From Tabrizicola flagellatus (GTDB lineage Bacteria; Pseudomonadota; Alphaproteobacteria; Rhodobacterales; Rhodobacteraceae): a stretch of DNA of 64,000 nt. The stretch covers positions 1 through 64,000 of the forward strand of contig NZ_VMDU01000001.1 of NCBI RefSeq assembly GCF_008271465.1. Direction: 5' to 3'. Shown here in pieces: positions 1-64,000 of this stretch. The position numbers and the translations under genes are program-made. Positions within the stretch are counted from its first letter, which is position 1. Each line of letters starts with the position of its first letter. The notes beneath the pieces were generated by a model, which was given only the letters and a program-made list of their open reading frames with translations, made no database searches and was not told the DNA's origin.

Positions 1-378
1 GGAAAACCAGCCTGCATCGTCAGTGATAACGGGACCGAGTTCACCAGCAAGGCGATCCTGAAATGGGCCAACGAGAACGGCGTCGAGTGGCATTACATCG
101 ATCCCGGAAAGCCCCAGCAGAACGGCTACATCGAAAGCTTCAACGGCAGCCTGCGCGACGAATGCCTGAACGAGGAGATCTTCGACAGCTTGGCAGACGC
201 ACGCCGGAAGCTCGCCCACTGGCGCTACGACTACAACAACGTCAGGCCGCATTCCTCACTGGGCAACCAAACGCCCGCAGAAGCGCGCCGGGCGCTTGAG
301 CAATCTGAGGGCTCTGCGCCCGGCGCACTTGCCCAACCCAAAACCGACCACTATCAACCCCAAGGACTCTCGTTATGA
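1..378 (+). CDS. IS3-family transposase OrfB, C-terminal 125 residues
   Basis: This is the end of an integrase-core (rve) transposase that cuts and joins IS ends. The frame is open from base 1 to the stop at 376-378. It contains the second catalytic aspartate in SDNGTEF, the catalytic glutamate in GYIESFNG, and the typical ending [17 protein letters not shown]. The first catalytic aspartate and the upstream OrfA lie outside the window. Whether the full element is active cannot be judged. Confidence 0.9.
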
Positions 379-404
379 ACGAGGGACGACCGGGGGGCAG
401 GTCA
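1..404 (+). mobile_element. IS3-family insertion sequence, right part only
   Basis: The window opens inside an insertion sequence. It holds the end of an OrfB-type transposase and, after its stop, a G-rich sequence (about 388-404) that ends in GGCAGGTCA, as expected for the right terminal repeat of an IS3-family element of the IS407 type. The left end lies outside the window. The insertion point at about 404 lies inside a small HTH gene on the other strand. The exact terminus is inferred, because the left repeat needed to confirm it is not visible. Confidence 0.72.
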
Positions 405-588
405 ACCGGAAGTCGCCGAGCGGCAGGCGCGGCTCGCCCAGCCGGCGCAGCCGCGCCAGCGCATCCGCGTCGGCCGCGACCTCGCCATGTTCCCAGCGGT
501 AGACGGTGCTCTTCGAGACCCCGAGCAGGGCCGCCGCGTCGTTCAACGAGAGAGCCGCGGCACGGCGAAGCTCGGAAAACTCGGTCAT
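405..588 (-). pseudogene. Small HTH (XRE-like) DNA-binding protein, 3' end cut by the IS
   Basis: The frame starts at an ATG (588) with AGGGAG a few bases upstream. It reads MTEFSELRRAAALSL and then a helix-turn-helix of the excisionase/XRE kind (DAAALLGVSKSTVYRWEHG). After GDFRL the frame enters the terminal repeat of the IS3 element and stops there, so the native C-terminus has been replaced by about nine IS-encoded residues. The DNA-binding part is intact, so a short protein could still be made. The original function is unknown. Confidence 0.6.
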
Positions 589-821
589 GGCGGCTGCTCT
601 CCCTGGGCATATTTTTCCCACACTCGCACACGAACAATGCCGGAACAAGCGCTAAATGCCCATTAAAGGGTAGTTTAAACGGTCGGCGCCTGCGTTGGCG
701 CGCATGTCCGCAGATGGAGACGCGAGGAACGTTAGGAGCACAAAACGGGAAATGGGAAAACCGATGGGAAAACCGTTCCGCGACAGGTAGCACGATTCTC
801 GGCTAACCATTTGAAAAGAAA

Positions 822-895
822 TGGAGGCGGGTACCGGAATCGAACCGGTCTACACGGATTTGCAATCCGCTGCGTAACCTCTCCGCCAACCCGCC
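822..895 (-). tRNA. tRNA-Cys (anticodon GCA), CCA encoded
   Basis: The reverse strand folds as a 74-nt tRNA. It has a 7-bp acceptor stem (GGCGGGT with ACCCGCC), discriminator U, encoded CCA, a GGTTCGATTCC T-arm and an anticodon loop with GCA. No other cysteine tRNA is seen in the window. Confidence 0.96.
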
Positions 896-1026
896 GCGAA
901 GGTGGGGTTGGGATAGCGGAACCCGACGGCGGCTGCAAGGGCAATGGCAAGAGGTTGCGCCCGCGCGGCTTGACTTGTCCGAGGGGGGCGGGGATTGTCC
1001 GCCGCAGGCAGGAAGGGAAGGCTCGG

Positions 1027-2040
1027 GTGCAGAAGGTCCTCATCACCGGGACGGCCGGTTTCATCGGCTTCCACCTCGCCCGCCACCTTCTGGCGGCGGG
1101 GCACAGGGTGCATGGCTACGATGGCATGACCCCCTATTACGATGTCGCCTTGAAGCGGCAGCGCCATGCGCTGTTGGGCGGGATGTCGGGGTTTTCCGCC
1201 ACCGAGGCGATGCTGGAGGACATGGCGACGCTGGAGCGCGTGGCCGCGGATTTTGCGCCCGATGCCATCATCCACCTCGCCGCCCAGGCCGGGGTGCGCT
1301 ACAGCCTGACCCATCCCCGCTCCTACATCGAGACCAATTTCACCGGCAGTTTCAACGTGCTGGAGGTCGCGAAGGCCCTGGGTGTGAAGCACCTGATGAT
1401 GGCCTCCACCTCCTCGGTCTATGGCGCCAACCCCGAGATGCCCTTCCGCGAGACCGACCGCACCGACCACCCGCTCACCGTCTATGCCGCCACCAAGAAG
1501 GCGGTCGAGGCGCTGTCGCATTCCTATGCCCATCTCTGGGGCTTGCCGATCACGCAGTTCCGCTTCTTCACCGTCTATGGTGCCTGGGGCCGGCCAGACC
1601 TCGCCTATTTCAAGTTCGCCAGGGCCATCCTGCAGGGCGAGCCGATCGACGTCTACAACCATGGTGAGCTCTGGCGCGACTTCACGGCAGTCGAAGACCT
1701 GGTCGAGGGCGTCGCCCGCCTCCTGCCGCTGGCCCCGCCCGCACCGGGCGCGCGCGGCGCGCCGGTGGAGGGCGACAGCCTCAGCCCCGTCGCCCCCTGG
1801 CGGATCGTCAACATCGGCAACTCCGACAAGGTGCATCTGATGGACTTCATCCGCACCCTGGAACGGCTCCTCGGCCGCAAGGCGGTGCTGAACCTGATGC
1901 CCATGCAGCAAGGCGACGTGCCCGCGACCTGGGCCGACTGCGCGCTTCTGGAACGCCTGACCGGCTTTCGCCCGCAGACCGACCTTGCCACCGGTCTTGC
2001 CCGTTTCGTAGACTGGTACCGCGACTATACCCGCGCCTGA
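1027..2040 (+). CDS. NAD-dependent nucleotide-sugar epimerase (UDP-glucuronate 4-epimerase type)
   Basis: This is a short-chain dehydrogenase/reductase of the extended GalE-like class, 337 residues, acting in the cytoplasm on a UDP-sugar, most likely in polysaccharide synthesis. The N-terminus has the NAD-binding TGTAGFIG. STSSVYGAN supplies the catalytic Ser/Thr region, and Y-A-A-T-K is the catalytic YxxxK. The closest pattern is the UDP-glucuronate 4-epimerase (CapI/LspL) group, but substrate cannot be fixed from motifs. The GTG at 1027 is chosen because AGGAAGGG lies just upstream and the protein then begins directly with the first beta strand. The stop abuts the first TauR-like box of the tpa promoter. 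Confidence 0.85.
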   Translation: MQKVLITGTAGFIGFHLARHLLAAGHRVHGYDGMTPYYDVALKRQRHALLGGMSGFSATEAMLEDMATLERVAADFAPDAIIHLAAQAGVRYSLTHPRSYIETNFTGSFNVLEVAKALGVKHLMMASTSSVYGANPEMPFRETDRTDHPLTVYAATKKAVEALSHSYAHLWGLPITQFRFFTVYGAWGRPDLAYFKFARAILQGEPIDVYNHGELWRDFTAVEDLVEGVARLLPLAPPAPGARGAPVEGDSLSPVAPWRIVNIGNSDKVHLMDFIRTLERLLGRKAVLNLMPMQQGDVPATWADCALLERLTGFRPQTDLATGLARFVDWYRDYTRA

Positions 2041-2099
2041 CTGGCTCTATCGGCGTCCGGTCTCTGGTCCTAAAGCCCGGTGCCGACGCCCTCTATACT
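2041..2099 (+). promoter_or_regulatory. tpa promoter with two TauR-like boxes
   Basis: Two direct repeats are seen, CTGGCTCTAT (2041-2050) and CTGGTCCTAA (2064-2073), 23 bp apart. A -10-like TATACT lies at 2094-2099, exactly 30 bp after the start of the second box. The second box occupies the place of a -35, as expected for an activator site. The xsc promoter has the same spacings. From memory, the TauR sites described in Rhodobacter capsulatus are direct repeats close to CTGGACYTAA. Binding here is inferred. Confidence 0.65.
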
Positions 2100-2131
2100 G
2101 CCGCGCGAAACCATTCGAAAGGACGTCCCCC

Positions 2132-3511
2132 GTGGAAGACTATGCAGGCATGAACGACATCGGCGCCGTGGTCGAGGCCGACCGCGCCCATGTCTGGCAC
2201 CACCTCTCCCAGCACAAGCAGTATGAAACCGTCGATCCCCGCGTCATCGTCGAGGGCAAGGGGATGCGGGTCTGGGATGCCAAGGGCAAGGAACACATCG
2301 ACGCGGTGTCCGGCGGGGTCTGGACCGTCAACGTGGGCTATGGCCGCGAACGGATCGCCAATGCCGTCCGCGATCAGCTCCTTAAGCTGAACTATTTCGC
2401 GGGCTCCGCCGGCTCGGTCCCCGGCGCCCTGTTCTCCAAGGCGCTGATCGAGAAGATGCCGGGCATGAGCCGGGTCTATTACAACAACTCCGGCTCCGAG
2501 GCGAACGAGAAGGTCTACAAGATGGTGCGCCAGATCGCGCACCGGCACCACGGCGGCAAGAAGTGGAAGATCCTGTATCGTGACCGCGACTACCACGGCA
2601 CCACCATCGCGGCGCTCGCCACCTCGGGCCAGGACCAGCGCGCGATGCAGTACGGGCCCTTCCCCGACGGCTTCGTCCGCGTGCCGCATTGCCTGGAATA
2701 CCGCAAGCAGTGGGACGTGGAGAACTACGGCGAACGCGCCGCCGACGCGATCGAGGAAGTCATCCTCCGCGAAGGCCCCGACACCGTCGGCTGCCTGATC
2801 CTGGAACCCGTGACCGCCGGCGGCGGCGTGATCGTCCCGCCCGAAGGGTATTGGGAGCGGGTGCAGGACATCTGCAAGAAATACAACATCCTGCTGGCCA
2901 TCGACGAGGTCGTCTGCGGCGTCGGCCGCACCGGCACCTGGTTCGGCTACCAGCACTACGGCATCAAGCCCGACTTCGTGACCATGGCCAAGGGCGTGGC
3001 CTCGGGCTATGCCGCGATCTCCTGCACCGTGACGACGGAAGCCGTCTTCGAGATGTTCAAGGACGACGCCGCCGACCCGCTCAGCTACTTCCGCGACATC
3101 TCCACCTTCGGCGGCTGCACCTCCGGCCCCGCCGCGGCCTTGGAGAACATGAAGATCATCGAGGAAGAGGGGCTTCTGCAGAACACCCTCGCCATGGGCG
3201 ACTACTGCCTGTCGAGCCTCAAGGCGCTGATGGACAAGCACAAGATCATCGGCGACGTGCGCGGCAAGGGCCTGTTCCTCGGGGCCGAACTGGTGACCGA
3301 CCGCGCGACCAAGGAACCCGCGCCCGAGAAGATGGTCCAGGCCGTCGTCGCCGATTGCATGGCGCAGGGGGTCATCATCGGGGCGACCAACCGGTCGCTG
3401 CCGGGGCTGAACAACACGCTCTGCCTCAGCCCCGCGCTGATCGCGACGAAGGACGACATCGACGAGATCACCACGGCAATCGATGGCGCGCTGACCCGGG
3501 TGTTCGGGTAA
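2132..3511 (+). CDS. tpa: Taurine--pyruvate aminotransferase
   Basis: Tpa is a class III PLP aminotransferase. It moves the amino group of taurine to pyruvate, giving sulfoacetaldehyde and alanine, the first step of taurine dissimilation in the cytoplasm. The 459-residue chain has the class III pattern: YNNSGSEANEKVYKM for the cofactor phosphate, the IDEVVCGVGRTG loop, and the PLP lysine in TMAKGVASGY (about residue 287). Assignment as Tpa rather than another omega-aminotransferase rests on overall family resemblance and on tauR and xsc nearby. A GTG at 2132 follows AAAGGAC; an ATG at 2150 is an alternative. It has its own promoter and terminator and is separated from tauR by two unrelated genes. 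Confidence 0.92.
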   Translation: MEDYAGMNDIGAVVEADRAHVWHHLSQHKQYETVDPRVIVEGKGMRVWDAKGKEHIDAVSGGVWTVNVGYGRERIANAVRDQLLKLNYFAGSAGSVPGALFSKALIEKMPGMSRVYYNNSGSEANEKVYKMVRQIAHRHHGGKKWKILYRDRDYHGTTIAALATSGQDQRAMQYGPFPDGFVRVPHCLEYRKQWDVENYGERAADAIEEVILREGPDTVGCLILEPVTAGGGVIVPPEGYWERVQDICKKYNILLAIDEVVCGVGRTGTWFGYQHYGIKPDFVTMAKGVASGYAAISCTVTTEAVFEMFKDDAADPLSYFRDISTFGGCTSGPAAALENMKIIEEEGLLQNTLAMGDYCLSSLKALMDKHKIIGDVRGKGLFLGAELVTDRATKEPAPEKMVQAVVADCMAQGVIIGATNRSLPGLNNTLCLSPALIATKDDIDEITTAIDGALTRVFG

Positions 3512-3537
3512 GGACTAAGGCCCTTTGCGGGGTGAAG

Positions 3538-3569
3538 GGGTGTCCCGGGAGGGGCACCCTCTTGATTTT
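3538..3569 (+). terminator. Rho-independent terminator of tpa
   Basis: A 9-bp GC-rich stem (GGGTGTCCC with GGGGCACCC, one wobble pair) closes a GGGA loop and is followed by TCTTGATTTT. It lies 27 bp after the tpa stop. Confidence 0.8.
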
Positions 3570-3679
3570 GGCAGGCAGACGCGCACATGATCTCTTGCTC
3601 AATATGGCGGCATAAAACACTCGTTTAGCGCGACATGTGTGGCGGCCAACGTTAGGGCTAAATGGCGGAGATTTTTTTA

Positions 3680-4312
3680 ATGATCGACTTGACCTCCTTT
3701 GGACGGGTGGTTTCTCTTTCAATTCTTGCTTCGTGTGTGTGTTTTGCGACCGCAGAGGCGGCAGAGATATACACTAACTTCCCACCTGATGGTTCATGCG
3801 CAATCACCTTCTATGGCGACATTGAGCAGGGAGATGAAAATCTCTTCGACATTCTTACTCCAGACTGTCGCGGTGGAGGGGTACTGTTCAAAAGCAACGG
3901 TGGACACTTGCTCGCCGGGTTGAGGATTGGCGAACTGATCAGGCAGAAGGGCCTAGAGACGGCCGTGTCCTATGATGCTACATGTGCCTCGGCGTGTGCA
4001 CTTGCTTGGTTAGGTGGGACCAAACGCTATATGTTTATGGACTCGCTTATAGGTTTTCACGCGGCGTACATCGCCGATGGTGGTGAAGCTCGAGAGAGCG
4101 GCGTTGCTAATGCACTCGTCGGGGCTTATTTGACGAATCTTGGCCTAAGTGTCGAAACCGTCATTTTCGCCACATCAGCAAAACCCGAGCAAATGAATTG
4201 GCTCAATTATCCTTCAGCCAAAGACATTGGAATTGAGGCTGTCCTTCTCACAGACGCAGACCGTGCTTGGATAGATAGCTTGGACAGTACAGCCCTTTCT
4301 CCTACCAATTGA
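3680..4312 (+). CDS. Exported ClpP/crotonase-like hypothetical protein (COG3904-like)
   Basis: A 210-residue protein with an N-terminal signal peptide (hydrophobic stretch, cleavage near AEAAEIY). The body resembles the periplasmic ClpP-like proteins of the COG3904 type: KSNGGHLLAGLRIGELIRQ, then TCASACALAWLGG with the serine in the nucleophile position, and GFHAAY with a possible catalytic histidine. Whether it is a peptidase is not known. The ATG at 3680 is preferred over 3662, since GGCGGAG precedes it and the product then begins with the signal peptide. Codon use is clearly more AT-rich than in neighbours (TTT, GCT, CTT, AAT are frequent), so it was probably gained by transfer into the tpa-tauR interval. 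Confidence 0.7.
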   Translation: MIDLTSFGRVVSLSILASCVCFATAEAAEIYTNFPPDGSCAITFYGDIEQGDENLFDILTPDCRGGGVLFKSNGGHLLAGLRIGELIRQKGLETAVSYDATCASACALAWLGGTKRYMFMDSLIGFHAAYIADGGEARESGVANALVGAYLTNLGLSVETVIFATSAKPEQMNWLNYPSAKDIGIEAVLLTDADRAWIDSLDSTALSPTN

Positions 4313-4555
4313 TTGAGGGAGCAAATTCTCGCAGTAGTCCGTCCGGTGAGTGCAAACACACGATGCTTTGTTGTTCTTTGCCCGGAATCAAGGGCGAAGC
4401 CCGCCGGGCAGCGCGCGGCCGCCCCCCTCGGGCGGGCGCTTTGCACCCTCAGCCTGCAAGAACCCCGTCAGATGCACCTGGCACCATAAAGCGCCCAACC
4501 CCTCCGTCGCTCGCCCACTCGGCGGTCGGGCGCTGCCCTCTGTTGCGCCCGGATA

Positions 4556-4594
4556 GGTGCGCTGTAGCGCACCCTACGATGCGGCGTAGGGTGC
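4556..4594. repeat. REP-like pair of overlapping hairpins
   Basis: GGTGCGCT (4556-4563) pairs perfectly with AGCGCACC (4566-4573). GCACCCTACG (4569-4578) pairs perfectly with CGTAGGGTGC (4585-4594). The two hairpins share bases, so only one can form at a time. This looks like a dispersed intergenic palindrome; no second copy was found in the window. Confidence 0.6.
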
Positions 4595-4647
4595 CCTCCG
4601 CTGCACCGTCCCTCGCGATTCGCCCCTCATGGTTAATCCCGCGACCG

Positions 4648-4712
4648 CCCGACAGGATGCCCGACGCATGCCAGACAGATGCCAGACGCTTTCCAGACCG
4701 GCCCGACCCGAC
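4648..4712. repeat. Degenerate 11-bp tandem repeat, unit about CCnGACnnATG
   Basis: CCCGAC or CCAGAC begins at 4648, 4660, 4671, 4682, 4693 and 4702. The central units are exactly 11 bp apart, so the CC-GAC cores fall on one face of the helix. Units are CCCGACGCATG, CCAGACAGATG and CCAGACGCTTT, with shorter imperfect copies at the right. Confidence 0.6.
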
Positions 4713-4752
4713 AAAGAAGCCCGGTTAATCCAGCGTTCCCAGGCACTTGCAT

Positions 4753-4763
4753 CTGGACTCATC
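4753..4763 (+). promoter_or_regulatory. Isolated TauR-like box CTGGACTCATC
   Basis: The same TGGACTCATC string also occurs at the tauR start (5816) and before xsc (7383). Here there is no partner box at 23 bp and no -10 at 30 bp. It may be a remnant of an older tauR/tpa control region or a weak site. Binding is inferred only from the match. Confidence 0.4.
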
Positions 4764-4912
4764 CCGAACCCGCCCGCAGTCCGCGAAACCTGACCTTCCC
4801 GGCCTTCTGGCCGCGTGGCAGAACCGCTCACGCCAAAGCCATTCCCGCCATTGCCGACTTCCGTGTCATACTTCGCCCAAGGCGAGTGACTGCCTGATTC
4901 GAGAGGCGCCCG

Positions 4913-5764
4913 ATGGACCAGACCCTGGACAGACCCAAACTCCCGCAGATGCTGGCGGCCCTCGCCGCCGCCTTCCTCGCCGCCTGGTTTCTGGCCTTCC
5001 CCGTCGCGGCCCAGGTCGCGCCCCGCGCCGAGCCGATTACCGGCCCCGGTGTCGTCACCATCGGGAACATCGCCACCAATGCCCGGGTCAACGTCCGCTC
5101 CGGCCCGGCCGCCATCTTCCCCTCGGTCGGCTCGCTGCCCTGGGGCACCCGCGTGAACAAGGGCCTCTGCATCGGCGGCGGAAGCGCGCGCTGGTGCGAG
5201 GTCACCACGATCGACGGCAAGATCTCGGGCTATGTCGCGGCCCGCTTTCTGGTCGAGGGCGGGGCGACGATCCCGGACGATGGCGGGCCGGATTTCTACG
5301 TCGTCCGTGGGCTGTCGGGCAACGAACGGCTGGGCGTGCGGGTGGAACCCCGGGCCGGCGCGACGCTTCTGGCCACGCTGCGCGAGGGCGAGATCGTCCG
5401 CAATCTCGGCTGCCAGACCAGCGGCTCGTCGCGCTGGTGCAGGATCCGCTCGACCACCGGCATGGACGTGACCGGCTGGGTGAACGGCCGTTACCTGCGC
5501 GAATCCGGGGCGCCCTCGAAGCCGGTGCCGGATGACGGCGGGCCGGATTTCTACATCGTCAGCGGCCTGGCCGCCGGCGACACGCTGAACGTGCGGACCA
5601 AGCCCTCGACCAGCGGCCAGGTGATCGCCCAGCTGGCGCAGGGCGCCAAGGTGCGCAACCTCGGCTGCCAGACCTCGGGCCAGACCCGCTGGTGCCGGAT
5701 CGAGACCACGGGCGGTGTCAAGCTGACCGGCTGGGTCAACGGCCGCTACCTGCGCGAAGGCTGA
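4913..5764 (+). CDS. Exported protein with three bacterial SH3 repeats
   Basis: A 283-residue protein with a signal peptide or N-terminal anchor (hydrophobic residues about 13-33, ending VAAQ). Three SH3b-like units follow: about 52-112 (NVRSGPAAIFP..., ending GYVAARFL), 125-200 and 212-283. The last two are close duplicates, each with DDGGPDFY, NLGCQTSG, RWCRI and TGWVNGRYLRE, and each carries a pair of cysteines that could form a disulfide. SH3b domains usually bind cell wall or protein ligands; no catalytic domain is present. A role in taurine use is not indicated, although it lies just upstream of tauR. The start follows GAGAGG. Confidence 0.82.
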   Translation: MDQTLDRPKLPQMLAALAAAFLAAWFLAFPVAAQVAPRAEPITGPGVVTIGNIATNARVNVRSGPAAIFPSVGSLPWGTRVNKGLCIGGGSARWCEVTTIDGKISGYVAARFLVEGGATIPDDGGPDFYVVRGLSGNERLGVRVEPRAGATLLATLREGEIVRNLGCQTSGSSRWCRIRSTTGMDVTGWVNGRYLRESGAPSKPVPDDGGPDFYIVSGLAAGDTLNVRTKPSTSGQVIAQLAQGAKVRNLGCQTSGQTRWCRIETTGGVKLTGWVNGRYLREG

Positions 5765-5814
5765 GCCTTGCGCGTGCGGGAGGCTTGACATCCCGCGTGG
5801 CCGGGCGCCCTGAT

Positions 5815-5840
5815 CTGGACTCATCCTGCGGTGAGTCCAG
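5815..5840. promoter_or_regulatory. Palindromic TauR-type operator at the tauR start
   Basis: CTGGACTCA (5815-5823) is followed after 8 bp by its exact inverse TGAGTCCAG (5832-5840), ending two bases before the tauR ATG. A possible -35 TTGACA lies at 5785-5790, which would put the operator over the -10 and start of transcription. That position suits autorepression. Both the promoter and the repression are inferred. Confidence 0.55.
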
Positions 5841-5842
5841 CC

Positions 5843-7297
5843 ATGTTGTCGATCCCCGTCGAAGCCTTCTACCTGACCCCCGGCGCAACCGGATCGCTGC
5901 AACAGCAGATCCGCACCATGGTCACCCAAGGCATCCTCTCCGGCCGCTTCCGTCCCGGCGCACGGATGCCCTCGTCGCGGGGGCTGGCCGAACACCTGGG
6001 CGTCAGCCGGATCACCGTGACACTCGCCTACGCCGATCTCGTCTCGTCCGATTACCTGACTGCGCAGGGTAGGTCGGGCTATTTCGTCTCGGACACCGCG
6101 CCCCTCGCGCCAGAGTTCCCGCAGGCCGAACCGCGCGCGGAAGCGATCGACTTCAAGGGCCTGACCCGAGGCCGGTTCTCGCTCGTCTCCAAGGTGGACC
6201 GGCCCGAGGACTGGGACCGCTACCCCTTTCCCTTCATCTATGGTCAGGCCGATCCAACGCTGTTCGACCATCAGAACTGGCGGCAATGCGCCCTGCGCGC
6301 CCTGGGCAAACGCGACTTCGCCGCCCTGACCACCGACTATTACGAACGCGACGACCCGCTGCTGATCCAGGAGCTTCTGCGCACCATCCTCCCCCGCCGG
6401 GGTATCGCCGCGCGAGAGGACGAGGTGCTGCTGACCCTGGGCGCCCAGAACGCGCTGTTCATCGCGGCGACGGCGCTGTTGGGCCCCGGTCGCCGCGCGG
6501 TGGTGGAAAATCCCGGCTACCCCGCCTGGCGCGCCATCGTCGCTGCGACAGGTGCCACGGCCGTCCCCGTCGATGTCGATGCCCAGGGCCTCCCGCCGAA
6601 AATCCCTGACACTGATGTGGTTTTCACCACGCCCTCCCACCAGTGCCCCACCAACGCCACCATGCCCGTGGACCGCCGCGTGACCCTACTGGAGGCCGCC
6701 GAGGCGCAAGGTTTCGTCATCATCGAGGACGACTACGAATTCGAGATGTCCTTCCTGAAACCCGTCGCCCCGGCGCTGAAGTCGCTCGACCGCGGCGGCC
6801 GCGTGATCTACGCGGGCAGCTTCTCGAAATCCGTCTTCCCCGGCCTGCGCCTCGGCTATCTCGTCGGCCCCCCCGGCTTCATCGCCGAGGCGCGCGCGCT
6901 GCGGGGCCTGATGCTGAAACACCCGCCCGGCCATATCCAGCGGACGATGGCCTATTTCCTGGGCCTCGGCCATTACGACGCCCTGGTCAACCGGATGAAG
7001 AACGCCTACCGCCGCCGCCGGCAGGTCATGGCCGAGGCCATCGCGGCCGAGGGGTTGGAGGTCGCAGGGCAGGGCGGTTTCGGCGGGTCGAGCTTCTGGA
7101 TGCGCGCGCCCGAGGGCGTGGACACCGAGGACCTGGCCCTCGGCTTGCGTAGCGAGGGTGTCCTCATCGAACCCGGCCGCGCCTTCTTTGCCGGCGAGGG
7201 GCCGCGCAATTTCTACCGTCTGGCCTATTCCTCCATCGCCCCCCAGCGCATCCCCGAAGGCGTGGCGCGGATCGCGCAGGCCATCGCGCGCCTGTGA
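5843..7297 (+). CDS. tauR: MocR/GntR-type regulator of taurine use, TauR-like
   Basis: This is a two-domain transcription factor, 484 residues. An N-terminal GntR winged helix (GARMPSSRGLAEHLGVSRIT, about residues 35-60) is joined to a class I aminotransferase-fold domain with the PLP lysine in GSFSKSVFPGLRLGY. MocR proteins sense small amino compounds with PLP; TauR activates tpa in Rhodobacter capsulatus. Assignment as TauR rests on position between tpa and xsc and on the shared boxes at both promoters. The ATG at 5843 is chosen over an in-frame GTG at 5831, because the GTG lies inside the operator palindrome. No strong ribosome site is visible. Confidence 0.86.
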   Translation: MLSIPVEAFYLTPGATGSLQQQIRTMVTQGILSGRFRPGARMPSSRGLAEHLGVSRITVTLAYADLVSSDYLTAQGRSGYFVSDTAPLAPEFPQAEPRAEAIDFKGLTRGRFSLVSKVDRPEDWDRYPFPFIYGQADPTLFDHQNWRQCALRALGKRDFAALTTDYYERDDPLLIQELLRTILPRRGIAAREDEVLLTLGAQNALFIAATALLGPGRRAVVENPGYPAWRAIVAATGATAVPVDVDAQGLPPKIPDTDVVFTTPSHQCPTNATMPVDRRVTLLEAAEAQGFVIIEDDYEFEMSFLKPVAPALKSLDRGGRVIYAGSFSKSVFPGLRLGYLVGPPGFIAEARALRGLMLKHPPGHIQRTMAYFLGLGHYDALVNRMKNAYRRRRQVMAEAIAAEGLEVAGQGGFGGSSFWMRAPEGVDTEDLALGLRSEGVLIEPGRAFFAGEGPRNFYRLAYSSIAPQRIPEGVARIAQAIARL

Positions 7298-7346
7298 CCG
7301 CGTCACCCCTCGCGCGCGACGAGAAGCCGGAGGCGTGACGCAGGAG

Positions 7347-7405
7347 CTGGCCATAGCAGGCCGAAGAAACTGGCCCTAAGGTTGGACTCATCGCGGCGCT
7401 ATTGT
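7347..7405 (+). promoter_or_regulatory. xsc promoter with two TauR-like boxes plus a third half-site
   Basis: Boxes CTGGCCATAG (7347-7356) and CTGGCCCTAA (7370-7379) lie 23 bp apart, and a -10-like TATTGT starts 30 bp after the second (7400-7405). These spacings equal those at tpa. A further TTGGACTCATC (7382-7392) lies between box two and the -10. It matches the tauR operator arm and may act negatively. Confidence 0.65.
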
Positions 7406-7431
7406 GCCGCGCAAAGCCAAGGAGACGCGCC

Positions 7432-9207
7432 ATGAAGATGACCACCGAAGAAGCCTTCGTGAAAGTCCTGCAAATGCACGGCATCGAACACGCCTTCGGC
7501 ATCATCGGGTCCGCCTTCATGCCGATTTCGGACCTCTTCCCGAAGGCCGGCATCCATTTCTGGGACTGCGCCCATGAAGGCTCGGGCGGGATGATGGCGG
7601 ACGGGTTCACCCGGGCCTCCGGCAAGATGTCGATGATGATCGCCCAGAACGGGCCGGGGATCACGAACTTCGTCACGGCAGTGAAAACCGCATACTGGAA
7701 TCACACCCCTTTGCTTCTGGTTACGCCGCAGGCCGCGAACAAGACCATCGGGCAGGGCGGCTTCCAGGAAGTCGAACAGATGGCGCTGTTCAAGGACATG
7801 GTCTGCTACCAGGAAGAGGTGCGCGACCCCACGCGCGTGGCCGAAGTGCTGAACCGCGTCATCCTTCAGGCGAAACGCCAGTCGGCCCCGGCGCAAATCA
7901 ACATGCCGAGGGACTACTGGACCCAGGTCATCGACATCGCCCTGCCGGCGGTGGTGGAGTTCGAACGGCCCTCGGGCGGCGAGGAGGCCATCGCGCAGGC
8001 GGCGCAGCTTCTGTCCAGCGCGAAGTTCCCGGTGATCCTGAACGGCGCGGGCGTGGTGATCGGGGGGGCGATCCCGGCCTCGATGGCGCTGGCCGAACGG
8101 CTGACCGCGCCGGTCTGCGTCGGCTACCAGCACAACGACGCTTTCCCCGGCTCGCATCCCCTGTTCGCGGGGCCGCTCGGCTACAACGGGTCAAAGGCGG
8201 CGATGGAGCTGATTGCCCAGGCCGATGTGGTGCTGGCGCTGGGGACGCGGCTCAACCCGTTCTCCACCCTGCCGGGTTACGGGATCGACTACTGGCCGAA
8301 GGCGGCCAAGGTGATCCAGGTGGACATCAACCCGAACCGGATCGGGCTGACCAAGCCCGTGACGGTGGGGATCGTGGGCGATGCGAAGAAGGTGGCCGAG
8401 GGGATCCTCTCGCGTCTGTCCAAGACCGCCGGCGATGCTGGCCGGGCCGAGCGCAAGGCCCTGATCGCGCAGAAGAAATCGGCCTGGGCACAGGAACTGG
8501 CGTCGATGGACCACGAACAGGACGACCCCGGCACCACCTGGAACGAACGCGCCCGCAAGGCGAAGCCCGACTGGATGAGCCCCCGCATGGCCTGGCGCGC
8601 GATTCAGGCCGCGCTGCCGCGCGAGGCGATCATCTCGTCCGACATCGGCAACAACTGCGCCATCGGCAATGCCTATCCGTCCTTCGAGGCGGGACGGAAA
8701 TACCTCGCACCCGGCCTTTTCGGCCCCTGCGGCTATGGCCTGCCGTCGATCATCGGCGCCAAGATCGCCTGCCCGGATACGCCCGTGGTGGGCTTTGCCG
8801 GGGACGGCGCCTTCGGCATCGCGGTCACGGAACTGACCGCCATCGGCCGCCCGGAATGGCCCGCGATCACCATGGTCGTGTTCCGCAACTACCAGTGGGG
8901 GGCGGAAAAACGGAACTCGACGCTCTGGTATGACGACAATTTCGTCGGAACCGAACTGGACACCGATGTCAGCTATGCCGGGATCGCGCGCGCCTGCGGA
9001 TTGCAGGGCGTGGTCGCACGGACGATGGAGGAGCTGACGGCCGCCCTGCGCAAGGCTATCGACGACCAGATGCAGCACGGCAAGACGACGCTGATCGAGG
9101 CCATGATCAACCAGGAACTGGGCGAGCCCTTCCGCCGCGACGCGATGAAGAAGCCGGTCGAGGTCGCCGGAATCTCGAAGGCCGACATGCGGCCGCAGGT
9201 GGTGTGA
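7432..9207 (+). CDS. xsc: Sulfoacetaldehyde acetyltransferase
   Basis: Xsc is a ThDP enzyme that uses phosphate to split sulfoacetaldehyde into acetyl phosphate and sulfite. The 591-residue length is normal for the family. It has the three acetolactate-synthase-like domains: an N-terminal pyrimidine-binding part with the conserved glutamate in CAHEGSGGMMADG, a central domain, and a C-terminal ThDP part with GDGAFGIAVTEL and the following asparagine in VVFRNYQWGAEKR. AAGGAG lies 7 bases before the ATG at 7432. It heads a tight run with tauE, ackA and soeABC, so sulfite and acetyl phosphate handling are coupled to its expression. Confidence 0.95.
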   Translation: MKMTTEEAFVKVLQMHGIEHAFGIIGSAFMPISDLFPKAGIHFWDCAHEGSGGMMADGFTRASGKMSMMIAQNGPGITNFVTAVKTAYWNHTPLLLVTPQAANKTIGQGGFQEVEQMALFKDMVCYQEEVRDPTRVAEVLNRVILQAKRQSAPAQINMPRDYWTQVIDIALPAVVEFERPSGGEEAIAQAAQLLSSAKFPVILNGAGVVIGGAIPASMALAERLTAPVCVGYQHNDAFPGSHPLFAGPLGYNGSKAAMELIAQADVVLALGTRLNPFSTLPGYGIDYWPKAAKVIQVDINPNRIGLTKPVTVGIVGDAKKVAEGILSRLSKTAGDAGRAERKALIAQKKSAWAQELASMDHEQDDPGTTWNERARKAKPDWMSPRMAWRAIQAALPREAIISSDIGNNCAIGNAYPSFEAGRKYLAPGLFGPCGYGLPSIIGAKIACPDTPVVGFAGDGAFGIAVTELTAIGRPEWPAITMVVFRNYQWGAEKRNSTLWYDDNFVGTELDTDVSYAGIARACGLQGVVARTMEELTAALRKAIDDQMQHGKTTLIEAMINQELGEPFRRDAMKKPVEVAGISKADMRPQVV

Positions 9208-9209
9208 TG

Positions 9210-9238
9210 CACAAGAATTTTCGACGAAAATTCTTGTG
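9210..9238. repeat. AT-rich perfect palindrome, copy 1
   Basis: A 14-bp arm (CACAAGAATTTTCG) is followed by one base and its exact inverse. It lies in the 42-bp gap between xsc and tauE. The AT-rich core stands out from the GC-rich surroundings and recurs at 13843-13895 and 57983-58009. The bases just after it, GGACCCAG, also follow copy 3. There is no T-tract, so a simple terminator is unlikely; it could still affect relative expression of xsc and tauE. Confidence 0.8.
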
Positions 9239-9249
9239 GACCCAGTCCC

Positions 9250-9990
9250 GTGCCTTTTGATCTTGGCCCGTCGGGGCTTGCCTGGCTGGCTGTTGCCTGT
9301 CTTGTGGCGGGTTTCGTGCGCGGCTATTCGGGCTTCGGCTTCTCGGCGCTGCTGATCGCGGCCTCCAGTCTGGTGACCAATCCGCTGAATTTCGTGGCGG
9401 TTGTGGTCATTCTGGAAACGGTCATGTCGCTGCAACATGCTCGCGGGGCCGGACCGGACGTGGACTGGCGCCGGGTCGGCTGGCTCCTGGGCGGGGCGGC
9501 GATCGGGTTGCCCCTGGGTCTGTGGATCCTGACCGGGGTCTCCGAGGATGCGGCGCGGGCGGTGATCTCGGCCTACGTCCTTCTGATGTGCGTCGTGCTG
9601 CTGGCGGGCTGGCGGCTCGCCTCCGAGGTGCGGGGCGCGCCGAACGGGCTGGCCGGGGTGATCTCGGGGCTGGCCAATGCGCCCGGGATGGGGGGGCTGC
9701 CGGTCGCGGCCTTCTTCGCCGCACAGCCGATGCCGGCGGCGGTGTTCCGCGCGACGCTGATCGCCTACTTTCCGCTCCTCGACCTCTATTCCGCGCCGCT
9801 TTACTGGCTGGCGGGGCTGGTGACCTGGGACACGCTCTGGGCCGCGCTCATCGCGCTGCCGGTGACGCTGCTGGGAAACTGGCTGGGCGGGCGGCACTTC
9901 TTAGGCACCGACCCGCAGGAGTTCCGCCGCTTTGCGATCATCTTGCTGGCGGGATTGGCCACGCTGGGCCTCGGGAAGGCGCTGCTCTGA
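9250..9990 (+). CDS. tauE: TauE/SafE-family sulfite exporter candidate
   Basis: An integral membrane protein of 246 residues with about eight hydrophobic segments and the TauE/SafE pattern: an N-terminal RGYSGFGFSALLIA and a mid-protein repeat with GLANAPGMGGLPVAAFF. Family members are proposed to export sulfite or other sulfonate-derived anions. Location directly after xsc supports removal of sulfite. The start is a GTG at 9250; no strong ribosome site is seen, and the preceding palindrome may influence initiation. The stop overlaps the ackA start by one base (TGATG). Confidence 0.82.
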   Translation: MPFDLGPSGLAWLAVACLVAGFVRGYSGFGFSALLIAASSLVTNPLNFVAVVVILETVMSLQHARGAGPDVDWRRVGWLLGGAAIGLPLGLWILTGVSEDAARAVISAYVLLMCVVLLAGWRLASEVRGAPNGLAGVISGLANAPGMGGLPVAAFFAAQPMPAAVFRATLIAYFPLLDLYSAPLYWLAGLVTWDTLWAALIALPVTLLGNWLGGRHFLGTDPQEFRRFAIILLAGLATLGLGKALL

Positions 9991-11066
9991 TGTGGCTGAT
10001 TGTGAACGCCGGTTCGTCTTCGTTGAAGCTGAAGGTCTTCGAAGGCGAACGTGAGGTCGCAAAAGCCGTCATTGCCGAGATCGGACCGGACGGTCACGCC
10101 GCCGCCATGGCCGAGGGCCTGGCGCGCGCCGGCGTTTCGCCTGACCGGCTCAAGGCAGCGGCGCATCGCGTGGTCCATGGCGGGGCAGAGCTGACCGCGA
10201 CCTGCCGCGTGACTCCCGAGGTCCTGCGCCAGATCGAGGCCTGCGTGCCGCTCGCCCCCTTGCACAATCCGGCGAATCTGACGGGAATTCAGGCTGTTGC
10301 AGAACTTGCCCCCAGGCTCCCGCAATATGCGGCCTTCGACACGGCCTTCCATGCGACGAACCCCCGGGTGGCGGTGACCTACGCCTTGCCGCAGGCCGAA
10401 CGCGACCGGGGCCTGCGCCGCTATGGCTTTCACGGGATCAGCTATGCGGCGTTGGTGCGGATCCTGCAGGAACGAGGGCAGCTTCCCCAGCGCCTGCTGG
10501 CCTGTCACCTCGGCAACGGCTGTTCCATCGCCGCAATTGTGAACGGTCGTTCGGTCGCAAACACCATGGGCTATTCGCCCCTGGACGGGCTGACCATGGG
10601 CACCCGGTCCGGCGCCATCGACGGCAATGCGGTGCTGCGGCTGGCAGAACTTCACGGGGTCGAAAGGGCGGGCCGCATCCTGAACCGCGAAAGCGGGCTT
10701 CTGGGCCTGGGCGGCCACAGCGATCTGCGCGCGCTCCATGCGGCGGGGACGGCCGAGGCGCGGTTCGCGCTGGAGCATTTCGCCTATTGGGCGGTCCGCC
10801 ATGCCGGGTCGATGGTGGCCGCCATGGGCGGGCTCGACGGGGTGGTCTTCACCGGCGGGATCGGCGAGAATGACCCCTGGATGCGGAAGGAAATCCTGTC
10901 CGGCCTCGGCTATCTGGGAGTATCTCCCGACCTTGCCGCGAACGAGCGGAACGAAAGCGTCCTGCACACTGCGACATCGCGTGCCGTCATCCTTCTTGTG
11001 CCAGCCGACGAGGAACGGCAGATTGCACTGGAAGCGCAGGCCGTCATGGCCGGGGAGGGGGCGTGA
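9990..11066 (+). CDS. ackA: Acetate kinase, short form
   Basis: AckA transfers phosphate between acetyl phosphate and ADP. All hallmark motifs are present: NAGSSSLK, HRVVHGG, FDTAFH, YGFHGISY, HLGNGCSI, DGLTMGTRSG and FTGGIGEN. At 358 residues it is about 40 shorter than the Escherichia coli enzyme. Start and stop overlap tauE and soeA (TGATG and GTGA), so it is translationally linked in the xsc operon. In most known taurine operons the acetyl phosphate made by Xsc is handled by phosphotransacetylase; here a kinase takes that place, which would give acetate plus ATP. Propionate or butyrate kinase function is possible from family alone but is not favoured by context. Confidence 0.9.
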   Translation: MWLIVNAGSSSLKLKVFEGEREVAKAVIAEIGPDGHAAAMAEGLARAGVSPDRLKAAAHRVVHGGAELTATCRVTPEVLRQIEACVPLAPLHNPANLTGIQAVAELAPRLPQYAAFDTAFHATNPRVAVTYALPQAERDRGLRRYGFHGISYAALVRILQERGQLPQRLLACHLGNGCSIAAIVNGRSVANTMGYSPLDGLTMGTRSGAIDGNAVLRLAELHGVERAGRILNRESGLLGLGGHSDLRALHAAGTAEARFALEHFAYWAVRHAGSMVAAMGGLDGVVFTGGIGENDPWMRKEILSGLGYLGVSPDLAANERNESVLHTATSRAVILLVPADEERQIALEAQAVMAGEGA

Positions 11067-13921
11067 ACCAGCCGAGGGTCGAGACGCAGCGAGAGGTCGG
11101 CGACGAGGTCCGCAAGACCACGTGCTACATGTGCGCCTGCCGCTGCGGGATCAACGTGCACCTGAAATCGGGGAAGGTCGCCTACATCGAGGGCAACCGC
11201 GACCACCCGATCAACAAGGGCGTCCTCTGCGCCAAGGGCGCCAGCGGGATCAAGCAGGTCACCGCGCCCTCGCGCCTCCGCGCGCCCTTGCGCCGTGTTG
11301 GCCCCCGAGGCTCGGGGGCCTTCGAGGAGATCAGCTGGGAAGAGGCGCTGCAAACCGCCGTCGCCTGGATGAAACCCCTGCGCGAGACCGCGCCCGAGAA
11401 GCTCGCCTTCTTCACCGGCCGCGATCAGTCGCAAAGCCTGACCGGCTGGTGGGCGCAACAGTTCGGCACGCCGAACTATGCCGCGCATGGCGGCTTCTGT
11501 TCGGTCAACATGGCGGCGGGCGGCATCTACACCATCGGCGGCGCTTTCTGGGAATTCGGCCAGCCGGACTGGGAGCGGACGAAGCTGTTCGTGATGTTCG
11601 GGGTGGCCGAGGACCATGACTCGAACCCCATCAAGATCGGCATCGGCAAGCTGAAGGCCCGCGGCGCGCGGGTCATCAGCGTGAACCCGGTCCGCACCGG
11701 CTATTCGGCGGTGGCCGACGACTGGATCGGGATCACGCCCGGCACCGATGGCCTTCTGATCCTGTCGCTGATCCATTGCCTGCTGGAAGCGGGGAAGATC
11801 GACCTCGATTACCTTGCGCAATGGACCAATGCGCCCCTTCTGGTGACCGAGGCCGACGGGCCCGAGAAAGGCCTTTTCGTCCGTAACGCCGAAAGCCAGC
11901 CCTTCGTGATCGACCGGCGCACCGGCCACCCCGCGCCCTGGGACGGGAAGGATGTCCAGCCCGACCTCGGCGCCGAATGGCAGGGCAACCGCACCGTCTT
12001 CCGCCACATGGTCGAGGAATACCTCAAGCCCGATTACGCGCCCGAGGCGGTGGCCGCCCGCTGCGGCGTCCCGGCGGCCCGCATCCGGCAGCTTGCGGCG
12101 GAACTGGCGGACGTGGCCTTCAACCAGGCCATCACGCTCGACCGCCCCTGGACCGACTTCCGCGGCAACGAACACGCGAACATGCCCGGCCGCCCGGTCA
12201 GCTTCCACGCGATGCGCGGGATATCGGCCCACTCCAACGGCTTCCAGACCGCCCGGGCGCTGCACCTGTTGCAGATTCTTCTGGGCGCGGTGGAGACCCC
12301 CGGCGGCTACCGGCTGAAGCCGCCCTATCCCAAGCCCGTCGAGGCGCACCCGACGCCGCATTTCGTGACCTCGCCCGGCAAGCCCCTGACCGGCCCGCAT
12401 CTGGGCTATGTCCGCTCGCCTGACGATCTGTGCCTGCTGCCCGACGGCCAGCCGGCCCGGATCGACAAGGGCTTCTCCTGGGAAAACCCGTTCTCGGCCC
12501 ATGGGCTGATGCACATGGTCATCCCCAATGCCCATGCCGGCGACCCCTACAGGATCGACACGCTGTTCCTCTACATGGCCAACATGTCGTGGAATTCGTC
12601 GATGAATTCCGCCCGCGTGATGGAGATGCTGACGGAACAGAGGGACGGCGAATATGTGATCCCGAGGATCATCTACTCCGACGCCTATGCCAGCGAGATG
12701 GTGGCCTATGCCGACCTGATCCTGCCCGACACGACCTATCTCGAACGCCACGATTGCATCAGCCTGCTTGACCGCCCGATCTCGGAACCCGACGCGGCGG
12801 GCGACGCGATCCGCTGGCCGGTGCTCGAGCCCGACCGCGAGGTGCGCTGCTTCCAGTCGGTGCTTCTGGACCTCGGCGCGCGGCTGGGCCTGCCGGGCAT
12901 GGTGAACGAGGACGGCAGTCCGAAGTTCAAGGACTATGCCGACTATATCGTCCACCACCAGCGCCGCCCCGGTGTCGGGCCGCTGATGGGCTTCCGCGGG
13001 AATGGCGAGGCCGAGGGGCGCGGCGCGCCAAACCCGGACCAGCTGAACCGCTACATCGAGAACGGCGCCTTCTATCAGGCGCATGTGCCGGAAGAGGCCG
13101 CCTTCTACAAACCGTGGAACGCGGCCTACCAGGACTGGGCGGTGCGCCTCGGCCTTTACGAGACGCCGCAGCCCTACCTGTTCAACATCTGGTCCGAACC
13201 CATGCGCCGCTTCCAGCTCGCGGCCGAGGGCTTCGGCCCGCGCCAGCCGCCCGACCACCTGCGCGCGCGTCTGAAACAGGCGATGCACCCGCTGCCGATC
13301 TGGTATCCGCCCTATGGTGATGAAGACGCGGCCTTCGGCTACCCGGTCCATGCCCTGACCCAGCGCCCGATGGACATGTATCATTCATGGGGCAGCCAGA
13401 ACGCCTGGCTGCGACAGATCAAGGGGCGCAACTACCTGTATCTGCCCACAAAACTCTGGGAAGCGCAGGGGTTCCGGGACGGCGACTGGGCGCGGGTCTC
13501 AAGCCGTGCCGGGACCATCGTCGTGCCGGTGGCGCATATGGCCGCGCTGAACGAGAACACGGTCTGGACCTGGAATGCGATCGGCAAGCGCCGGGGCGCC
13601 TGGGCGCTGCACGAGGACGCGCCCGAGGCGACGACGGGCTTCCTGCTCAATCACCTGATCTCGGAACTTCTGCCCGACCGCGAGGGCGTGCGGCTGTCGA
13701 ACTCGGACCCGGTGACCGGCCAGGCGGCCTGGTTCGACCAGCGGGTGCGGGTGGAGCGGGTGGCCGCCGAGGACCATCCCCGCGGCATGGTGGAGCCCAT
13801 GTTCGAGCGCCTTCCGGACCCCCCGCGCGCCGGGGAGGGGCAGCAAAATTCTTCGTCGAAGAATTTTGCCAAGAATTTTCGGCGAAAATTCTTGGCCCGG
13901 GACGGAAAGGTGATGCGATGA
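11063..13921 (+). CDS. soeA: Molybdopterin catalytic subunit of a sulfite dehydrogenase, SoeA type
   Basis: A 952-residue DMSO-reductase-family protein. The N-terminus binds a 4Fe-4S cluster through CYMCACRC and the later cysteine in GVLCAKG. No Tat or other signal peptide is present, so it should face the cytoplasm. This fits SoeA, the cytoplasmic sulfite-oxidising enzyme studied in Allochromatium vinosum, and not the exported DMSO reductases. The companion genes soeB and soeC follow. The job is inferred as oxidation of the sulfite made by Xsc. The last ~25 residues (from NSSSKNF to the end) are encoded largely by a double AT-rich palindrome. The ATGA overlap with soeB is kept. Confidence 0.82.
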   Translation: MNQPRVETQREVGDEVRKTTCYMCACRCGINVHLKSGKVAYIEGNRDHPINKGVLCAKGASGIKQVTAPSRLRAPLRRVGPRGSGAFEEISWEEALQTAVAWMKPLRETAPEKLAFFTGRDQSQSLTGWWAQQFGTPNYAAHGGFCSVNMAAGGIYTIGGAFWEFGQPDWERTKLFVMFGVAEDHDSNPIKIGIGKLKARGARVISVNPVRTGYSAVADDWIGITPGTDGLLILSLIHCLLEAGKIDLDYLAQWTNAPLLVTEADGPEKGLFVRNAESQPFVIDRRTGHPAPWDGKDVQPDLGAEWQGNRTVFRHMVEEYLKPDYAPEAVAARCGVPAARIRQLAAELADVAFNQAITLDRPWTDFRGNEHANMPGRPVSFHAMRGISAHSNGFQTARALHLLQILLGAVETPGGYRLKPPYPKPVEAHPTPHFVTSPGKPLTGPHLGYVRSPDDLCLLPDGQPARIDKGFSWENPFSAHGLMHMVIPNAHAGDPYRIDTLFLYMANMSWNSSMNSARVMEMLTEQRDGEYVIPRIIYSDAYASEMVAYADLILPDTTYLERHDCISLLDRPISEPDAAGDAIRWPVLEPDREVRCFQSVLLDLGARLGLPGMVNEDGSPKFKDYADYIVHHQRRPGVGPLMGFRGNGEAEGRGAPNPDQLNRYIENGAFYQAHVPEEAAFYKPWNAAYQDWAVRLGLYETPQPYLFNIWSEPMRRFQLAAEGFGPRQPPDHLRARLKQAMHPLPIWYPPYGDEDAAFGYPVHALTQRPMDMYHSWGSQNAWLRQIKGRNYLYLPTKLWEAQGFRDGDWARVSSRAGTIVVPVAHMAALNENTVWTWNAIGKRRGAWALHEDAPEATTGFLLNHLISELLPDREGVRLSNSDPVTGQAAWFDQRVRVERVAAEDHPRGMVEPMFERLPDPPRAGEGQQNSSSKNFAKNFRRKFLARDGKVMR
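13843..13895. repeat. Double AT-rich palindrome inside the 3' end of soeA, copy 2
   Basis: Two palindromes lie side by side. The first (13843-13869) has 13-bp arms beginning GCAAAATTCTTCG around one base. The second (13869-13895) has 13-bp arms beginning CCAAGAATTTTCG around one base. Both share the AAGAATTTT core with copies 1 and 3. The run is read in frame as part of SoeA (NSSSKNFAKNFRRKFLA), which indicates insertion into the gene's end without loss of frame. Confidence 0.82.
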
Positions 13922-14646
13922 CCGCCCTCCCGCAAACGACCCAGAAGAAACTCGGCCTGGTGATCGACCTCGACACCTGCGTCGGCTGCCAGGCCTGCGT
14001 CACCGCCTGCAAGGGCTGGAACGACGCCGGCATCGGCCTCTCCGACCATGACCCCTACGGCGCCGAGCCGCACGGCACCTTTCTCAACCGGGTCCATTCC
14101 TACCAGGTCGTCGTCGAAGGCGCCCCCGCCCAGGTCGTGACCTTCCCGCGCTCCTGCCTGCATTGCGACAACGCCCCTTGCGTCACCGTCTGCCCGACGG
14201 GGGCCAGCTACAAGCGGGCCGAGGACGGGATCGTGCTGGTGAACGAGGACGCCTGCATCGGCTGCGGCCTCTGCGCCTGGGCCTGCCCCTATGGCGCGCG
14301 CGAGATGGATGCCGCGCAGGGGGTGATGAAGAAATGCACGCTCTGCGTCGACCGGATCTACAACGAGACCCTGCCGGAGGAAGACCGCGAACCCGCCTGC
14401 GTCCGCACTTGCCCGACCAACGCCCGCCACTTCGGCGATCTCGCCGACCCGGGCAGCGCGGTGTCGCGCCTGGTTGCCGAACGCGGCGGCTATGACCTGA
14501 TGCCGGACATGGGGACGAAGCCCACCAACAAGTACCTGCCGCCGCGCAGGAAAGGGCCGGGGGACGCCAGCCCGCTTGCCCCGCTTCTCGACATCAGGGC
14601 CAGCGGCATCGCCGGCTGGCTCGACCGGATGCTGGGGAAGCTCTGA
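13918..14646 (+). CDS. soeB: Iron-sulfur electron-transfer subunit, SoeB type
   Basis: A 242-residue ferredoxin-like subunit that should carry electrons from SoeA to the membrane subunit. It has four cysteine groups typical of DmsB/NrfC-type proteins: CVGCQACVTAC, CLHCDNAPCVTVC, CIGCGLCAWAC, and CTLC with a later CVRTC. The ATG overlaps the soeA stop (ATGA). There is no signal peptide, matching a cytoplasmic SoeAB. Confidence 0.86.
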   Translation: MTALPQTTQKKLGLVIDLDTCVGCQACVTACKGWNDAGIGLSDHDPYGAEPHGTFLNRVHSYQVVVEGAPAQVVTFPRSCLHCDNAPCVTVCPTGASYKRAEDGIVLVNEDACIGCGLCAWACPYGAREMDAAQGVMKKCTLCVDRIYNETLPEEDREPACVRTCPTNARHFGDLADPGSAVSRLVAERGGYDLMPDMGTKPTNKYLPPRRKGPGDASPLAPLLDIRASGIAGWLDRMLGKL

Positions 14647-14647
14647 G

Positions 14648-15520
14648 ATGCATCCCGCGCCGTCGGTCATCCTGTTTTCCGTGCTGTCGGGGCTTGGCTT
14701 CGGCTTCCTCGCCTTTCTTGGCTGGGGGGCGCTCACGCCCTCGGGCTGGGCGGCCTTCCTCCTCTGGGGTCTCGGTTACGGGCTGGCGGTGGCGGGGCTT
14801 CTGGCCGCGACCTTCCACCTCGGCAATCCGAAGAACGCGCTGAAGGCCTTTACCCAGTGGCGCACCAGTTGGCTCTCGCGCGAGGCCTGGGCCTCGGTTG
14901 CCACGCTGGTCCTCCTGGCGCCGATGGCGCTGTCCGACATCTTCGGCCTCGGCCTGCCGCGCATCCTGGGCCAGGTCGGCGGCGCGCTGGCGATCCTTAC
15001 CGTCTTCACCACCGCGATGATCTATACCCAGATCAAGGCGGTTCCGCGCTGGCACCACTGGCTGACGCCGGTGATGTTCCTGACCTTCGCCATCGCCGGA
15101 GGCGCGATGCTGTCGGGCCGCACCTGGGCGCCGCTAGCGATGCTGGCGGTGGGGGCGGTGCTGCTTGCCCACTGGCGGGTCGGCGACGGGGCCTTCGCCA
15201 GGGCCGGGCAGAGCCTCGGCACCGCGACGGGCCTCGACCGCCTTGGCGTGCCGTCCGTGCTCGACCCCGCGCATACGGCGGGGAACTACCTGAAACGCGA
15301 GATGATCTTCGTCGTGGGCCGCAAGCATGCCGCCAGGTTGCGCAAGATCGCGCTGGGGCTGGCTTCGGTCGCCCCGGCGCTGGTCCTCCTCCTGCCGCTT
15401 GGCCTGTTCGGCATTGCGCTGGCCACCGTCCTGCACCTCGCCGGCGCGCTTGCCGCCCGATGGCTCTTCTTCGCGGAAGCCGAACATGTCGTGGGGCTTT
15501 ACTACGGCGCGCGGGGGTGA
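14648..15520 (+). CDS. soeC: Membrane anchor subunit, DmsC/SoeC type
   Basis: A 290-residue protein with about eight membrane segments, of the DmsC anchor family. It should anchor SoeAB on the cytoplasmic face and pass electrons to or from quinone. It starts one base after the soeB stop (TGAGATG). GNPKNALKAF and WLSREAW resemble conserved DmsC motifs. Family members also serve DMSO and polysulfide reductases; the link to xsc supports sulfite oxidation. Confidence 0.83.
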   Translation: MHPAPSVILFSVLSGLGFGFLAFLGWGALTPSGWAAFLLWGLGYGLAVAGLLAATFHLGNPKNALKAFTQWRTSWLSREAWASVATLVLLAPMALSDIFGLGLPRILGQVGGALAILTVFTTAMIYTQIKAVPRWHHWLTPVMFLTFAIAGGAMLSGRTWAPLAMLAVGAVLLAHWRVGDGAFARAGQSLGTATGLDRLGVPSVLDPAHTAGNYLKREMIFVVGRKHAARLRKIALGLASVAPALVLLLPLGLFGIALATVLHLAGALAARWLFFAEAEHVVGLYYGARG

Positions 15521-15533
15521 TCCTTTGGCGCGC

Positions 15534-16886
15534 ATGAGCGCCTTCAAGACCTACGACATCCGCGGCCGTCTCGAGACGGACCTGACCGAAGCCATCGCCC
15601 ACCGGATCGCCCGGGCCTTTGCCACCGTCACGGGGGCCGAGGCCGTGGTGCTGGCGCGGGACTGCCGGGAAAGCTCACCCGTGCTGGCCGATGCGGTGGC
15701 GGCGGGGCTGGTCGCCTCGGGCGTGCGGGTGCTCGACCTCGGCCTTGCGGGGACCGAGGAGATGTATTTCGCCACCGCCCATCTGGGCGCGGGCGGCGGG
15801 ATCTGCGTCACAGCCTCGCACAATCCGCGCGAATACAACGGGATGAAGCTGGTGGGGCGCGGGGCTGTGCCCTTGCCCGACGCGGATTTCGCCAGGATCC
15901 GGGCGCTGAGCGAGGGGACCGGCGCGTTTGCCGGCGCACCCGGCGGCGCGCGCGAGGACCGCTCAGCGGTGCGGGCGGACTATGTGGCCCATGTCACGGG
16001 ACTGGTGGGGCAGGGGATTGGGCCGCTGCGGCTGGTGGTCAATGCGGGGAACGGCGCGGCGGGGCCGACGCTCGATGCCCTGGCCGAGGGGCTTGCGGCG
16101 CGCGGGGCGCAGCTGGACCTTGTCCGCATGCACCATGAACCGGACGGCAGCTTCCCGAACGGCATCCCCAATCCGCTCCTGCCCGAGAACCGCCCGGTCA
16201 CCGCACAGGCGGTCACGGCGGCGGGGGCGGATTTCGGCGTGGCCTTTGACGGCGATTTCGACCGCTGCTTCCTCTTCGACGGCGAAGGCGGCTTCGTCGA
16301 TGGCGAGCATGTGGTGGCACTGCTGGCAACGGCGCATCTGGCCGCCGAACCGGGAGCCACGATCATCCACGATCCCCGCGTGATCTGGGCGGTTCAGGAT
16401 GCGGTGCGCAAGGGTGGCGGGCGGTCGGTGCTGGCGCCCACGGGGCACATCTTCCTGAAGGCCGCGATGCGCCGCGAAGGCGCGGTCTATGGCGGCGAGA
16501 TGAGCGCGCACCACTATTTCCGCGGCTTCATGTCCTGCGATTCCGGGATGATCCCCTGGCTTCTGGTTGCCCGGCTGGTATCGCAGACCGGCCGCAGCCT
16601 GACCGACCTCGTGGGTGCGATGCGCCGGGATTTCCCTTCCTCGGGAGAGATCAATTTCCGCGTCGCTGATCTGCCGGCCGTGGTGGCCCGTGTCCGGGCC
16701 GCGCTCGAACCCGAGGCGCGGGCGACGGACCGCACCGACGGGCTAAGCCTGGATTTCGGCGACTGGCGGATGAACCTGCGCGCCTCCAACACCGAACCGC
16801 TGTTGCGGCTGAACGTCGAGGCCAGGGGGGACGAGGGTCTGGTGGCCGATGGCGTGGCCCGCGTCAGGGCCCTGATCGAGGGCTGA
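15534..16886 (+). CDS. Phosphomannomutase/phosphoglucomutase
   Basis: An alpha-D-phosphohexomutase of 450 residues that moves phosphate between C6 and C1 of a hexose. The catalytic serine is in TASHNPREYNGMK, the metal loop is DGDFDRC, the sugar loop is GGEMSAHHYF, and the phosphate loop is RASNTEPLLRL. All four domains are complete. It follows soeC by 13 bp and is probably co-transcribed, though its role is sugar-nucleotide supply and not sulfur metabolism. Motifs do not separate ManB from dual-specificity AlgC-type enzymes. Confidence 0.9.
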   Translation: MSAFKTYDIRGRLETDLTEAIAHRIARAFATVTGAEAVVLARDCRESSPVLADAVAAGLVASGVRVLDLGLAGTEEMYFATAHLGAGGGICVTASHNPREYNGMKLVGRGAVPLPDADFARIRALSEGTGAFAGAPGGAREDRSAVRADYVAHVTGLVGQGIGPLRLVVNAGNGAAGPTLDALAEGLAARGAQLDLVRMHHEPDGSFPNGIPNPLLPENRPVTAQAVTAAGADFGVAFDGDFDRCFLFDGEGGFVDGEHVVALLATAHLAAEPGATIIHDPRVIWAVQDAVRKGGGRSVLAPTGHIFLKAAMRREGAVYGGEMSAHHYFRGFMSCDSGMIPWLLVARLVSQTGRSLTDLVGAMRRDFPSSGEINFRVADLPAVVARVRAALEPEARATDRTDGLSLDFGDWRMNLRASNTEPLLRLNVEARGDEGLVADGVARVRALIEG

Positions 16887-16890
16887 ACGG

Positions 16891-17073
16891 TCAGGCCGAA
16901 ACGGAGGACGCGGCCGGTTCCTTGCGCAGGATCGGCCAGCCACGGCGAAAGACGGGGATCGGCGGCAGGGTTTCAGCCAGCGCCTTCAGCCGGGTTTCGC
17001 GCTGTTGCAGACGGGCGATCTCGGCCCGGATCTCGGCCAGTTCGTCGGCGAGGGTCAGTCGGGAAGCAGCCAT
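16891..17073 (-). CDS. Small conserved hypothetical protein
   Basis: A 60-residue protein preceded by a strong ribosome site (AAAGGAGG, 5 bases before the ATG). Residues 8-38 form a charged, probably coiled-coil helix (ELAEIRAEIARLQQRETRL), followed by PVFRRGWPILR. Function unknown. It converges on the phosphohexomutase gene with a 4-bp gap. Confidence 0.65.
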   Translation of the reverse strand: MAASRLTLADELAEIRAEIARLQQRETRLKALAETLPPIPVFRRGWPILRKEPAASSVSA

Positions 17074-17222
17074 TTGGTCCTCCTTTGTTCTTCATCGCCA
17101 GCATCGACTCGAAGTCTGAAGACTTTGCTAAGTGCCAGAACGGCCGCAGTCTGTTTCCAGATCCACCGCTTGTCCTGGCGCGTCGCAGGGCGCAGACTTC
17201 GGCCAAATCCGGATCTGCTTGC

Positions 17223-18149
17223 ATGTGGACGTTCAGCCTGGTCAAAGCCCTGGTCCTCTGGGTCAGGATCCTGCCGCTTCTGGTGGTCCGCCTGGCAGCC
17301 TTTGGTGCGCTCGGCGCAGGTCTCGCCGTCGCGGCCATCGCAGGTGCATGGGGTGCAGCGGCCGTCGGACTTGCCGATGGGGGCGCGGGCCCGGTCGCCG
17401 GCGCCGTGGCTGGCGTCGTCATCGCCGCGGTTGCCATGGTGCTCTGGCGCGGGCGCACGCTGTGCCTGCTGCGGGCGATGCAGATTGCGCTGCTGTCGGA
17501 CCTCCAGGACCGCGTCCGGGTTCCTGTCGGTCCCGGACAGGTCCGTTTTGCGCGGGTACGGGTGGCTGCCCGCTTCGGGTCGGCCGCGGACCTTCAGGCG
17601 CTCTGCCGCTTCGTGCGCAACGTGACCGGCCTCATTCCAGCTGTCGCCGAGGACGGCGGGGCGCTACCTGCCTTGCCCGCCGCTGGACGGGTAATGCAGG
17701 GCGGGCTGGTGGACCAGGCCGTGCTGACCCACGCCTACCGCGCCCGGCCCGAAAACGCCTGGGAAGCCGCGCATGACGGCCTGGTCCTGACCACCCAGAA
17801 CGCGCGCGACCTGCTGGGGACCGCCGCCCGGCTGAACGCAGCTGGCTGGATCGCGACGGCGGCCCTGTTCCTGGTGCTTTCGCAGTCCCTGGCGGGCCTT
17901 GCCGCGCTCTGGCCCGGCGAAGGGTCTGCGGCGGCCCCTGTCGGTGCCGCGATGGCAGCCTTGGTCCTGCGTGCGGCACTGGTCCAGCCCTTCCTTGCCG
18001 CCTGCTTCTTGCAGACCTTCCGGGCCATAGCCTCGGGCCAGGCGCCGCTGGGCGAATGGCGCGGCCGGCTGACGCAGGTCTCGGAAGCCTTCCGCACGCT
18101 GGGCGAACGGGCGATCTCCTGGGATCCCGGGGGGCGCAACGCGGCCTGA
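17223..18149 (+). CDS. Hypothetical inner-membrane protein
   Basis: A 308-residue protein with two hydrophobic segments near the N-terminus (about 8-75), a soluble middle, and two more near 215-275. No family is recognised. The ATG at 17223 is chosen because upstream sequence in this frame overlaps the control region of the divergent small gene. A 6-bp inverted repeat (AAGTCT/AGACTT, 17112-17125) lies between the two and could be an operator. Expression and function are unknown. Confidence 0.55.
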   Translation: MWTFSLVKALVLWVRILPLLVVRLAAFGALGAGLAVAAIAGAWGAAAVGLADGGAGPVAGAVAGVVIAAVAMVLWRGRTLCLLRAMQIALLSDLQDRVRVPVGPGQVRFARVRVAARFGSAADLQALCRFVRNVTGLIPAVAEDGGALPALPAAGRVMQGGLVDQAVLTHAYRARPENAWEAAHDGLVLTTQNARDLLGTAARLNAAGWIATAALFLVLSQSLAGLAALWPGEGSAAAPVGAAMAALVLRAALVQPFLAACFLQTFRAIASGQAPLGEWRGRLTQVSEAFRTLGERAISWDPGGRNAA

Positions 18150-18261
18150 ACGACCCCCACTGTGACATCCAAGCGCATGAAATCGCAACGGATGCCGGTT
18201 GCGGCAGGCTGGCATATGTGGCAAGACATCAGCAATCGCCGAAAAGACCGATGAGTTCAGA

Positions 18262-18915
18262 ATGAGCGAATTCGCCAGCCGACGCACGATGATGGTGGAT
18301 ACGCAGGTCCGCCCGTCCGACGTGACCAAGTTCCCGATCATCGACGCCCTTCTGACGGTGCGGCGCGAGACCTTCGTGCCGGCCTCGCTGCGCGAGGCGG
18401 CCTATGTGGGCGAGAACCTGCCGCTCGGGCCGGGCCGCGTCCTGCTGGAGGCGCGCACGCTAGCCAAGCTGCTGGACGCGCTCGACATCCAGCCGGATGA
18501 ACTGGTGCTCGATGTCGGCTGCGGGCTGGGCTATTCGGCCGCCGTCATCGCCCGGCTCGCCGAGACCGTCGTCGCGGTCGAGGAAGACGAGACGCTGGCT
18601 GCGGAGGCGCAGCGGCTTTTGTCGGAAGAGGGCGTGGACAACGCCGTCGTGGTGACGGGCCGGCTTGTCGAGGGATCGGTCAAATGCGCCCCCTATGACG
18701 TGATCACGCTCGAGGGTGGCGTGGAGATCGTTCCCGAAGCGATCCTCTCCCAACTGGCGGAAGGCGGTCGGATCGGCGCGGTCTTCATGGACGGGGCGGT
18801 CGGCACCGCGCGGATCGGTTACAAGAGCGCGGGTCAGGTGACCTGGCGACCGGTGTTCAACGCCTCGGCCCCGGTGCTGCCGGGCTTTCAGGCGACCCGG
18901 TCCTTTGTCCTCTAG
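18262..18915 (+). CDS. pcm: Protein-L-isoaspartate O-methyltransferase family protein
   Basis: A 217-residue SAM-dependent methyltransferase with the PCMT pattern: the N-terminal ...[32 protein letters not shown], and motif [18 protein letters not shown] repairs isoaspartyl residues in damaged proteins. In alphaproteobacteria a shorter pcm-like gene is often found directly before tolC, as here, and its true substrate has not been settled. It begins at the ATG at 18262. Confidence 0.85.
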
Positions 18916-19002
18916 GCCTGCATGGCCCTGTCCGGCCCGCCACAGGTCCGGTCGCGAACGAAATACCCGGTATCCTGTCCGGGACTGAAGAAAGAGAAGA
19001 AC

Positions 19003-20364
19003 ATGCGCGGTTGGCTTCTTTCGGTGGTCGTTGCCCTCTCGGTCGTCGTCGCGGTGCCCGAGGGGAGGGCCGAGACGCTGGCCGACGCGCTGATCGCCGC
19101 CTACAACAACTCGAACCTCCTCGACCAGAACCGCGCCGTGCTACGGGCGGCCGACGAGGACGTGGCAGTTGCGGTCTCCAGCCTGCGTCCGGTCGTTGCC
19201 TACACGCTTCAGGGCGGCTGGCAGCGCACAGACCTCGGCCCCGTGGTGACCGAGGATCTGTCGGCCTCTCTCGGCCTTAGCGCCGAGATGACGCTCCTCG
19301 ACTTCGGCCGCCGGCAGATCGGGATCGACATCGCGAGGGAAAGCGTTCTGGCCACCCGGCAGGCGCTGCTTGATGTCGAACAGAACGTGCTGCTGGCCGC
19401 GGTCAGCGCCTATGTCGATGTCCGGCTGGCCCAGGACGTCGTGGCGCTGCGCCAAAGCAACCTGCGGCTGATCACCCAGGAACTGCGCGCGGCGCGCGAC
19501 CGGTTCGACGTGGGCGAAATCACCCGCACCGATGTCTCGATCGCCGAGGCGCGGCTTGCGGCCTCGCGCGCGGCGCTGGCCGCTGCCGAGGGGCAGCTCA
19601 AGATCGCGCGTGAAGCCTACAAGGCCGCGACGGGCGCCTATCCGCACCGCCTCGCCGCCTTGCCGAAAGCACCGGCCCTGCCGCGCACGATGGAAGAGGC
19701 ACAGGCCGTCGCGCGGGCGACCCATCCGCTGCTGAAGCAGGCGCAACACCAGGTCACCATCGCCGATCTCCAGGTCGCACTGGCCAATGCGAACCGGTTG
19801 CCGACGGTCGGGGCGGGTGCGTCGCTCGGTCTCAGCGACGGCGGGGTGCAGTCGCAGTCCCTGGGGCTGACGATGAACCAGACGCTCTATGGCGGTGGCC
19901 GGCTGTCCGCGTTGCAGCGCAAGGCCCTGGCCGGCAAGGATGCCGCGCGTGCCGGGCTGCAACAGGCCGCCGTGGGCATCGTGCAGAACGTCGGCGTCGC
20001 CTGGGCCAACCTCTCGGTCGCCAATGCCTCGATCGAGGCGTCGGACCTGCAGATCCGCGCTGCCCAGGCCGCCTTTGACGGGGTGCGCGAAGAGGCAGCG
20101 GCGGGCACCCGCACGACGCTGGACGTGCTGAACGCCGAACAGGAACTGCTCGACGCCCGCAATGCTCGGCTGGAAGCCGAGGCGCAGCGCTATGTCGCGG
20201 TATATCAGGTGCTGGCAACGATGGGTCTCCTGACCGTCGATCACCTGAAACTGGGCATTCCGACCTATGATCCCGAGGCCTATTACGGCGCGGTCAGGAA
20301 TGCACCCGCGCACAGCGTGCAGGGCAAGAAGCTGGACCGGATTCTGGAGAAGATCGGGAACTGA
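19003..20364 (+). CDS. tolC: TolC-family outer membrane efflux protein
   Basis: A 453-residue protein with a signal peptide (about residues 1-23, ending GRA) and two outer-membrane-factor repeats of long coiled helices, such as DVSIAEARLAASRAALAAAE and its counterpart near DVLNAEQELLDARNARLEAE. TolC trimers form the outer membrane channel for type I secretion and RND or ABC efflux. It lies 87 bp after pcm and could share its transcript. GAAGAAAGAGAAG precedes the start. Confidence 0.9.
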   Translation: MRGWLLSVVVALSVVVAVPEGRAETLADALIAAYNNSNLLDQNRAVLRAADEDVAVAVSSLRPVVAYTLQGGWQRTDLGPVVTEDLSASLGLSAEMTLLDFGRRQIGIDIARESVLATRQALLDVEQNVLLAAVSAYVDVRLAQDVVALRQSNLRLITQELRAARDRFDVGEITRTDVSIAEARLAASRAALAAAEGQLKIAREAYKAATGAYPHRLAALPKAPALPRTMEEAQAVARATHPLLKQAQHQVTIADLQVALANANRLPTVGAGASLGLSDGGVQSQSLGLTMNQTLYGGGRLSALQRKALAGKDAARAGLQQAAVGIVQNVGVAWANLSVANASIEASDLQIRAAQAAFDGVREEAAAGTRTTLDVLNAEQELLDARNARLEAEAQRYVAVYQVLATMGLLTVDHLKLGIPTYDPEAYYGAVRNAPAHSVQGKKLDRILEKIGN

Positions 20365-20453
20365 TCGCGCCGCTCTGGCGACAATCCGCGTTTTCTGTTG
20401 CTATTCGGGGGGTTGTGGCGCTAAGTTAAGACCGAAGGCGCGCAAGCGAGCGG

Positions 20454-21467
20454 ATGTTACCTATGGTCGGCCCCTTAAGCTCGGAAGAGATCGAGGATGT
20501 CGTGTCCTCCGTGCGCCGACTGGTGTCGAACGAACTGCGGCCGAAGACGCTCAGCCGGGACCTCAGTGCCGATCGCCTGTTGCTGACCGCGGCGCTGCGG
20601 GTGGTCCCCGAGTCCAGTCCGCTGGCGCCACTGGTGCTTGACGCTCCGGTGGTCGAGTCCCCGAGTGGCGATGACCATCCGCTTGCGAATCCGGAGCCGG
20701 ACGAGACGGGCGGCCTGTCGCCTTCCGATCCCGGTTCGACAGGGCCGGATGGCAGGGCGGGCGATACACCGGGCGCGTCCACGAAGGTTGCAGCTGAACC
20801 GCTTGCAGATAGCGAACCGGACCTGACCCCTGTGCTGCCGGACTCGGATGACGAGACCGGGAGCGCCGTCGATCCGGCTTCGGAAATGCCGGACCCGGCC
20901 ACCGTCGCCGAAGACCCCGGTGACGGCGAGCTGCCGGACGCGGACGAACCGATGTGGGAGAGCGGCCTGTGGGCGGAACCGGCCCCCGCCTCTCTGGGCG
21001 AGGTTGCGCTTGCGGGAGAAGAGGCCGAGGTTCTGATCGGCTCGACCGGGACAGAACTTTCGGCGCAGGGACAGGAGGCGGAGCCTGCGTCCGCGCAGAA
21101 CTGGCATGAGGCGGAGGATACCCGGATGGACCCGGAGGAGCCTGTCCCCTTCGTGCCGCTACACCACCGCCGGGCCGAGCAGATGGCCGCACGCCAGGCA
21201 GCGGCCGAGGCTGTGCCGCACGAAGAGGCCGGTCAACCGGGTGCGGCTGCGGGCAACCAGGAGGCGTCCGGGCCAGAGCCGACCGAGTTCGTGGATGTCG
21301 ATGGCATGCCGCTGGCCGTTCTGGACGAGGCGGCCCTGCAAGAGATCGTGCGCCAGACGCTGCGCTCGGAGTTGCAGGGCGAACTGGGCGAACGGATCAC
21401 CCGCAGTATCCGCAAGCTGGTCCGCGCCGAGATCAACCGCGCCTTCATCGCCCGCGACCTGGACTGA
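20454..21467 (+). CDS. Acidic low-complexity hypothetical protein
   Basis: A 337-residue protein with a conserved-looking N-terminal helix (SSEEIEDVVSSVRRLVSNEL), a long acidic, proline-rich, presumably disordered centre (about 50-260), and a C-terminal helical part (LQEIVRQTLRSELQGELGER). This layout, short helices around an acidic linker, recalls PopZ/DUF2497-type polar organisers, but the resemblance is only in architecture and I do not assign that function. It follows tolC by 89 bp. Confidence 0.6.
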   Translation: MLPMVGPLSSEEIEDVVSSVRRLVSNELRPKTLSRDLSADRLLLTAALRVVPESSPLAPLVLDAPVVESPSGDDHPLANPEPDETGGLSPSDPGSTGPDGRAGDTPGASTKVAAEPLADSEPDLTPVLPDSDDETGSAVDPASEMPDPATVAEDPGDGELPDADEPMWESGLWAEPAPASLGEVALAGEEAEVLIGSTGTELSAQGQEAEPASAQNWHEAEDTRMDPEEPVPFVPLHHRRAEQMAARQAAAEAVPHEEAGQPGAAAGNQEASGPEPTEFVDVDGMPLAVLDEAALQEIVRQTLRSELQGELGERITRSIRKLVRAEINRAFIARDLD

Positions 21468-21496
21468 TCCCGGTCCCGCAAACGAAAGCCCCGCAA

Positions 21497-21526
21497 ACGA
21501 AAACGCGCGCCCTTGCGGACGCGCGT
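21497..21526 (-). terminator. Terminator of the 108-residue gene
   Basis: Read on the reverse strand, ACGCGCG and CGCGCGT form a 7-bp stem (21503-21526) followed by TTTCGTTT. The T-rich side fits the minus-strand gene at 21551. It may also serve the convergent gene that ends at 21467. Confidence 0.55.
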
Positions 21527-21550
21527 CTGTCATTGTGATGCCGGCGGGGC

Positions 21551-21877
21551 TCAGGCGGCTTCGGCCTGTTCGAGTTCCAGCGCATGACGGCGCTCGGATT
21601 CCTCGCGGCTCAGCGCAACCGAGGTGCGCACGCCCTTGGCGACGAATTCCATCAGGCCCTTGACCACGCGCTCGTTCGGGTCGATCCCGGCGCAGGACAG
21701 CACCTCGCGGCCATCGCGCGAGCGCGCCCAGCGGGCGATCTGGTCGGGACCATTGCCATACTTCTTGTCGTCGGCAATCGCATCGTCCAACGCCGCCAGA
21801 ACCACGGCGGCGAAAAGCTTGCGTGCGCGCTGGCCCTGCTCGAAGTTGAAGGCCGTGCTGTCGATGGTGTCACGCAT
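21551..21877 (-). CDS. Conserved hypothetical protein (DUF6280-like)
   Basis: A 108-residue soluble protein, largely helical, with no signal peptide. The central part (ALDDAIADDKKYGNGPDQIA and WARSRDGREVLSCAGIDPNE) is recalled as a conserved Rhodobacteraceae family; the DUF number is from memory. AAAGGA lies just before the ATG. Function unknown. Confidence 0.7.
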   Translation of the reverse strand: MRDTIDSTAFNFEQGQRARKLFAAVVLAALDDAIADDKKYGNGPDQIARWARSRDGREVLSCAGIDPNERVVKGLMEFVAKGVRTSVALSREESERRHALELEQAEAA

Positions 21878-22112
21878 GATCGATTCCTTTGTTCTTGCTC
21901 TTGTCTTTCGCGACGTCCGGGGTTTGTAACGGTTTGGACACGATTCGGGGGCTTCCGGTTTGGAATGACGGCCATGCAGAAACTGCATGGCTCAACCCGC
22001 ACGGATCAGCATCTAGTCGGTCCCTTGGCGGACCGATAACGAGATTTAGGGACCGTCGGCAGCATTTCAAGCTTTGGTAAGGATTTTCTTGCATGACCGC
22101 GCGGTGGCGGGG

Positions 22113-22880
22113 TCAGGCAAGCGTCACCCGTGCCGGGCCTGCCGCAAGGGCACCCTCGGCGCGGTCCAGCCGCAGATGGGCGATGCCGGCGCCGCCCGCC
22201 TGGGTGAAAAGCCGGCCCACGGCCTTGCCGTCGGCATCGGTGATCTCGGTGCCGACCGGGGCCTCACCCTCGACGGCGACCCGGATCAGTCCCTTGCGCA
22301 GTTCGGTCTTGTGCTTCATCCGCGCCGTGACTTCCTGGCCGACATAGCAGCCCTTGCGGAAATCCACCCCGTGCAGTCGCTCGAACCCGGCTTCCAGGAC
22401 ATAGCTGTCCTCCGGCACCAGTTCGATCCCGCTTTCCGGGATGACATGCTCCACCCGGATCCGGTCCCAGTCGATCGCCGGATCGGTGCCCGGGGCCTCC
22501 GACCACGCCCGCCAGCCCAGGGCCGGATGGCGCGGATCGGGCAGGGCGCCCTCGGGCGGCGCCCCAAGACCGCGCAGGACATGCAGGGCTGTCGGCGAGA
22601 TCTGCACATCCGCGCGCAGCCGGTACAGGGTCAGGCGGCGCAGCGTGTCGGCGGCAAGCGACGCGGCGATATCGATCAGGAGCATCCCGTCCGGCCGGCG
22701 GACTACGAAGAAATCCGCCACATACTTGCCTTGCGGGGTCAGCAGCGCGCACCAGACGATGCCGGGGCCTTGCTCCAGCGGGCGCAGGTCGTTCGTCACC
22801 AGACCCTGCAGGAAGCGCAGGGCGTCCTTTCCGGTCAGCATCCAGACGCTGCGGTCGGGGGCGGTCTCTCCTCGGGTCAT
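22113..22880 (-). CDS. ygfZ: YgfZ/GcvT-like folate-binding protein
   Basis: A 255-residue protein of the tetrahydrofolate-binding YgfZ group, which helps build or repair iron-sulfur clusters. The signature KGCYVGQE is present, with LTGKDALRFLQGLVTND near the start and the C-terminal barrel GLIRVAVEGEAP. The cysteine of KGCYVGQE is the functionally important residue in the family. Confidence 0.9.
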   Translation of the reverse strand: MTRGETAPDRSVWMLTGKDALRFLQGLVTNDLRPLEQGPGIVWCALLTPQGKYVADFFVVRRPDGMLLIDIAASLAADTLRRLTLYRLRADVQISPTALHVLRGLGAPPEGALPDPRHPALGWRAWSEAPGTDPAIDWDRIRVEHVIPESGIELVPEDSYVLEAGFERLHGVDFRKGCYVGQEVTARMKHKTELRKGLIRVAVEGEAPVGTEITDADGKAVGRLFTQAGGAGIAHLRLDRAEGALAAGPARVTLA

Positions 22881-22919
22881 GGCCGCAAGATTAGGCTGCC
22901 GATGCGACGCACGGAAGGG

Positions 22920-24671
22920 TCAGTCACGCAGTTGTGCCTCCTGCAACTGCGCATAAAGACCGCCACGCGCCATCAGGCTGTCATGGGTACCTTCCTCGAT
23001 CAGCCGGCCGCGGTCCAGCACGATGATCTTGTCCGCCCCCTGCACCGTGGACAGCCGGTGCGCGATGACCAGCGTCGTCCGCCCGGTCCGGGCGCGCGCC
23101 AGCGCCTGCGACACGGCCGCCTCGGTGCGGGTATCGAGCGCCGAGGTAGCCTCGTCCAGCAGCAGGACCGGCGCATCCGCCAACAGAGCACGCGCGATGG
23201 CGATGCGCTGTCGCTGCCCGCCCGACAGGGCCGAGCCGCGCGTGCCCGCCGGCGTCTCCAGCCCCAGCGGCAGGGAGGCGGCGAAGGCGCTGACTTCCGC
23301 ATCGGCAAGCGCCTGTTCCAGCCGGGCCTGGTCGATACCCTCGCGGCCGAGGATCAGGTTCTCGCGCAGGGTCTCGTCGAACAGCGAGGCATCCTGCGAG
23401 ACCGAGGCCAGAAGCGCCCGCTGGTCGAAGAGGCTCATTTCCTGCACATCCACGCCGCCGATCAGGATCCGCCCCGCCTGCGGCTCGATCAGGGCCGAGA
23501 TCAGCTGGAACACCGTGGACTTGCCCGCACCCGAGGCGCCGACCAGCGCCGTCACCTTGCCGGCCTCGGCGGTAAAGCTCAGCCCGTCCAGCACGGGACG
23601 GTCGGGATAGGAGAAGCTGACATCCTCGAAACAGATCTCGGGGGCGCCGGGCGGGGGCAGGGCGCGGCTCACCGCCGGGCGGCGGGTCTCGGGTCTGGTG
23701 TCGAACAGGGTGTAGATGCGGGCCAGGCTCGCCTCGGCGACCTGCCATTGTCCGGCCAGGTCGCTCAGCCGCCGGATCGGCTGGAAGGTCAGCGCCATGG
23801 CGGTGAAGAAGGACATGAACTCGCCCGTGGTGCGGTTGCCCGCCGCGACCTCGCTGCCGCCCAGCATGAGGACGGCGAAGAAGCCGAGCCCGGTGATCAC
23901 ATCGACCAGCGCCGGCATCGCAGCGCGGCCCACCGCGGTCTTGATCTCGGCCCGGCGGATCGTGTCGATGATCCGCTCGAACCGGCTGGCCTGATAGGTC
24001 TCCATCCGGTTCAGCTTGACCGCCTGGATGCCGTGGAAGATCTCGTCCAGCCGCGTCGCGCGCAGACCGGATTGCTGGCGGGTCAGCATGGCCTTGCGCC
24101 AGAGATAGCGGCGCAACAGCACCGCCGGGATCAAGAGAAGCGGCGTGCCGATCAGCGCGGCCAGCGTCCAGACCGGGTCGATCGAGATTGCGACCACGAA
24201 CAGACCGATCAGCGAGACGATGTCGCGCCCGACGCCGCCGATCACCAGCACCGCCGCTCCCTGTGCGGCCATGGTGTCGCCCTGCACCCGCTCGATCAGC
24301 ATCCCCGGCGCATGGGTCTGGTAAAAGCCCGCGTCCAGCGTCAGCAGGTGCCGCACCAGATCCACCTGCATCGCCCCGGCCGCCGTCTGGTTCACCTTGG
24401 TCAGCAGCCAGCGACCGACCACAGAGGTCACCGCGCGCAGCAGGAACAGCCCCAGGATCGCCCCACCGACCCAGATCAGCAGGCTCGATCCGCCGGGGGC
24501 GAAGACCTCGTCGAACAGCGGCTTCAGCATCCAGGACAGAAGGCCAAGGGTCGATCCCTCGACCATCATCACCAGGAAGGCCAGCGCCATCAGCGGCAGG
24601 TGCGGGCGCAGGTAGTCTCGCCAGAACCGGCCGAACAGCTGGCGAGAGGAGTAGGCGCGTTCGGTTTGCAA
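22920..24671 (-). CDS. ABC exporter with fused membrane and ATPase domains (MsbA-like)
   Basis: A 583-residue half-transporter. Six membrane segments (about 20-300) precede an ATPase domain with Walker A GASGAGKST, signature LSGGQ, Walker B VLLLDEATSALD and the H-loop in VIAHRLS. The architecture matches MsbA/lipid-A or multidrug exporters; substrate cannot be assigned. The start is uncertain. TTG at 24671 follows AAGGAAGG at 11 bases; a TTG at 24731 would add 20 residues but lacks a ribosome site. It lies 39 bp downstream of ygfZ in map order and is divergent from the aminotransferase gene. Confidence 0.85.
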   Translation of the reverse strand: MQTERAYSSRQLFGRFWRDYLRPHLPLMALAFLVMMVEGSTLGLLSWMLKPLFDEVFAPGGSSLLIWVGGAILGLFLLRAVTSVVGRWLLTKVNQTAAGAMQVDLVRHLLTLDAGFYQTHAPGMLIERVQGDTMAAQGAAVLVIGGVGRDIVSLIGLFVVAISIDPVWTLAALIGTPLLLIPAVLLRRYLWRKAMLTRQQSGLRATRLDEIFHGIQAVKLNRMETYQASRFERIIDTIRRAEIKTAVGRAAMPALVDVITGLGFFAVLMLGGSEVAAGNRTTGEFMSFFTAMALTFQPIRRLSDLAGQWQVAEASLARIYTLFDTRPETRRPAVSRALPPPGAPEICFEDVSFSYPDRPVLDGLSFTAEAGKVTALVGASGAGKSTVFQLISALIEPQAGRILIGGVDVQEMSLFDQRALLASVSQDASLFDETLRENLILGREGIDQARLEQALADAEVSAFAASLPLGLETPAGTRGSALSGGQRQRIAIARALLADAPVLLLDEATSALDTRTEAAVSQALARARTGRTTLVIAHRLSTVQGADKIIVLDRGRLIEEGTHDSLMARGGLYAQLQEAQLRD

Positions 24672-24795
24672 GGGCTGGACTGCCTTCCTTGGGATCAGGC
24701 GGGGTTTACCGGGAAAGACGGTCCGCCTCAAGCTGCGCCGGTTGACGAAGGGCTTGGCCGGGCCTAGCCATGGCGGACCCGCTCAGGAGTGCCCC

Positions 24796-25998
24796 ATGAC
24801 CCTTGCCGCCGGCCGCCCCTACCTGGCCATCCCCGGACCCTCGGTGATCCCCGACCGCGTGCTGCGCGCCATGCACCGCGGTTCGCCCAACATCTACGAA
24901 GGCCCGCTGATCGACATGGTTGCGGGGCTCATGCCCGACCTGCGCCAGCTGGCCGGGACCACGGGCCATGTGGCGATCTACATCGGCAATGGCCATGCGG
25001 GGTGGGAGGCGGCCAATGCCAACCTCTTCTCGCGCGGGGAAAAGGCGCTTGTGCTGGCCACGGGGCAGTTCGGGCTGAGCTGGGCCAATTCCGCCCGCTC
25101 CATGGGGGTGGAGGTCGAGGTGCTGGACTTCGGCAAATCCTCTCCTGTGGACATGGGGCGCGTCGAGGCGGCGCTGCGGGCCGATGCGCGGCACGAGATC
25201 AAGGCCGTGCTGACGACCCATGTCGATACCGCGAGTTCGATCAAGACCGACATCGCCGCGCTGCGGGCCGCGATGGATGCGGCGGGCCATCCGGCGCTGC
25301 TGGCGGTGGACTGCATCGCGAGCCTCGGCTGCGACGAATTCCGCATGGACGACTGGGGCGCCGATGTCATGGTCTCGGCCTGCCAGAAGGGGCTGATGAC
25401 GCCGCCAGGCCTCGCCTTCGTCTGGTTCTCTGAATCCGCCCGTCTGCGCTGCGGCAGGTCGGACCTTGCCACGCCCTACTGGGCCTGGGGTCCGCGCGCC
25501 GAACCCGAGGAGTTCTGGCAGTACTGGGACGGCACCGCGCCCACGAGCCACCTTTATGGCCTGCGCGAGGCCTTGGACATGATCCGCGAAGAGGGGCTGC
25601 CGCAGGTCTGGCACCGCCACCGCACGCTTGCCGGCGCGGTCTGGGCCGCCTTCGATGCCTGGGGCGCGGGCAACCCGGCCATCGCGCTGAATGTGGCGGA
25701 TCCGGCCCACCGCGGCTGTTCGGTCACGGCCGCAAGGTTCGGCGCGCCCCATGCCACCCGGCTGCGCGAATGGTGCGAGACGAAGGCTGGGGTGACGCTC
25801 GGGATCGGCCTCGGCATGGCGCCCTCGACCGACCCGGCCTATCACGGCTTCCTGCGCGTGGGTCACATGGGCCATGTCAACGCCCACATGACCCTTGGCG
25901 CTCTGGCGGTGATGGAGGCGGGACTCGTCGCGCTCGACATCCCGCACGGGCCGGGTGCGCTGAGTGCTGCGGCGCGGATGGTGGCCGAAGGGGCCTGA
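24796..25998 (+). CDS. Class V aminotransferase, alanine/serine--glyoxylate type
   Basis: A 400-residue PLP aminotransferase of the alanine/serine--glyoxylate group (IPGPSVIPDRVLRAM, the NGHAGWEAANANL phosphate-side loop, PLP lysine in SACQKGLMTPPG). Likely substrates are glyoxylate with serine, alanine or ureidoglycine. The specific donor is not visible from motifs. CAGGAG precedes the ATG. The gene is divergent from the ABC exporter and converges on denD with 17 bp between them. Confidence 0.86.
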   Translation: MTLAAGRPYLAIPGPSVIPDRVLRAMHRGSPNIYEGPLIDMVAGLMPDLRQLAGTTGHVAIYIGNGHAGWEAANANLFSRGEKALVLATGQFGLSWANSARSMGVEVEVLDFGKSSPVDMGRVEAALRADARHEIKAVLTTHVDTASSIKTDIAALRAAMDAAGHPALLAVDCIASLGCDEFRMDDWGADVMVSACQKGLMTPPGLAFVWFSESARLRCGRSDLATPYWAWGPRAEPEEFWQYWDGTAPTSHLYGLREALDMIREEGLPQVWHRHRTLAGAVWAAFDAWGAGNPAIALNVADPAHRGCSVTAARFGAPHATRLREWCETKAGVTLGIGLGMAPSTDPAYHGFLRVGHMGHVNAHMTLGALAVMEAGLVALDIPHGPGALSAAARMVAEGA

Positions 25999-26015
25999 GA
26001 CCCGCCACGCCGGGC

Positions 26016-26972
26016 CTAGGCTTGCGGGCGCGAGGGGTGGTCGTCCTCCAGATAGATGCGGATGATCTCGTCGAAGCTCTCTTCGGCCGTGAACCCCAGG
26101 TCGCGGGCGGTCCTGGCCTCGCAGGCCTCGGCCCAGGGTTCGACGATGGCCTGGATCACCGGGTCGGGCTCGTGCCGGATCAGGTCCACGGCCTCTTGCC
26201 CTGCGACGCGCCGCAGCGCCTCGATCATCTCGGCGATGCTGGCCGACAGGCCCGGCATCGACAGGGCCCGGCTGGGGCCAAGCAGCCCGGTATCCAGCCT
26301 CGCCGCCTGCAGGAAGAACCCGGTCGCGGCCCGGGGGCTGGCGAACCAGTGCCGCAGGCTGTCGCGCACCGGCAGCGTCGCGGGCTGGCCGTTCAGGGGT
26401 TCGCGCAGGATCGAGGAATAGAAGCCGGACGCCGCCCGGTTCGGCGCGCCGGGCCGGATGCAGATCGTCGGCAGGCGCAGCGCGACCCCGTCCACAAGTC
26501 CCCGGCGGGAATAGTCCGACAACAGAAGTTCGGTCATCGCCTTCTGAGTGCCGTAACTCGTGTGCGGGGTCAGGTGGAAATCGTCCGGGATGACCTTCGG
26601 GAAGGGCGCCCCGAACACCGCCAGCGACGAGGCGAAGACCAGCCGCGGGCAGTAATCGGGCAGGCCGGCAATCGCATCGAACAGCGCCCGCGAGGCGTCG
26701 AGGTTGACGGCATAGCCCTTGGCCAGGTCCGCCTCGGCCTCGCCCGAGACCACGGCGGCAAGGTGGAAGATCAGGTCCGGCCGGTCCCGCACCGCCTCGG
26801 CCGCCGCCCCCGGATCGGCCAGGTTCAGCACCTTCACCGTCGCACCCGTCACCGGCGCCGGGGCCACGACATCGGCGAGCGTGAGGCGCGTGAAGGGCAG
26901 GGCGCCGGCCGTGATGGCCGCGCCCAGCTTGCGGCCGAGCATCCCCGCCGCGCCGAGGATCAGGATATGCAT
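26016..26972 (-). CDS. NAD-dependent epimerase/dehydrogenase, D-erythronate dehydrogenase (DenD)-like
   Basis: A 318-residue extended SDR with the NAD loop GAAGMLGRKLG, the SSLAVFG region and catalytic YGTQK. The RLPTICIRPGAPNRAASGFY stretch is typical of the DenD group, which oxidises D-erythronate. No kinase or isomerase of the erythronate pathway is nearby, so the substrate remains open. Confidence 0.78.
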   Translation of the reverse strand: MHILILGAAGMLGRKLGAAITAGALPFTRLTLADVVAPAPVTGATVKVLNLADPGAAAEAVRDRPDLIFHLAAVVSGEAEADLAKGYAVNLDASRALFDAIAGLPDYCPRLVFASSLAVFGAPFPKVIPDDFHLTPHTSYGTQKAMTELLLSDYSRRGLVDGVALRLPTICIRPGAPNRAASGFYSSILREPLNGQPATLPVRDSLRHWFASPRAATGFFLQAARLDTGLLGPSRALSMPGLSASIAEMIEALRRVAGQEAVDLIRHEPDPVIQAIVEPWAEACEARTARDLGFTAEESFDEIIRIYLEDDHPSRPQA

Positions 26973-27025
26973 CGTCCCTCCCGTTTCCGGCAGGGGATCA
27001 CATCAGCCGCGCGATGCCAAGCGGA

Positions 27026-27412
27026 TCAGCCGCCGTTCTTCGCCAGCCAGTCCTGCATCCATTGGATCTCGGCTTCCTGCGCCGCGATGATGCCCTCGGC
27101 CAGCTTGCGGACCTCGGGATCCTTGCCGTGCTCCAGCACGATCTTCGCCATCTCGACCGCACCCTGATGGTGCGGGATCATGCCGCGGATGAAATCGACA
27201 TCGGCATTGCCGGTGTAGGCGATGGCCATGCCCTCGTGCATCCGGGCATTGGCCTCCATGAAGGCCATCGCGGCGGGGCCCATGTCGCCCGCCATCATGT
27301 CGCCTGACATCATGTGGCCCTCATGACCGGTCGAGGCCTCTTGCGCGAGCGCGGTCGCCGCAGCGGCGGCCGCTGCGATCATCAGGGCGAGGGTAACGGG
27401 TTTCAGCATCAT
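27026..27412 (-). CDS. DUF305 exported metal-binding-type protein
   Basis: A 128-residue protein with a signal peptide (to about residue 23, ATALAQ) and a DUF305 domain. The domain is ferritin-like, and it is rich in histidine and methionine: HEGHMMSGDMMAGDM, MHEGM and MIPHHQGAVEMA. Family members are common near copper-resistance genes, and these residues could bind metal. GAGGAG lies just before the paired ATGs. A copper-regulator-like dyad stands 38 bp upstream. Confidence 0.85.
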   Translation of the reverse strand: MMLKPVTLALMIAAAAAAATALAQEASTGHEGHMMSGDMMAGDMGPAAMAFMEANARMHEGMAIAYTGNADVDFIRGMIPHHQGAVEMAKIVLEHGKDPEVRKLAEGIIAAQEAEIQWMQDWLAKNGG

Positions 27413-27449
27413 CGGTCTCCTCGGATTCATTCTCCGCCGCTTTGTGCGA

Positions 27450-27467
27450 CCTTCCCGCATGGGAAGG
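27450..27467. promoter_or_regulatory. CueR-like dyad before the DUF305 gene
   Basis: CCTTCCC, four bases, GGGAAGG: a perfect 7-bp dyad. The CCTTCC...GGAAGG arms are those of CueR-type MerR operators, with a 6-base instead of a 7-base centre. It lies between the divergent DUF305 and PuuD-like genes. No CueR gene is in the window. The assignment is by resemblance. Confidence 0.4.
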
Positions 27468-27607
27468 AAACTCATTTCGGCGTGAAGCGCGATTGTCACC
27501 CTTCTGTGCACGGGCCGAGGCGACTTGTGCGCAGCGCACCTCTTTCCGCTGCCGCCGCCTCGGCGTATCATTTCTGCCAGTACGTAACCACGCAAGCGGT
27601 GCAAAGG

Positions 27608-28399
27608 GTGAAGCGTAAGGGGCAAAGGCCCGTCGTCGGGATCATCGGCAACAGCTACCTCATCAACGGCAGCTATCCGTCCCATTCCGCCGGCACGATG
27701 AACACCGCCGCGGTGTCCGAAGTGGCCGGCTGTCTGCCGCTGATCATCCCTTCGGACCCGCGCTATGTCTCGGTCGAGGAACTGCTCGACCTCTGCGACG
27801 GGTTCCTGCTGACCGGCGGCCGCCCCAATGTCCACCCCAGCGAATACGGCGAGGAAGAGACCCCCGCCCATGGCGCCTTCGACCGCTGCCGCGACGCAAT
27901 CACGCTGCCCCTGATCCGCGCCTGCGTCGAACGCGGCCAGCCCTTCCTCGGCATCTGCCGCGGCTTCCAGGAGGTGAACGTGGCACTCGGCGGCACGCTC
28001 CACCCCGAGATCCGCGAGCTTCCGGGCCGGATGAACCACCGCATGCCGCCCGATTGCGCGCTGGAGGACTGCTTTGCCCTGCGCCATGCCGTGACCTTTA
28101 CCGAAGGCGGGGTGTTCCACCGGCTGATGGGCGCGCGCGAGGTTATGACGAACTCGCTGCACGGCCAGGGCATCGCGCGGCCCGGCCCCCGCATCGTGAT
28201 CGACGGCTACGCCCCCGACGGCACGCCCGAGGCGATCTACGTCAAGGAGGCACCGGGCTTCACCCTCTCGGTCCAGTGGCACCCGGAATGGAACGCCGGC
28301 AACGACCCGGTCTCGCGGCCCCTGTTCCAGGCCTTCGGCCGCGCCGCCGTCGCCTGGGCGGAGGGCGAACGCCCCGCGGCGCTGACCCGCTCGGCTTGA
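27608..28399 (+). CDS. Class I glutamine amidotransferase-like hydrolase (PuuD type)
   Basis: A 263-residue gamma-glutamyl-gamma-aminobutyrate hydrolase family protein. The nucleophile cysteine is in GICRGFQEVNVALGG, and the His/Glu pair is in QWHPEWN. PuuD removes glutamate from gamma-glutamyl-GABA in putrescine breakdown; no other put genes are near, so the substrate is inferred. The GTG at 27608 is the best start in frame, but the ribosome site is poor. Confidence 0.82.
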   Translation: MKRKGQRPVVGIIGNSYLINGSYPSHSAGTMNTAAVSEVAGCLPLIIPSDPRYVSVEELLDLCDGFLLTGGRPNVHPSEYGEEETPAHGAFDRCRDAITLPLIRACVERGQPFLGICRGFQEVNVALGGTLHPEIRELPGRMNHRMPPDCALEDCFALRHAVTFTEGGVFHRLMGAREVMTNSLHGQGIARPGPRIVIDGYAPDGTPEAIYVKEAPGFTLSVQWHPEWNAGNDPVSRPLFQAFGRAAVAWAEGERPAALTRSA

Positions 28400-28464
28400 G
28401 CCAGATCAGGGCGCGCCCTTCCTTCCCTTGATATGCGGGGTGCATCCCGAAAGGAGGGCGCCCC

Positions 28465-29031
28465 ATGCAGATCCTGATCGCCTATGCCACGACCGACGGC
28501 CAGACCCGCAAGATCGCCCGCTTTGCCGCCGACCGGCTGGCGGGGCAGGGCCATGCGGTCGAACTCCTGAACCTCGAGGATGCCGAAGGGCTGGACCTCG
28601 CCCGCTTCGACGCCGCGATCCTTGCCGGCTCGCTCCATGCCGGGGGCTATCAGAAGGCGCTGACCCGCTTCGCCTCGGCCGAGAGGGTGAACCTGGCGCT
28701 GATGCCCACGCTGTTCTTCTCGGTCTCGCTGTCGGCCGCGGGGCAGGATGCCGAGGACTGGGCCGGCCTGCGCAAGTGCCTGGCCGACTTCGAGCTTGAA
28801 ACCGGCTGGACCCCCGGCCGGGTGGAGCATGTCGCCGGGGCCTTCCGCTTTTCCGAATACGATTTCTTCCGCGCCTGGGCGATGCGCCGCATCGCGGACA
28901 TGAAGGGCGAGACGGTGGAACCCGGCAAGGACAAGGAATATACCGACTGGGCGGCGCTGGGGACGACGCTGGACGCCTGGGTGGCGAACCTGACCCCCCG
29001 GCTCAGAGCGGGCGCAGCTTCAGCTTCGTGA
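28465..29031 (+). CDS. Flavodoxin-domain protein, HemG-like protoporphyrinogen oxidase
   Basis: A 188-residue flavodoxin-fold protein that matches the HemG pattern along its length: YATTDGQTRKIARF (FMN phosphate loop), VAGAFRFSEYDFFRAW, and the C-terminal EYTDWAAL. HemG oxidises protoporphyrinogen IX with menaquinone or ubiquinone. Many alphaproteobacteria use HemJ for this step, so a HemG-type protein here may have another flavin role. Its last 29 bases overlap the convergent CorC-like gene. Confidence 0.75.
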   Translation: MQILIAYATTDGQTRKIARFAADRLAGQGHAVELLNLEDAEGLDLARFDAAILAGSLHAGGYQKALTRFASAERVNLALMPTLFFSVSLSAAGQDAEDWAGLRKCLADFELETGWTPGRVEHVAGAFRFSEYDFFRAWAMRRIADMKGETVEPGKDKEYTDWAALGTTLDAWVANLTPRLRAGAASAS

Positions 29032-30307
29032 TCCGGTTCTCGCGCCGCTGCACCACGGTGAAGCGGAAGCCGTGGAAGCTGAACACCTGGCCCTCGCTCG
29101 GAATCATCTGCGCCTCGTGGATCACGAGGCCCGCCACCGTGTTCGCCTCGTCGTCCGGCAGGCGCCAGTCCATCGCCCGGTTCAGGTCGCGGATCGTCAT
29201 CGCGCCATCGACGAGATAGGCGCCGTCCTCGGTCTCGGTCAGGCCCGAATCCTTCTTCACCACGTCGAACTCGTCGGTGATGTCGCCGACGATCTCCTCC
29301 AGGATGTCCTCCAGCGTGATCAGCCCCTGCAACGCGCCGTATTCGTCCACCACCAGCGCGAAATGCGTCCGCCGGGCCAGGAACTCGCGCATCTGTTCGT
29401 CCAGCGTGGTGGTGTCGGGGATGAAATAGGGTTTCATCGCCACCTTCTCGATCTTAAGCGCCTCGATCCCCTCGACCGACCCGTCCTCGCCGCGGACCAG
29501 CCGGTCCACCTCGCGCAGAAGGTCCTTGGCATGGATCACGCCCAGGATGTTGTCGTCGCTGTCGCGGAAGATTGGCAGCCTGGTGTGGGGCGAGGCAAGC
29601 ACCCGGGTGATGATCTCGCCCGGCGGCAGGTCGGCGTCGATCATCTCGATCTGGCGGCGGTGCCGCATGATCTCGTCCACCGTGCGGTGGCCAAGGTCGA
29701 GCGCGCCCAACAGGCGGTCGCGGTCCTCCTTCTCCACCGCGCCCTCGGAGTGTCCCAGCGCGATGGCCCCGGCGATCTCTTCGCGCAGGGCCAGCATGGC
29801 GCTGCCTTCCTCGGATTTCAGCCCGAACAGCCGCAGGATGCCGCGCACCAGCGCCCGGACCACGGCGACGACGGGCGAAAAGACCACGATCACGAGGCCG
29901 ATCACCGGGGCGACGCGGGTCGCGACCGGCTCGGGGAAGGTGATCGCCACTGTCTTGGGCATCACCTCGCCGAAGATCAGCACCAGCGCCGTCATTCCCA
30001 GCGTCGCCAGCGCCACGCCGCTGTCGCCGAACAGCCGCGTCAGAAGCGCAGTCGCCAGCGAGGCCGACAGGATGTTGACGATGTTGTTGCCCAGAAGCAG
30101 CGCGCCGATCATCCGCTCGCGGTCCTCGGTGACCACCATCGCGGCCTTCGCCCCGCGCGATCCCTTGTCGGCCTGCGCCTTCAGCTTGGCCCGCGAGGCC
30201 GCAGTCAGCGCGGTTTCGGAACCGGAGAAGAAGGCGGACAGGACCAAGAGCCCCAGAATGGCGGCGGTGGTCAGCCAGAAGGCGGTGTCAAGCGAGGCGT
30301 CGGGCAT
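29003..30307 (-). CDS. CNNM/CorC-HlyC family membrane transporter with CBS domains
   Basis: A 434-residue protein in three parts. The DUF21/CNNM membrane domain spans about 10-190 and includes SAFFSGSETALTAAS. A CBS pair spans about 210-335 (TRLPIFRDSDDNILGV; THFALVVDEYGALQG). The CorC-HlyC C-terminal domain follows. Relatives take part in Mg or Co efflux; the old name haemolysin is misleading. Confidence 0.88.
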   Translation of the reverse strand: MPDASLDTAFWLTTAAILGLLVLSAFFSGSETALTAASRAKLKAQADKGSRGAKAAMVVTEDRERMIGALLLGNNIVNILSASLATALLTRLFGDSGVALATLGMTALVLIFGEVMPKTVAITFPEPVATRVAPVIGLVIVVFSPVVAVVRALVRGILRLFGLKSEEGSAMLALREEIAGAIALGHSEGAVEKEDRDRLLGALDLGHRTVDEIMRHRRQIEMIDADLPPGEIITRVLASPHTRLPIFRDSDDNILGVIHAKDLLREVDRLVRGEDGSVEGIEALKIEKVAMKPYFIPDTTTLDEQMREFLARRTHFALVVDEYGALQGLITLEDILEEIVGDITDEFDVVKKDSGLTETEDGAYLVDGAMTIRDLNRAMDWRLPDDEANTVAGLVIHEAQMIPSEGQVFSFHGFRFTVVQRRENRITKLKLRPL

Positions 30308-30323
30308 GGGGTCCTTCGGTCGG

Positions 30324-31268
30324 TCAGTCTCGGGTCTTGCGTGCCAGGGGGTGGCGGGTCAGGACAAGGTCCTTCAGATGGTCGTCCAGCACATGGGTGT
30401 AGATCTCGGTCGTGGCCACATCGGCGTGGCCCAGGAGGGTCTGGATCACCCGCAGGTCGGCGCCGTTGGCCAGAAGATGCGTTGCGAAGGCATGGCGCAG
30501 CACATGCGGCGTGACGCGGGCCGGCGAAATCCCGGCCAGCACCGCGACATCCTTCACCAGCGCGTGGAAGTACTGCCGCGTCAGATGCCCCTCGCGCCCT
30601 TCGCCGGGAAAGAGAAAGCGCGACGGCGCGCGCCCTTGCTGTCGCGCGGCCTCCTCGGCCCTGTCGCGGTGGGCGAGCCAGGACGCCAGCGCCGCGCGGG
30701 CAGGGGTGGACAGGGGCACCATCCGCTCCTTGTCACCCTTGCCGCGCACCAGGATCATCCGGGGGTCGCCGCGCACCGCCGCCACCGGCAGGCCGACCAG
30801 TTCGCTAACGCGCAGGCCGGTGGCATAGAGCAACTCGAACAGCGCCGTGTCGCGCAGCCGGTCGGCTTCCGTCCGGCCCCGGGTCCGGGCGGCCTCCATC
30901 AGCCGCGCGACCTCGGCCTCGCTCAGGGTCTTTGGCAGGCCCTGCGCCTTGCCGGGGCCGGTCAGCCGCAGCGCGGGATTGTCGGCGCGCCAGCCTTCCT
31001 CGAAGGCAAAGCGGTAAAGCTGGCGGATCGAGGACAGCCGCCGCGCGCGGGTGGCCTGCGACAGGCCCTCGGCGTCGCAGCGCACGAGGTAGTCCTCGAC
31101 CGCCGCGCGGTCGGCCCCGGCCAGGTCCGACCCGCGCCGGTTCAGCCAGTCGGCGAAATCCACCAGGTCCCGGCCGTAGGCCAGCTGCGTGTTTCGCGCC
31201 GCCCCGAGGTCGGCGGCCCTTGCGTCCAGGAAGGTCGAGATCCACCGGCTCGACTCGGGGTCGGGCAT
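30324..31268 (-). CDS. xerD: Tyrosine recombinase XerD
   Basis: A 314-residue site-specific recombinase with an N-terminal SAM-like core-binding domain and a C-terminal catalytic domain. It has R in TGLRVSEL, the H-x-x-R of HVLRHAFATH, H in LLGHADVATT, and the nucleophile Y in EIYTHV. With XerC it resolves chromosome dimers at dif. No integrase context (att, phage genes) is seen; the conserved position near aroK/aroB supports XerD. Confidence 0.9.
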   Translation of the reverse strand: MPDPESSRWISTFLDARAADLGAARNTQLAYGRDLVDFADWLNRRGSDLAGADRAAVEDYLVRCDAEGLSQATRARRLSSIRQLYRFAFEEGWRADNPALRLTGPGKAQGLPKTLSEAEVARLMEAARTRGRTEADRLRDTALFELLYATGLRVSELVGLPVAAVRGDPRMILVRGKGDKERMVPLSTPARAALASWLAHRDRAEEAARQQGRAPSRFLFPGEGREGHLTRQYFHALVKDVAVLAGISPARVTPHVLRHAFATHLLANGADLRVIQTLLGHADVATTEIYTHVLDDHLKDLVLTRHPLARKTRD

Positions 31269-31274
31269 GGCCGC

Positions 31275-32843
31275 CTAGCCCCTGCGTTCCAGGATCATCA
31301 GCTCCAGCGCCGTGCGCCGGGCCACGGCCTCCAGTCCCGCGAGCCGCAGGATCGACAGGCCTTCTGTCACACCGCGCAGGTCGCCCTTGACGCCGCGCCC
31401 GATGCTGTCGATGGCGACCAGGACCGCCTCGCCGGTGCGGTTCTCGTCCAGCAGCCGTTGTCCCTCGGTCGAAGGGGCAGGGGCGCGGAAGGCGGCCGAG
31501 ATCGCCCGCCCCATGCTGTCGGGCGGCAGCGCCTCGGCCCCGCGGCCAAGCGCGATCGCGGTCAGGAAGGACTCTTCCGGCGTGGCCGGGCTGGCCTGCC
31601 GCGCCCAGGTCTCGGACTGCGGCGACAGAAGGCCGACCCGGAAGGCGATGGCCGCTGCCTCTCCGGCCAGTGGCAGGTCCAGCAGCGCCTTGGCGTAAAG
31701 CGTGGCAAAGGGCACCTCCAGCTCGACCTCCTGCATCCTGGCCCAGACAGCGGGAAGCGTGGCCGCGACGCGCTCGGCGCTGCCCGAGGCGATGGCGGCA
31801 TCGAAGGCCTGGAAGGCCGCCGCCCGGTCCCAGACCCCGCCGGATGCGGCCGGGGTGCTTTCGGTGTAGAGCCCGAGGATGACGTTCGGAGGGATGGTTC
31901 CGGCGCGGGTCAGCCGCTCGGCCGCCTCGATCCGGGCCTTCCAGCCCGACCGTGGCCCCAATTCGGCATAGGAGAAGGCGATCGGCAGGCCGTCTGTCGG
32001 CAGGGGCTCGCCGATCGCGGCATAGATCATCCAGTCGAGCGGCGTGACCGGGTTCGGCGCCGGCGGCACCGGCTCGCCCTCGTAGAGGTCGGGGTCGAGG
32101 AAGCGTGACAACAGCGCCTCCTGGTCGGCGCTGATCTGGCCCAGGGCGCTGGCGGTGCGGATGGTAAGCGCGGCGGTGTCCCAGTCGCCCGACCGGGCCA
32201 GGCAGAAGATGCGCGCCGGCAGGGTCGGCGCCAGGTGCGGCTCGCCGGCCATGCTCGCGCAGGCGCGGTCCTCGGCCCCGGTGAGCAACGCCACATCGAA
32301 GGCCCTGCGGAACAGCTCGGGCGTCGTGACCCCCGCCGCCTCGATCAGCGCCGCCGCCTGCTCCAGCGCCCCCAGCGCCAGAAGCTTGTCGATCCGCACC
32401 AGAAGCAGCTCGCCCCGCCCCCCGGCATCGACCGGCGGCGCCAGTTCGGCCAGAAGGATCGTCAGGAACAGTTGCCGCAGTGCCGGCAGCGCCTCGTCGG
32501 GATGGTTGACCAGGCTTTCGGCGATCTCGCGCGTCAGCCCCGCGCCCCAGAGGTCGTGCGGCAGGCTCGAGACCGCCGGCGCGATCAGCCCCACCCCGTC
32601 GGGCGCCGGTCCGTCCAGCGAAGAGGTCGTCACCGTGGCGGGAAGCGCGCTGCCGGCCTCGGCCACGGGCGGCTCGTCCGGCCTGACGGGTCCTGCCTCG
32701 GGCATGGCCGCGGCCGGGGTCGCCACCGATTGCGACAGCCAGTCGATCGCCGAGAGCGGCCCGCCGGTGGTGCCGGCCTCCTGCGCCGGGGCCGGCTGCA
32801 GCGACAGGATCAGGAAAAGGACACCGGCACTACCCGTCCGCAT
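31275..32843 (-). CDS. Exported hypothetical protein, helical repeat type
   Basis: A 522-residue protein with a signal peptide (about 1-20, ending APAQ), a low-complexity proline/alanine stretch, then a long alpha-helical body with alanine-leucine-rich repeats that look like TPR/solenoid helices. No catalytic motif is seen. It lies 6 bp before xerD in transcription order, and its first 14 bases overlap the small membrane protein gene upstream, so the three genes probably form one operon. Confidence 0.7.
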   Translation of the reverse strand: MRTGSAGVLFLILSLQPAPAQEAGTTGGPLSAIDWLSQSVATPAAAMPEAGPVRPDEPPVAEAGSALPATVTTSSLDGPAPDGVGLIAPAVSSLPHDLWGAGLTREIAESLVNHPDEALPALRQLFLTILLAELAPPVDAGGRGELLLVRIDKLLALGALEQAAALIEAAGVTTPELFRRAFDVALLTGAEDRACASMAGEPHLAPTLPARIFCLARSGDWDTAALTIRTASALGQISADQEALLSRFLDPDLYEGEPVPPAPNPVTPLDWMIYAAIGEPLPTDGLPIAFSYAELGPRSGWKARIEAAERLTRAGTIPPNVILGLYTESTPAASGGVWDRAAAFQAFDAAIASGSAERVAATLPAVWARMQEVELEVPFATLYAKALLDLPLAGEAAAIAFRVGLLSPQSETWARQASPATPEESFLTAIALGRGAEALPPDSMGRAISAAFRAPAPSTEGQRLLDENRTGEAVLVAIDSIGRGVKGDLRGVTEGLSILRLAGLEAVARRTALELMILERRG

Positions 32844-32967
32844 TCAACACCACTGGCTTCTTGACCTCGCCCTGCACCGGGGTCAGGTCGCCCAGATAGG
32901 CATAGACGGTCAGCCCGAGGAAGCCAAGAATCACCAGCAACAGAACCGCCTTGATGATCCGACCCAT
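32830..32967 (-). CDS. Small membrane protein, 45 residues
   Basis: A short gene that is easily missed. AGGAAGGG lies about 8 bases before the ATG at 32967. The product begins MGRIIKAVLLLVILGFLGLT, a single membrane helix, followed by YAYLGDLTPVQGEVKKPVVL. Its end overlaps the start of the downstream exported protein by 14 bases, which suggests translational coupling. Function unknown. Confidence 0.75.
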   Translation of the reverse strand: MGRIIKAVLLLVILGFLGLTVYAYLGDLTPVQGEVKKPVVLNADG

Positions 32968-33169
32968 GTGATAGCCCTTCCTCGACTTCTGCCATGGGCT
33001 TCATCCCATGGGCGCTTGTTGCCGCGCCGGTCCGCCCCTCGGGGCGCCCGTCGCAGGTATCCGTGCGAATGTATATAGCATTCGGCAAGAGTTCACGCCA
33101 TTGAGGGGGAAAGATTTCCCGTCGGCAAGTCCTTGCCCGGGAACGGCGGGTCGGCGGGAACCGGGGGAC

Positions 33170-33715
33170 ATGGCGGGGCTGGCGAAGACGGTGGTGCTGG
33201 TGGGAATGATGGGCGCGGGCAAGACGGCCGTGGGCACCGCGCTCGCCCGTCAGCTTGGGGTGGAGTTCCGCGACAGCGACGAAGAGATCGTCCGCGCCGC
33301 CAACCGCTCCATCGCCGAGATCTTCGAGCGCGACGGCGAGCCCTTCTTCCGCGCCCGCGAGACCGAGGTCATCGCCCGCCTCCTGCGCGGCACGCCCTGC
33401 ATCCTGTCCACCGGCGGCGGCGCCTTCCTGTCCGAGGCGAACCGCAAGCTGATTCACGATGTGGGGGTCTCGGTCTGGCTGAAGGCCGATCTCGACCTTC
33501 TCTGGCAGCGCGTGCGGCACAAGACGACGCGGCCCTTGCTGCGCACGCCCAACCCGCGCGAGACGCTGCGCGCGCTTTACGAGGCGCGCCAGCCGTTCTA
33601 TGCGCTGGCCGACATCGTGGTGGAAAGCCAGCCGGACCAATCCGTCGAGAACATGGCCCGGCGCGTGCGCGAGGCGCTGAAATCACGGCCGGACGTGCTG
33701 GAGGACGCAAGGTGA
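33170..33715 (+). CDS. aroK: Shikimate kinase
   Basis: A 181-residue P-loop kinase that phosphorylates shikimate in aromatic amino acid synthesis. Walker A is GMMGAGKTAVG, the substrate loop is DSDEEIV, GGGAFL follows, and the lid has RPLL. The ATG at 33170 follows CCGGGGGA; the frame upstream lacks family resemblance. The stop overlaps the aroB GTG by 4 bases. Confidence 0.93.
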   Translation: MAGLAKTVVLVGMMGAGKTAVGTALARQLGVEFRDSDEEIVRAANRSIAEIFERDGEPFFRARETEVIARLLRGTPCILSTGGGAFLSEANRKLIHDVGVSVWLKADLDLLWQRVRHKTTRPLLRTPNPRETLRALYEARQPFYALADIVVESQPDQSVENMARRVREALKSRPDVLEDAR

Positions 33716-34830
33716 ACAGGGTTGCGGTGGAGTTGGGGGACCGGTCCTACGAGGTGCGGATCGGCCCCGGCCTGATCGCGCGGGCGGGGGAGGAGATCGC
33801 GCCCTTGCTGCGCCGGCCCCGCGTGGCCATCGTCACCGAGGAAACCGTCTCCGCCCGCCACCTGCCGGCGCTGACCGACGCGCTTGCAGGCGCGGGCATC
33901 GCCACGTCCGCGCTGGCCCTGCCGCCGGGCGAGGGGACGAAGAACTGGGAAAACCTCGCCCGCTGCACCGAATGGCTGCTTGAGCAGAAGGTCGAACGCC
34001 GCGACGTGGTACTGGCCTTCGGCGGCGGGGTGATCGGCGATCTCGTGGGCTTTTCCGCCGCGATCCTGCGCCGTGGGGTGCGTTTCGTGCAGTTGCCGAC
34101 GACGCTTCTTGCGCAGGTGGACAGCTCGGTCGGCGGCAAGACCGGGATCAACACTGCGCAAGGCAAGAACCTCGTCGGCGCCTTCCACCAGCCCAGCCTC
34201 GTGCTCGCCGACATTTCCGTCCTCGACACGCTGCCCGACCGCGACTTCCTGTCGGGCTATGGCGAGGTGGTGAAATACGGCCTTCTCGGCGATGCCGCCT
34301 TCTTCGACTGGCTGGAACGCGACGGCCCCGCGATCCGGGCGGGCGATGCCGCCGCACGGCTGCGAGCGGTGACGCGGTCGGTCGAGATGAAGGCCGGGAT
34401 CGTTTCTCGTGACGAAACAGAGGAAGGCGAGCGCGCGCTGCTGAACCTTGGCCACACCTTCTGTCACGCACTGGAAAAGGCCACCGGCTATTCCGACCGC
34501 CTGCTGCACGGTGAGGGCGTGGCGATCGGCTGCGCGCTGGCCTTCGCGCTGTCGGCGCGGCTGGGCCTGTGCAGCCAGGAGGAACCCTCGCGCGTCCGGG
34601 CGCATCTGGCGGCAATGGGGATGAAGGTCGATCTGGCCGACATTCCGGGCGATCTGCCGGGGGCCGAGGCGCTGATCGCGCTGATGGGGCAGGACAAGAA
34701 GGTGGTGGACGGCCGGTTGCGCTTCATCCTCGCGCACGGGATCGGCCGGGCCTTCGTGGCCGAGGACGTGCCGACCGAGGCCGTCCGCGCGGTGCTGGAC
34801 GACGCCCTCTCCGGGCGCCGGCCGACCTGA
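33712..34830 (+). CDS. aroB: 3-dehydroquinate synthase
   Basis: A 372-residue NAD- and metal-dependent cyclase that makes 3-dehydroquinate from DAHP. It has PGEGTKNWENL, GGGVIGDLVGFSA, TTLLAQVDSSVGGKTGIN and the metal histidines in GHTFCHALE and LLHGEGVAIG. GTG start at 33712, coupled to aroK. Its stop lies inside a 14-base palindrome (34827-34840) that also contains the stop of the convergent lipoprotein gene. Confidence 0.95.
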   Translation: MNRVAVELGDRSYEVRIGPGLIARAGEEIAPLLRRPRVAIVTEETVSARHLPALTDALAGAGIATSALALPPGEGTKNWENLARCTEWLLEQKVERRDVVLAFGGGVIGDLVGFSAAILRRGVRFVQLPTTLLAQVDSSVGGKTGINTAQGKNLVGAFHQPSLVLADISVLDTLPDRDFLSGYGEVVKYGLLGDAAFFDWLERDGPAIRAGDAAARLRAVTRSVEMKAGIVSRDETEEGERALLNLGHTFCHALEKATGYSDRLLHGEGVAIGCALAFALSARLGLCSQEEPSRVRAHLAAMGMKVDLADIPGDLPGAEALIALMGQDKKVVDGRLRFILAHGIGRAFVAEDVPTEAVRAVLDDALSGRRPT

Positions 34831-34836
34831 CGGCCG

Positions 34837-35322
34837 TCAGAACAGAAGCTTGTAGACGTTGCCGTTGGTGTCGCTGGCCTGACCCGAGCCGCTGGCGGTG
34901 CCCGACCCGATGACGAAGGTTCCCTGCACCCGGGTGCCGTCGTCGCAGACCGCGTAGATCTCGCCGTTGTTGACGCCGGCCACGGTCTCGCGCTTGGTGC
35001 CGACCTCTCCGCCGGTCTTCTTCAGCGTCAGCGACATGCCTTGCGAGTTCGACACCACACGCGGGGTCAGCGAGGACCATGTGCCGGTGCACTTTCCGCG
35101 TTCGGGCAGGCGGAAGGTCAGCGGTCCCGAGGTGCTGTTGGTGTTCCGGGCGACTGCCTTGATGACCAGGGTCGGATCGGCATCCGCGATCTCGCCCGAC
35201 AGCGGATAAAGCTGCATCGTGCTGCTGGTGTCGGCGCAGGCCGCCAGCGGCAGGATCGCGGCAAGCGCAAGGCGGGCCAGGGCGGGGGACCGCGGGCGCG
35301 ACTGGGTCGGATCAGGGGTCAT
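34837..35322 (-). CDS. Lipoprotein, hypothetical
   Basis: A 161-residue protein with a lipoprotein signal (LALAAILPLAACADTS; the lipid-bearing cysteine is in LAAC). The mature part has a beta-rich look (GPLTFRLPERGKCTGTWSSL, YAVCDDGTRVQGTFVI) with two further cysteines that may form a disulfide. No named family is recognised. It should be anchored in the outer membrane or the periplasmic face of the inner membrane. Confidence 0.75.
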   Translation of the reverse strand: MTPDPTQSRPRSPALARLALAAILPLAACADTSSTMQLYPLSGEIADADPTLVIKAVARNTNSTSGPLTFRLPERGKCTGTWSSLTPRVVSNSQGMSLTLKKTGGEVGTKRETVAGVNNGEIYAVCDDGTRVQGTFVIGSGTASGSGQASDTNGNVYKLLF

Positions 35323-35459
35323 GGGCAAGGGCGTCTCTGCTCGGCCGTTTCGGGCGCGTCGTCGTTCTGGTCGCGGGCCGGGACCGGCGCTGCGCCGGGG
35401 CCCGACGAGCGCGTCTATGCAGCGAAACTGACCCTCTGTCCAGCCCGACGCCTCGCCGA

Positions 35460-37136
35460 TCACGCCGGTGCGAGGGCGTTGTGGGAATTCTGCACGGCAA
35501 AGCGCAGGAAGGCCCGCAGCGAGGTCAGCGCCCGCTTGCCGGGGCCCCTGAGCGGGCTTTTCAGCGGATGCCAATGCCCGCCTTGGTGGTTCAGGATCGA
35601 CTGCGGCATGTGGCGCATCAGGCCGATGATCGTGTCGGCGACGATCTCGCTGGCGACCGGACCCAGCCGCTCGCCCTGGCCATGGTGCCGCGCCTCGGCC
35701 AGCACATAAAGCCAGGCCGGCGTCTCGGCCAGCATGCCCAGCTCCTCGGCCAGTTCGCGCAAGCCCTTCGCGCCCGGCGGCCGGCTGTCGGGCAGGGCGT
35801 CGCGCAGCTGGTCCTCGTCCAGCGCCTCCAGCCCGCAGGCCCCGGCCAGCACCTGACCGAAGGCGATCCGGCGCTGGAAGCCGCGCATCAGGTTGCGGAA
35901 GAGGATCGACCCATGCACGGCGATCTCGGAGGTGCCCATCGCGCTCAACATCCCGGGCGCGAAGGTCAGGTCGATCCGCTCGGCCCCGGTGGCGCCCTTC
36001 GGCGTCCGGGTCATCCGGTTCCAGTCGATCACCCAGTGGTCGGGCAGTTGCAGCGTCTCGGCCAGCCCGGGCTGGCCCATGTTGCGATGGGTGGTGAAGT
36101 CGAACAGGTCCTGCAACTTGGCCCCCCGGCGGTCGATCGGCCCGCCGCGGCCGAAGTTGCGGTTGAAGTCATAGCTGGCCCCGACCATGGAATGGCCGAA
36201 GCGGAAGGCCGCGGTGGTGAATTCCAGCGGCACCAGCCGCGGGCCGGGGAGCTTCTGCGCCCGGTTGGCGAAGGGCGTCGCCAGAGTGGCAGGCGACAGG
36301 AGGTTCGCCAGGAAGTCGTGCAGGATCAGCCAGTGGTAGTGCAGCGTGACCAGCTGCCGGGCGCGGGCGAAACAGGTCGCCGCATCCGGGGCCTCGCCTT
36401 CCAGCGCGGCGACGGCCTTGTTGTGGACCAGCATCAGCGCCAGGTGCAGCTGGCTGATGATCAGGTTCTCGTCGTTCCGCCGGTCGGCGATCAGCGGCTG
36501 CCCGTCCCGGCGCAGGATGTCGGGCGCGTCCGTGTCGTGATGGATGCGCGCGGGCTTCAGGCCCTTTTCCTCGAAGAATTCCGGCGGCTCGCGCCTGGTC
36601 CTGCCCAGCCGGAACCGCTTGCCGTCCGGGGCATAAAGCGCCCGGATCCCCGGGTCGGCGCTGTCGGGCCCGTCGCCGTAGAGGCTGTCCAGCGCCAGGG
36701 GCTCGGCCTGTTCGTTGACGAAATTCGCCAGGATCACCCTGGGCGAGGCCCGGTGGACCCGGTCCAGCCCGGGCGGCAGCCCGGCGTCGATCACGCCGGT
36801 GCCCTCGGGCGGTGCGGGCAGCGTGACCACATCGCCCACGGGGGCGGAGATGTCGTGGTTCACGAACTGTCCGAAATAGGTATAGACCGGCGCCAGCCGC
36901 ATCGGCAGGACCTGCGGCGTGGTCAGGGCGGTGCGGCTGTCCTTCTCGAAGGCCCTTAGCCGCCGGAAGGTCTCGGCCGGAGTGGTGCCGCGAAAGCAGC
37001 CGACATCGGCCCGCCGGGCCAGATCCGGGAACAGATAGCAGTAGCCCGACTGCGAGGCCCCTGCCGCCTCGGCCCTCGGCGCTGCGGGGGCGGGCGTTGC
37101 GCCGAACAGGCTGTGCGGGGTCGAGATCGGCGGCAT
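35460..37136 (-). CDS. Animal-type haem peroxidase
   Basis: A 558-residue member of the peroxidase-cyclooxygenase (animal haem peroxidase) superfamily. The distal motif is YFGQFVNHDIS (Gln90, His94), and the proximal histidine is in AFRFGHSMVG. In mammalian myeloperoxidase the residue before the distal histidine is an aspartate that bonds the haem; here it is asparagine (Asn93), so that covalent link should be missing. There is no signal peptide and no RTX repeat, unlike many bacterial members, which points to a cytoplasmic enzyme. It starts 13 bp after the YcaO gene on the same strand, so a tailoring role on a peptide is possible but unproven. Confidence 0.82.
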   Translation of the reverse strand: MPPISTPHSLFGATPAPAAPRAEAAGASQSGYCYLFPDLARRADVGCFRGTTPAETFRRLRAFEKDSRTALTTPQVLPMRLAPVYTYFGQFVNHDISAPVGDVVTLPAPPEGTGVIDAGLPPGLDRVHRASPRVILANFVNEQAEPLALDSLYGDGPDSADPGIRALYAPDGKRFRLGRTRREPPEFFEEKGLKPARIHHDTDAPDILRRDGQPLIADRRNDENLIISQLHLALMLVHNKAVAALEGEAPDAATCFARARQLVTLHYHWLILHDFLANLLSPATLATPFANRAQKLPGPRLVPLEFTTAAFRFGHSMVGASYDFNRNFGRGGPIDRRGAKLQDLFDFTTHRNMGQPGLAETLQLPDHWVIDWNRMTRTPKGATGAERIDLTFAPGMLSAMGTSEIAVHGSILFRNLMRGFQRRIAFGQVLAGACGLEALDEDQLRDALPDSRPPGAKGLRELAEELGMLAETPAWLYVLAEARHHGQGERLGPVASEIVADTIIGLMRHMPQSILNHQGGHWHPLKSPLRGPGKRALTSLRAFLRFAVQNSHNALAPA

Positions 37137-37149
37137 GGCGGCCTCGCGG

Positions 37150-38208
37150 TCAGAAGGGTTCGGGCAGGGTCGGGGGCGGCAGGTCGGGACAGAGCCTGGC
37201 AAAGCGTGGGCACTGCGTCCGGCCCCGCATCGCGCAAAGCCCGGGCACCAGGACCCGCACCGCGGGCAGCGGGTCGCCCGGCAGGGTCATCTCGACCCCC
37301 AGCGCCCGGTGGCCCAGCCCGCCCAGCCGTTCCAGCAGCCCGGCCATCTCCAGCGGCGGAGTGGCCCGTTCCGGACCGGGGCGGAACTGCGGCTGGTCGG
37401 TCAGCGAGGCGGCGGCCAGCCAGGCCGCCGCCTCCGGATCGCCCGCCTCGCGCGCATGGTCGAGGCTGACCTCGGTCTGCACCATCTCGGTCACCGCGGC
37501 GAGTGCCGCATCCGCCAGCACCGGCCGCGCGGCCGAGCCCATGGCGACCCTCCGCCCGTCCGGATCGGCGGCCACCGCCACCACCGCCGGCAGGCCGATG
37601 TCGCTCGTCACCTCGATCAGCCGGGTCTCGCGGGCGCGCTGGTGCAGCCACCAGAAGAGCCTCGGCTGGTGGGCATCGATGATCTCGGTCGCCACCGCCC
37701 CGCCCGGCCGCCGCCCGTGCCACCACAGCGCCACCGCGTCGCGTTCCACACATTCCCAGAGGCCCCGCGCAATGGCGCTGTCGCGGTCGGGCCCCACCGC
37801 GCAGCCGGTGGAACCGGCATCCTCGCGCAGGGGCTCGCCCAGGACCGCCGCGCAGTCCAGATAGACCTCCTGCGCCGGCACCTCGACCGTCTCGCCGCTG
37901 ACCAGATCGGTCGCAGCGACCATGGCGATCCCGTCGCGCCGCGGCAGGGTGCGCAGGTCCGGGAGGTGGTGCTGCGCCAGGCTTGCCCGCAGTTCCAGCG
38001 CCTCGGCCCCCGCCGCCAGCATCGCCTGCTGCGGCGTCAGCCCCCGTCCCGCCGGCAGACGCGGCTTCAACCCCGTCACCCCCTCTTCCGTCGGCAGGGC
38101 GACGGCCAGGAACAGCGGTGCCTCGGGTGCGTCGAGGGCCATGAGGTGGAAATCCTCGCCCAGGGCGCGCGCCATCTTGGCGATCATCTCGGCCGGATTT
38201 TGCTTCAT
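37150..38208 (-). CDS. YcaO-domain protein, TOMM cyclodehydratase type
   Basis: A 352-residue YcaO protein. The YcaO core has STGCAVG (133-139), the ATP-site E-x-x-E-R in WECVERDA (Glu152, Glu155, Arg156), and TEMVQTE (240-246), where the usual Arg after the Gln is Glu. The C-terminus PGLC...LPPPTLPEPF (343-352) has the proline-rich tail typical of YcaO enzymes that make azolines in TOMM peptides; E. coli YcaO-type proteins lack it in this form. Such enzymes activate a peptide amide with ATP and close Cys/Ser/Thr into rings. No E1-like or ThiF partner gene is present nearby. ATG at 38208; TTG at 38220 is possible. Confidence 0.8.
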   Translation of the reverse strand: MKQNPAEMIAKMARALGEDFHLMALDAPEAPLFLAVALPTEEGVTGLKPRLPAGRGLTPQQAMLAAGAEALELRASLAQHHLPDLRTLPRRDGIAMVAATDLVSGETVEVPAQEVYLDCAAVLGEPLREDAGSTGCAVGPDRDSAIARGLWECVERDAVALWWHGRRPGGAVATEIIDAHQPRLFWWLHQRARETRLIEVTSDIGLPAVVAVAADPDGRRVAMGSAARPVLADAALAAVTEMVQTEVSLDHAREAGDPEAAAWLAAASLTDQPQFRPGPERATPPLEMAGLLERLGGLGHRALGVEMTLPGDPLPAVRVLVPGLCAMRGRTQCPRFARLCPDLPPPTLPEPF

Positions 38209-38352
38209 GCGCGTATTCAAGGCAGGATGACGGACAGGATCAAGGACGGAATCGGACGCTGCCGGCGCATTTCACGCTGGCATCACGAACCGGCCGGATA
38301 GTGATCCGACAGCAGGGGCGGAAACAGCCAGGACACAGGGAGAGACAGGGGA

Positions 38353-38733
38353 ATGGTGGGATTCTTCAACCTGAAAAGCAATTCGATCGCCGATCAGGAA
38401 GAGACCGGCGAGGCAATCCTGCGGGTTGCGAAAAGCGTGTTCAAGGACACGCCGAACTCGGAATGGAAGAAGTTCAACGACGACACGCGCGGCTGGCTGC
38501 ATGCCAACGGCTACCGATATGACGGGCCAGGCGCCGGACCCAACGGCGAGATCCCCGACAGCGTCCAGATCGTGCCGGTCTACGACACGCCGAACCGGAT
38601 GCATGTGCGCATACCCTCTGCGGACGTGCTGAAGACCGTGCCCGACGTGGCGGACGAACCGTCCTACGGCAATGGCAAGTCCACCCGGTTCAAGGTGCTG
38701 CTGGCCCGCTATTTCATGCGGCATTGCCGCTAG
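38353..38733 (+). CDS. NHLP-like small protein, candidate RiPP precursor
   Basis: A 126-residue protein divergent from YcaO. Residues 71-88 (VQIVPVYDTPNRMHVRIP) match the pattern of nitrile-hydratase-leader peptides, where a strand of the kind V-x-V-x-x-D-T-P is followed by an L/V-P segment, and the helical part before it (about 19-55) fits the rest of the leader. The tail after residue 90 would be the core: it has serines, threonines and one cysteine (Cys125, in RHCR). The tail is poor in Cys, unlike classic TOMM cores. The match was judged by eye. If wrong, it is a hypothetical soluble protein. Confidence 0.6.
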   Translation: MVGFFNLKSNSIADQEETGEAILRVAKSVFKDTPNSEWKKFNDDTRGWLHANGYRYDGPGAGPNGEIPDSVQIVPVYDTPNRMHVRIPSADVLKTVPDVADEPSYGNGKSTRFKVLLARYFMRHCR

Positions 38734-38748
38734 GCGGCGGGATCCGGC

Positions 38749-40767
38749 TCAGGCGGTCTCCACGGCCATGGCCCGGGCCATCCGGATGCCCTTCTGCAGG
38801 GCAAGCCGGCCCTCGGGCCAGTTGATCGGCAGGGTGTCCAGCACCCAGGCCTCCAGCTCTTCCTCGGCCGGGGCAGAGCCGCCCTCCCACATCTGCGTCG
38901 CGATCCGGCGGAAGGTGCCGTAGGCGCGCGCCGCCTCCTGCGCCTGCCCGAGATGCGCGTAGGAGGCCACCGCCCAGACCCCGAGGTCCGGAAAGCCGTC
39001 GGGGCATTTCTCGACCGTTGCGATGGTCGCCTCATGGTCGCCCGCCATGAAATGGATGCCGGCCAGATAGGCGATGTAATATTCCGGATAGATCGGGTTC
39101 AGCCGCAGGGCCTGCTCTGCCAGGTCCTTCGCCAGATCGACATGGCCGAGGAAGCCCAGCCCGCTCGCCGCCGCGATCAGCGTCTCGGCATCGTGCGGGT
39201 TCATGTCCACCGCCAGCCGGAAATGCGAATTGGCCCGTTCCGGCGACCGCGCGATGGCCCAGTTCCAGGCCATGCTGATGTGGCAGCGCGGATCGTAGGG
39301 GTCGAGCGCGATGGCCTCGCGCGCGTGGCGGAAGGCGGCTGCGCAATCGGCCTTGCGGTTGGGATAGCCCGGTCGGACCATGCAGCGCGTGCTCAGGATC
39401 TGCGCCAGGCTCGCATGGGCGCTGGCCAGACCAGGATCCAGTTCGATCGCTCTCAGGAACAGCGCCTCGGCCTCGGCGTCGGCCTCGGCCGACCACAGCC
39501 GCGACAGCTGGTGCCCCTTCAGCCAAAGGTCATAGGCCACCGGATTGCCCGGCGTGGACCGCGCATGGCGCAAGAGCGTGATGTGGTTCACCTGGCTGGC
39601 CAGGTTCGCCGCCACCGCACCCGCGACGGACGAACTGACCTCCTGCAACTCGTGCTCGGCCACCGGGTAGAGCTGGGACCAGACCTCGCTGCCGTCGCGG
39701 CAGTCGATCAGGGTGACGAACAGCTTGCCGCTGCCCGTGCGCCAGTCCAGCACGCAGTCCACCGCGAAATCGGCGTCGATCACCTGGCCCACGGCGGTGA
39801 AGTCAACGGCGGTGGTCGAGTCGAAGCCGCTCGACGGCCAGGGGATGACGATCCAGCAGCGGAACCGCGACAGGCAGGACTTTGCCAGGAAGGCAAAGCC
39901 CTCGCCCAGGTAGTCCTTGCTGTTGTCGGTGTAGCGGGTCAGCGGCGGGCGGATGGTGATGCGCGGCGGGCCGCTGCGCGTCAGGGGCGCGGCGGGGGCG
40001 GCGGGTGCAGTGGCAGGGCGCTGAAGCGAGACCTCGCCGCTCTTGATCGCGACGAGAAGCGCATTCGAGGCCTCGCTCGGTTCGCTGTCCAGTTCCTCGG
40101 CCAGCGCCTGTTCCAGCAGCCCGTATTGCCGCAAGGCCGCCGACTGGTCGCCGCGCTGGGCGTGAAAGCGCATGAGGAACTGGTGCGCCAACTCGTGGCT
40201 GGGTTCGATCCGCACCAGTTCCTCGGCGATGCGGGTATCGGTGAAGGCATTGGCGGCGATCAGCTTTTCCAGCTGGTCGGTCAGGGCCGAGGTCAGGACC
40301 GACCGCAGCTGCGACCGCTCGATCTGCAACCAGGCCTCGAAGACCGGCGCACTGGGCTGGGCCGGGCCGAACAGCTCGCCCTGCCACAGCGCCGCCGCCG
40401 AGAGGAGCGCATTCTGGTCATGCACCGCCGTCGCGATCAGCTCGCGGAACCGGCGCACGTCCAGGTCGAAGGCCTGAGCCTTCAGCCCGACGGAAAAGCG
40501 GTCGGCTTCGACCACATCCTCGTTCTCCGGGCCCAGCACTTCCTTCAGCTCGCGCAGCGCCTGCCGCAGGCTGGAACGCGCCAGCGATTCGGGCGCGGGG
40601 TCCCAGAGCAGCGAGGCAAGCTGTTCGCGGTTCATCCTTTGGCCGGGCGACAGAAGGAGAAGGCCAAGAAGCAGCCGCGTCTTCCGCGTCCGGAACGCCA
40701 GTTCCTCTCCGGTCGCGACACGCGCGACCCGGCAGGCACCGAGGAGATCAACCTGGAAGCGAAACAT
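38749..40767 (-). CDS. BTAD/TPR transcriptional regulator (SARP-like)
   Basis: A 672-residue regulator. The N-terminus (about 1-95) is an OmpR-type winged helix (RTRKTRLLLGLLLLSPGQRM, LASLLWDPAPESLARSSLRQ). A BTAD domain follows (about 100-245), then a TolB-like segment (about 265-390) and TPR repeats to the end (WLKGHQLSRLWSAEADAEAE, AIELDPGLASAHASLAQIL). Such proteins often control secondary metabolism. It converges with the small NHLP-like gene (15 bp apart). The ATG at 40767 is preferred; an upstream TTG at 40824 has no ribosome site. Confidence 0.8.
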   Translation of the reverse strand: MFRFQVDLLGACRVARVATGEELAFRTRKTRLLLGLLLLSPGQRMNREQLASLLWDPAPESLARSSLRQALRELKEVLGPENEDVVEADRFSVGLKAQAFDLDVRRFRELIATAVHDQNALLSAAALWQGELFGPAQPSAPVFEAWLQIERSQLRSVLTSALTDQLEKLIAANAFTDTRIAEELVRIEPSHELAHQFLMRFHAQRGDQSAALRQYGLLEQALAEELDSEPSEASNALLVAIKSGEVSLQRPATAPAAPAAPLTRSGPPRITIRPPLTRYTDNSKDYLGEGFAFLAKSCLSRFRCWIVIPWPSSGFDSTTAVDFTAVGQVIDADFAVDCVLDWRTGSGKLFVTLIDCRDGSEVWSQLYPVAEHELQEVSSSVAGAVAANLASQVNHITLLRHARSTPGNPVAYDLWLKGHQLSRLWSAEADAEAEALFLRAIELDPGLASAHASLAQILSTRCMVRPGYPNRKADCAAAFRHAREAIALDPYDPRCHISMAWNWAIARSPERANSHFRLAVDMNPHDAETLIAAASGLGFLGHVDLAKDLAEQALRLNPIYPEYYIAYLAGIHFMAGDHEATIATVEKCPDGFPDLGVWAVASYAHLGQAQEAARAYGTFRRIATQMWEGGSAPAEEELEAWVLDTLPINWPEGRLALQKGIRMARAMAVETA

Positions 40768-41010
40768 GCGATACCGTTCGGGATTACAGAGGTTAACGAT
40801 GCACAGAGACACGCGGCCTTTCAACAGACGACGATCGGGAAATCCACCCTAATCCGGCGTTCCGGCGCCAGGGTTGCCCGGCCCGCTACCGATTTGGCGC
40901 TGGTGTCACGCGAAAATCACGCTGATGCCCTAGACCAGATCCTGTCCTTCGCCGCGATCCGGGGAAGGGGAAGCGCATTTTCAGACAGATCCATTTGAAC
41001 GGAGATCGGG

Positions 41011-41316
41011 ATGAAAACCCTCATCGCATCGCTGCTTGCCCTGTTCGCGGCAGGCGCCACACCCCTTCTGGCCGAGACCGCCGCCCGGATGCTGGAAAAC
41101 TGCCCCCTGACCGGCGCCACCGGCTCGGCCTCGGCCGAATGCCAGGCCCTCAGGGCCGATTACACCGACAAGGTCCAGACCTGCCTCGCGCTGCGCCGGG
41201 TGGCCGCCGAAGAGCGGACCGGCCGGTCCTCTGCCGGCAACGGCCATTCCGCCCGCGCCAGCTACATGGCCTGCGCGTCCGAAGTCCGGTTGACGCTCGG
41301 ACTGGCCGCGAAATAG
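41011..41316 (+). CDS. Small exported cysteine-containing protein
   Basis: A 101-residue protein with a signal peptide (about 1-21, ending LLAETA) and four cysteines in the mature part (ENCPLT, AECQ, QTCLA, MACAS), spaced for two disulfides. GGAG lies 6 bases before the ATG. It is not part of any clear operon. Function unknown. Confidence 0.65.
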   Translation: MKTLIASLLALFAAGATPLLAETAARMLENCPLTGATGSASAECQALRADYTDKVQTCLALRRVAAEERTGRSSAGNGHSARASYMACASEVRLTLGLAAK

Positions 41317-41333
41317 CCCTGCGGCCGCGCCTT

Positions 41334-42167
41334 TCAGCCGGTCAGGAAAGGCGCGGCCGTCATTGTCGCGGGCACCGGCACCCCCATCCGCGTCAGGATC
41401 GACGGGGCCAGCGCCAGCTGGTCCAGCACCTGGTCCTCGGGCGGCAGCGGGCTTGCGCCGAAATAGTAGAAGGCGAAGTCGCGCTGCTCCTCGCCCGTCC
41501 CGCCATGATGCCCGCGCGCGTCCTGGCCGTGGTCGGCGGTGACGATCACCTCGTATCCCGCCTGCCGCCAGCGGTGGATGAAGGGGGCCAGCACGGCATC
41601 GAGATGGCCGCAGGCGTGGTCCATCTCGACGCAATCGTGGAAGAAGCGGTGCCCCATGCTGTCCAGCGTGCAGGTGTGCAGGATGCCGTAGTCGATGCCC
41701 TTGACCTCGCACAGCCGCGTCAGCGTGCCGAAGAGGTCGTAGTCCGAGGGCGTCATCTGGTTCGCGTGCCCATAGCCGTGCATGGTGTGGAACCGGCCAT
41801 GAGTGATGGGCCCTTCGGGTTCGTCGTATTCGATGTCGCGCACCACGTCGAAGGGCGCGCGGTTGAAGAACTCCGACCAGTAGCTGTGCGTGACCGCCCC
41901 GGTCTTCAGGCCCGCCTTCGTCAACTCGCCGAAGACATCGGGAAACTCCAGCCGCCGGATGTCGGCATTGTCCCAGATCCGGTGCACCTGCGGCGGCAGG
42001 CCGGTGTGGATCGAGGCATAGCACGAGGCCGAGGTCGAGGGCAGCACCGAGCGCATCCGCCGCACCCGGGCCTCGCCCTGTTCGACCCAGCCTTCCAGGT
42101 TGCCGAACAGCCGCCGCCAGTTGCGGTAAGGCACCCCGTCCAGGATGATGAGCAGCAACTTGGTCAA
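41334..42167 (-). CDS. Alkaline phosphatase-superfamily phosphodiesterase
   Basis: A 277-residue protein of the type I phosphodiesterase/nucleotide pyrophosphatase group. The first metal aspartate is in LLIILDGVP, the nucleophile is in PSTSASCYASIHTG, metal residues follow in DSMGHRF, and VTADHGQDARGHHGG carries the D-H pair. No signal peptide, so it is likely cytoplasmic. The substrate (phosphodiester or sulfate ester) is not evident. It lies downstream of the peptide ABC genes and could be read from the same transcript, with an 81-bp gap that holds a repeat. Confidence 0.8.
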   Translation of the reverse strand: MTKLLLIILDGVPYRNWRRLFGNLEGWVEQGEARVRRMRSVLPSTSASCYASIHTGLPPQVHRIWDNADIRRLEFPDVFGELTKAGLKTGAVTHSYWSEFFNRAPFDVVRDIEYDEPEGPITHGRFHTMHGYGHANQMTPSDYDLFGTLTRLCEVKGIDYGILHTCTLDSMGHRFFHDCVEMDHACGHLDAVLAPFIHRWRQAGYEVIVTADHGQDARGHHGGTGEEQRDFAFYYFGASPLPPEDQVLDQLALAPSILTRMGVPVPATMTAAPFLTG

Positions 42168-42174
42168 GAAAAGC

Positions 42175-42202
42175 CTCCTCGTGCGCCTTCGGCTTCTCGT
42201 CG
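42175..42202. repeat. 28-bp repeat, left copy
   Basis: The 28 bases, starting CTCCTCGTGCGCC, are identical to 49408-49435. Both copies are followed by a GAGGAG...GACGAGC segment that can pair with the start to form an imperfect hairpin. The copies flank the ABC importer and CocE hydrolase genes. Confidence 0.75.
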
Positions 42203-42248
42203 GGAGGCCCCCAGCGAGGAGGGACGCAGTCCAACGACGAGCGGCGGT

Positions 42249-43883
42249 TCAGTTCCCTGCGCTCTCCATCTTGCGGTGCGCGATCACCTGCTCCAGCCAG
42301 CCCAGTTCCATCTCGGGCACCGAGGACAGGAGAAGATCGGTGTAATCGTCGAACGGCGGCGTCAGCACGTCGGACTTCTGGCCGTAGCGCACGACCGCGC
42401 CCTTGAACATCACCGCGATCTTGTCGGAAATCGCCTTCACCGTCGCCAGGTCATGGGTGATGAACAGGTAGGCGACGTGCTCCTGTGCCTGCAGCGCCAG
42501 TAGCAGCTTCAGGATCCCGTCCGCCACCAGCGGGTCCAGCGCGCTCGTCACCTCGTCGCAGATGATGAGCTTCGGCTTCGCCGCCAGCGCCCGCGCGATG
42601 CAGACCCGCTGCTTCTGCCCCCCCGACAGTTCCGCCGGATAGCGGTCGGCAAAGCCCTTGCCCATTTCGATCTGGTCCAGAAGCTCTTGCACCCGCCTGT
42701 CGCGCTCCGCCCCCTTCAGGCCGAAGTAGAACTCCAGCGGCCGGCCGATGATCGTGCCCACCGTCTGCCGCGGGTTCATCGCGGTGTCGGCCATCTGGTA
42801 GATCATCTGGATCTCGCGCAGGTCGTCCTTCGTCCGCCCGGCCAGATCCGCTGACAGCTCGCGCCCGGCAAAGGTGATCCGGCCCTGGGACGGCGGCAAC
42901 AGCCCGGTGATCGCCCGCGCCAGCGTCGATTTCCCCGACCCCGACTCGCCCACCACCGCCAGCGTCTGACCCGCCGGCAGATCGATCGACACGTTCTTCA
43001 GCACGTCGAAATTCGTGCCCCGGTAACGCGCCGTGACGTTCTGCACCTGCAGGACCGGCGGGGCAGGGGGCTTCTCGGCATGGTCGAGGCCCCGGACCGA
43101 GACCAGCGCCTTCGTGTAGTCCTGCACCGGCCGGTGGATGATCTGCCCGGTCTCGCCAAGTTCGACCATCCGGCCATGGCGCAGCACCATGATCTCGTCG
43201 GCGACCTGCGCCACGACGGCAAGGTCATGCGTGATGTAAAGCGCCGCCACACCGGTATCGCGGATCGCCTCCTTGATCGCGGCCAGCACGTCGATCTGGG
43301 TGGTCACGTCCAGCGCGGTCGTCGGCTCGTCGAAGATCACCAGGTCCGGCTTCGGGCACAGCGCCATCGCCGTCATGCAGCGCTGCAACTGCCCGCCCGA
43401 GACCTGGTGCGGATAGCGGTTGCCGATCGTGTCCGGGTTCGGCAGGCCGAGCTTGCGGAACAGCCCCCGCGCCCGGGCCTCGGCCTCGGCCTTGCTGCAC
43501 AACCCGTGGCTCAGGCAGGTCTCGATCACCTGCTCCATGATCTGCTTGGCCGGGTTGAAGCTGGCGGCGGCCGACTGCGACACATAGGTCACCTCGCGCC
43601 CGCGCAGGCGCCGCAGGCTGCGCGCATCGGCCAGCCGGATCTCGCGCCCGTTCAGGTGGATCGTGCCCCCCGTCAGCCGGACGCCGCCCCGCCCGTAGGC
43701 CATGGCCGACAGGCCGATGGTGGACTTGCCCGCCCCGGATTCGCCGATCAGCCCCAGCACGCGCCCCCTCTCCAGCGTCAGGTCCACGCCATGCACCAGC
43801 GTCACGGTCTTCGGCGGCTCTCCCGGAGGATAGGAGGTCGCTTCGATCACCAGGCCCTTGATCTGCAACAGGGGATCAGCCAC
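42249..43883 (-). CDS. Peptide ABC transporter ATPase, two domains fused (DppD-DppF type)
   Basis: A 544-residue protein with two ABC ATPase domains in tandem, which power the importer. The first has GESGAGKSTI and VSGGQLQR; the second has GESGSGKSTL, LSGGQKQR and LIICDEVTSALD. Fused oligopeptide-type ATPases such as this replace separate DppD and DppF. It overlaps the dppC-like gene by 8 bases. Confidence 0.92.
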   Translation of the reverse strand: MADPLLQIKGLVIEATSYPPGEPPKTVTLVHGVDLTLERGRVLGLIGESGAGKSTIGLSAMAYGRGGVRLTGGTIHLNGREIRLADARSLRRLRGREVTYVSQSAAASFNPAKQIMEQVIETCLSHGLCSKAEAEARARGLFRKLGLPNPDTIGNRYPHQVSGGQLQRCMTAMALCPKPDLVIFDEPTTALDVTTQIDVLAAIKEAIRDTGVAALYITHDLAVVAQVADEIMVLRHGRMVELGETGQIIHRPVQDYTKALVSVRGLDHAEKPPAPPVLQVQNVTARYRGTNFDVLKNVSIDLPAGQTLAVVGESGSGKSTLARAITGLLPPSQGRITFAGRELSADLAGRTKDDLREIQMIYQMADTAMNPRQTVGTIIGRPLEFYFGLKGAERDRRVQELLDQIEMGKGFADRYPAELSGGQKQRVCIARALAAKPKLIICDEVTSALDPLVADGILKLLLALQAQEHVAYLFITHDLATVKAISDKIAVMFKGAVVRYGQKSDVLTPPFDDYTDLLLSSVPEMELGWLEQVIAHRKMESAGN

Positions 43884-44691
43884 CGCGCCCTCCCTTGAGG
43901 CTCGAGGTCCGGGTCAGGATCCAGTCGGCGACCAGGTTCACGCTGATCGCCAGCGCCGCAATGGCGGCCGCGGGCAACAGCGCCGCCGACTTGCCGTAGA
44001 TCAGGCCATCCTTGTTCTCCTTCACCATGCCGCCCCAGTCCGCCAGCGGCGGCTGGATGCCGAGGCCGAGGAACGAGAGCGTCGAGATGAACAGGACCGC
44101 GAAGATGAAGCGCAGGCCGAACTCGGCCACCAGCGGAGACAGGGCATTGGGCAGGATCTCGCGGAATATGATCCAGCCGCCCTTCTCGCCCCGCAGCCGT
44201 GCGGCCTCGACATAGTCCATCACCGCGATGTCCACCGCGACGGCGCGGCTCAGCCGGAAGACGCGGGTCGAATCGAGGATGCCCATGACCAGGATCAGCA
44301 CGGTCAGGTTCAGGGGCAGGACCGACAGCATGACCAGTGCCACGATCAGCGAGGGGATGGCCATCATCAGATCGACCAGCCGCGACAGAAGCTGGTCGAT
44401 CCAGCCGCCCTTGACCGCGGCGAGAAAGCCGAAGAAGGCCCCCAGCGCAAAGGCCAGAAGCGATGAGGCCAGCGCCACGAAGATCGTGACCTGCGCGCCA
44501 TAGATCAGCCGGCTCAGGATATCGCGGCCGATGGTGTCGGTGCCCAGCCAGTGCGCGGCCGAGAAGCCTTCCCACTGGCCGCCGGAACTGTCGTCCAGCG
44601 GATAGGGCGCGATCCACTGCGCGAAGATCGCGATGAAGAGGAAGGTTCCGGTCAGGACCAGACCGATCAGGGCGGAAAGCGGCATCCTCAT
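43876..44691 (-). CDS. Peptide ABC transporter permease (DppC type)
   Basis: A 271-residue permease with a cytoplasmic N-terminus, a TDTIGRDILSR entry and about six membrane segments. The coupling loop is near DYVEAARLRGEKGGWIIFRE. It is overlapped by the ATPase and overlaps dppB by 4 bases (ATGA), so the set is one operon. Confidence 0.91.
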   Translation of the reverse strand: MRMPLSALIGLVLTGTFLFIAIFAQWIAPYPLDDSSGGQWEGFSAAHWLGTDTIGRDILSRLIYGAQVTIFVALASSLLAFALGAFFGFLAAVKGGWIDQLLSRLVDLMMAIPSLIVALVMLSVLPLNLTVLILVMGILDSTRVFRLSRAVAVDIAVMDYVEAARLRGEKGGWIIFREILPNALSPLVAEFGLRFIFAVLFISTLSFLGLGIQPPLADWGGMVKENKDGLIYGKSAALLPAAAIAALAISVNLVADWILTRTSSLKGGRGG

Positions 44692-45644
44692 TTCGGGTGC
44701 CTCAGGCGCGGGTTGGCAAGGATGCCGATGATGTCGGCCAGCATGTTCAGGAAGATGTAGACGGCGGCGAAGATCAGCCCCACGGCCTGCACCACCGGCA
44801 GGTCGCGCTTGGTGACGTGATCGACGAGGTATTGGCCAAGCGCGTTGTAGCCGAAGACGACCTCGACCACGACGACCCCGACGACGAGGTAGGCGAGGTT
44901 CAGCATGACCACCGACACGACCGGCGCGATGGCGTTCGGGAAGGCGTGCTTCCAGATGATGGTCATCGGCGACAGGCCCTTGAGTTCGGCGGTCTCGATA
45001 TAGGCCGACTGCATCACGTTCAGGATCGCCGCCCGGGTCATCCGCATCATGTGGGCCAGGACGACCAGCACCAGCACGATGACGGGGAGCGCGATCGCGT
45101 GCAGCTTGGCCCAGAAGCTCATGCCGGGAAAGACCATGGCGACCGGCTGGAAGACGGGGAAAAGCTGGGTCAGGAGGAAGATGACGAAATAGGCCGCGAC
45201 GAATTCGGGCAGGCTGATCGTGGTCAGCGTGACGGCCGAGATCAGCTTGTCCGGCCAGCGCCCGGCATAGCGCGCGGCGATCAGGCCCAGAAGGATCGCC
45301 AGCGGCACGGCGATCACGGCGGCGCATCCGGCCAGGAACAGCGTGTTGCCCAGCCGCTGCCCGATCGCCTGGGCGATGTCGACGCCGTTGGTCAGCGACT
45401 TGCCCAGATCCCCGGTCAGGACCCCGCCGAGCCAGGTGAAATAGCGCGTGAGCGGCGGCTCGTTCAGCCCCAGCTTCTCGCGCAGGTTCTCCAGCGCCTG
45501 CGGGGTCGCCGACTGGCCGAGGATCGCCTGCGCGGTATCGCCCGGCAGCGCCTCTACGCCCAGGAAGATCACAGCCGACACCGCCAGCAGCAGGAGGAGG
45601 CCCAGCGCGATGCGCTGGACCACCAGTTTCAGGATCGGATGCAC
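44688..45644 (-). CDS. Peptide ABC transporter permease (DppB type)
   Basis: A 318-residue permease with six membrane segments and the family loop ...YIETAELKGLSPMTIIWKHA. The N-terminus MHPILKLVVQRIALGLLLLL is a membrane helix. It starts 10 bases after the binding-protein gene on the same strand. Confidence 0.92.
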   Translation of the reverse strand: MHPILKLVVQRIALGLLLLLAVSAVIFLGVEALPGDTAQAILGQSATPQALENLREKLGLNEPPLTRYFTWLGGVLTGDLGKSLTNGVDIAQAIGQRLGNTLFLAGCAAVIAVPLAILLGLIAARYAGRWPDKLISAVTLTTISLPEFVAAYFVIFLLTQLFPVFQPVAMVFPGMSFWAKLHAIALPVIVLVLVVLAHMMRMTRAAILNVMQSAYIETAELKGLSPMTIIWKHAFPNAIAPVVSVVMLNLAYLVVGVVVVEVVFGYNALGQYLVDHVTKRDLPVVQAVGLIFAAVYIFLNMLADIIGILANPRLRHPK

Positions 45645-45654
45645 GGACCGGGCC

Positions 45655-47250
45655 TCAGGCCAGCCAGCACTTGATCAGCGCCTTGCCGTTCATCAGTTCC
45701 CCGTTCGGGTCGGGCTGCCAGCCCGCCACTTCCTCGCGCCGCGCCTCGACCCAGTCGTTGAACATCGGCAGGATCAGGCCGCCCTCGTCGCGCAGGATAT
45801 GGGCCATTTCCGAATACATGGCCTTGCGCTTGTCCTGGTCCAGCTCGGCCCGCGCCGCCACCAGAAGTTCGTCGAACCTCGCGTTCTTGAACTTGGTGTC
45901 GTTCCATTCCGCGGTGGAGAGGTAGGCCGTCGAATACATCTGGTCCTGCACCGGACGACCGCCCCAGTAGCTGGCGCAGAAGGGCTGCACGTTCCAGACG
46001 TTCGACCAGTAGCCGTCGTCGGGTTCCAGCTGCACCTGCAGGGGAATGCCCGCCGCGTTGGCCGAGGCTGCGAACAGGTTCGCCGCATCCACCGCGCCGG
46101 GGAAGGCCCCGGGCGCCGTGCGCAGGATGATCGGGCTGCCGTCGTGGCCGGACTTCTTGTAATACTCCGCCGCCGCCGCCGCATCGTATTCGCGCTGCGG
46201 GATCGTGTCGTCGAACAGCGGATAGGCCGCGTTGATCGGGAAGTCGTTTCCGACCGACCCCAGCCCGCCGAGGATCTTCTCCACCTGCTCCTTGCGGTTG
46301 ATCGCCAGCTTCAGCGCCATCCGCAGATCGTTGTTGTCGAAGGGCGGCTTGTCGCAATGCATGATGAACACATAGTGCCCGCGGCCCGGTGCGTGCTCGA
46401 TCGTGATGCCAGGGGCCCCCTGCAGAAGAGCAACGATCTTCGGATCGACCCGGTTCATCATGTGGATCTGGCCCGACTGCAACGCCGCCGTCCGCGCGGT
46501 ATTGTCGTTGATGACGATGATCTCGACCTGATCGGCATGCGCGCCATTGGCCGCGTCCCAGTAGTTCGGATGCCGCTCGAACACATGGCGCACGCCGGGC
46601 TCGTTCACCGTCACCTTGTAGGCCCCGGCGCCGATCCCCGCGGCCGGGTTGTCGATGCCGCCGCCCGGCTGGATCACCAGGTGATAGTCCGCCATCAGAT
46701 AGGGCAGGTCGGCATTGCCCGAGGCCAGCTTCAGCGTCACCATGTCGCCTTCCGCCACCATCTCGGCGATGCCCTGCACGATGCCCAGCGCGCCCGACTG
46801 GCTCTTCTCGTCGGTGTGCCGCTTCAGCGTCGCCACCACGTCCTCGGCCGTCACCGTCTTGCCGTCATGGAACTCGACCCCCTGGCGGATCTTGAACTTC
46901 CACTCCGTCGCATCGGCGTTCGAGCTGATCTCCTCGGCGATCCGGTAGTCGATCGACCCGTCCGGTGCCACGTCCACCAGCATCTCGCCCCAGGTCATGT
47001 TGACCGCGAAGGGCACCTCGGACGCGGCCAGCGCCGGGTCGAGGCTGTTCGTCGATTCCCCGCCCTGCATGCCGGCGCGCAGCACGCCGCCCTTCTTGGC
47101 CTGGGCCTGCACCGCCTTGCCGAACAGCGCCGAGGCAAGCCCCGCCGAGACGCCCAGGGCCGTCGTCCGCCCGACGAACTCGCGCCGGCTCATTCGGCCC
47201 GCCTTTGCCTGCGCCACCATCCAGTCCAGCTGGTTCACCTTGTCGTTCAT
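45655..47250 (-). CDS. Peptide ABC transporter solute-binding protein
   Basis: A 531-residue family 5 binding protein that captures peptides or related solutes in the periplasm. The signal is Tat-like (RMSRREFVGRTTALGVSAGL, ending AVQAQA). KFKIRQGVEFHDGKTVTAEDV is typical of the family. It is the first gene of the operon. A 100-bp gap separates it from the CocE gene. Confidence 0.91.
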   Translation of the reverse strand: MNDKVNQLDWMVAQAKAGRMSRREFVGRTTALGVSAGLASALFGKAVQAQAKKGGVLRAGMQGGESTNSLDPALAASEVPFAVNMTWGEMLVDVAPDGSIDYRIAEEISSNADATEWKFKIRQGVEFHDGKTVTAEDVVATLKRHTDEKSQSGALGIVQGIAEMVAEGDMVTLKLASGNADLPYLMADYHLVIQPGGGIDNPAAGIGAGAYKVTVNEPGVRHVFERHPNYWDAANGAHADQVEIIVINDNTARTAALQSGQIHMMNRVDPKIVALLQGAPGITIEHAPGRGHYVFIMHCDKPPFDNNDLRMALKLAINRKEQVEKILGGLGSVGNDFPINAAYPLFDDTIPQREYDAAAAAEYYKKSGHDGSPIILRTAPGAFPGAVDAANLFAASANAAGIPLQVQLEPDDGYWSNVWNVQPFCASYWGGRPVQDQMYSTAYLSTAEWNDTKFKNARFDELLVAARAELDQDKRKAMYSEMAHILRDEGGLILPMFNDWVEARREEVAGWQPDPNGELMNGKALIKCWLA

Positions 47251-47350
47251 CCTCGTCTCCCTGTTGCCCCGCTTTGGGGGATTCTTTTGTTGACTGTTGA
47301 ATCAATAGACTGCGATCCGGCCCTTGCGACAAACGTTTTTTCGCACGCCC

Positions 47351-49339
47351 TCACACAAACTTCCGTGCCACCTCCTCGTCCCAGTCCCGCTGGAAGACGA
47401 CCGTTTCACCCTCCCAAGCGGTGAGCCTCGCCTGCATGCGCAAATGCGACGCTGTGGCGCTCATCACCGTCTCGGCCCGGGTCCTGACCCGCCAGTCGCC
47501 GCGCGACAGCCGCTGTTCCCAGGTGATCTCGGCCCGCGCCGACAAGGGATCGGCCGCGATCTCCCAGCGTTCGGTCGTCGTCTCGCCGCTGACCAGCCCG
47601 TGGTCCAGGTTCTCGGTGTCGCCCGTGTCCTCCGCGACGACCAGCGCATGGGTCCCGGCGATCAGGTCGCTCTCCACCCGGCGGCTGGCCGACCCCGGCC
47701 GCAGCACCCGGTGCGCCCAGGGCTTCGCGGTCTCGGCCGGCGGCGGCTCCCATTCCGTCCGCGTGCCCTCATGAACCGGCAGGTCCAGACTGGCCTGCGT
47801 GATCTCCAGCGTCGCGGCCTCGGGCGAGGGCCAGACAAAGGGCCAGTAGGTCGTGGACAGGGCCAGCCGCAGGCGATGACCCGCCGCAACGCGATAGCCC
47901 ATCTGGTCCAGCACCAGCACCACATCCTCCGGCACGCCCGGCTCCATCGGCTCCGGCGCCTCGGCGCTGCGGCGGTGGCAGAGGTTCAGGATGCCATGCG
48001 CGATCCGCACCGAGGACCCGTCCGGGGCCACGTCGCAGAGCCGCGCCACGAGGAAGGCCATGGGCTTGTCCGACGCCAGCCGCAGCGACAGCTTCGCCGC
48101 GCCAAGCAGCTCCAGCGGTTCGGCCAGCGGCGCGCCATCGAAACAGACCGACAGCGCGTCATCCGTGCGCTGGTCGCCCGCCATCTCGGCATTCAGCCCC
48201 ATCGGGAAGAACTCGCCCGCCGCCATCCCCAGATGCTGCGGTGTGCAGACGCTGGCGGACAGCGCCCCCGCCACCCCGAGGCCCGCGTCCGAAACCGGCA
48301 ACACCTGTCGGCCGACCCGAGGCGTCGGCCACTCAGCCTCCGCGATCCAGTGGCCATCCCGATGCTTTGCACTCGGATTTGGCGGCGCGGAATGCAGCAG
48401 GTAGGCGCGGAAGGCCGGATCATCCTCGGCCCCGTTCTCGATACCCTTCAGCCAGCGGTCCCACCAGCGGATCGCCAGTTGCAGGAAGCCGATCCGCGGC
48501 CCCGGCACCGCCGTGTGCGGATACTGGTGCACCCAGGGCCCGATGATCCCTTTCACCGGCCCGCGCGCCTGCTCCATCAGATGCGCGACCGTATTCATGT
48601 AATTGTCGTTCCAGCCGCCGATGGACAGGATCGGCGTGGTCATCCGGTCCCAGTCCTCGCAGATCGAGCCGTGCTTCCAGTAGGCGTCCCGCGTCTGGTG
48701 CGCCGCCCAGCCGGGGGCATGGAAGGGCTGGTTCTCCAGCCGCCGCAGCCAGGTCTCGCGCCAGTCGTTGCGCAAGAGCGGGTCGGGCGGACGCGAAGAA
48801 TAGGACAGCATCACCGACCCCCAGCCGAAATTCTCGCCCAGAAGCGCGCCGCCCTTGAAATGGATGTCGTCGGCGAAACGGTCCGTGGTGGAATAGACGC
48901 TGATGACGGCCTTCAGCGCAGGCGGTTGCAGGAAGGCCGTCTGCAGGCAGTTGAAGCCGCCCCAGCTCTTGCCCATCATCCCCACGCTGCCCGAGCACCA
49001 GGGTTGGCGGGCCAGCCAGGCGATCACGTCGCAGGCGTCCTGCAACTCCTGCGCCGAATATTCGTCCTCCATCAGCCCGTCGCTGTCGCCGTTGCCCCGG
49101 ATGTCCACCCGCACGCAGGCATAGCCGTGCCCGGCGACATAGGGGTGCATCAGCTCGTCCCTCGGCAGGGTCCCGTCGCGCTTGCGGTAGGGGATGTATT
49201 CCAGCACAGCCGGGACGGGTCTTGCTGCGGCGTTGGCAGGCATCCAGACCCGGGCCGAAAGCCGTGTGCCGTCCGGCATCGGAATGGCCAGGTCTTCGAT
49301 TTCGGTGATCGCCTCGGGAAACTCAGACCTGACCGTCAC
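47351..49339 (-). CDS. CocE/NonD-family hydrolase
   Basis: A 662-residue alpha/beta hydrolase with the X-Pro dipeptidyl-peptidase/cocaine esterase layout. Serine nucleophile in GMMGKSWGGFN, an N-terminal PMPDGTRLSARVWMPA, an acid residue near GGWNDNYMNT, and the C-terminal jelly-roll domain. Such enzymes cut acyl esters or amides, including beta-lactam side chains and peptides. The neighbouring importer suggests an imported substrate. GTG at 49339 is chosen because GGAGGGG lies 6 bases upstream; no signal peptide is seen. Confidence 0.85.
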   Translation of the reverse strand: MTVRSEFPEAITEIEDLAIPMPDGTRLSARVWMPANAAARPVPAVLEYIPYRKRDGTLPRDELMHPYVAGHGYACVRVDIRGNGDSDGLMEDEYSAQELQDACDVIAWLARQPWCSGSVGMMGKSWGGFNCLQTAFLQPPALKAVISVYSTTDRFADDIHFKGGALLGENFGWGSVMLSYSSRPPDPLLRNDWRETWLRRLENQPFHAPGWAAHQTRDAYWKHGSICEDWDRMTTPILSIGGWNDNYMNTVAHLMEQARGPVKGIIGPWVHQYPHTAVPGPRIGFLQLAIRWWDRWLKGIENGAEDDPAFRAYLLHSAPPNPSAKHRDGHWIAEAEWPTPRVGRQVLPVSDAGLGVAGALSASVCTPQHLGMAAGEFFPMGLNAEMAGDQRTDDALSVCFDGAPLAEPLELLGAAKLSLRLASDKPMAFLVARLCDVAPDGSSVRIAHGILNLCHRRSAEAPEPMEPGVPEDVVLVLDQMGYRVAAGHRLRLALSTTYWPFVWPSPEAATLEITQASLDLPVHEGTRTEWEPPPAETAKPWAHRVLRPGSASRRVESDLIAGTHALVVAEDTGDTENLDHGLVSGETTTERWEIAADPLSARAEITWEQRLSRGDWRVRTRAETVMSATASHLRMQARLTAWEGETVVFQRDWDEEVARKFV

Positions 49340-49407
49340 GCGCCACCCCTCCGATTCTCTGACCGCATCGGATATTATCCGGTCGTACAATTCAAGCGCC
49401 GTGTGAG

Positions 49408-49518
49408 CTCCTCGTGCGCCTTCGGCTTCTCGTCGCGGTGCCGCCCGCGAGGAGCGACGAAGTCGACCACGAGCCGCCCGCAGTCCCAGCGAGGAGCGAC
49501 GAAGTCGACGACGAGCCG
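49408..49518. repeat. 28-bp repeat, right copy, plus tandem hairpin arms
   Basis: 49408-49435 repeats 42175-42202 exactly. It is followed by two nearly equal segments that start GCGAGGAGCGACGAAGTCGA at 49447 and 49489 (42 bp apart). These segments are near-inverses of the 28-bp start, so hairpins can form. Confidence 0.7.
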
Positions 49519-49543
49519 CCTCAAATTCCAAATTCCGCAGATG

Positions 49544-49617
49544 TAAAGAAACCCCTAACGTCCGCGACCAACCAATTGATTCCAAATACTTTACGGAGAT
49601 TGTCCACCGTGGACACC
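49544..49617. repeat. 74-bp element, copy A
   Basis: The left block AAGAAACCCCTAACGTCCGC and the right block TGTCCACCGTGGACACC are exactly repeated, inverted, at 50816-50889. The 33-bp centre differs but has the same length. Read from the right end on the minus strand, it opens GTG TCC ACG GTG GAC and encodes STVD...ADVRGFFTSA. Confidence 0.75.
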
Positions 49618-49711
49618 CTCGCCTGTTCACCCCCGCACACAGACCGCGCGGCACGAGCCTGATGAAAATTTACCCCCGGGGGGCTACCTTCCCCTGCAAA
49701 GGAGACACCCC

Positions 49712-50647
49712 ATGTGGAACCCGCTTCTCGACCCCTCGATCCCGATCGGCACCCAGGTCGACGCCATCGAGACCGTCATCGTCCCCCGCGCCCGCGACCT
49801 CGGCGGGTTCGAGGTCCGGCGTGCCCTCCCCTCGGCCCAGCGGCAGATGGTCGGCCCCTTCATCTTCTTCGACCAGATGGGCCCGGCCGAGTTCCTGACC
49901 GGCGACGGCATCGACGTGCGACCCCATCCCCACATCGGCCTCGGCACCGTGACCTACCTGCTGAAGGGCCGCCTCCACCACCGCGACAGCCTGGGCACCG
50001 ACGCCTGGATCGAACCCGGCGCCGTGAACTGGATGCTCGCGGGGCAGGGGATCACCCATTCCGAACGCACCGATGGCGAGGCCCGGCGCCAGCCGATGTC
50101 GATGCTGGGCCTGCAGACCTGGCTCGCCCTGCCGAAGGACCGCGAGGAAGATGCCACTGCCTTCGCCCATGTCGGGAAGGACCAGCTGCCCGAACTGGAA
50201 GGCGAGGGGAAACAGGTCCGCCTGATCCTCGGCCACGCCTGGGGTGAACGGGTGGGACTCGAGATGCCGTCCGAGGTCTTCTATGCCGACGCCCGCCTCG
50301 CCCCCGGCGCGGCGATCCCGTTGCCCGACGACCACGAGGACCGGGGCGTTTACATCCTTGACGGCGAGGTGACCTGCGCTGGCCAGACCTTCGAGGCCGG
50401 CAGGATGCTGGTCTTCCGCCCCGGAGACCGGGTCTCGGTCAAGGCCGGCCCGCAGGGTGCGCGGGTGATGCTCCTCGGCGGCGCCACGATGGACGGCCCC
50501 CGCTTCATCTGGTGGAACTTCGTCGCCTCTTCCCGCGAGAAGATCGAGGCCGCCAAGGAGGCCTGGCGGGCCGGCGACTGGATGCACGGCCGCTTCCGCC
50601 TGCCCCCCGGCGACGAGGCGGAGTTCATTCCCGCCCCCGACCGGTAG
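49712..50647 (+). CDS. Pirin-family protein
   Basis: A 311-residue bicupin. The N-terminal cupin contains the metal histidines in RPHPHIGLGT and HSERTD; the C-terminal cupin is near YILDGEVTCAG. Some bacterial pirins have quercetinase activity, others bind partner enzymes; the role here is open. Residues 38-52 (RQMVGPFIFFDQMGP) are typical. AAAGGAG precedes the start. Confidence 0.9.
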   Translation: MWNPLLDPSIPIGTQVDAIETVIVPRARDLGGFEVRRALPSAQRQMVGPFIFFDQMGPAEFLTGDGIDVRPHPHIGLGTVTYLLKGRLHHRDSLGTDAWIEPGAVNWMLAGQGITHSERTDGEARRQPMSMLGLQTWLALPKDREEDATAFAHVGKDQLPELEGEGKQVRLILGHAWGERVGLEMPSEVFYADARLAPGAAIPLPDDHEDRGVYILDGEVTCAGQTFEAGRMLVFRPGDRVSVKAGPQGARVMLLGGATMDGPRFIWWNFVASSREKIEAAKEAWRAGDWMHGRFRLPPGDEAEFIPAPDR

Positions 50648-50667
50648 AAAAACCCGCGCTTCCCCCA

Positions 50668-50696
50668 TTGACGCCCCCGGGGGAAGCGTCTATCCC
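50668..50696 (+). promoter_or_regulatory. Promoter of tRNA-Asp copy 1
   Basis: TTGACG (50668-50673), 17 bp, TATCCC (50691-50696), 11 bp before the mature tRNA. The second tRNA copy has the same TTGACGCCC element. Confidence 0.65.
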
Positions 50697-50707
50697 GCCC
50701 TCCACGC

Positions 50708-50784
50708 GCGGTGGTAGCTCAGTCGGTTAGAGTACCGGCCTGTCACGCCGGGGGTCGCGGGTTCGAGCCCCGTCCACCGCGCCA
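50708..50784 (+). tRNA. tRNA-Asp (anticodon GTC), copy 1, CCA encoded
   Basis: A 77-nt tRNA: acceptor stem GCGGTGG/CCACCGC, discriminator G, CCA, anticodon GTC at 50742-50744, T-arm GGTTCGAGCCC. Identical to the copy at 51187. Confidence 0.97.
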
Positions 50785-50815
50785 GCCTTCCCCTGATTGG
50801 TTGACGAGCCCAGCA

Positions 50816-50889
50816 GGTGTCCACGGTGGACATTTCGCGATTTCGTCGTGATTTCAGTGCATTGATCGCGGACGTTAGGGGTTTCTTAA
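50816..50889. repeat. 74-bp element, copy B (inverted relative to A)
   Basis: Begins GGTGTCCACGGTGGACA and ends TCGCGGACGTTAGGGGTTTC plus a few bases, the inverse of copy A. On the plus strand it opens GTG TCC ACG GTG GAC and encodes STVD...ADVRGFLTSA, in the same frame as A. It starts 32 bp after the first tRNA-Asp. Confidence 0.75.
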
Positions 50890-50930
50890 CCTCCGCCTCC
50901 GCGTCTCCTCTCTTGTCCACACGAGACGAG

Positions 50931-51098
50931 TCAGGGCAGGGGGAGTGCTGCGGCGGAGACCTGGATCCCGCCGATGGCGAAGAGGCGCGCCCGGGTGGAG
51001 ACGCTGACGCCGCGGGAGACGGTCCCGGCCTCGTCCCGGTCGATGGCGACGCTGATCGCGTATCGCCGTCGGGGCGGAGCGCCGGCTTCGGCAGGCAT
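50931..51098 (-). CDS. Possible small hypothetical protein
   Basis: A 55-residue frame with strong GC-third-position codon use (ATC, GTC, GCC, GAC, TCC) and GGAG 3 bases before the ATG. The sequence includes YAISVAIDRDEAGTVSRG and ends SAAALPLP. No family is known to me. It is reported at low confidence because high GC alone can create such a frame. Confidence 0.35.
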   Translation of the reverse strand: MPAEAGAPPRRRYAISVAIDRDEAGTVSRGVSVSTRARLFAIGGIQVSAAALPLP

Positions 51099-51146
51099 CG
51101 GCTCCAACCCTGCGGAACGTGGCGGCGGTGCCGGCACCTTTCCCGC

Positions 51147-51175
51147 TTGACGCCCACCGCGCGACCTACTATCTG
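51147..51175 (+). promoter_or_regulatory. Promoter of tRNA-Asp copy 2
   Basis: TTGACG (51147-51152), 17 bp, TATCTG (51170-51175), 11 bp before the tRNA. Same layout as copy 1. Confidence 0.6.
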
Positions 51176-51186
51176 ACCCGCCACGC

Positions 51187-51263
51187 GCGGTGGTAGCTCA
51201 GTCGGTTAGAGTACCGGCCTGTCACGCCGGGGGTCGCGGGTTCGAGCCCCGTCCACCGCGCCA
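51187..51263 (+). tRNA. tRNA-Asp (anticodon GTC), copy 2, CCA encoded
   Basis: Identical over all 77 nt to the copy at 50708, and also over a few flanking bases (CCACGC before, G after). It has its own promoter. Confidence 0.97.
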
Positions 51264-51443
51264 GCTTTCCCCAGAACATGCAGGGAAGACGGAACGCCAG
51301 CCCCGGGGCCGGTGCCTGCCTGCGCCGCGTTCGGCCTGTCTCGTGCGACGGAATGCCCGGCCCGGGCCTGCTGGCGGCGACGGGCCGACCGGGATAGTCT
51401 CCCCGCCAGCCGCGCCCCCTTTCAGCGAACCGGACCCCTGCCC

Positions 51444-51665
51444 ATGGCCCTTCTTGACCAGATCCCCCTGTCGATCCTGATCCTTGCCGCCCTGACCCTG
51501 GGCCTCGCGCCGTTCCTGCCCGAGCCGCATATCTGGGAGAAGCTGAAGATGCTGGCGGCGGGCGAGCTGGTGAAGCCGATCGACTGGTTCGACCTCGCCC
51601 TGCACGCGGCGCCATGGCTCCTGCTGATCGCCAAGCTGGTGCGGATGGCGCTGGTCCGGAGCTAG
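51444..51665 (+). CDS. Small hypothetical inner-membrane protein
   Basis: A 73-residue protein with two hydrophobic helices (about 5-25 and 50-68) around KLKMLAAGELVKPIDWFDL. Similar proteins are frequent in Rhodobacteraceae and are sometimes mislabelled RND transporter; it is far too small for that. The ATG at 51444 begins directly with the first helix. Confidence 0.68.
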   Translation: MALLDQIPLSILILAALTLGLAPFLPEPHIWEKLKMLAAGELVKPIDWFDLALHAAPWLLLIAKLVRMALVRS

Positions 51666-51871
51666 GGCCGCAGGCGCAAGAAAATTGCGCGGATCACGGG
51701 TAGTTTCGGCCGGGAACACCTCTGTGAGACCCCCTGTGCGCAACATCCGGTCGGGTGTATCTGACGGGCCGGGCGTCAGGGTCCGCCGGGTGAAACCTCT
51801 CACCGACGCGACGGACCGGGATGACACCCGAACTGCGGACCCGCGCTGCGGGCCGAAACCGGAGACTGAAC

Positions 51872-52135
51872 ATGCGTTCCTTCATCCTTCCTGCCACCCT
51901 TGTCCTGATGACCGCCATCGGCTCGGCCGCGATCGCGGCGCCGACGACGACCGTGGGCATGGTCAAGAGCTTCGACGCCAGGACCATGACCCTGACGCTG
52001 GACAACGGGGTCAGCTACGTCCTGCCCAAGGGGTTCAAGGATCCCGGCCTGAAGGCGGGCGAGAAGGTGTCGGTGATCTGGGACATGAAGGGCGCGGTGC
52101 ACGAGGCGAGCGCCGTGACCATCCAGAAATCGTGA
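51872..52135 (+). CDS. DUF1344 exported protein
   Basis: An 87-residue protein with a signal peptide (about 1-22, ending AIAA) and a small beta domain (GMVKSFDARTMTLTLDNGVS, LPKGFKDPGLKAGEKVSVIW). Function unknown; the family is periplasmic. GGAG lies 7 bases before the ATG. A strong terminator follows. Confidence 0.8.
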   Translation: MRSFILPATLVLMTAIGSAAIAAPTTTVGMVKSFDARTMTLTLDNGVSYVLPKGFKDPGLKAGEKVSVIWDMKGAVHEASAVTIQKS

Positions 52136-52159
52136 CCGTCCATCGGGACGGAACGGGGA

Positions 52160-52187
52160 ACGGGGGCCGACAGGCCCCCGTTTTCGT
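52160..52187 (+). terminator. Rho-independent terminator
   Basis: A perfect 9-bp stem (ACGGGGGCC/GGCCCCCGT) with a GACA loop and TTTCGT tail, 24 bp after the DUF1344 stop and directly before the end of the convergent GNAT gene. Confidence 0.88.
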
Positions 52188-52628
52188 TCAGAGCCGCATC
52201 CGGTAGCGGATGTGCCCGTCATCGGCGCAGAAGCTGTCGTAGAGCCTGCGCGCCGTGGTGTTGCCGATCTCGGTCAGCCAGTAGAGCCGCTGCCAGCCCC
52301 GCGCCCGGCCGATGGCGATGAGATCCTCGATCAGGGCGCGGCCAAGCCCCTGTCCGCGCGCCTGGGGAGCGACGAAGAGGTCTTCCAGATAGCCGTCGTC
52401 GCCCATCACCCAAGTCGAGGGGTGGTGCTGGTGGATGGCAAAGCCCTGCGGCACGCCGTCGATGCAGGCCAGCCGCGCGGTCAGGGGGTTGGCGGGGTCC
52501 ATCAGCCGCGCCCAGGTGAAGGCCGTCACCCCATCCGGCAGGGTGAGGTTGTAGCCTTCGGTGAACCCCTGCCAGAGTCGCAGGAAATCCCCTTCGTCCG
52601 AAGGGGTTGCGTCGCGTATTTCAACCAT
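52188..52628 (-). CDS. GNAT-family N-acetyltransferase
   Basis: A 146-residue acetyltransferase. The acetyl-CoA loop is QARGQGLGRALIEDL, and WLTEIGNTTARRLYDSF is the C-terminal GNAT segment. The substrate is unknown. The start (ATG at 52628, or GTG at 52631) overlaps the stop of the M20 peptidase gene, so the two are co-translated. Confidence 0.87.
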   Translation of the reverse strand: MVEIRDATPSDEGDFLRLWQGFTEGYNLTLPDGVTAFTWARLMDPANPLTARLACIDGVPQGFAIHQHHPSTWVMGDDGYLEDLFVAPQARGQGLGRALIEDLIAIGRARGWQRLYWLTEIGNTTARRLYDSFCADDGHIRYRMRL

Positions 52629-54013
52629 CACGCGAGCCGCGCGAGGATCCGGGCCCAGGCGCGGATGCCCTTGTGGAAGGACTCCACGTCGTATTTCTCG
52701 TTCGGGCTGTGGATGTTGTCGTCATCCTTGCCGAAGCCGATCAGCATCGCGTCCATCCCGAGGATGGTCTTGAAATAGCCCGCGACCGGGATCGATCCGC
52801 CCGATCCGATGAAGGCGGCGGGCTTGCCCCATTCCTCGGTCAGCGCGGCGCGGGCGGATTCGAAGGCGGGGTCGGAGATTTCCATCACGCTCGCAGGCGC
52901 GCCGTCGCTGCCGCCGTGCCAGAGGATCTCGCAATCGGCGGGCATCTGCGCTTCGGCCCAGGCCTTGAAGGCCGCGATGATCTTTTCGGGGTCCTGGCGC
53001 GAGACGAGGCGGAACGAGACCTTGGCATGGGCTTCCGAGGGCAGCACGGTCTTGAACCCCGCCCCGGTATAGCCGCCCCACATGCCGTTCACCTCGGCGG
53101 TCGGGCGCGACCAGATGCGCTCCAGAGGCGTGCGGTCCTGTTCGCCGGCGGGGACCGAGAGGCCGACCTCGGCCAGATAGGCGGCATGGTCGAAGGCCAG
53201 CGCCTGCCATTGGCTCCGCAGCGCGTCGGGAAGTTCGTCCACGTCGTCGTAGAAGCCCGGCACCTGCACCCGGCCCTGCGAATCATGCAGGCCCGCCAGA
53301 AGCCGCGCCATCAGGTGCAAGGGGTTCTGCGCCAGCCCGCCATACATGCCGGAATGCAGGTCGCGGTTCGCCGCGCGGATGGTGAATTCCGCCTTGCACA
53401 GGCCGCGCAGCATGGTGGTGATCGCCGGGGTATGTTCGTCGTAAAGCCCGGTGTCGCAGATCAGCGCGAGGTCGCAGGACAGCTCGTCCCGGTGCTGTTC
53501 GAGGAAGGGGATGAGCGAGGGCGAGCCAGATTCCTCCTCGCCTTCCAGGAAGATCGTCAGCTTGCCCGGCAGGCGGCCGTGGACCTCTTTCCAGGCGCGG
53601 CAGGCCTCGATGAAGGTCATCAACTGCCCCTTGTCGTCCGAGGCGCCGCGCGCGCGGATCACGCGGCCTTTCGGTGTTTCCTGCACCTCGGGGTCGAAGG
53701 GCGGGCGGTGCCAGAGCTCAAGCGGATCAACGGGTTGCACGTCGTAGTGGCCGTAGAACAGCAGATGCCGGCGCCCCTCGCCGCCATGGGCCACGACCAT
53801 CGGGTGACCGGGGGTCGCGGCGGCGCGGGCGTCGAAGCCGAGCGAGGACAGGTCGGCGGCCAGATGTTCCGCCGCACGGGCGCAATCGGCCTTGTAGGCG
53901 GGGTCGGTCGAGATCGAGGGGATGCGCAGAAGCGTCATCAGCCGGTCGAGCGACTGCGGCAGGGATTCGTCGATGCGGGCAAGCACGGCGTCGAGCGACG
54001 GGGCGGGGGGCAT
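52628..54013 (-). CDS. M20-family metallopeptidase/dipeptidase
   Basis: A 461-residue zinc peptidase of the ArgE/DapE/carnosinase group. Metal motifs: GHYDVQPVDP, ASDDKGQL, LEGEEESGSPSL. The dimerisation domain lies about 210-360. It may remove N-terminal residues from dipeptides or acyl groups. No signal peptide. Substrate unassigned. Confidence 0.9.
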   Translation of the reverse strand: MPPAPSLDAVLARIDESLPQSLDRLMTLLRIPSISTDPAYKADCARAAEHLAADLSSLGFDARAAATPGHPMVVAHGGEGRRHLLFYGHYDVQPVDPLELWHRPPFDPEVQETPKGRVIRARGASDDKGQLMTFIEACRAWKEVHGRLPGKLTIFLEGEEESGSPSLIPFLEQHRDELSCDLALICDTGLYDEHTPAITTMLRGLCKAEFTIRAANRDLHSGMYGGLAQNPLHLMARLLAGLHDSQGRVQVPGFYDDVDELPDALRSQWQALAFDHAAYLAEVGLSVPAGEQDRTPLERIWSRPTAEVNGMWGGYTGAGFKTVLPSEAHAKVSFRLVSRQDPEKIIAAFKAWAEAQMPADCEILWHGGSDGAPASVMEISDPAFESARAALTEEWGKPAAFIGSGGSIPVAGYFKTILGMDAMLIGFGKDDDNIHSPNEKYDVESFHKGIRAWARILARLA

Positions 54014-54142
54014 GCTGTTCTCCGGGATGTGATCGGAAGCCAGCCTAGCAGCGGGGTTGGCACTGTCCAGAGCGGGCGGGCTGCGCTAAGAGGGGCTGGA
54101 ACGAAGGGGGTGACAATTCGCCCTCTGGCGCCGAGGCGCCAA

Positions 54143-54156
54143 TTGACCGACATCAA
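54143..54156. promoter_or_regulatory. FNR-type site before hemA
   Basis: TTGAC, four bases, ATCAA: a good match to the FNR/FnrL palindrome TTGAT-N4-ATCAA. It lies 51 bp before the hemA ATG. FnrL control of hemA is known in Rhodobacter sphaeroides. Whether it activates here depends on the start of transcription. Confidence 0.7.
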
Positions 54157-54207
54157 GGCACCCCTGCGGCGGATGGGACAGAACCGTCGCACAAGGAACC
54201 GGAACGC

Positions 54208-55440
54208 ATGACCAGATACGACGACGCGATCGACGCCAGCCTGCAACGCCTGCACGACGAGGGGCGCTATCGCACCTTCATCGACATCGCGCGCGCCAAG
54301 GGCCAGTTTCCCCATGCGGTCTGGACCCGCCCGGACGGGACGCAGAAGGACATCACGGTCTGGTGCGGCAACGATTACCTCGGCATGGGCCAGCATCCCG
54401 AGGTGCTGGCTGCGATGCACGCGGCGCTGGAGGCCACCGGCGCGGGGTCGGGCGGCACGCGCAACATCAGCGGCACGACGGTCTGGCACAAGGCGCTGGA
54501 GGCCGAGCTGGCCGACCTGCACGGCAAGGAGGCCGCGCTGGTCTTTACCTCGGCCTATATCGCCAACGACGCGACGCTTTCGACGCTGCGGACGATCTTT
54601 CCGGGCCTCATCATCTATTCCGACGCGCTGAACCATGCCTCGATGATCGAGGGCGTGCGGCGCGGGGGCGGGGCGAAGCGGATCTTCCGGCACAACGACC
54701 TGGCCCACCTGCGCGAGCTTTTGGCGGCGGACGACCCGGCGGCGCCGAAGCTGATCGCCTTCGAATCGATCTACTCGATGGACGGCGACTTCGGCCCGAT
54801 CAGGGAAATCTGCGACCTGGCGCAGGAATTCGACGCGCTGACCTACCTGGACGAGGTCCATGCCGTGGGCATGTACGGCCCGCGCGGGGCAGGGGTGGCC
54901 GAGCGTGATGGCCAGATGGGCCGGGTGGACATCATCAACGGCACGCTGGCCAAGGCCTATGGCGTCTTCGGCGGCTATATCGCCGCCTCGGCAAGGATGG
55001 TGGATGCCATCCGGTCCTATGCGCCGGGGTTCATATTCACCACCAGCTTGCCGCCCGCGGTGGCGGCCGGCGCGGCGGCCTCGGTCCGGTTCCTGAAGGG
55101 CGAGGGCGGGCGGGCGCTGCGGGCGCAGCATCAGACCCAGGCCCGGATCCTGAAGACCCGGCTGAAGGCGCTGGGCCTGCCGATCATCGACCATGGCAGC
55201 CATATCGTCCCGGTCCATGTCGGCGACCCGGTGCATTGCAAGATGCTGTCGGACATGCTCCTTGAGGACCACGGCATCTACGTCCAGCCGATCAATTTCC
55301 CCACCGTCCCGCGGGGGACCGAGCGGCTGCGCTTCACTCCCTCGCCGGTGCATGGGCCGGACGAGATCGACCGGCTGGTGCGCGCGATGGATGCGCTTTG
55401 GGCGCAATGTGCGCTGAATCGCGCCGAGGCGGTTGCCTGA
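54208..55440 (+). CDS. hemA: 5-Aminolevulinate synthase
   Basis: A 410-residue PLP enzyme that joins glycine and succinyl-CoA to make 5-aminolevulinate, the first step of tetrapyrrole synthesis in alphaproteobacteria. It has the glycine-rich [19 protein letters not shown] and the PLP lysine in [13 protein letters not shown]. Full length. AAGGAACCGGAACGC precedes the ATG. Confidence 0.96.
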
Positions 55441-55559
55441 ACTGTTTGCCCCGTGGAAAAGGCCTTGTCCTGTGGTAAGGATTGCCCAATAGAACAAGGC
55501 AGTGAGTCGCTGGGGAAGGCGACCGCGTAGAGTGGTGCACCGAAGGGGACAGGGCGCGC

Positions 55560-56783
55560 ATGATCGGTTGGAGGGCGAAACCTTCGACGACCGAAGAGGA
55601 CAAGCCAAAGGGCTTTGACGACTTCGAGTTGCGTCTGGGCGACCTGATGCGTGGCGAGCGAGCCACGCTGGGCAAGTCGCTGCTGGATGTTCAGCGAGAG
55701 CTGAAGATCAAGGCCACCTACATTGCGGCCATCGAGAACGCCGACCTCTCGGCCTTCGAGACGCCCGGTTTCGTGGCGGGCTACGTCCGGTCCTATGCCC
55801 GCTATCTGGCGATGGACCCGGAATGGGCCTTCGAACGCTTCTGCGCCGAGGCCGGCTATTCCGTGTCGCACGGCCTCTCGGCCGCCGCTGCGCCGCAGCA
55901 GATCGCCAAGGCCCGGGCGCGGCGCGATGTCGCCGATCCCCTTGCTGATCCGAATGCAAGCTTCATTCCGCGTGGCGAAGCGATCTGGAGCCGGATCGAA
56001 CCCGGTGCGGTCGGGTCCATCGCGGTGCTGGTCGCCCTGATCGGCGCCATCGGCTATGGCGGCTGGTCGGTGCTGCAGGAAGTCCAGCGCGTTCAACTCG
56101 CCCCCGTGGATCAGGCACCGACCGTGGTCGCGCAGATCGATCCGCTGTCGGAGGCCGGCACAGCTGCGCCGCAGATGGTAGCCAGCCGCCCGACCGAACC
56201 TGCAGCACAGGCGGTGGCCAGCGCCGAAGGCGCCGCCGCCCGGGATGTGATGGACCGCCTCTATCGCCCGCAGGCGCTGGACGTGCCGGTCCTGACTTCG
56301 CGCGACGGGCCCATTGCTGCGATCAACCCGCGCCAGACCGGCGTCCTGTCGGAAGTGGCCGCGGCCGATGTCGTCGATGCCGCGATCGACGAGGCGCTGG
56401 GCAGCGATGTCCAGGTCATCGCCGAGGCAAAGCAGGGTATCGAGGTCCTGGCGGTTCGCCCCTCCTGGGTGCGGGTCAATGCCGCGGACGGCACCGTGCT
56501 GTTCGAGAAGATCCTGGATGCCGGCGAACGCTATGTCGTGCCGCCGCTCGAAACGGCCGCCGTGTTCCGCACCGGAAATTCGGGGTCGATCTACTTCCTG
56601 GTGGATGGCGTGCCCTATGGTCCCGCCGCCCCTGGCGCCAATGTCGCCAAGGATATCAAGCTGTCGCCCGAGGCGCTGACCCAGACCTATGCCCGGGCCG
56701 ATCTGAGCAAGGATCAGGATCTGGCCAATTTCGCCACGGCGGATGCGACGCCGGTCCTGCAGGCGCCCACCGTCAGCGAGTAG
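55560..56783 (+). CDS. RodZ-like HTH membrane protein
   Basis: A 407-residue protein with an N-terminal HTH_25 domain ([20 protein letters not shown], about 25-95), one membrane segment ([17 protein letters not shown], about 160-176), a low-complexity periplasmic linker, and a C-terminal DUF4115 beta domain ([20 protein letters not shown]). RodZ links MreB to the membrane in cell-shape control. Its place before ispG is conserved in many proteobacteria. Confidence 0.88.
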
Positions 56784-56854
56784 GCCCCGCCGCCCATTGC
56801 CGCAGGCCGTCGCGCGCCTTATGCTGCGCGGGCATTGCAAGGGAAGCCCGACCC

Positions 56855-57979
56855 ATGACTCACAACCCCGTCCGCCCCTGGCGCAACATCGCGCGACGGG
56901 CGTCGCGGCAGATCCGCGTGGGCAAGGTGCTGGTCGGTGGCGATGCTCCGATCAGCGTGCAGACGATGACCAACACGCTGACCACCGACGTGGCCGCGAC
57001 CATCGAGCAGATCCAGCGCTGCGCCGTGGCGGGTGCGGACATCGTGCGCGTCTCGACGCCGGACGAGGCCTCGACGAAGGCGCTGAAGGAGATCGTCGCC
57101 GAAAGCCCGGTGCCGATCGTCGCCGACATCCATTTCCACTATCGCCGCGCCATCGAGGCGGCCGAGGCGGGGGCGGCCTGCCTGCGGATCAACCCCGGCA
57201 ACATCGGCGATGCGAAGCGCGTGGCCGAGGTGGTGCGCGCGGCCAAGGACCACGGCTGTTCCATCCGCATCGGAGTGAACGCGGGCAGCCTGGAAAAGCA
57301 CCTGCTGGAGAAATACGGCGAGCCTTGCCCCGAGGCGATGGTGGAATCCGGTCTCGACCACATCCGGCTGTTGCAGGACAACGATTTCCACGAGTTCAAG
57401 ATCAGCGTGAAGGCGTCGGACGTGTTCCTGGCCGCCGCCGCCTACCAGCAGCTGGCCGATGCCACCGACGCGCCGATCCATCTGGGGATCACCGAGGCGG
57501 GGGGGCTGGTGTCCGGCACGGTGAAATCGGCCATCGGTCTGGGCAACCTGTTGTGGATGGGGATCGGCGACACGATCCGGGTCAGCCTGTCTGCCGACCC
57601 GGTCGAGGAGGTCAAGGTCGGCTACGAGATCCTGAAGTCGCTGGGCCTGCGGCACCGGGGGGTGACGATCATCTCGTGCCCGTCCTGCGCGCGGCAGGGG
57701 TTCGATGTCATCAAGACGGTGGCGGCGCTGGAGGAACGGCTGGCGCATGTCACGACCTCGATGTCCCTGTCGATCATCGGCTGCGTGGTGAACGGCCCGG
57801 GCGAGGCCCTGATGACCGACATCGGCTTTACCGGCGGCGGCGCGGGGAAGGGGATGGTCTATCTGGCCGGCAAGCAGGATCACACCCTGTCGAACGAGCG
57901 GATGATCGACCACATCGTCGAGCTGGTCGAGAAGAAGGCCGCCGAGATCGAGGCGGCGGAGAAGCTGGCTGCGGAATAG
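56855..57979 (+). CDS. ispG: 4-Hydroxy-3-methylbut-2-en-1-yl diphosphate synthase
   Basis: A 374-residue iron-sulfur enzyme of the MEP isoprenoid pathway. The N-terminal TIM barrel is followed by a cluster-binding domain with SCPSCARQ and [10 protein letters not shown]. Complete in length. The palindromic repeat copy 3 lies 3 bp after the stop, between ispG and the convergent LysR gene. Confidence 0.96.
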
Positions 57980-57982
57980 TGC

Positions 57983-58009
57983 CCAGAATTCTTCGTCGAA
58001 GAATTTTGG
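57983..58009. repeat. AT-rich palindrome, copy 3
   Basis: 13-bp arms (CCAGAATTCTTCG and its inverse with one mismatch) around one base. It shares the ATTCTTCGTCGAAGAAT core with copy 2 and the following GGACCCAG with copy 1. It separates two convergent genes by 40 bp in all. Confidence 0.8.
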
Positions 58010-58019
58010 ACCCAGCGCT

Positions 58020-58910
58020 TCAGTCCTCGCCCATTTCGCGCACCAGATGGTCGATGAAGGCGCGCAGGCGCGCCGTGACGGACTGGGCCGAGGGATAGAC
58101 GAAATAGATCGCCTTCCGCGGCGTGGACCAGTCTGGCAACACGCGCACGAGGCGCCCGGCGGCGAGGTCGGGGCGGCAGACGATGCCGGGCAGGGCGCCG
58201 ATGCCCGCCCCCGCCACCACCGCGTCGCGCACCGCCAGGTGCGAGCCGAGCCGCAAGGGCGGCTCGAAGGGCAGGACGACCTCTTCCTCTCCGTTCTGCA
58301 AGGGCAGACCGCCCGGCCAGGGCATGGCAAGGCCGACCAGGTCGAAGCGGGACAGATCCTCGGGCCGGCGCAGGCTGTCGAGACCGGGCAGGTCGGGCGC
58401 GGCCACCATCATCGCCTGGCCATGGGTCAGGCGGCGGGCGACCTGGCTGGAATCCTCCAGCGGGCCGAAGCGGAGGCAGCCGTCGAAGCCTTCCTCCAGG
58501 AGGTCGGGCGCGCGGTCGAGGAAATGGATTTCCAGCGTCACCTCGGGATGGAGCTTGCGGAACCGGGCGGCAATGGCGCCGATCAGGAGATTGCCGAAGC
58601 TTTGCGGCACCGCCAGCCGCAGATGCCCACGCGGGGTGCCGCCGGATTCGCCGAGCGCCCGGCGGATGTCCTCGGCCTCGCCCAGAAGCCGCTCGGCGCG
58701 GGCGGCCAGCACCTCGCCTTCCTGCGTGGGCCGCAGCGTGCGGGTGGAGCGTTCGATCAGCCGGACGCCGAGGTCGGCCTCGAGATCGGCGACGCGCTTC
58801 GAAAGGGTGGATTTCGGCACCCTCAACGCCAGCGCGGCGGCAGAGAACGAGCCTTCGCGCAGCACGGTGCGAAAGCCGCGGAGCGCGGTGAGGTCAAGAT
58901 CATTGTCCAT
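58020..58910 (-). CDS. LysR-family transcriptional regulator
   Basis: A 296-residue LysR protein. The N-terminal HTH has SFSAAALALRVPKSTLSKRV; the effector domain follows. It is divergent from the MFS gene and likely controls it. The 88-bp gap holds ATGG-N9-CCAT. Effector unknown. Confidence 0.9.
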   Translation of the reverse strand: MDNDLDLTALRGFRTVLREGSFSAAALALRVPKSTLSKRVADLEADLGVRLIERSTRTLRPTQEGEVLAARAERLLGEAEDIRRALGESGGTPRGHLRLAVPQSFGNLLIGAIAARFRKLHPEVTLEIHFLDRAPDLLEEGFDGCLRFGPLEDSSQVARRLTHGQAMMVAAPDLPGLDSLRRPEDLSRFDLVGLAMPWPGGLPLQNGEEEVVLPFEPPLRLGSHLAVRDAVVAGAGIGALPGIVCRPDLAAGRLVRVLPDWSTPRKAIYFVYPSAQSVTARLRAFIDHLVREMGED

Positions 58911-58998
58911 AATTCGGAACACACCTTGCAATAATGGCCATCTGGTCCATGATCGTGGATTTTGGCAGAGTGCGCAAGACACGTTCCAGGGATTCCGC

Positions 58999-60207
58999 AT
59001 GCAACCGACTTCCGAAGCACCGCCCTCGCGCGCGGTGACCCTTGCCGTTCTGGGCCTGGCCTCGATGACGATCATGGCGAACGCGACCGTCGCGTCCTCG
59101 CTGCCGGGCCTGCGCGCGCATTATGCCGACATTCCCCATATCGACACGCTGGCGGGGCTGATCGTGACCTTGCCCTCGCTGGCCATCGTGCTGTCGGCCG
59201 GGGGGATGGGCCTTCTGATCGACCGCTGGGACCGGCAGAAGCTGCTTCTCCTGACGGCGGGTCTCTATGCCATCGGGGGGACCTCCGGCCTTTGGGCCGA
59301 GAGCCTCTGGGGCATGCTGATCGGGCGGCTGGCGCTGGGGCTGGGGGTGGCCGGCACGATGAACCTCGGCATGACCTGGGCCTCGGACCTCTGGCAGGGG
59401 CCCGCGCGGGCGCGGTTCCTGGGGATGCAGGGCGCGGCGATTTCGCTGGCGGGCATCGTCTTCATGCTGCTTGGCGGGTTTCTGGCCAGCTGGCACTGGC
59501 GCGGGGCCTTCGCGGTCTATGGCCTGATCCTGCCCATCGCCGCGCTGGCCTTCCTGGCGCTTGGCCCCCATGCCCGCCGCATCGCGGCCGAGCGCGCCCG
59601 CCCGCAGGCCCTTGCCGCCACGACCGACCGTTTCCCCTGGGCGGCCTATGCCTTCATCGCGCCGCTCGCCTTCCTGTTCCAGGTCGCGTTCTACGTCACG
59701 CCGACCCGGCTGCCCTTCCACCTCGAGGCGCTGGGGGTGCACAGCCCGCTGGTCGTCGGCGCGCTGATGGCGGCCCTGGTGACGGTCTCGGCCCCGGTGT
59801 CGCTGATGTACGGCCGGATCCGCGCCAGGCTGAGCGCCATGACCATCTTCGGCTTGTCCTTCGTCCTGATCGGGCTGGGCTTTCTGGCCCATGCCACGGC
59901 AAGCGACTGGCACGGAGTGCTGCTGGGCTCGCTGATCGCGGGGCTGGGGATGGGGATCTCGATGCCCAATTACACCACCTGGTTCATGGCGCGGGTGCCG
60001 GCCAGCATGCGCGGGCGAGCCTCGGGCCTCTTGACCACGGCCTTCTTCCTCGGCCAGTTCGCCTCGCCCCTGGTCTCGGCGCCGCTGGTGGCCTGGCTTG
60101 GGCTGGCGGGCACCTTCGCGGCGGTGGGCATGGGGCTGGTGGTGCTGGGTCTGGGACTCTGGGTCGCGCAGGCGGTGCGGCCCGAGCCTGTCCCGGTCGA
60201 GGCCTGA
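58999..60207 (+). CDS. MFS transporter
   Basis: A 402-residue major facilitator with about twelve membrane segments. The loop 2-3 motif is GLLIDRWDRQKLL, close to the MFS consensus. It resembles drug-efflux or sugar-efflux members. Probably regulated by the divergent LysR protein. Confidence 0.88.
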   Translation: MQPTSEAPPSRAVTLAVLGLASMTIMANATVASSLPGLRAHYADIPHIDTLAGLIVTLPSLAIVLSAGGMGLLIDRWDRQKLLLLTAGLYAIGGTSGLWAESLWGMLIGRLALGLGVAGTMNLGMTWASDLWQGPARARFLGMQGAAISLAGIVFMLLGGFLASWHWRGAFAVYGLILPIAALAFLALGPHARRIAAERARPQALAATTDRFPWAAYAFIAPLAFLFQVAFYVTPTRLPFHLEALGVHSPLVVGALMAALVTVSAPVSLMYGRIRARLSAMTIFGLSFVLIGLGFLAHATASDWHGVLLGSLIAGLGMGISMPNYTTWFMARVPASMRGRASGLLTTAFFLGQFASPLVSAPLVAWLGLAGTFAAVGMGLVVLGLGLWVAQAVRPEPVPVEA

Positions 60208-60220
60208 GCCGCGTGCCGGT

Positions 60221-60556
60221 CTAGTGCGGGATCGACTTCGAGAACAGGTTGACGATCAGCACTCCGGCGAGGATCAGCCCGAGGCCCAGGATCGCCGCCA
60301 GGTCCAGCGACTGGCGATACCAGATCCAGGCCACGGCGCTGATCAGCACGATCCCCATGCCCGACCAGATCGCATAGACGACGCCGGTCGGCATGACCCG
60401 CAGCGGATAGGACAAGAGCCAGAAGGCGAGCGCATAGCCGCAGAACGCCAGAAGCGACGGCACAAGCCGGGTAAAGCTTTCCGAGCGGGCAAGGGCGGTC
60501 GTGGCGACGACCTCGGCCAGAATGGCTGCCAGAAGGATGAGATAGGTCCGGGTCAT
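60221..60556 (-). CDS. SMR-family multidrug efflux protein
   Basis: A 111-residue, four-helix protein. The conserved glutamate is in LLAAILAEVVATTAL, with YAIWSGMGIV in helix 3. It exports cationic compounds with proton exchange. It converges on the MFS gene with 13 bp between them. Confidence 0.9.
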   Translation of the reverse strand: MTRTYLILLAAILAEVVATTALARSESFTRLVPSLLAFCGYALAFWLLSYPLRVMPTGVVYAIWSGMGIVLISAVAWIWYRQSLDLAAILGLGLILAGVLIVNLFSKSIPH

Positions 60557-60684
60557 GCGCCTGCTCGAAAGGTGACATTGCCCGCTACCCTGTGCGAGAC
60601 GGCGGCGACGGTCGCGTTCAACTGCGACCCTTGCACCGCCGGAACGGACAGTGGACAGCCACCGGCCGACCCTCCGGCCCTTGC

Positions 60685-61440
60685 TCAGCCGTCGGAGCGG
60701 GCGTCGGCCACGAAGTCGCGCATCACGTCCAGCGGCGCATAGCCGCGCATCACCATGTCCTTCAGCACGAAGGCCGGCGTGCCGGTGATCTGCATCTTGT
60801 CGGCCAGCGCGTGATTGTCCTTGATGACCTGCATCACCTCGGGCGCCGACATGCGGTCGAGGATCGGCTGCGCCTCAAGGCCGAGGTCGCCGGCCAGCCG
60901 GCCCAGCACCTCGGGCGAAGGCTCGCCGCGCAGGGTCATCAGCGCGTCGTGCACTTTGGCATAGGCCTCATCCCCATGCAGTTGCCGGACCGCGATCGCG
61001 AACTGAGCGGACATCAGCGAGGCCTCGCCCAGGATCGGGAACTCCTTGACCACAAAGCGGATCTTGCCGTCGGTCTGGATAAGCTGGTCCACTTCCTCAT
61101 AGGCCTTGCGGCAATAGCCGCAGCGGTAGTCCATGAATTCGACCAGGGTGATGTCCCCCTCCGGATTGCCGCCGACCCAGTCGTTGGGGTTGTTGAAGAT
61201 CTCGTCGTTCAGCGAGGCGACCATCTGCACGTCGCGCAGGGCATCGGCCTCTTCCTGACGCGCCTGGAGCACATCCATCGCCTCGATCAGGACCTCGGGG
61301 TTTTCCAGCAGATAGGCGCGCACCTCCTCGCGGAAGGCGGCGCGTTCGGCATCGGTCATCGCGGGGACGGAGGGCTGGGTCTCGGCCAGAGCGGGCAGGC
61401 TGGCAAGGCCGAGGATCAGGCCAAGGGCGAGGCGGGTCAT
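60685..61440 (-). CDS. DsbA-like thiol-disulfide oxidoreductase
   Basis: A 251-residue exported thioredoxin-fold protein. The signal peptide ends near ALAE, and the active site is CGYC in DYRCGYCRKAY. The cis-proline loop is TGTPAF. An N-terminal helical extension (about 25-75) is typical of the alphaproteobacterial DsbA/ScsC-like forms. It may oxidise or isomerise disulfides in the periplasm. It is divergent from the amidase gene. Confidence 0.87.
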   Translation of the reverse strand: MTRLALGLILGLASLPALAETQPSVPAMTDAERAAFREEVRAYLLENPEVLIEAMDVLQARQEEADALRDVQMVASLNDEIFNNPNDWVGGNPEGDITLVEFMDYRCGYCRKAYEEVDQLIQTDGKIRFVVKEFPILGEASLMSAQFAIAVRQLHGDEAYAKVHDALMTLRGEPSPEVLGRLAGDLGLEAQPILDRMSAPEVMQVIKDNHALADKMQITGTPAFVLKDMVMRGYAPLDVMRDFVADARSDG

Positions 61441-61598
61441 GAGGTCTCCTGCAGTGGCCGGATCCGGCGGCGGGCAGGATAGGGGCGGGTCCGCGCCGAG
61501 GCAAGCCACTCGCCGCTTTGTGATCCGGCGGCAACGCCGGCCCCAGAGCGGCGCGGGGCGCAATTTACATCCCGCGGCCGAGCGGGGATAAGGCGGCC

Positions 61599-62801
61599 AT
61601 GCGCCTGATCCGACCGCTTTGCGTCGTCCTACTGCTGCTCCTGCCGCTGCCGGCGGGGGCCGAGGGCCTGTCGGCGCTGGCGCGGGTCGATCCGATGCGC
61701 TCGGCGCTGGTGGCGACGGGGCAGGGGCTGGAACTGAAGCTGACCCTGAGCCAGCCGGTGCCCTGGCGGGTGCGGATGCTGGACGGCCCGCCGCGGCTGG
61801 TGATCGACACGCGCGAGGTGGACTGGGCAGGGGCGCAGGTCCTGGCCATGGTGCGCCCGGCGCTGGCGATGCGGGCGGGGTCGTTCCGGCCGGGCTGGTC
61901 GCGACTGGTGCTGGAACTGGACGGGCCGCACCGGCTGGCGCGGGCCGAGATGACGACGACCGGCGTCCCGCGCATCGACATCCTGCTTGAGCCGACCGAC
62001 GCGGCGAGTTTCGCGGCCGAGGTCTCGCGGCCGGACCTGCCGGAATGGGGCCTGCCGGATGCCGCGCGGCTGGAGCCGCCGCCGGTTGCAGGCGCCGGAC
62101 CGATCACGGTGGTGCTGGATCCGGGGCATGGCGGCATCGACCCGGGGGCCGAACGCGACGGGATCAGCGAGGCGGCGCTGATGCTGACCTTCGCCCGCGA
62201 GCTCAAGGAGGCGCTTCTGCGCGACGGGCGCTTCCGCGTGGTCATGACGCGCGACGAGGATGTCTTCGTGCCGCTGGAGACCCGCACCTCGATCGCGCGC
62301 GAGGCCGAGGCGGACCTCTTCCTGTCGCTCCATGCCGATGCGCTGGCCGAAGGCGACGCGCAGGGCGCGACGATCTACACGCTTGCCCCCGAGGCGTCAG
62401 ACGCGGCCTCGGCTGCACTCGCCGAACGGCACGACCGCGACGACCTTTTGGCCGGGGTGGACCTGTCGGACCAGGACGATCAGGTCGCCGAGGTGCTGAT
62501 GGACATGGCCCGGACCGAGACGCGGCCGCGCAACGACCGGCTGGCCGAGGCGGTGGTCGGCGCGCTGAAGGCGGCCGAGATCCGCATGCACCGCCATCCG
62601 CGGCAGACCGGCGGCTTCTCGGTGCTGAAGTCGCCCGACATCCCCTCGGCGCTGCTGGAAGTGGGATTTCTCTCTTCTGACCGCGACTTCAAGCGGCTGT
62701 CCGATCCCGCCTGGCGCGCGCGGCTGGCCGAGGCGGTGGTGCAGGGCATCGTCGCCTGGTCCGAGGAGGACCGGACGCTGCGGGCGCTGGCCGCGCCCTG
62801 A
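61599..62801 (+). CDS. N-acetylmuramoyl-L-alanine amidase, AMIN + Amidase_3
   Basis: A 400-residue cell-wall amidase. Signal peptide (about 1-22, ending AGA), AMIN domain (about 25-130), then a zinc amidase domain with LDPGHGGIDPGAE, SLHADA and LLEVGFLSS. It cuts the stem peptide from muramic acid during cell separation. The ATG at 61599 follows GGGGA. Confidence 0.91.
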   Translation: MRLIRPLCVVLLLLLPLPAGAEGLSALARVDPMRSALVATGQGLELKLTLSQPVPWRVRMLDGPPRLVIDTREVDWAGAQVLAMVRPALAMRAGSFRPGWSRLVLELDGPHRLARAEMTTTGVPRIDILLEPTDAASFAAEVSRPDLPEWGLPDAARLEPPPVAGAGPITVVLDPGHGGIDPGAERDGISEAALMLTFARELKEALLRDGRFRVVMTRDEDVFVPLETRTSIAREAEADLFLSLHADALAEGDAQGATIYTLAPEASDAASAALAERHDRDDLLAGVDLSDQDDQVAEVLMDMARTETRPRNDRLAEAVVGALKAAEIRMHRHPRQTGGFSVLKSPDIPSALLEVGFLSSDRDFKRLSDPAWRARLAEAVVQGIVAWSEEDRTLRALAAP

Positions 62802-62847
62802 CCCTTGCGAAACCCCGCCCGCGCCGCCACTTGTGACCGGCCAAGGT

Positions 62848-62875
62848 TTTGACGCGGGGGCGCGTCTGCTATACT
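62848..62875 (+). promoter_or_regulatory. Sigma-70-like promoter of the PBP gene
   Basis: TTTGAC (62848-62853), 16 bp, TATACT (62870-62875), 28 bp before the GTG. Good match to the consensus. Confidence 0.6.
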
Positions 62876-62902
62876 GGGGTCCGAAATCAGCGGGAGTTCC
62901 GG

Positions 62903-64000
62903 GTGCTTCGTTTCGTCGGCAATTTCTTGGGCGGTATCTTCACCACGGTCACGCTGGGGCTGATCTTTGCCGCGCTGACGCTGGGCGGCATCTTCTACAT
63001 GTATTCCCGCGACCTGCCGAGCCACGAGAACCTGGCGCAATATACCCCCGCGACGATCAGCCGGATCTATTCCGGCGAGGGTCGGATCATAGACGAATTC
63101 GCCCAGGAACGCCGTCTGTTCGTGGCCAGCGAGGACATCCCCGACCTGGTGAAGCAGGCCTTCATCTCGGCCGAGGACAAGAACTTCTACAAGCACCACG
63201 GCTATGACACGCGCGGCATGGTCGCTGCCCTGATCGAGGCGGTGAAGAGCCGGGGCGAAAGCATGCGGGGCGCCTCGACCATCACCCAGCAGGTGATGAA
63301 GAACTTCCTGCTCGACGGCTCGCGCAGCGTCGAGAGGAAGATCAAGGAGATCATCCTGGCCACCCGGCTGGAGCAGACGCTGTCCAAGGACAAGATCCTG
63401 GAACTTTATCTGAACGAGATCTTCCTCGGCCAGAACTCCTACGGGGTGGCGGCGGCGGCGCAGACCTATTTCAACAAGCCGCTGTCCGACCTGGCCCCAC
63501 ATGAGGCCGCGATGCTGGCCGCCATGCCGCAGGCGCCGGGCAAGTATCATCCCGTGACTGCGAAGGAGCGGGTGACCGAACGGCGCAACTACGTGCTGCG
63601 CGAGATGTGGCAGAACGGCTATATCGACGAGGCGACCTATCTTGCGGAAAAGGAGATGCCGCTGCGATCGGTGCAGAACGGCGATTTCGAGGCCTTCCGC
63701 GATGCGCTTCCCCCTCGCGACTATTTCACCGACGAGATCCGCCGCCAGTTGTCCGGCGTCTTCGGCGAGGAGGAGTTCTTTTCCGGCGGTCTGACCATCC
63801 GTGCCACGGTCGACCCCGAGCTGCAGGAGGCCGCTGCCGCCGCGCTGCGCGAGGGGCTGGAAAACTATGACCGCAGCCAGGGCGTCTGGCGCGGCACCGG
63901 CAAGACCCTGCCGGCCGAGGTGCTGGGCTCGGAAGCGGCCTGGCGCGAGGCTCTGGCCAAGGTCGATGTGCCGCGCGACGTGGACGCCTGGTTCCCGGCC
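62903..64000 (+). CDS. mrcA: Class A penicillin-binding protein 1A, N-terminal part
   Basis: The frame runs off the window after 366 codons. An N-terminal membrane helix (about 7-31) is followed by the glycosyltransferase (GT51) domain: EDKNFYKHHGYDTRG, GASTITQQVMKNFLL and LELYLNEIFLGQNSYGV. The transpeptidase domain lies outside. It polymerises peptidoglycan at the membrane. GTG at 62903 follows GGGAG; the frame upstream is not coding-like. Confidence 0.93.
   Translation, partial: MLRFVGNFLGGIFTTVTLGLIFAALTLGGIFYMYSRDLPSHENLAQYTPATISRIYSGEGRIIDEFAQERRLFVASEDIPDLVKQAFISAEDKNFYKHHGYDTRGMVAALIEAVKSRGESMRGASTITQQVMKNFLLDGSRSVERKIKEIILATRLEQTLSKDKILELYLNEIFLGQNSYGVAAAAQTYFNKPLSDLAPHEAAMLAAMPQAPGKYHPVTAKERVTERRNYVLREMWQNGYIDEATYLAEKEMPLRSVQNGDFEAFRDALPPRDYFTDEIRRQLSGVFGEEEFFSGGLTIRATVDPELQEAAAAALREGLENYDRSQGVWRGTGKTLPAEVLGSEAAWREALAKVDVPRDVDAWFPA

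Follow-up and report, generated by a model that had tools for sequence, protein, structure and literature searches.

YcaO enzymes provide one of the chief routes by which ribosomal peptide antibiotics and rare modifications of proteins arise, and a YcaO reportedly makes the thioglycine of McrA. In TOMM (azol(in)e) clusters the YcaO, or D, protein keeps its ATP/Mg residues, as it does at the locus described here, although one position where an Arg is expected varies. In the passages of Haft et al. (2010, PMC2887384) that deal with NHLP-type TOMM clusters, azoline substrates are rich in Cys, Ser and Thr and NHLP cores are variable; the small protein described here instead has a single fixed Cys and a conserved tail. 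Our locus and its relatives resemble the clusters portrayed there in a SagD-type YcaO, in a C-terminus that holds Cys and in the NHLP-like proteins of two related loci (L206 and L209). Unlike those clusters, the small protein has neither an NHLP match nor a Gly-Gly, the YcaO lacks a fused cyclodehydratase C domain, and a haem peroxidase is present. The relevant part of a paper on E. coli (PMC13063428) reports that YcaO thioamidates the ribosomal protein uL16. As with such protein-modifying YcaOs (McrA, uL16), the enzyme is here proposed to act on a folded protein, but its target would be dedicated, encoded beside the enzyme and endowed with a fixed C-terminal Cys.

The locus lies in the window, the 64,000-nucleotide stretch of Tabrizicola flagellatus DNA that was analysed (Table 1). 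The initial annotation had listed a YcaO gene, a peroxidase gene 13 bp downstream of it, a small gene divergent from YcaO and a BTAD/TPR regulator, and open reading frames and Pfam matches confirm all four. It knew of no described cluster of this composition, and we found none in the open-licence literature: there, no paper was found to combine YcaO with a haem peroxidase, of animal type or otherwise, nothing was found on peroxidase-linked RiPPs in Rhodobacter, and papers on RiPP C-terminal cysteines, alphaproteobacterial RiPP mining, peroxidase-precursor pairs (nitrile-hydratase type included) and peptide gene clusters with an animal heme peroxidase looked unrelated in the portions available.

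Table 1. Features of the YcaO-peroxidase locus (window positions).
Feature	Position	Strand	Details
Haem peroxidase, animal-type, 558 aa	35460..37136	-	PF03098 E 1.4e-10
YcaO enzyme, SagD-like, 352 aa	37150..38208	-	PF02624 E 6e-38; no second fused domain seen
TCACGCTGGCATCACG, proposed operator, 11-bp direct repeat	38272..38287	+	between YcaO and small gene
Small protein (126 aa), putative substrate of YcaO	38353..38733	+	ends in ARYFMRHCR; Cys125 penultimate
BTAD/TPR (SARP-like) regulator, 672 aa	38749..40767	-	PF03704 E 1.5e-14, TPRs, weak winged-helix match
TCACGCGAAAATCACG, second repeat copy, possible second operator	40906..40921	+	between regulator and gene at 41011
Possible fifth gene, 101 aa, four Cys	41011..41316	+	signal-peptide-like start by eye

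Recurrence and arrangement of the unit

Judged by sequence comparison, YcaO, an animal-type haem peroxidase, a TPR regulator and a small gene constitute a real, recurring unit in many alphaproteobacteria. Within the window's genus, YcaO, the small protein and an orthologous peroxidase co-occur exactly, each being held by an identical set of 13 genomes out of 32, and the YcaO-peroxidase-small-protein set was found at 32 further loci (24 named and 8 others). The named loci stem from a YcaO scan that returned at least 589 stretches; the set is present in 24 of the 80 that were kept as the best of at least 522 confirmed. Twelve genomes of the window's family have a YcaO match, three of which (G029, G078 and G119) were viewed within 1.5 kb only, and 15 of 35 YcaO places were fetched and examined, 5 of them with a peroxidase. 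Open reading frames of fetched loci were called by script, with some start codons (L092, L099, L100 and others) picked by eye. Four pairs of locus labels each stand for one record, which entered the counts a single time (L079/L044, L081/L043, L094/L045 and L097/L048), and named loci L082 and L088 share one genome. Contig ends cut the peroxidase of G166 and the YcaO of L214, and the YcaO of G159 lies in two pieces.

The four genes are kept together across at least 11 gene orders, which bears out the earlier proposal that they form one unit. That proposal had counted against itself a small gene with no precursor-family match and no counterpart at other YcaO-peroxidase loci. Such a match is indeed absent for the window's gene, but all 45 loci looked into have a small protein in an equivalent role, once fused to the peroxidase. 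Those of L206/L209 and of L213/L214/L047 were assigned by position and mostly by tail, their profile similarity to the window's being undetectable: neither group matches the window's small protein or the main family (hhalign P 0.72-0.94). The 24 of 28 places in the window's family where an animal-type peroxidase lacks a neighbouring YcaO would fit a chance gathering, or a shared oxidative-stress response with no common product; set against 45 loci, the many gene orders and the exact co-occurrence in the genus, this explanation was already disfavoured and is scarcely credible.

Among the genes common to the loci, with families named by eye, neither a protease nor a peptide exporter nor an FMN dehydrogenase was noticed; an E1-like C protein, an RRE protein and a TfuA neighbour of YcaO likewise went unnoticed, the neighbours being named by eye rather than with dedicated models. 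ABC-transporter ATPases occur in 13 of 32 locus groups and permeases in 7 of 32; because such genes are common, we judged them generic.

The small gene lies immediately 3' of the peroxidase gene in 24/24 named loci (among the best 80 of at least 522 confirmed), and in one genome (L047) the small domain is fused to the peroxidase. Compared within a 36-protein set, this fused tail resembles the free-standing small proteins encoded at L213 (37% over 144 columns, E 1.6e-22) and L214 (E 7.5e-15). A query for further fusions of this kind recovered only itself among 394 genomes of the window's family, and thus has little bearing on remote fusions. Adjacency and fusion, the folded domain predicted for a relative (see below), the conserved tail and the failure to notice a protease or peptide exporter among shared genes all speak for the small protein being a subunit of the peroxidase, with the YcaO-modified tail as a built-in cofactor or ligand for the peroxidase's reaction and nothing released. 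However, the small gene does not adjoin the peroxidase in the window's genus or in L206/L209, loci arranged much like the window's, and at two Mesorhizobium loci, where no peroxidase was found in 21 kb, YcaO and a protein with the Cys tail are both retained; we therefore regard a peroxidase subunit as unlikely. Since the Cys tail persists there with YcaO, the Mesorhizobium loci point to YcaO as the probable enzyme for that Cys.

The two enzymes and the Cys-tailed protein

The window's YcaO shows the YcaO domain alone in Pfam and matches TIGR03604 at E 3e-32, below the cut-off of that model. When the cluster YcaOs were aligned, E152, E155, R156 and E241 were invariant (32/32) and E69 and E72 were kept in 31/32; we take the aligned residues to have the ATP/Mg roles. 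The position of the window's Ala237, at which an Arg is presumably expected, varies (Ala in 12 of 32, Arg in 5 of 32). The proline-rich YcaO tail that had been pointed out initially is present (PPPTLPEPF), and [LMF]PEP[FY] is kept in 13/13 genus members; as a general mark of the unit, however, a PxPxP-type tail was rejected, since distant YcaO-peroxidase relatives end differently (for example in NPVLLRL). In a YcaO tree of 72 rows, L206 and L209 are placed closer to the TOMM-type YcaOs, and a long branch leads to the window's genus alone; several branches are long, so deep placement is unsure.

The cluster peroxidases share with lactoperoxidase- and myeloperoxidase-type enzymes the distal Gln/His and the proximal His (32 of 32 aligned sequences), with the catalytic Arg in 30 of 32, and their profile matches a PDB chain named lactoperoxidase (E 8e-12); the peroxidase of L044 falls below the Pfam cut-off. 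In myeloperoxidase the haem is tied by ester bonds through particular residues; these are mostly not retained in the cluster peroxidases, which differ also in being tied to a YcaO. No obvious signal peptide was seen in the peroxidase start regions inspected by eye. Locus L105, with its peroxidase and regulator in pieces, was omitted from the residue counts.

The small gene is a real one: 13 of the 32 genomes of the genus carry it, and dN was lower than dS in 11 of 11 window-versus-relative comparisons made (stop-containing stretches of the L068 peroxidase and the L074 regulator were dropped). The penultimate Cys is the only Cys of the window's small protein. A tail of the form [R/K/H/Q/N]-Cys-X is found in 42 of 45 loci (once as the tail of the fused peroxidase), the remainder of the protein being divergent; in L216 the Cys is the third-last residue, and the proteins of L206/L209 end in CxxC. 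Open reading frames with such ends were detected at 24/24 cluster loci, against 1/24 peroxidase loci without YcaO and 5/51 YcaO loci without peroxidase. The peroxidase control loci were only about 2.6-4.5 kb long and the other sets up to 21 kb, and the sets exclude L095, L103, L104, L106 and L107, of which L095 and L106 stop at contig ends; a frame with a Cys tail is present at L103 and at L104. Conceivably YcaO targets another protein and the Cys tail merely binds the enzyme or the regulator, and the part of PMC13063428 mentioned above gives a precedent for a YcaO that works alone on a protein of the cell; yet the fixed penultimate Cys amid divergence and the two control sets make such a role very unlikely.

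The best-modelled relative of the small protein is predicted to be a folded domain (pLDDT 90.6); the model of the window's own protein, of low confidence (pLDDT 63.4), was set aside. The relative from L080 gave no useful PDB fold matches. PDB sequence matches to the small-protein profile were endonuclease and zinc-finger fragments only (E at least 0.0075) and were taken as chance. The link between the window's small protein and the main family is weak (hhalign P 2e-5 to 6e-5, probability 36-51).

The claim that the small protein resembles NHLP precursors did not survive: Pfam gave no match above cut-off and NCBIfam none, and membership of TIGR03793 was rejected by profile and profile-profile tests with column-shuffled controls. 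No TIGR03793 match was obtained for the window's protein or the four relatives scanned (a genuine NHLP frame in L067 scores 7e-19 with the same profile library), and hhalign against NHLP gave P 0.16 for the window's genus and P 0.3 for the main family. No Gly-Gly site before a Cys/Ser/Thr-rich core is present in the window's small protein. The small proteins of L206/L209 are NHLP-like (hhalign P 1.2e-6), with a weak hmmscan score for L209 (E 0.12) and none for L206; in a set of 36 proteins, L092 (E 0.0069) and L209 (E 0.018) scored weakly against an NHLP profile of our own making. Standing beside YcaO and peroxidase in a window-like layout, the L206/L209 proteins speak in favour of a precursor reading and, together with the SagD-like YcaO and the weak NHLP-profile scores, would suit a conventional secreted NHLP/TOMM RiPP whose core is cleaved and exported by genes elsewhere. 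We nevertheless think this improbable, given the missing NHLP matches of the window's protein, its four relatives and the main family, the absence of a noticed protease or peptide exporter among shared genes, and a conserved tail that contrasts with the variable cores described in those passages of PMC2887384. A cleaved, exported peptide has little support, because a relative appears to be a folded domain, protease, exporter and FMN dehydrogenase were not seen among the shared genes named by eye, and the tail rather than a leader is conserved.

The regulator and the TCACG repeat

SARP operators are 11-bp direct repeats. Like SARP/AfsR-type systems, the window's locus has a regulator with BTAD and TPRs and an 11-bp direct repeat; the winged-helix match of the regulator is weak and below cut-off (Trans_reg_C, 21.7 bits against 26.2). 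Among the best 80 of at least 522 confirmed loci, by contrast, the named-locus regulators scanned carry a guanylate-cyclase-like domain (23/23, with BTAD in 21/23), and the TCACG repeat is absent from these loci. The L063 regulator also has a guanylate-cyclase-like domain; BTAD is found again in the regulators of L047, L064, L213, L214, L216 and L063, and those of L206/L209 combine cyclase and TPR with BTAD absent.

The repeat, TCACG-N6-TCACG, occupies the interval from YcaO to the small gene at 12/12 genus loci examined. It recurs in 3 of 7 distant units, a comparison that was not blind: the motif came from the window's genus, and the three positive loci had shown matches earlier. Only five exact copies exist genome-wide, TCACGCGAAAATCACG among them, and when one mismatch is allowed the window shows no excess (3 matches against 5.5 expected). 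The TCACGCGAAAATCACG copy is not conserved: when 11 relatives in the genus were inspected ahead of either the regulator or the 41011 gene, L068 alone carried a copy at the equivalent place, with one mismatch. The possible fifth gene occurs in 4 of 32 genus genomes, every one a unit carrier (one match is partial); upstream of its relatives the repeat is exact in G169, has 1-2 mismatches in G159 and has no close version in G179. We infer that the TCACG repeat is a putative operator bound by the BTAD regulator.

A proposed reaction and what it would mean

We lean towards a reading in which the four genes are one co-regulated unit, YcaO modifies the penultimate Cys of the small protein and the peroxidase then oxidises the site. 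The NHLP-like proteins of L206/L209 belong to a type already known as YcaO substrates, which counts in its favour. The recurring unit, the fixed Cys tail, the intact catalytic residues of both enzymes and the repeat pattern are visible in the sequences, and we infer the action of YcaO on the Cys, the ring, the peroxidase step, the binding of regulator to repeat and the purpose of the product. YcaO would spend ATP to activate the backbone amide preceding the penultimate Cys, with a thiazoline at [Arg/Lys/His/Gln/Asn]-Cys-X as the most likely outcome, and the rest of the small protein would be a folded carrier domain. The haem peroxidase would oxidise the modified site with H2O2, possibly to a thiazole, in place of the FMN dehydrogenase that was not noticed. 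In the window's genus, the BTAD/TPR regulator would turn the unit on through the TCACG-N6-TCACG repeats. That the peroxidase acts on, or together with, the modified tail is the best reading, but it could act elsewhere.

This compact four-gene unit would couple YcaO to a haem peroxidase and to a substrate that is probably folded and in which a single reactive residue is fixed. Each role, from substrate and site to enzymes and regulator, has a named candidate, so that they can be tested together by co-expression, and the candidate operator offers a handle on the rest of the regulon. The unit also hints at a link from peptide clusters of the NHLP type to the modification of proteins. Less probably, one may also picture a new kind of protein-bound cofactor: YcaO would convert the penultimate Cys of a dedicated folded protein to a heterocycle, which would sit in the partner haem peroxidase and work alongside it, the 'RiPP' staying unreleased; if this were true, the 'RiPP' would be a moving part of an enzyme.

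A recurrent four-gene unit

The initial annotation placed four genes at positions that were borne out exactly. The gene for an animal-type haem peroxidase lies 13 bp beyond YcaO on the same strand; the small gene is divergent from YcaO and convergent with the BTAD/TPR regulator gene. Profile scans of the small protein gave no NCBIfam match and no Pfam match above cut-off. Transporter genes adjoin the unit, and those near several other loci appear generic.

Coordinates of the features discussed (L numbers, loci fetched from other genomes; G000, the window's own genome)
Feature	Source	Position	Strand
Haem peroxidase, 558 aa	Window	35460-37136	-
YcaO, 352 aa	Window	37150-38208	-
Small gene, 126 aa	Window	38353-38733	+
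BTAD/TPR regulator	Window	38749-40767	-
TCACG-N6-TCACG, exact	Window	38272; 40906	
TCACG-N6-TCACG, other exact copies	G000	C1:271840; C2:121349; C28:12762	
101-aa protein, four Cys	Window	41011-41316	
Phosphodiesterase-like gene, peptide-type ABC transporter genes (named by eye)	Window	41334-47250	
YcaO beside small protein ending KRCR	Mesorhizobium, L103 and L104	9495-14172	
118-aa ORF ending GMRCG	Thiocystis, L123	1619-1975	
118-aa ORF ending GMRCG	Thiocystis, L133	5494-5850	
Regulator of NHLP-like unit	L206	6659-8266	
Regulator of NHLP-like unit	L209	713-2380	
NHLP-like 94-aa ORF ending ICGCAD	L212	1127-1411	
101-aa relative and transporter genes	G169 (L073)	12000-16200	
101-aa relative and transporter genes	G159 (L074)	3260-7100	
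Fragmented unit	Rhizobium sp. RCAM05350, L105	4709-9493	

Within the window's genus, orthologues of YcaO (at least 59% identity), of the peroxidase (at least 51% identity) and of the small protein are found in the identical 13 of 32 genomes, and the regulator adjoins them in each; in G166 the peroxidase is represented by only 43 residues ahead of a contig end. A 14th genome, G152, has the complete set in another form (L063). In a draw of 149 genomes from the family, YcaO was matched in 12 and the peroxidase in 26, and the two adjoin in 6 of the 12 YcaO-positive genomes, the window's own counted. A class draw gave YcaO in 33 of 385 genomes, and 5 of 15 of these YcaO places examined have the peroxidase. 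We also scanned 84,980 species, each represented by a single genome, and retained the best 80 YcaO loci: the cluster peroxidase lies within the 10-kb flanks in 24 (all within L079-L107; hereafter the named cluster loci), each with a regulator match. Without duplicates the total is 45 loci, namely 13 from the genus, 24 named and 8 others (L047, L063, L064, L206, L209, L213, L214 and L216). At least 11 gene orders or orientations are represented (10 compared, including the window's, plus L064), and the linkage of the genes is therefore more than an inherited neighbourhood. All together, the shared genus genomes, the 45 loci and the varied orders uphold the proposal that the four genes form one unit.

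Clustering of neighbour proteins across 32 locus groups recovered ABC transporter ATPases in 13 groups and permeases in 7, a few further families in 3-5, and, apart from ABC transporter parts, no other widely shared neighbour. One Pararhizobium genome (CP051237.1) holds two different versions of the unit, L082 and L088. In L105 the reading frames of YcaO and the small gene are uninterrupted but the peroxidase and regulator matches are fragmented, which looks like decay of the unit.

Judging from alignments of 32 cluster members, both enzymes should be active. All 32 peroxidases retain the distal Gln and His as well as the proximal Arg and His, and 30 retain the catalytic Arg. In YcaO, the Glu and Arg residues that we take to bind ATP and Mg are present in 31 or 32 of the 32 sequences; Arg was expected at one more position, which is variable.

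The small protein and its cysteine tail

A protein of 141-190 aa lies directly 3' of the peroxidase in all 24 named cluster loci. Aligned with the window's, these proteins show a mean column identity of 24% and an invariant Cys one residue before the C-terminus, preceded by Arg in 23 and by Lys in one. The end reads (R/K/H/Q/N)-C-x in 42 of the 45 loci, the exceptions being HCGP (L216), RSCASC (L206) and RCCAAC (L209). Under a single ORF filter, Cys-tailed ORFs were counted in 24/24 named cluster loci (three have a second, by chance), compared with 1/24 peroxidase loci without neighbouring YcaO, where stretches were shorter, and 5/51 YcaO loci without peroxidase. Two Mesorhizobium loci, outside both control sets, retain the KRCR tail with YcaO, and no peroxidase was found there in 21 kb; the Cys is therefore tied to YcaO. 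G130 (L047) carries the small domain as a C-terminal fusion to the peroxidase, ending DYTIAQCK; this tail is matched by the free-standing small proteins of L213 (E 1.6e-22, ending DYTIAQCG) and L214 (E 7.5e-15).

The two Mesorhizobium loci also encode a protein that, scanned in L103, has cyclase and weak AAA and TPR matches. The Thiocystis ORFs lie about 0.5 kb downstream of YcaO, in loci without peroxidase, and could be tail-motif relatives or chance.

That the small proteins of all loci form one family is partly supported by profile comparison. With hhalign, the window's genus and the main named-locus set match from end to end (P 2e-5 to 6e-5, probability 36-51). The L213/L214/L047 and L206/L209 groups match neither (P 0.72-0.94); both were counted by position beside YcaO and peroxidase, the former also by tail. 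For the L080 relative, AlphaFold2 gives a confident model (pLDDT 90.6, pTM 0.84) of mixed alpha/beta type, in which the second of two C-terminal helices runs into the Cys tail; a PDB comparison gave no useful match, which does not make the fold new. We infer the fold of the window's small protein, since its own model is weak (pLDDT 63.4).

The resemblance of the window's small protein to nitrile-hydratase-leader precursors (NHLP), proposed initially, did not hold: there was no profile match, while a genuine NHLP from L067 scored 7e-19 in the profile scan, and hhalign gave P 0.16 for NHLP against the window's genus and 0.3 against the main family. An NHLP profile built here, run against a set of 36 proteins, gave weak scores (E 0.0069 for L092, 0.018 for L209, 0.41 for the window). 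L206 and L209, whose gene order departs from the window's solely in regulator direction, have small proteins that are NHLP-like by hhalign (P 1.2e-6, probability 82; three column-shuffled controls, P 0.017, 0.69 and 0.83), hmmscan giving just E 0.12 for L209 and no match for L206. At some loci the place of the small protein is thus filled by an NHLP-like precursor, in support of the reading of the small protein as a substrate. The L212 ORF (E 1e-6 with our NHLP profile, 0.06 in NCBIfam) lies beside YcaO and a regulator match at a contig end.

A candidate operator

Alignment of the YcaO/small-gene intergenic region revealed an invariant TCACG repeat with 11-bp spacing in 12/12 genus loci examined. 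The 3.6-Mb genome holds five exact copies, two at the unit. With one mismatch permitted, the window has 3 matches versus 5.5 expected, and therefore the exact form alone stands out. The copy beyond the regulator is not conserved; among relatives, only L068 has a one-mismatch copy there. Seven distant units supplied 20 upstream stretches (6 kb), in which we compared all 1024 5-mers as 11-bp direct repeats: TCACG, counted together with its reverse complement, ranks first (8 hits), and has 0 or 1 hits at every other spacing tested. These repeats sit upstream of peroxidase or YcaO in L064, L213 and L214; the upstream stretches of the remaining four units contain none.

The regulators of L064, L213, L214, L047 and L216 have BTAD without a cyclase domain, as in the window. 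All 23 named-locus regulators scanned have a cyclase domain, 21 of them with BTAD, and the repeat is absent from 85 upstream stretches of named loci. SARPs are known for an 11-bp spacing. The pattern is the one to be expected if a BTAD/SARP-type regulator controls the unit, with the repeat as its candidate operator. The L206 and L209 regulators have cyclase and TPR matches without a BTAD match.

By eye, the C28 copy lies just ahead of a polyphosphate kinase-like gene. The 101-aa protein, whose N-terminus resembles a signal peptide by eye, begins about 90 bp past the second window copy; it was found in 4/32 genus genomes, all carrying the unit. In G169 and G159 its relatives are divergent from three transporter-type genes, named by eye (a LysE-like exporter, an APC-type permease, an EamA-like transporter). 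Both strands of the intervening DNA carry TCACG repeats, exact in G169 and with 1-2 mismatches in G159, possibly marking a wider regulon.

Proposed modification of the tail

YcaO would activate the amide preceding the penultimate Cys, for which thiazoline ring closure is a common YcaO outcome, and the peroxidase would subsequently oxidise the tail or make use of it. We infer all of this chemistry. In our view the product is more likely a modified protein left intact than a peptide set free: among the genes shared between locus groups we noticed neither a protease nor a peptide exporter, conservation lies in the tail and not in a leader, and the carrier appears to be folded. A YcaO that modifies a cellular protein has been described (PMC13063428). 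Searches of open-licence papers did not find the pairing of YcaO and haem peroxidase with a fixed Cys-x tail. YcaO-dependent modification itself is already known.
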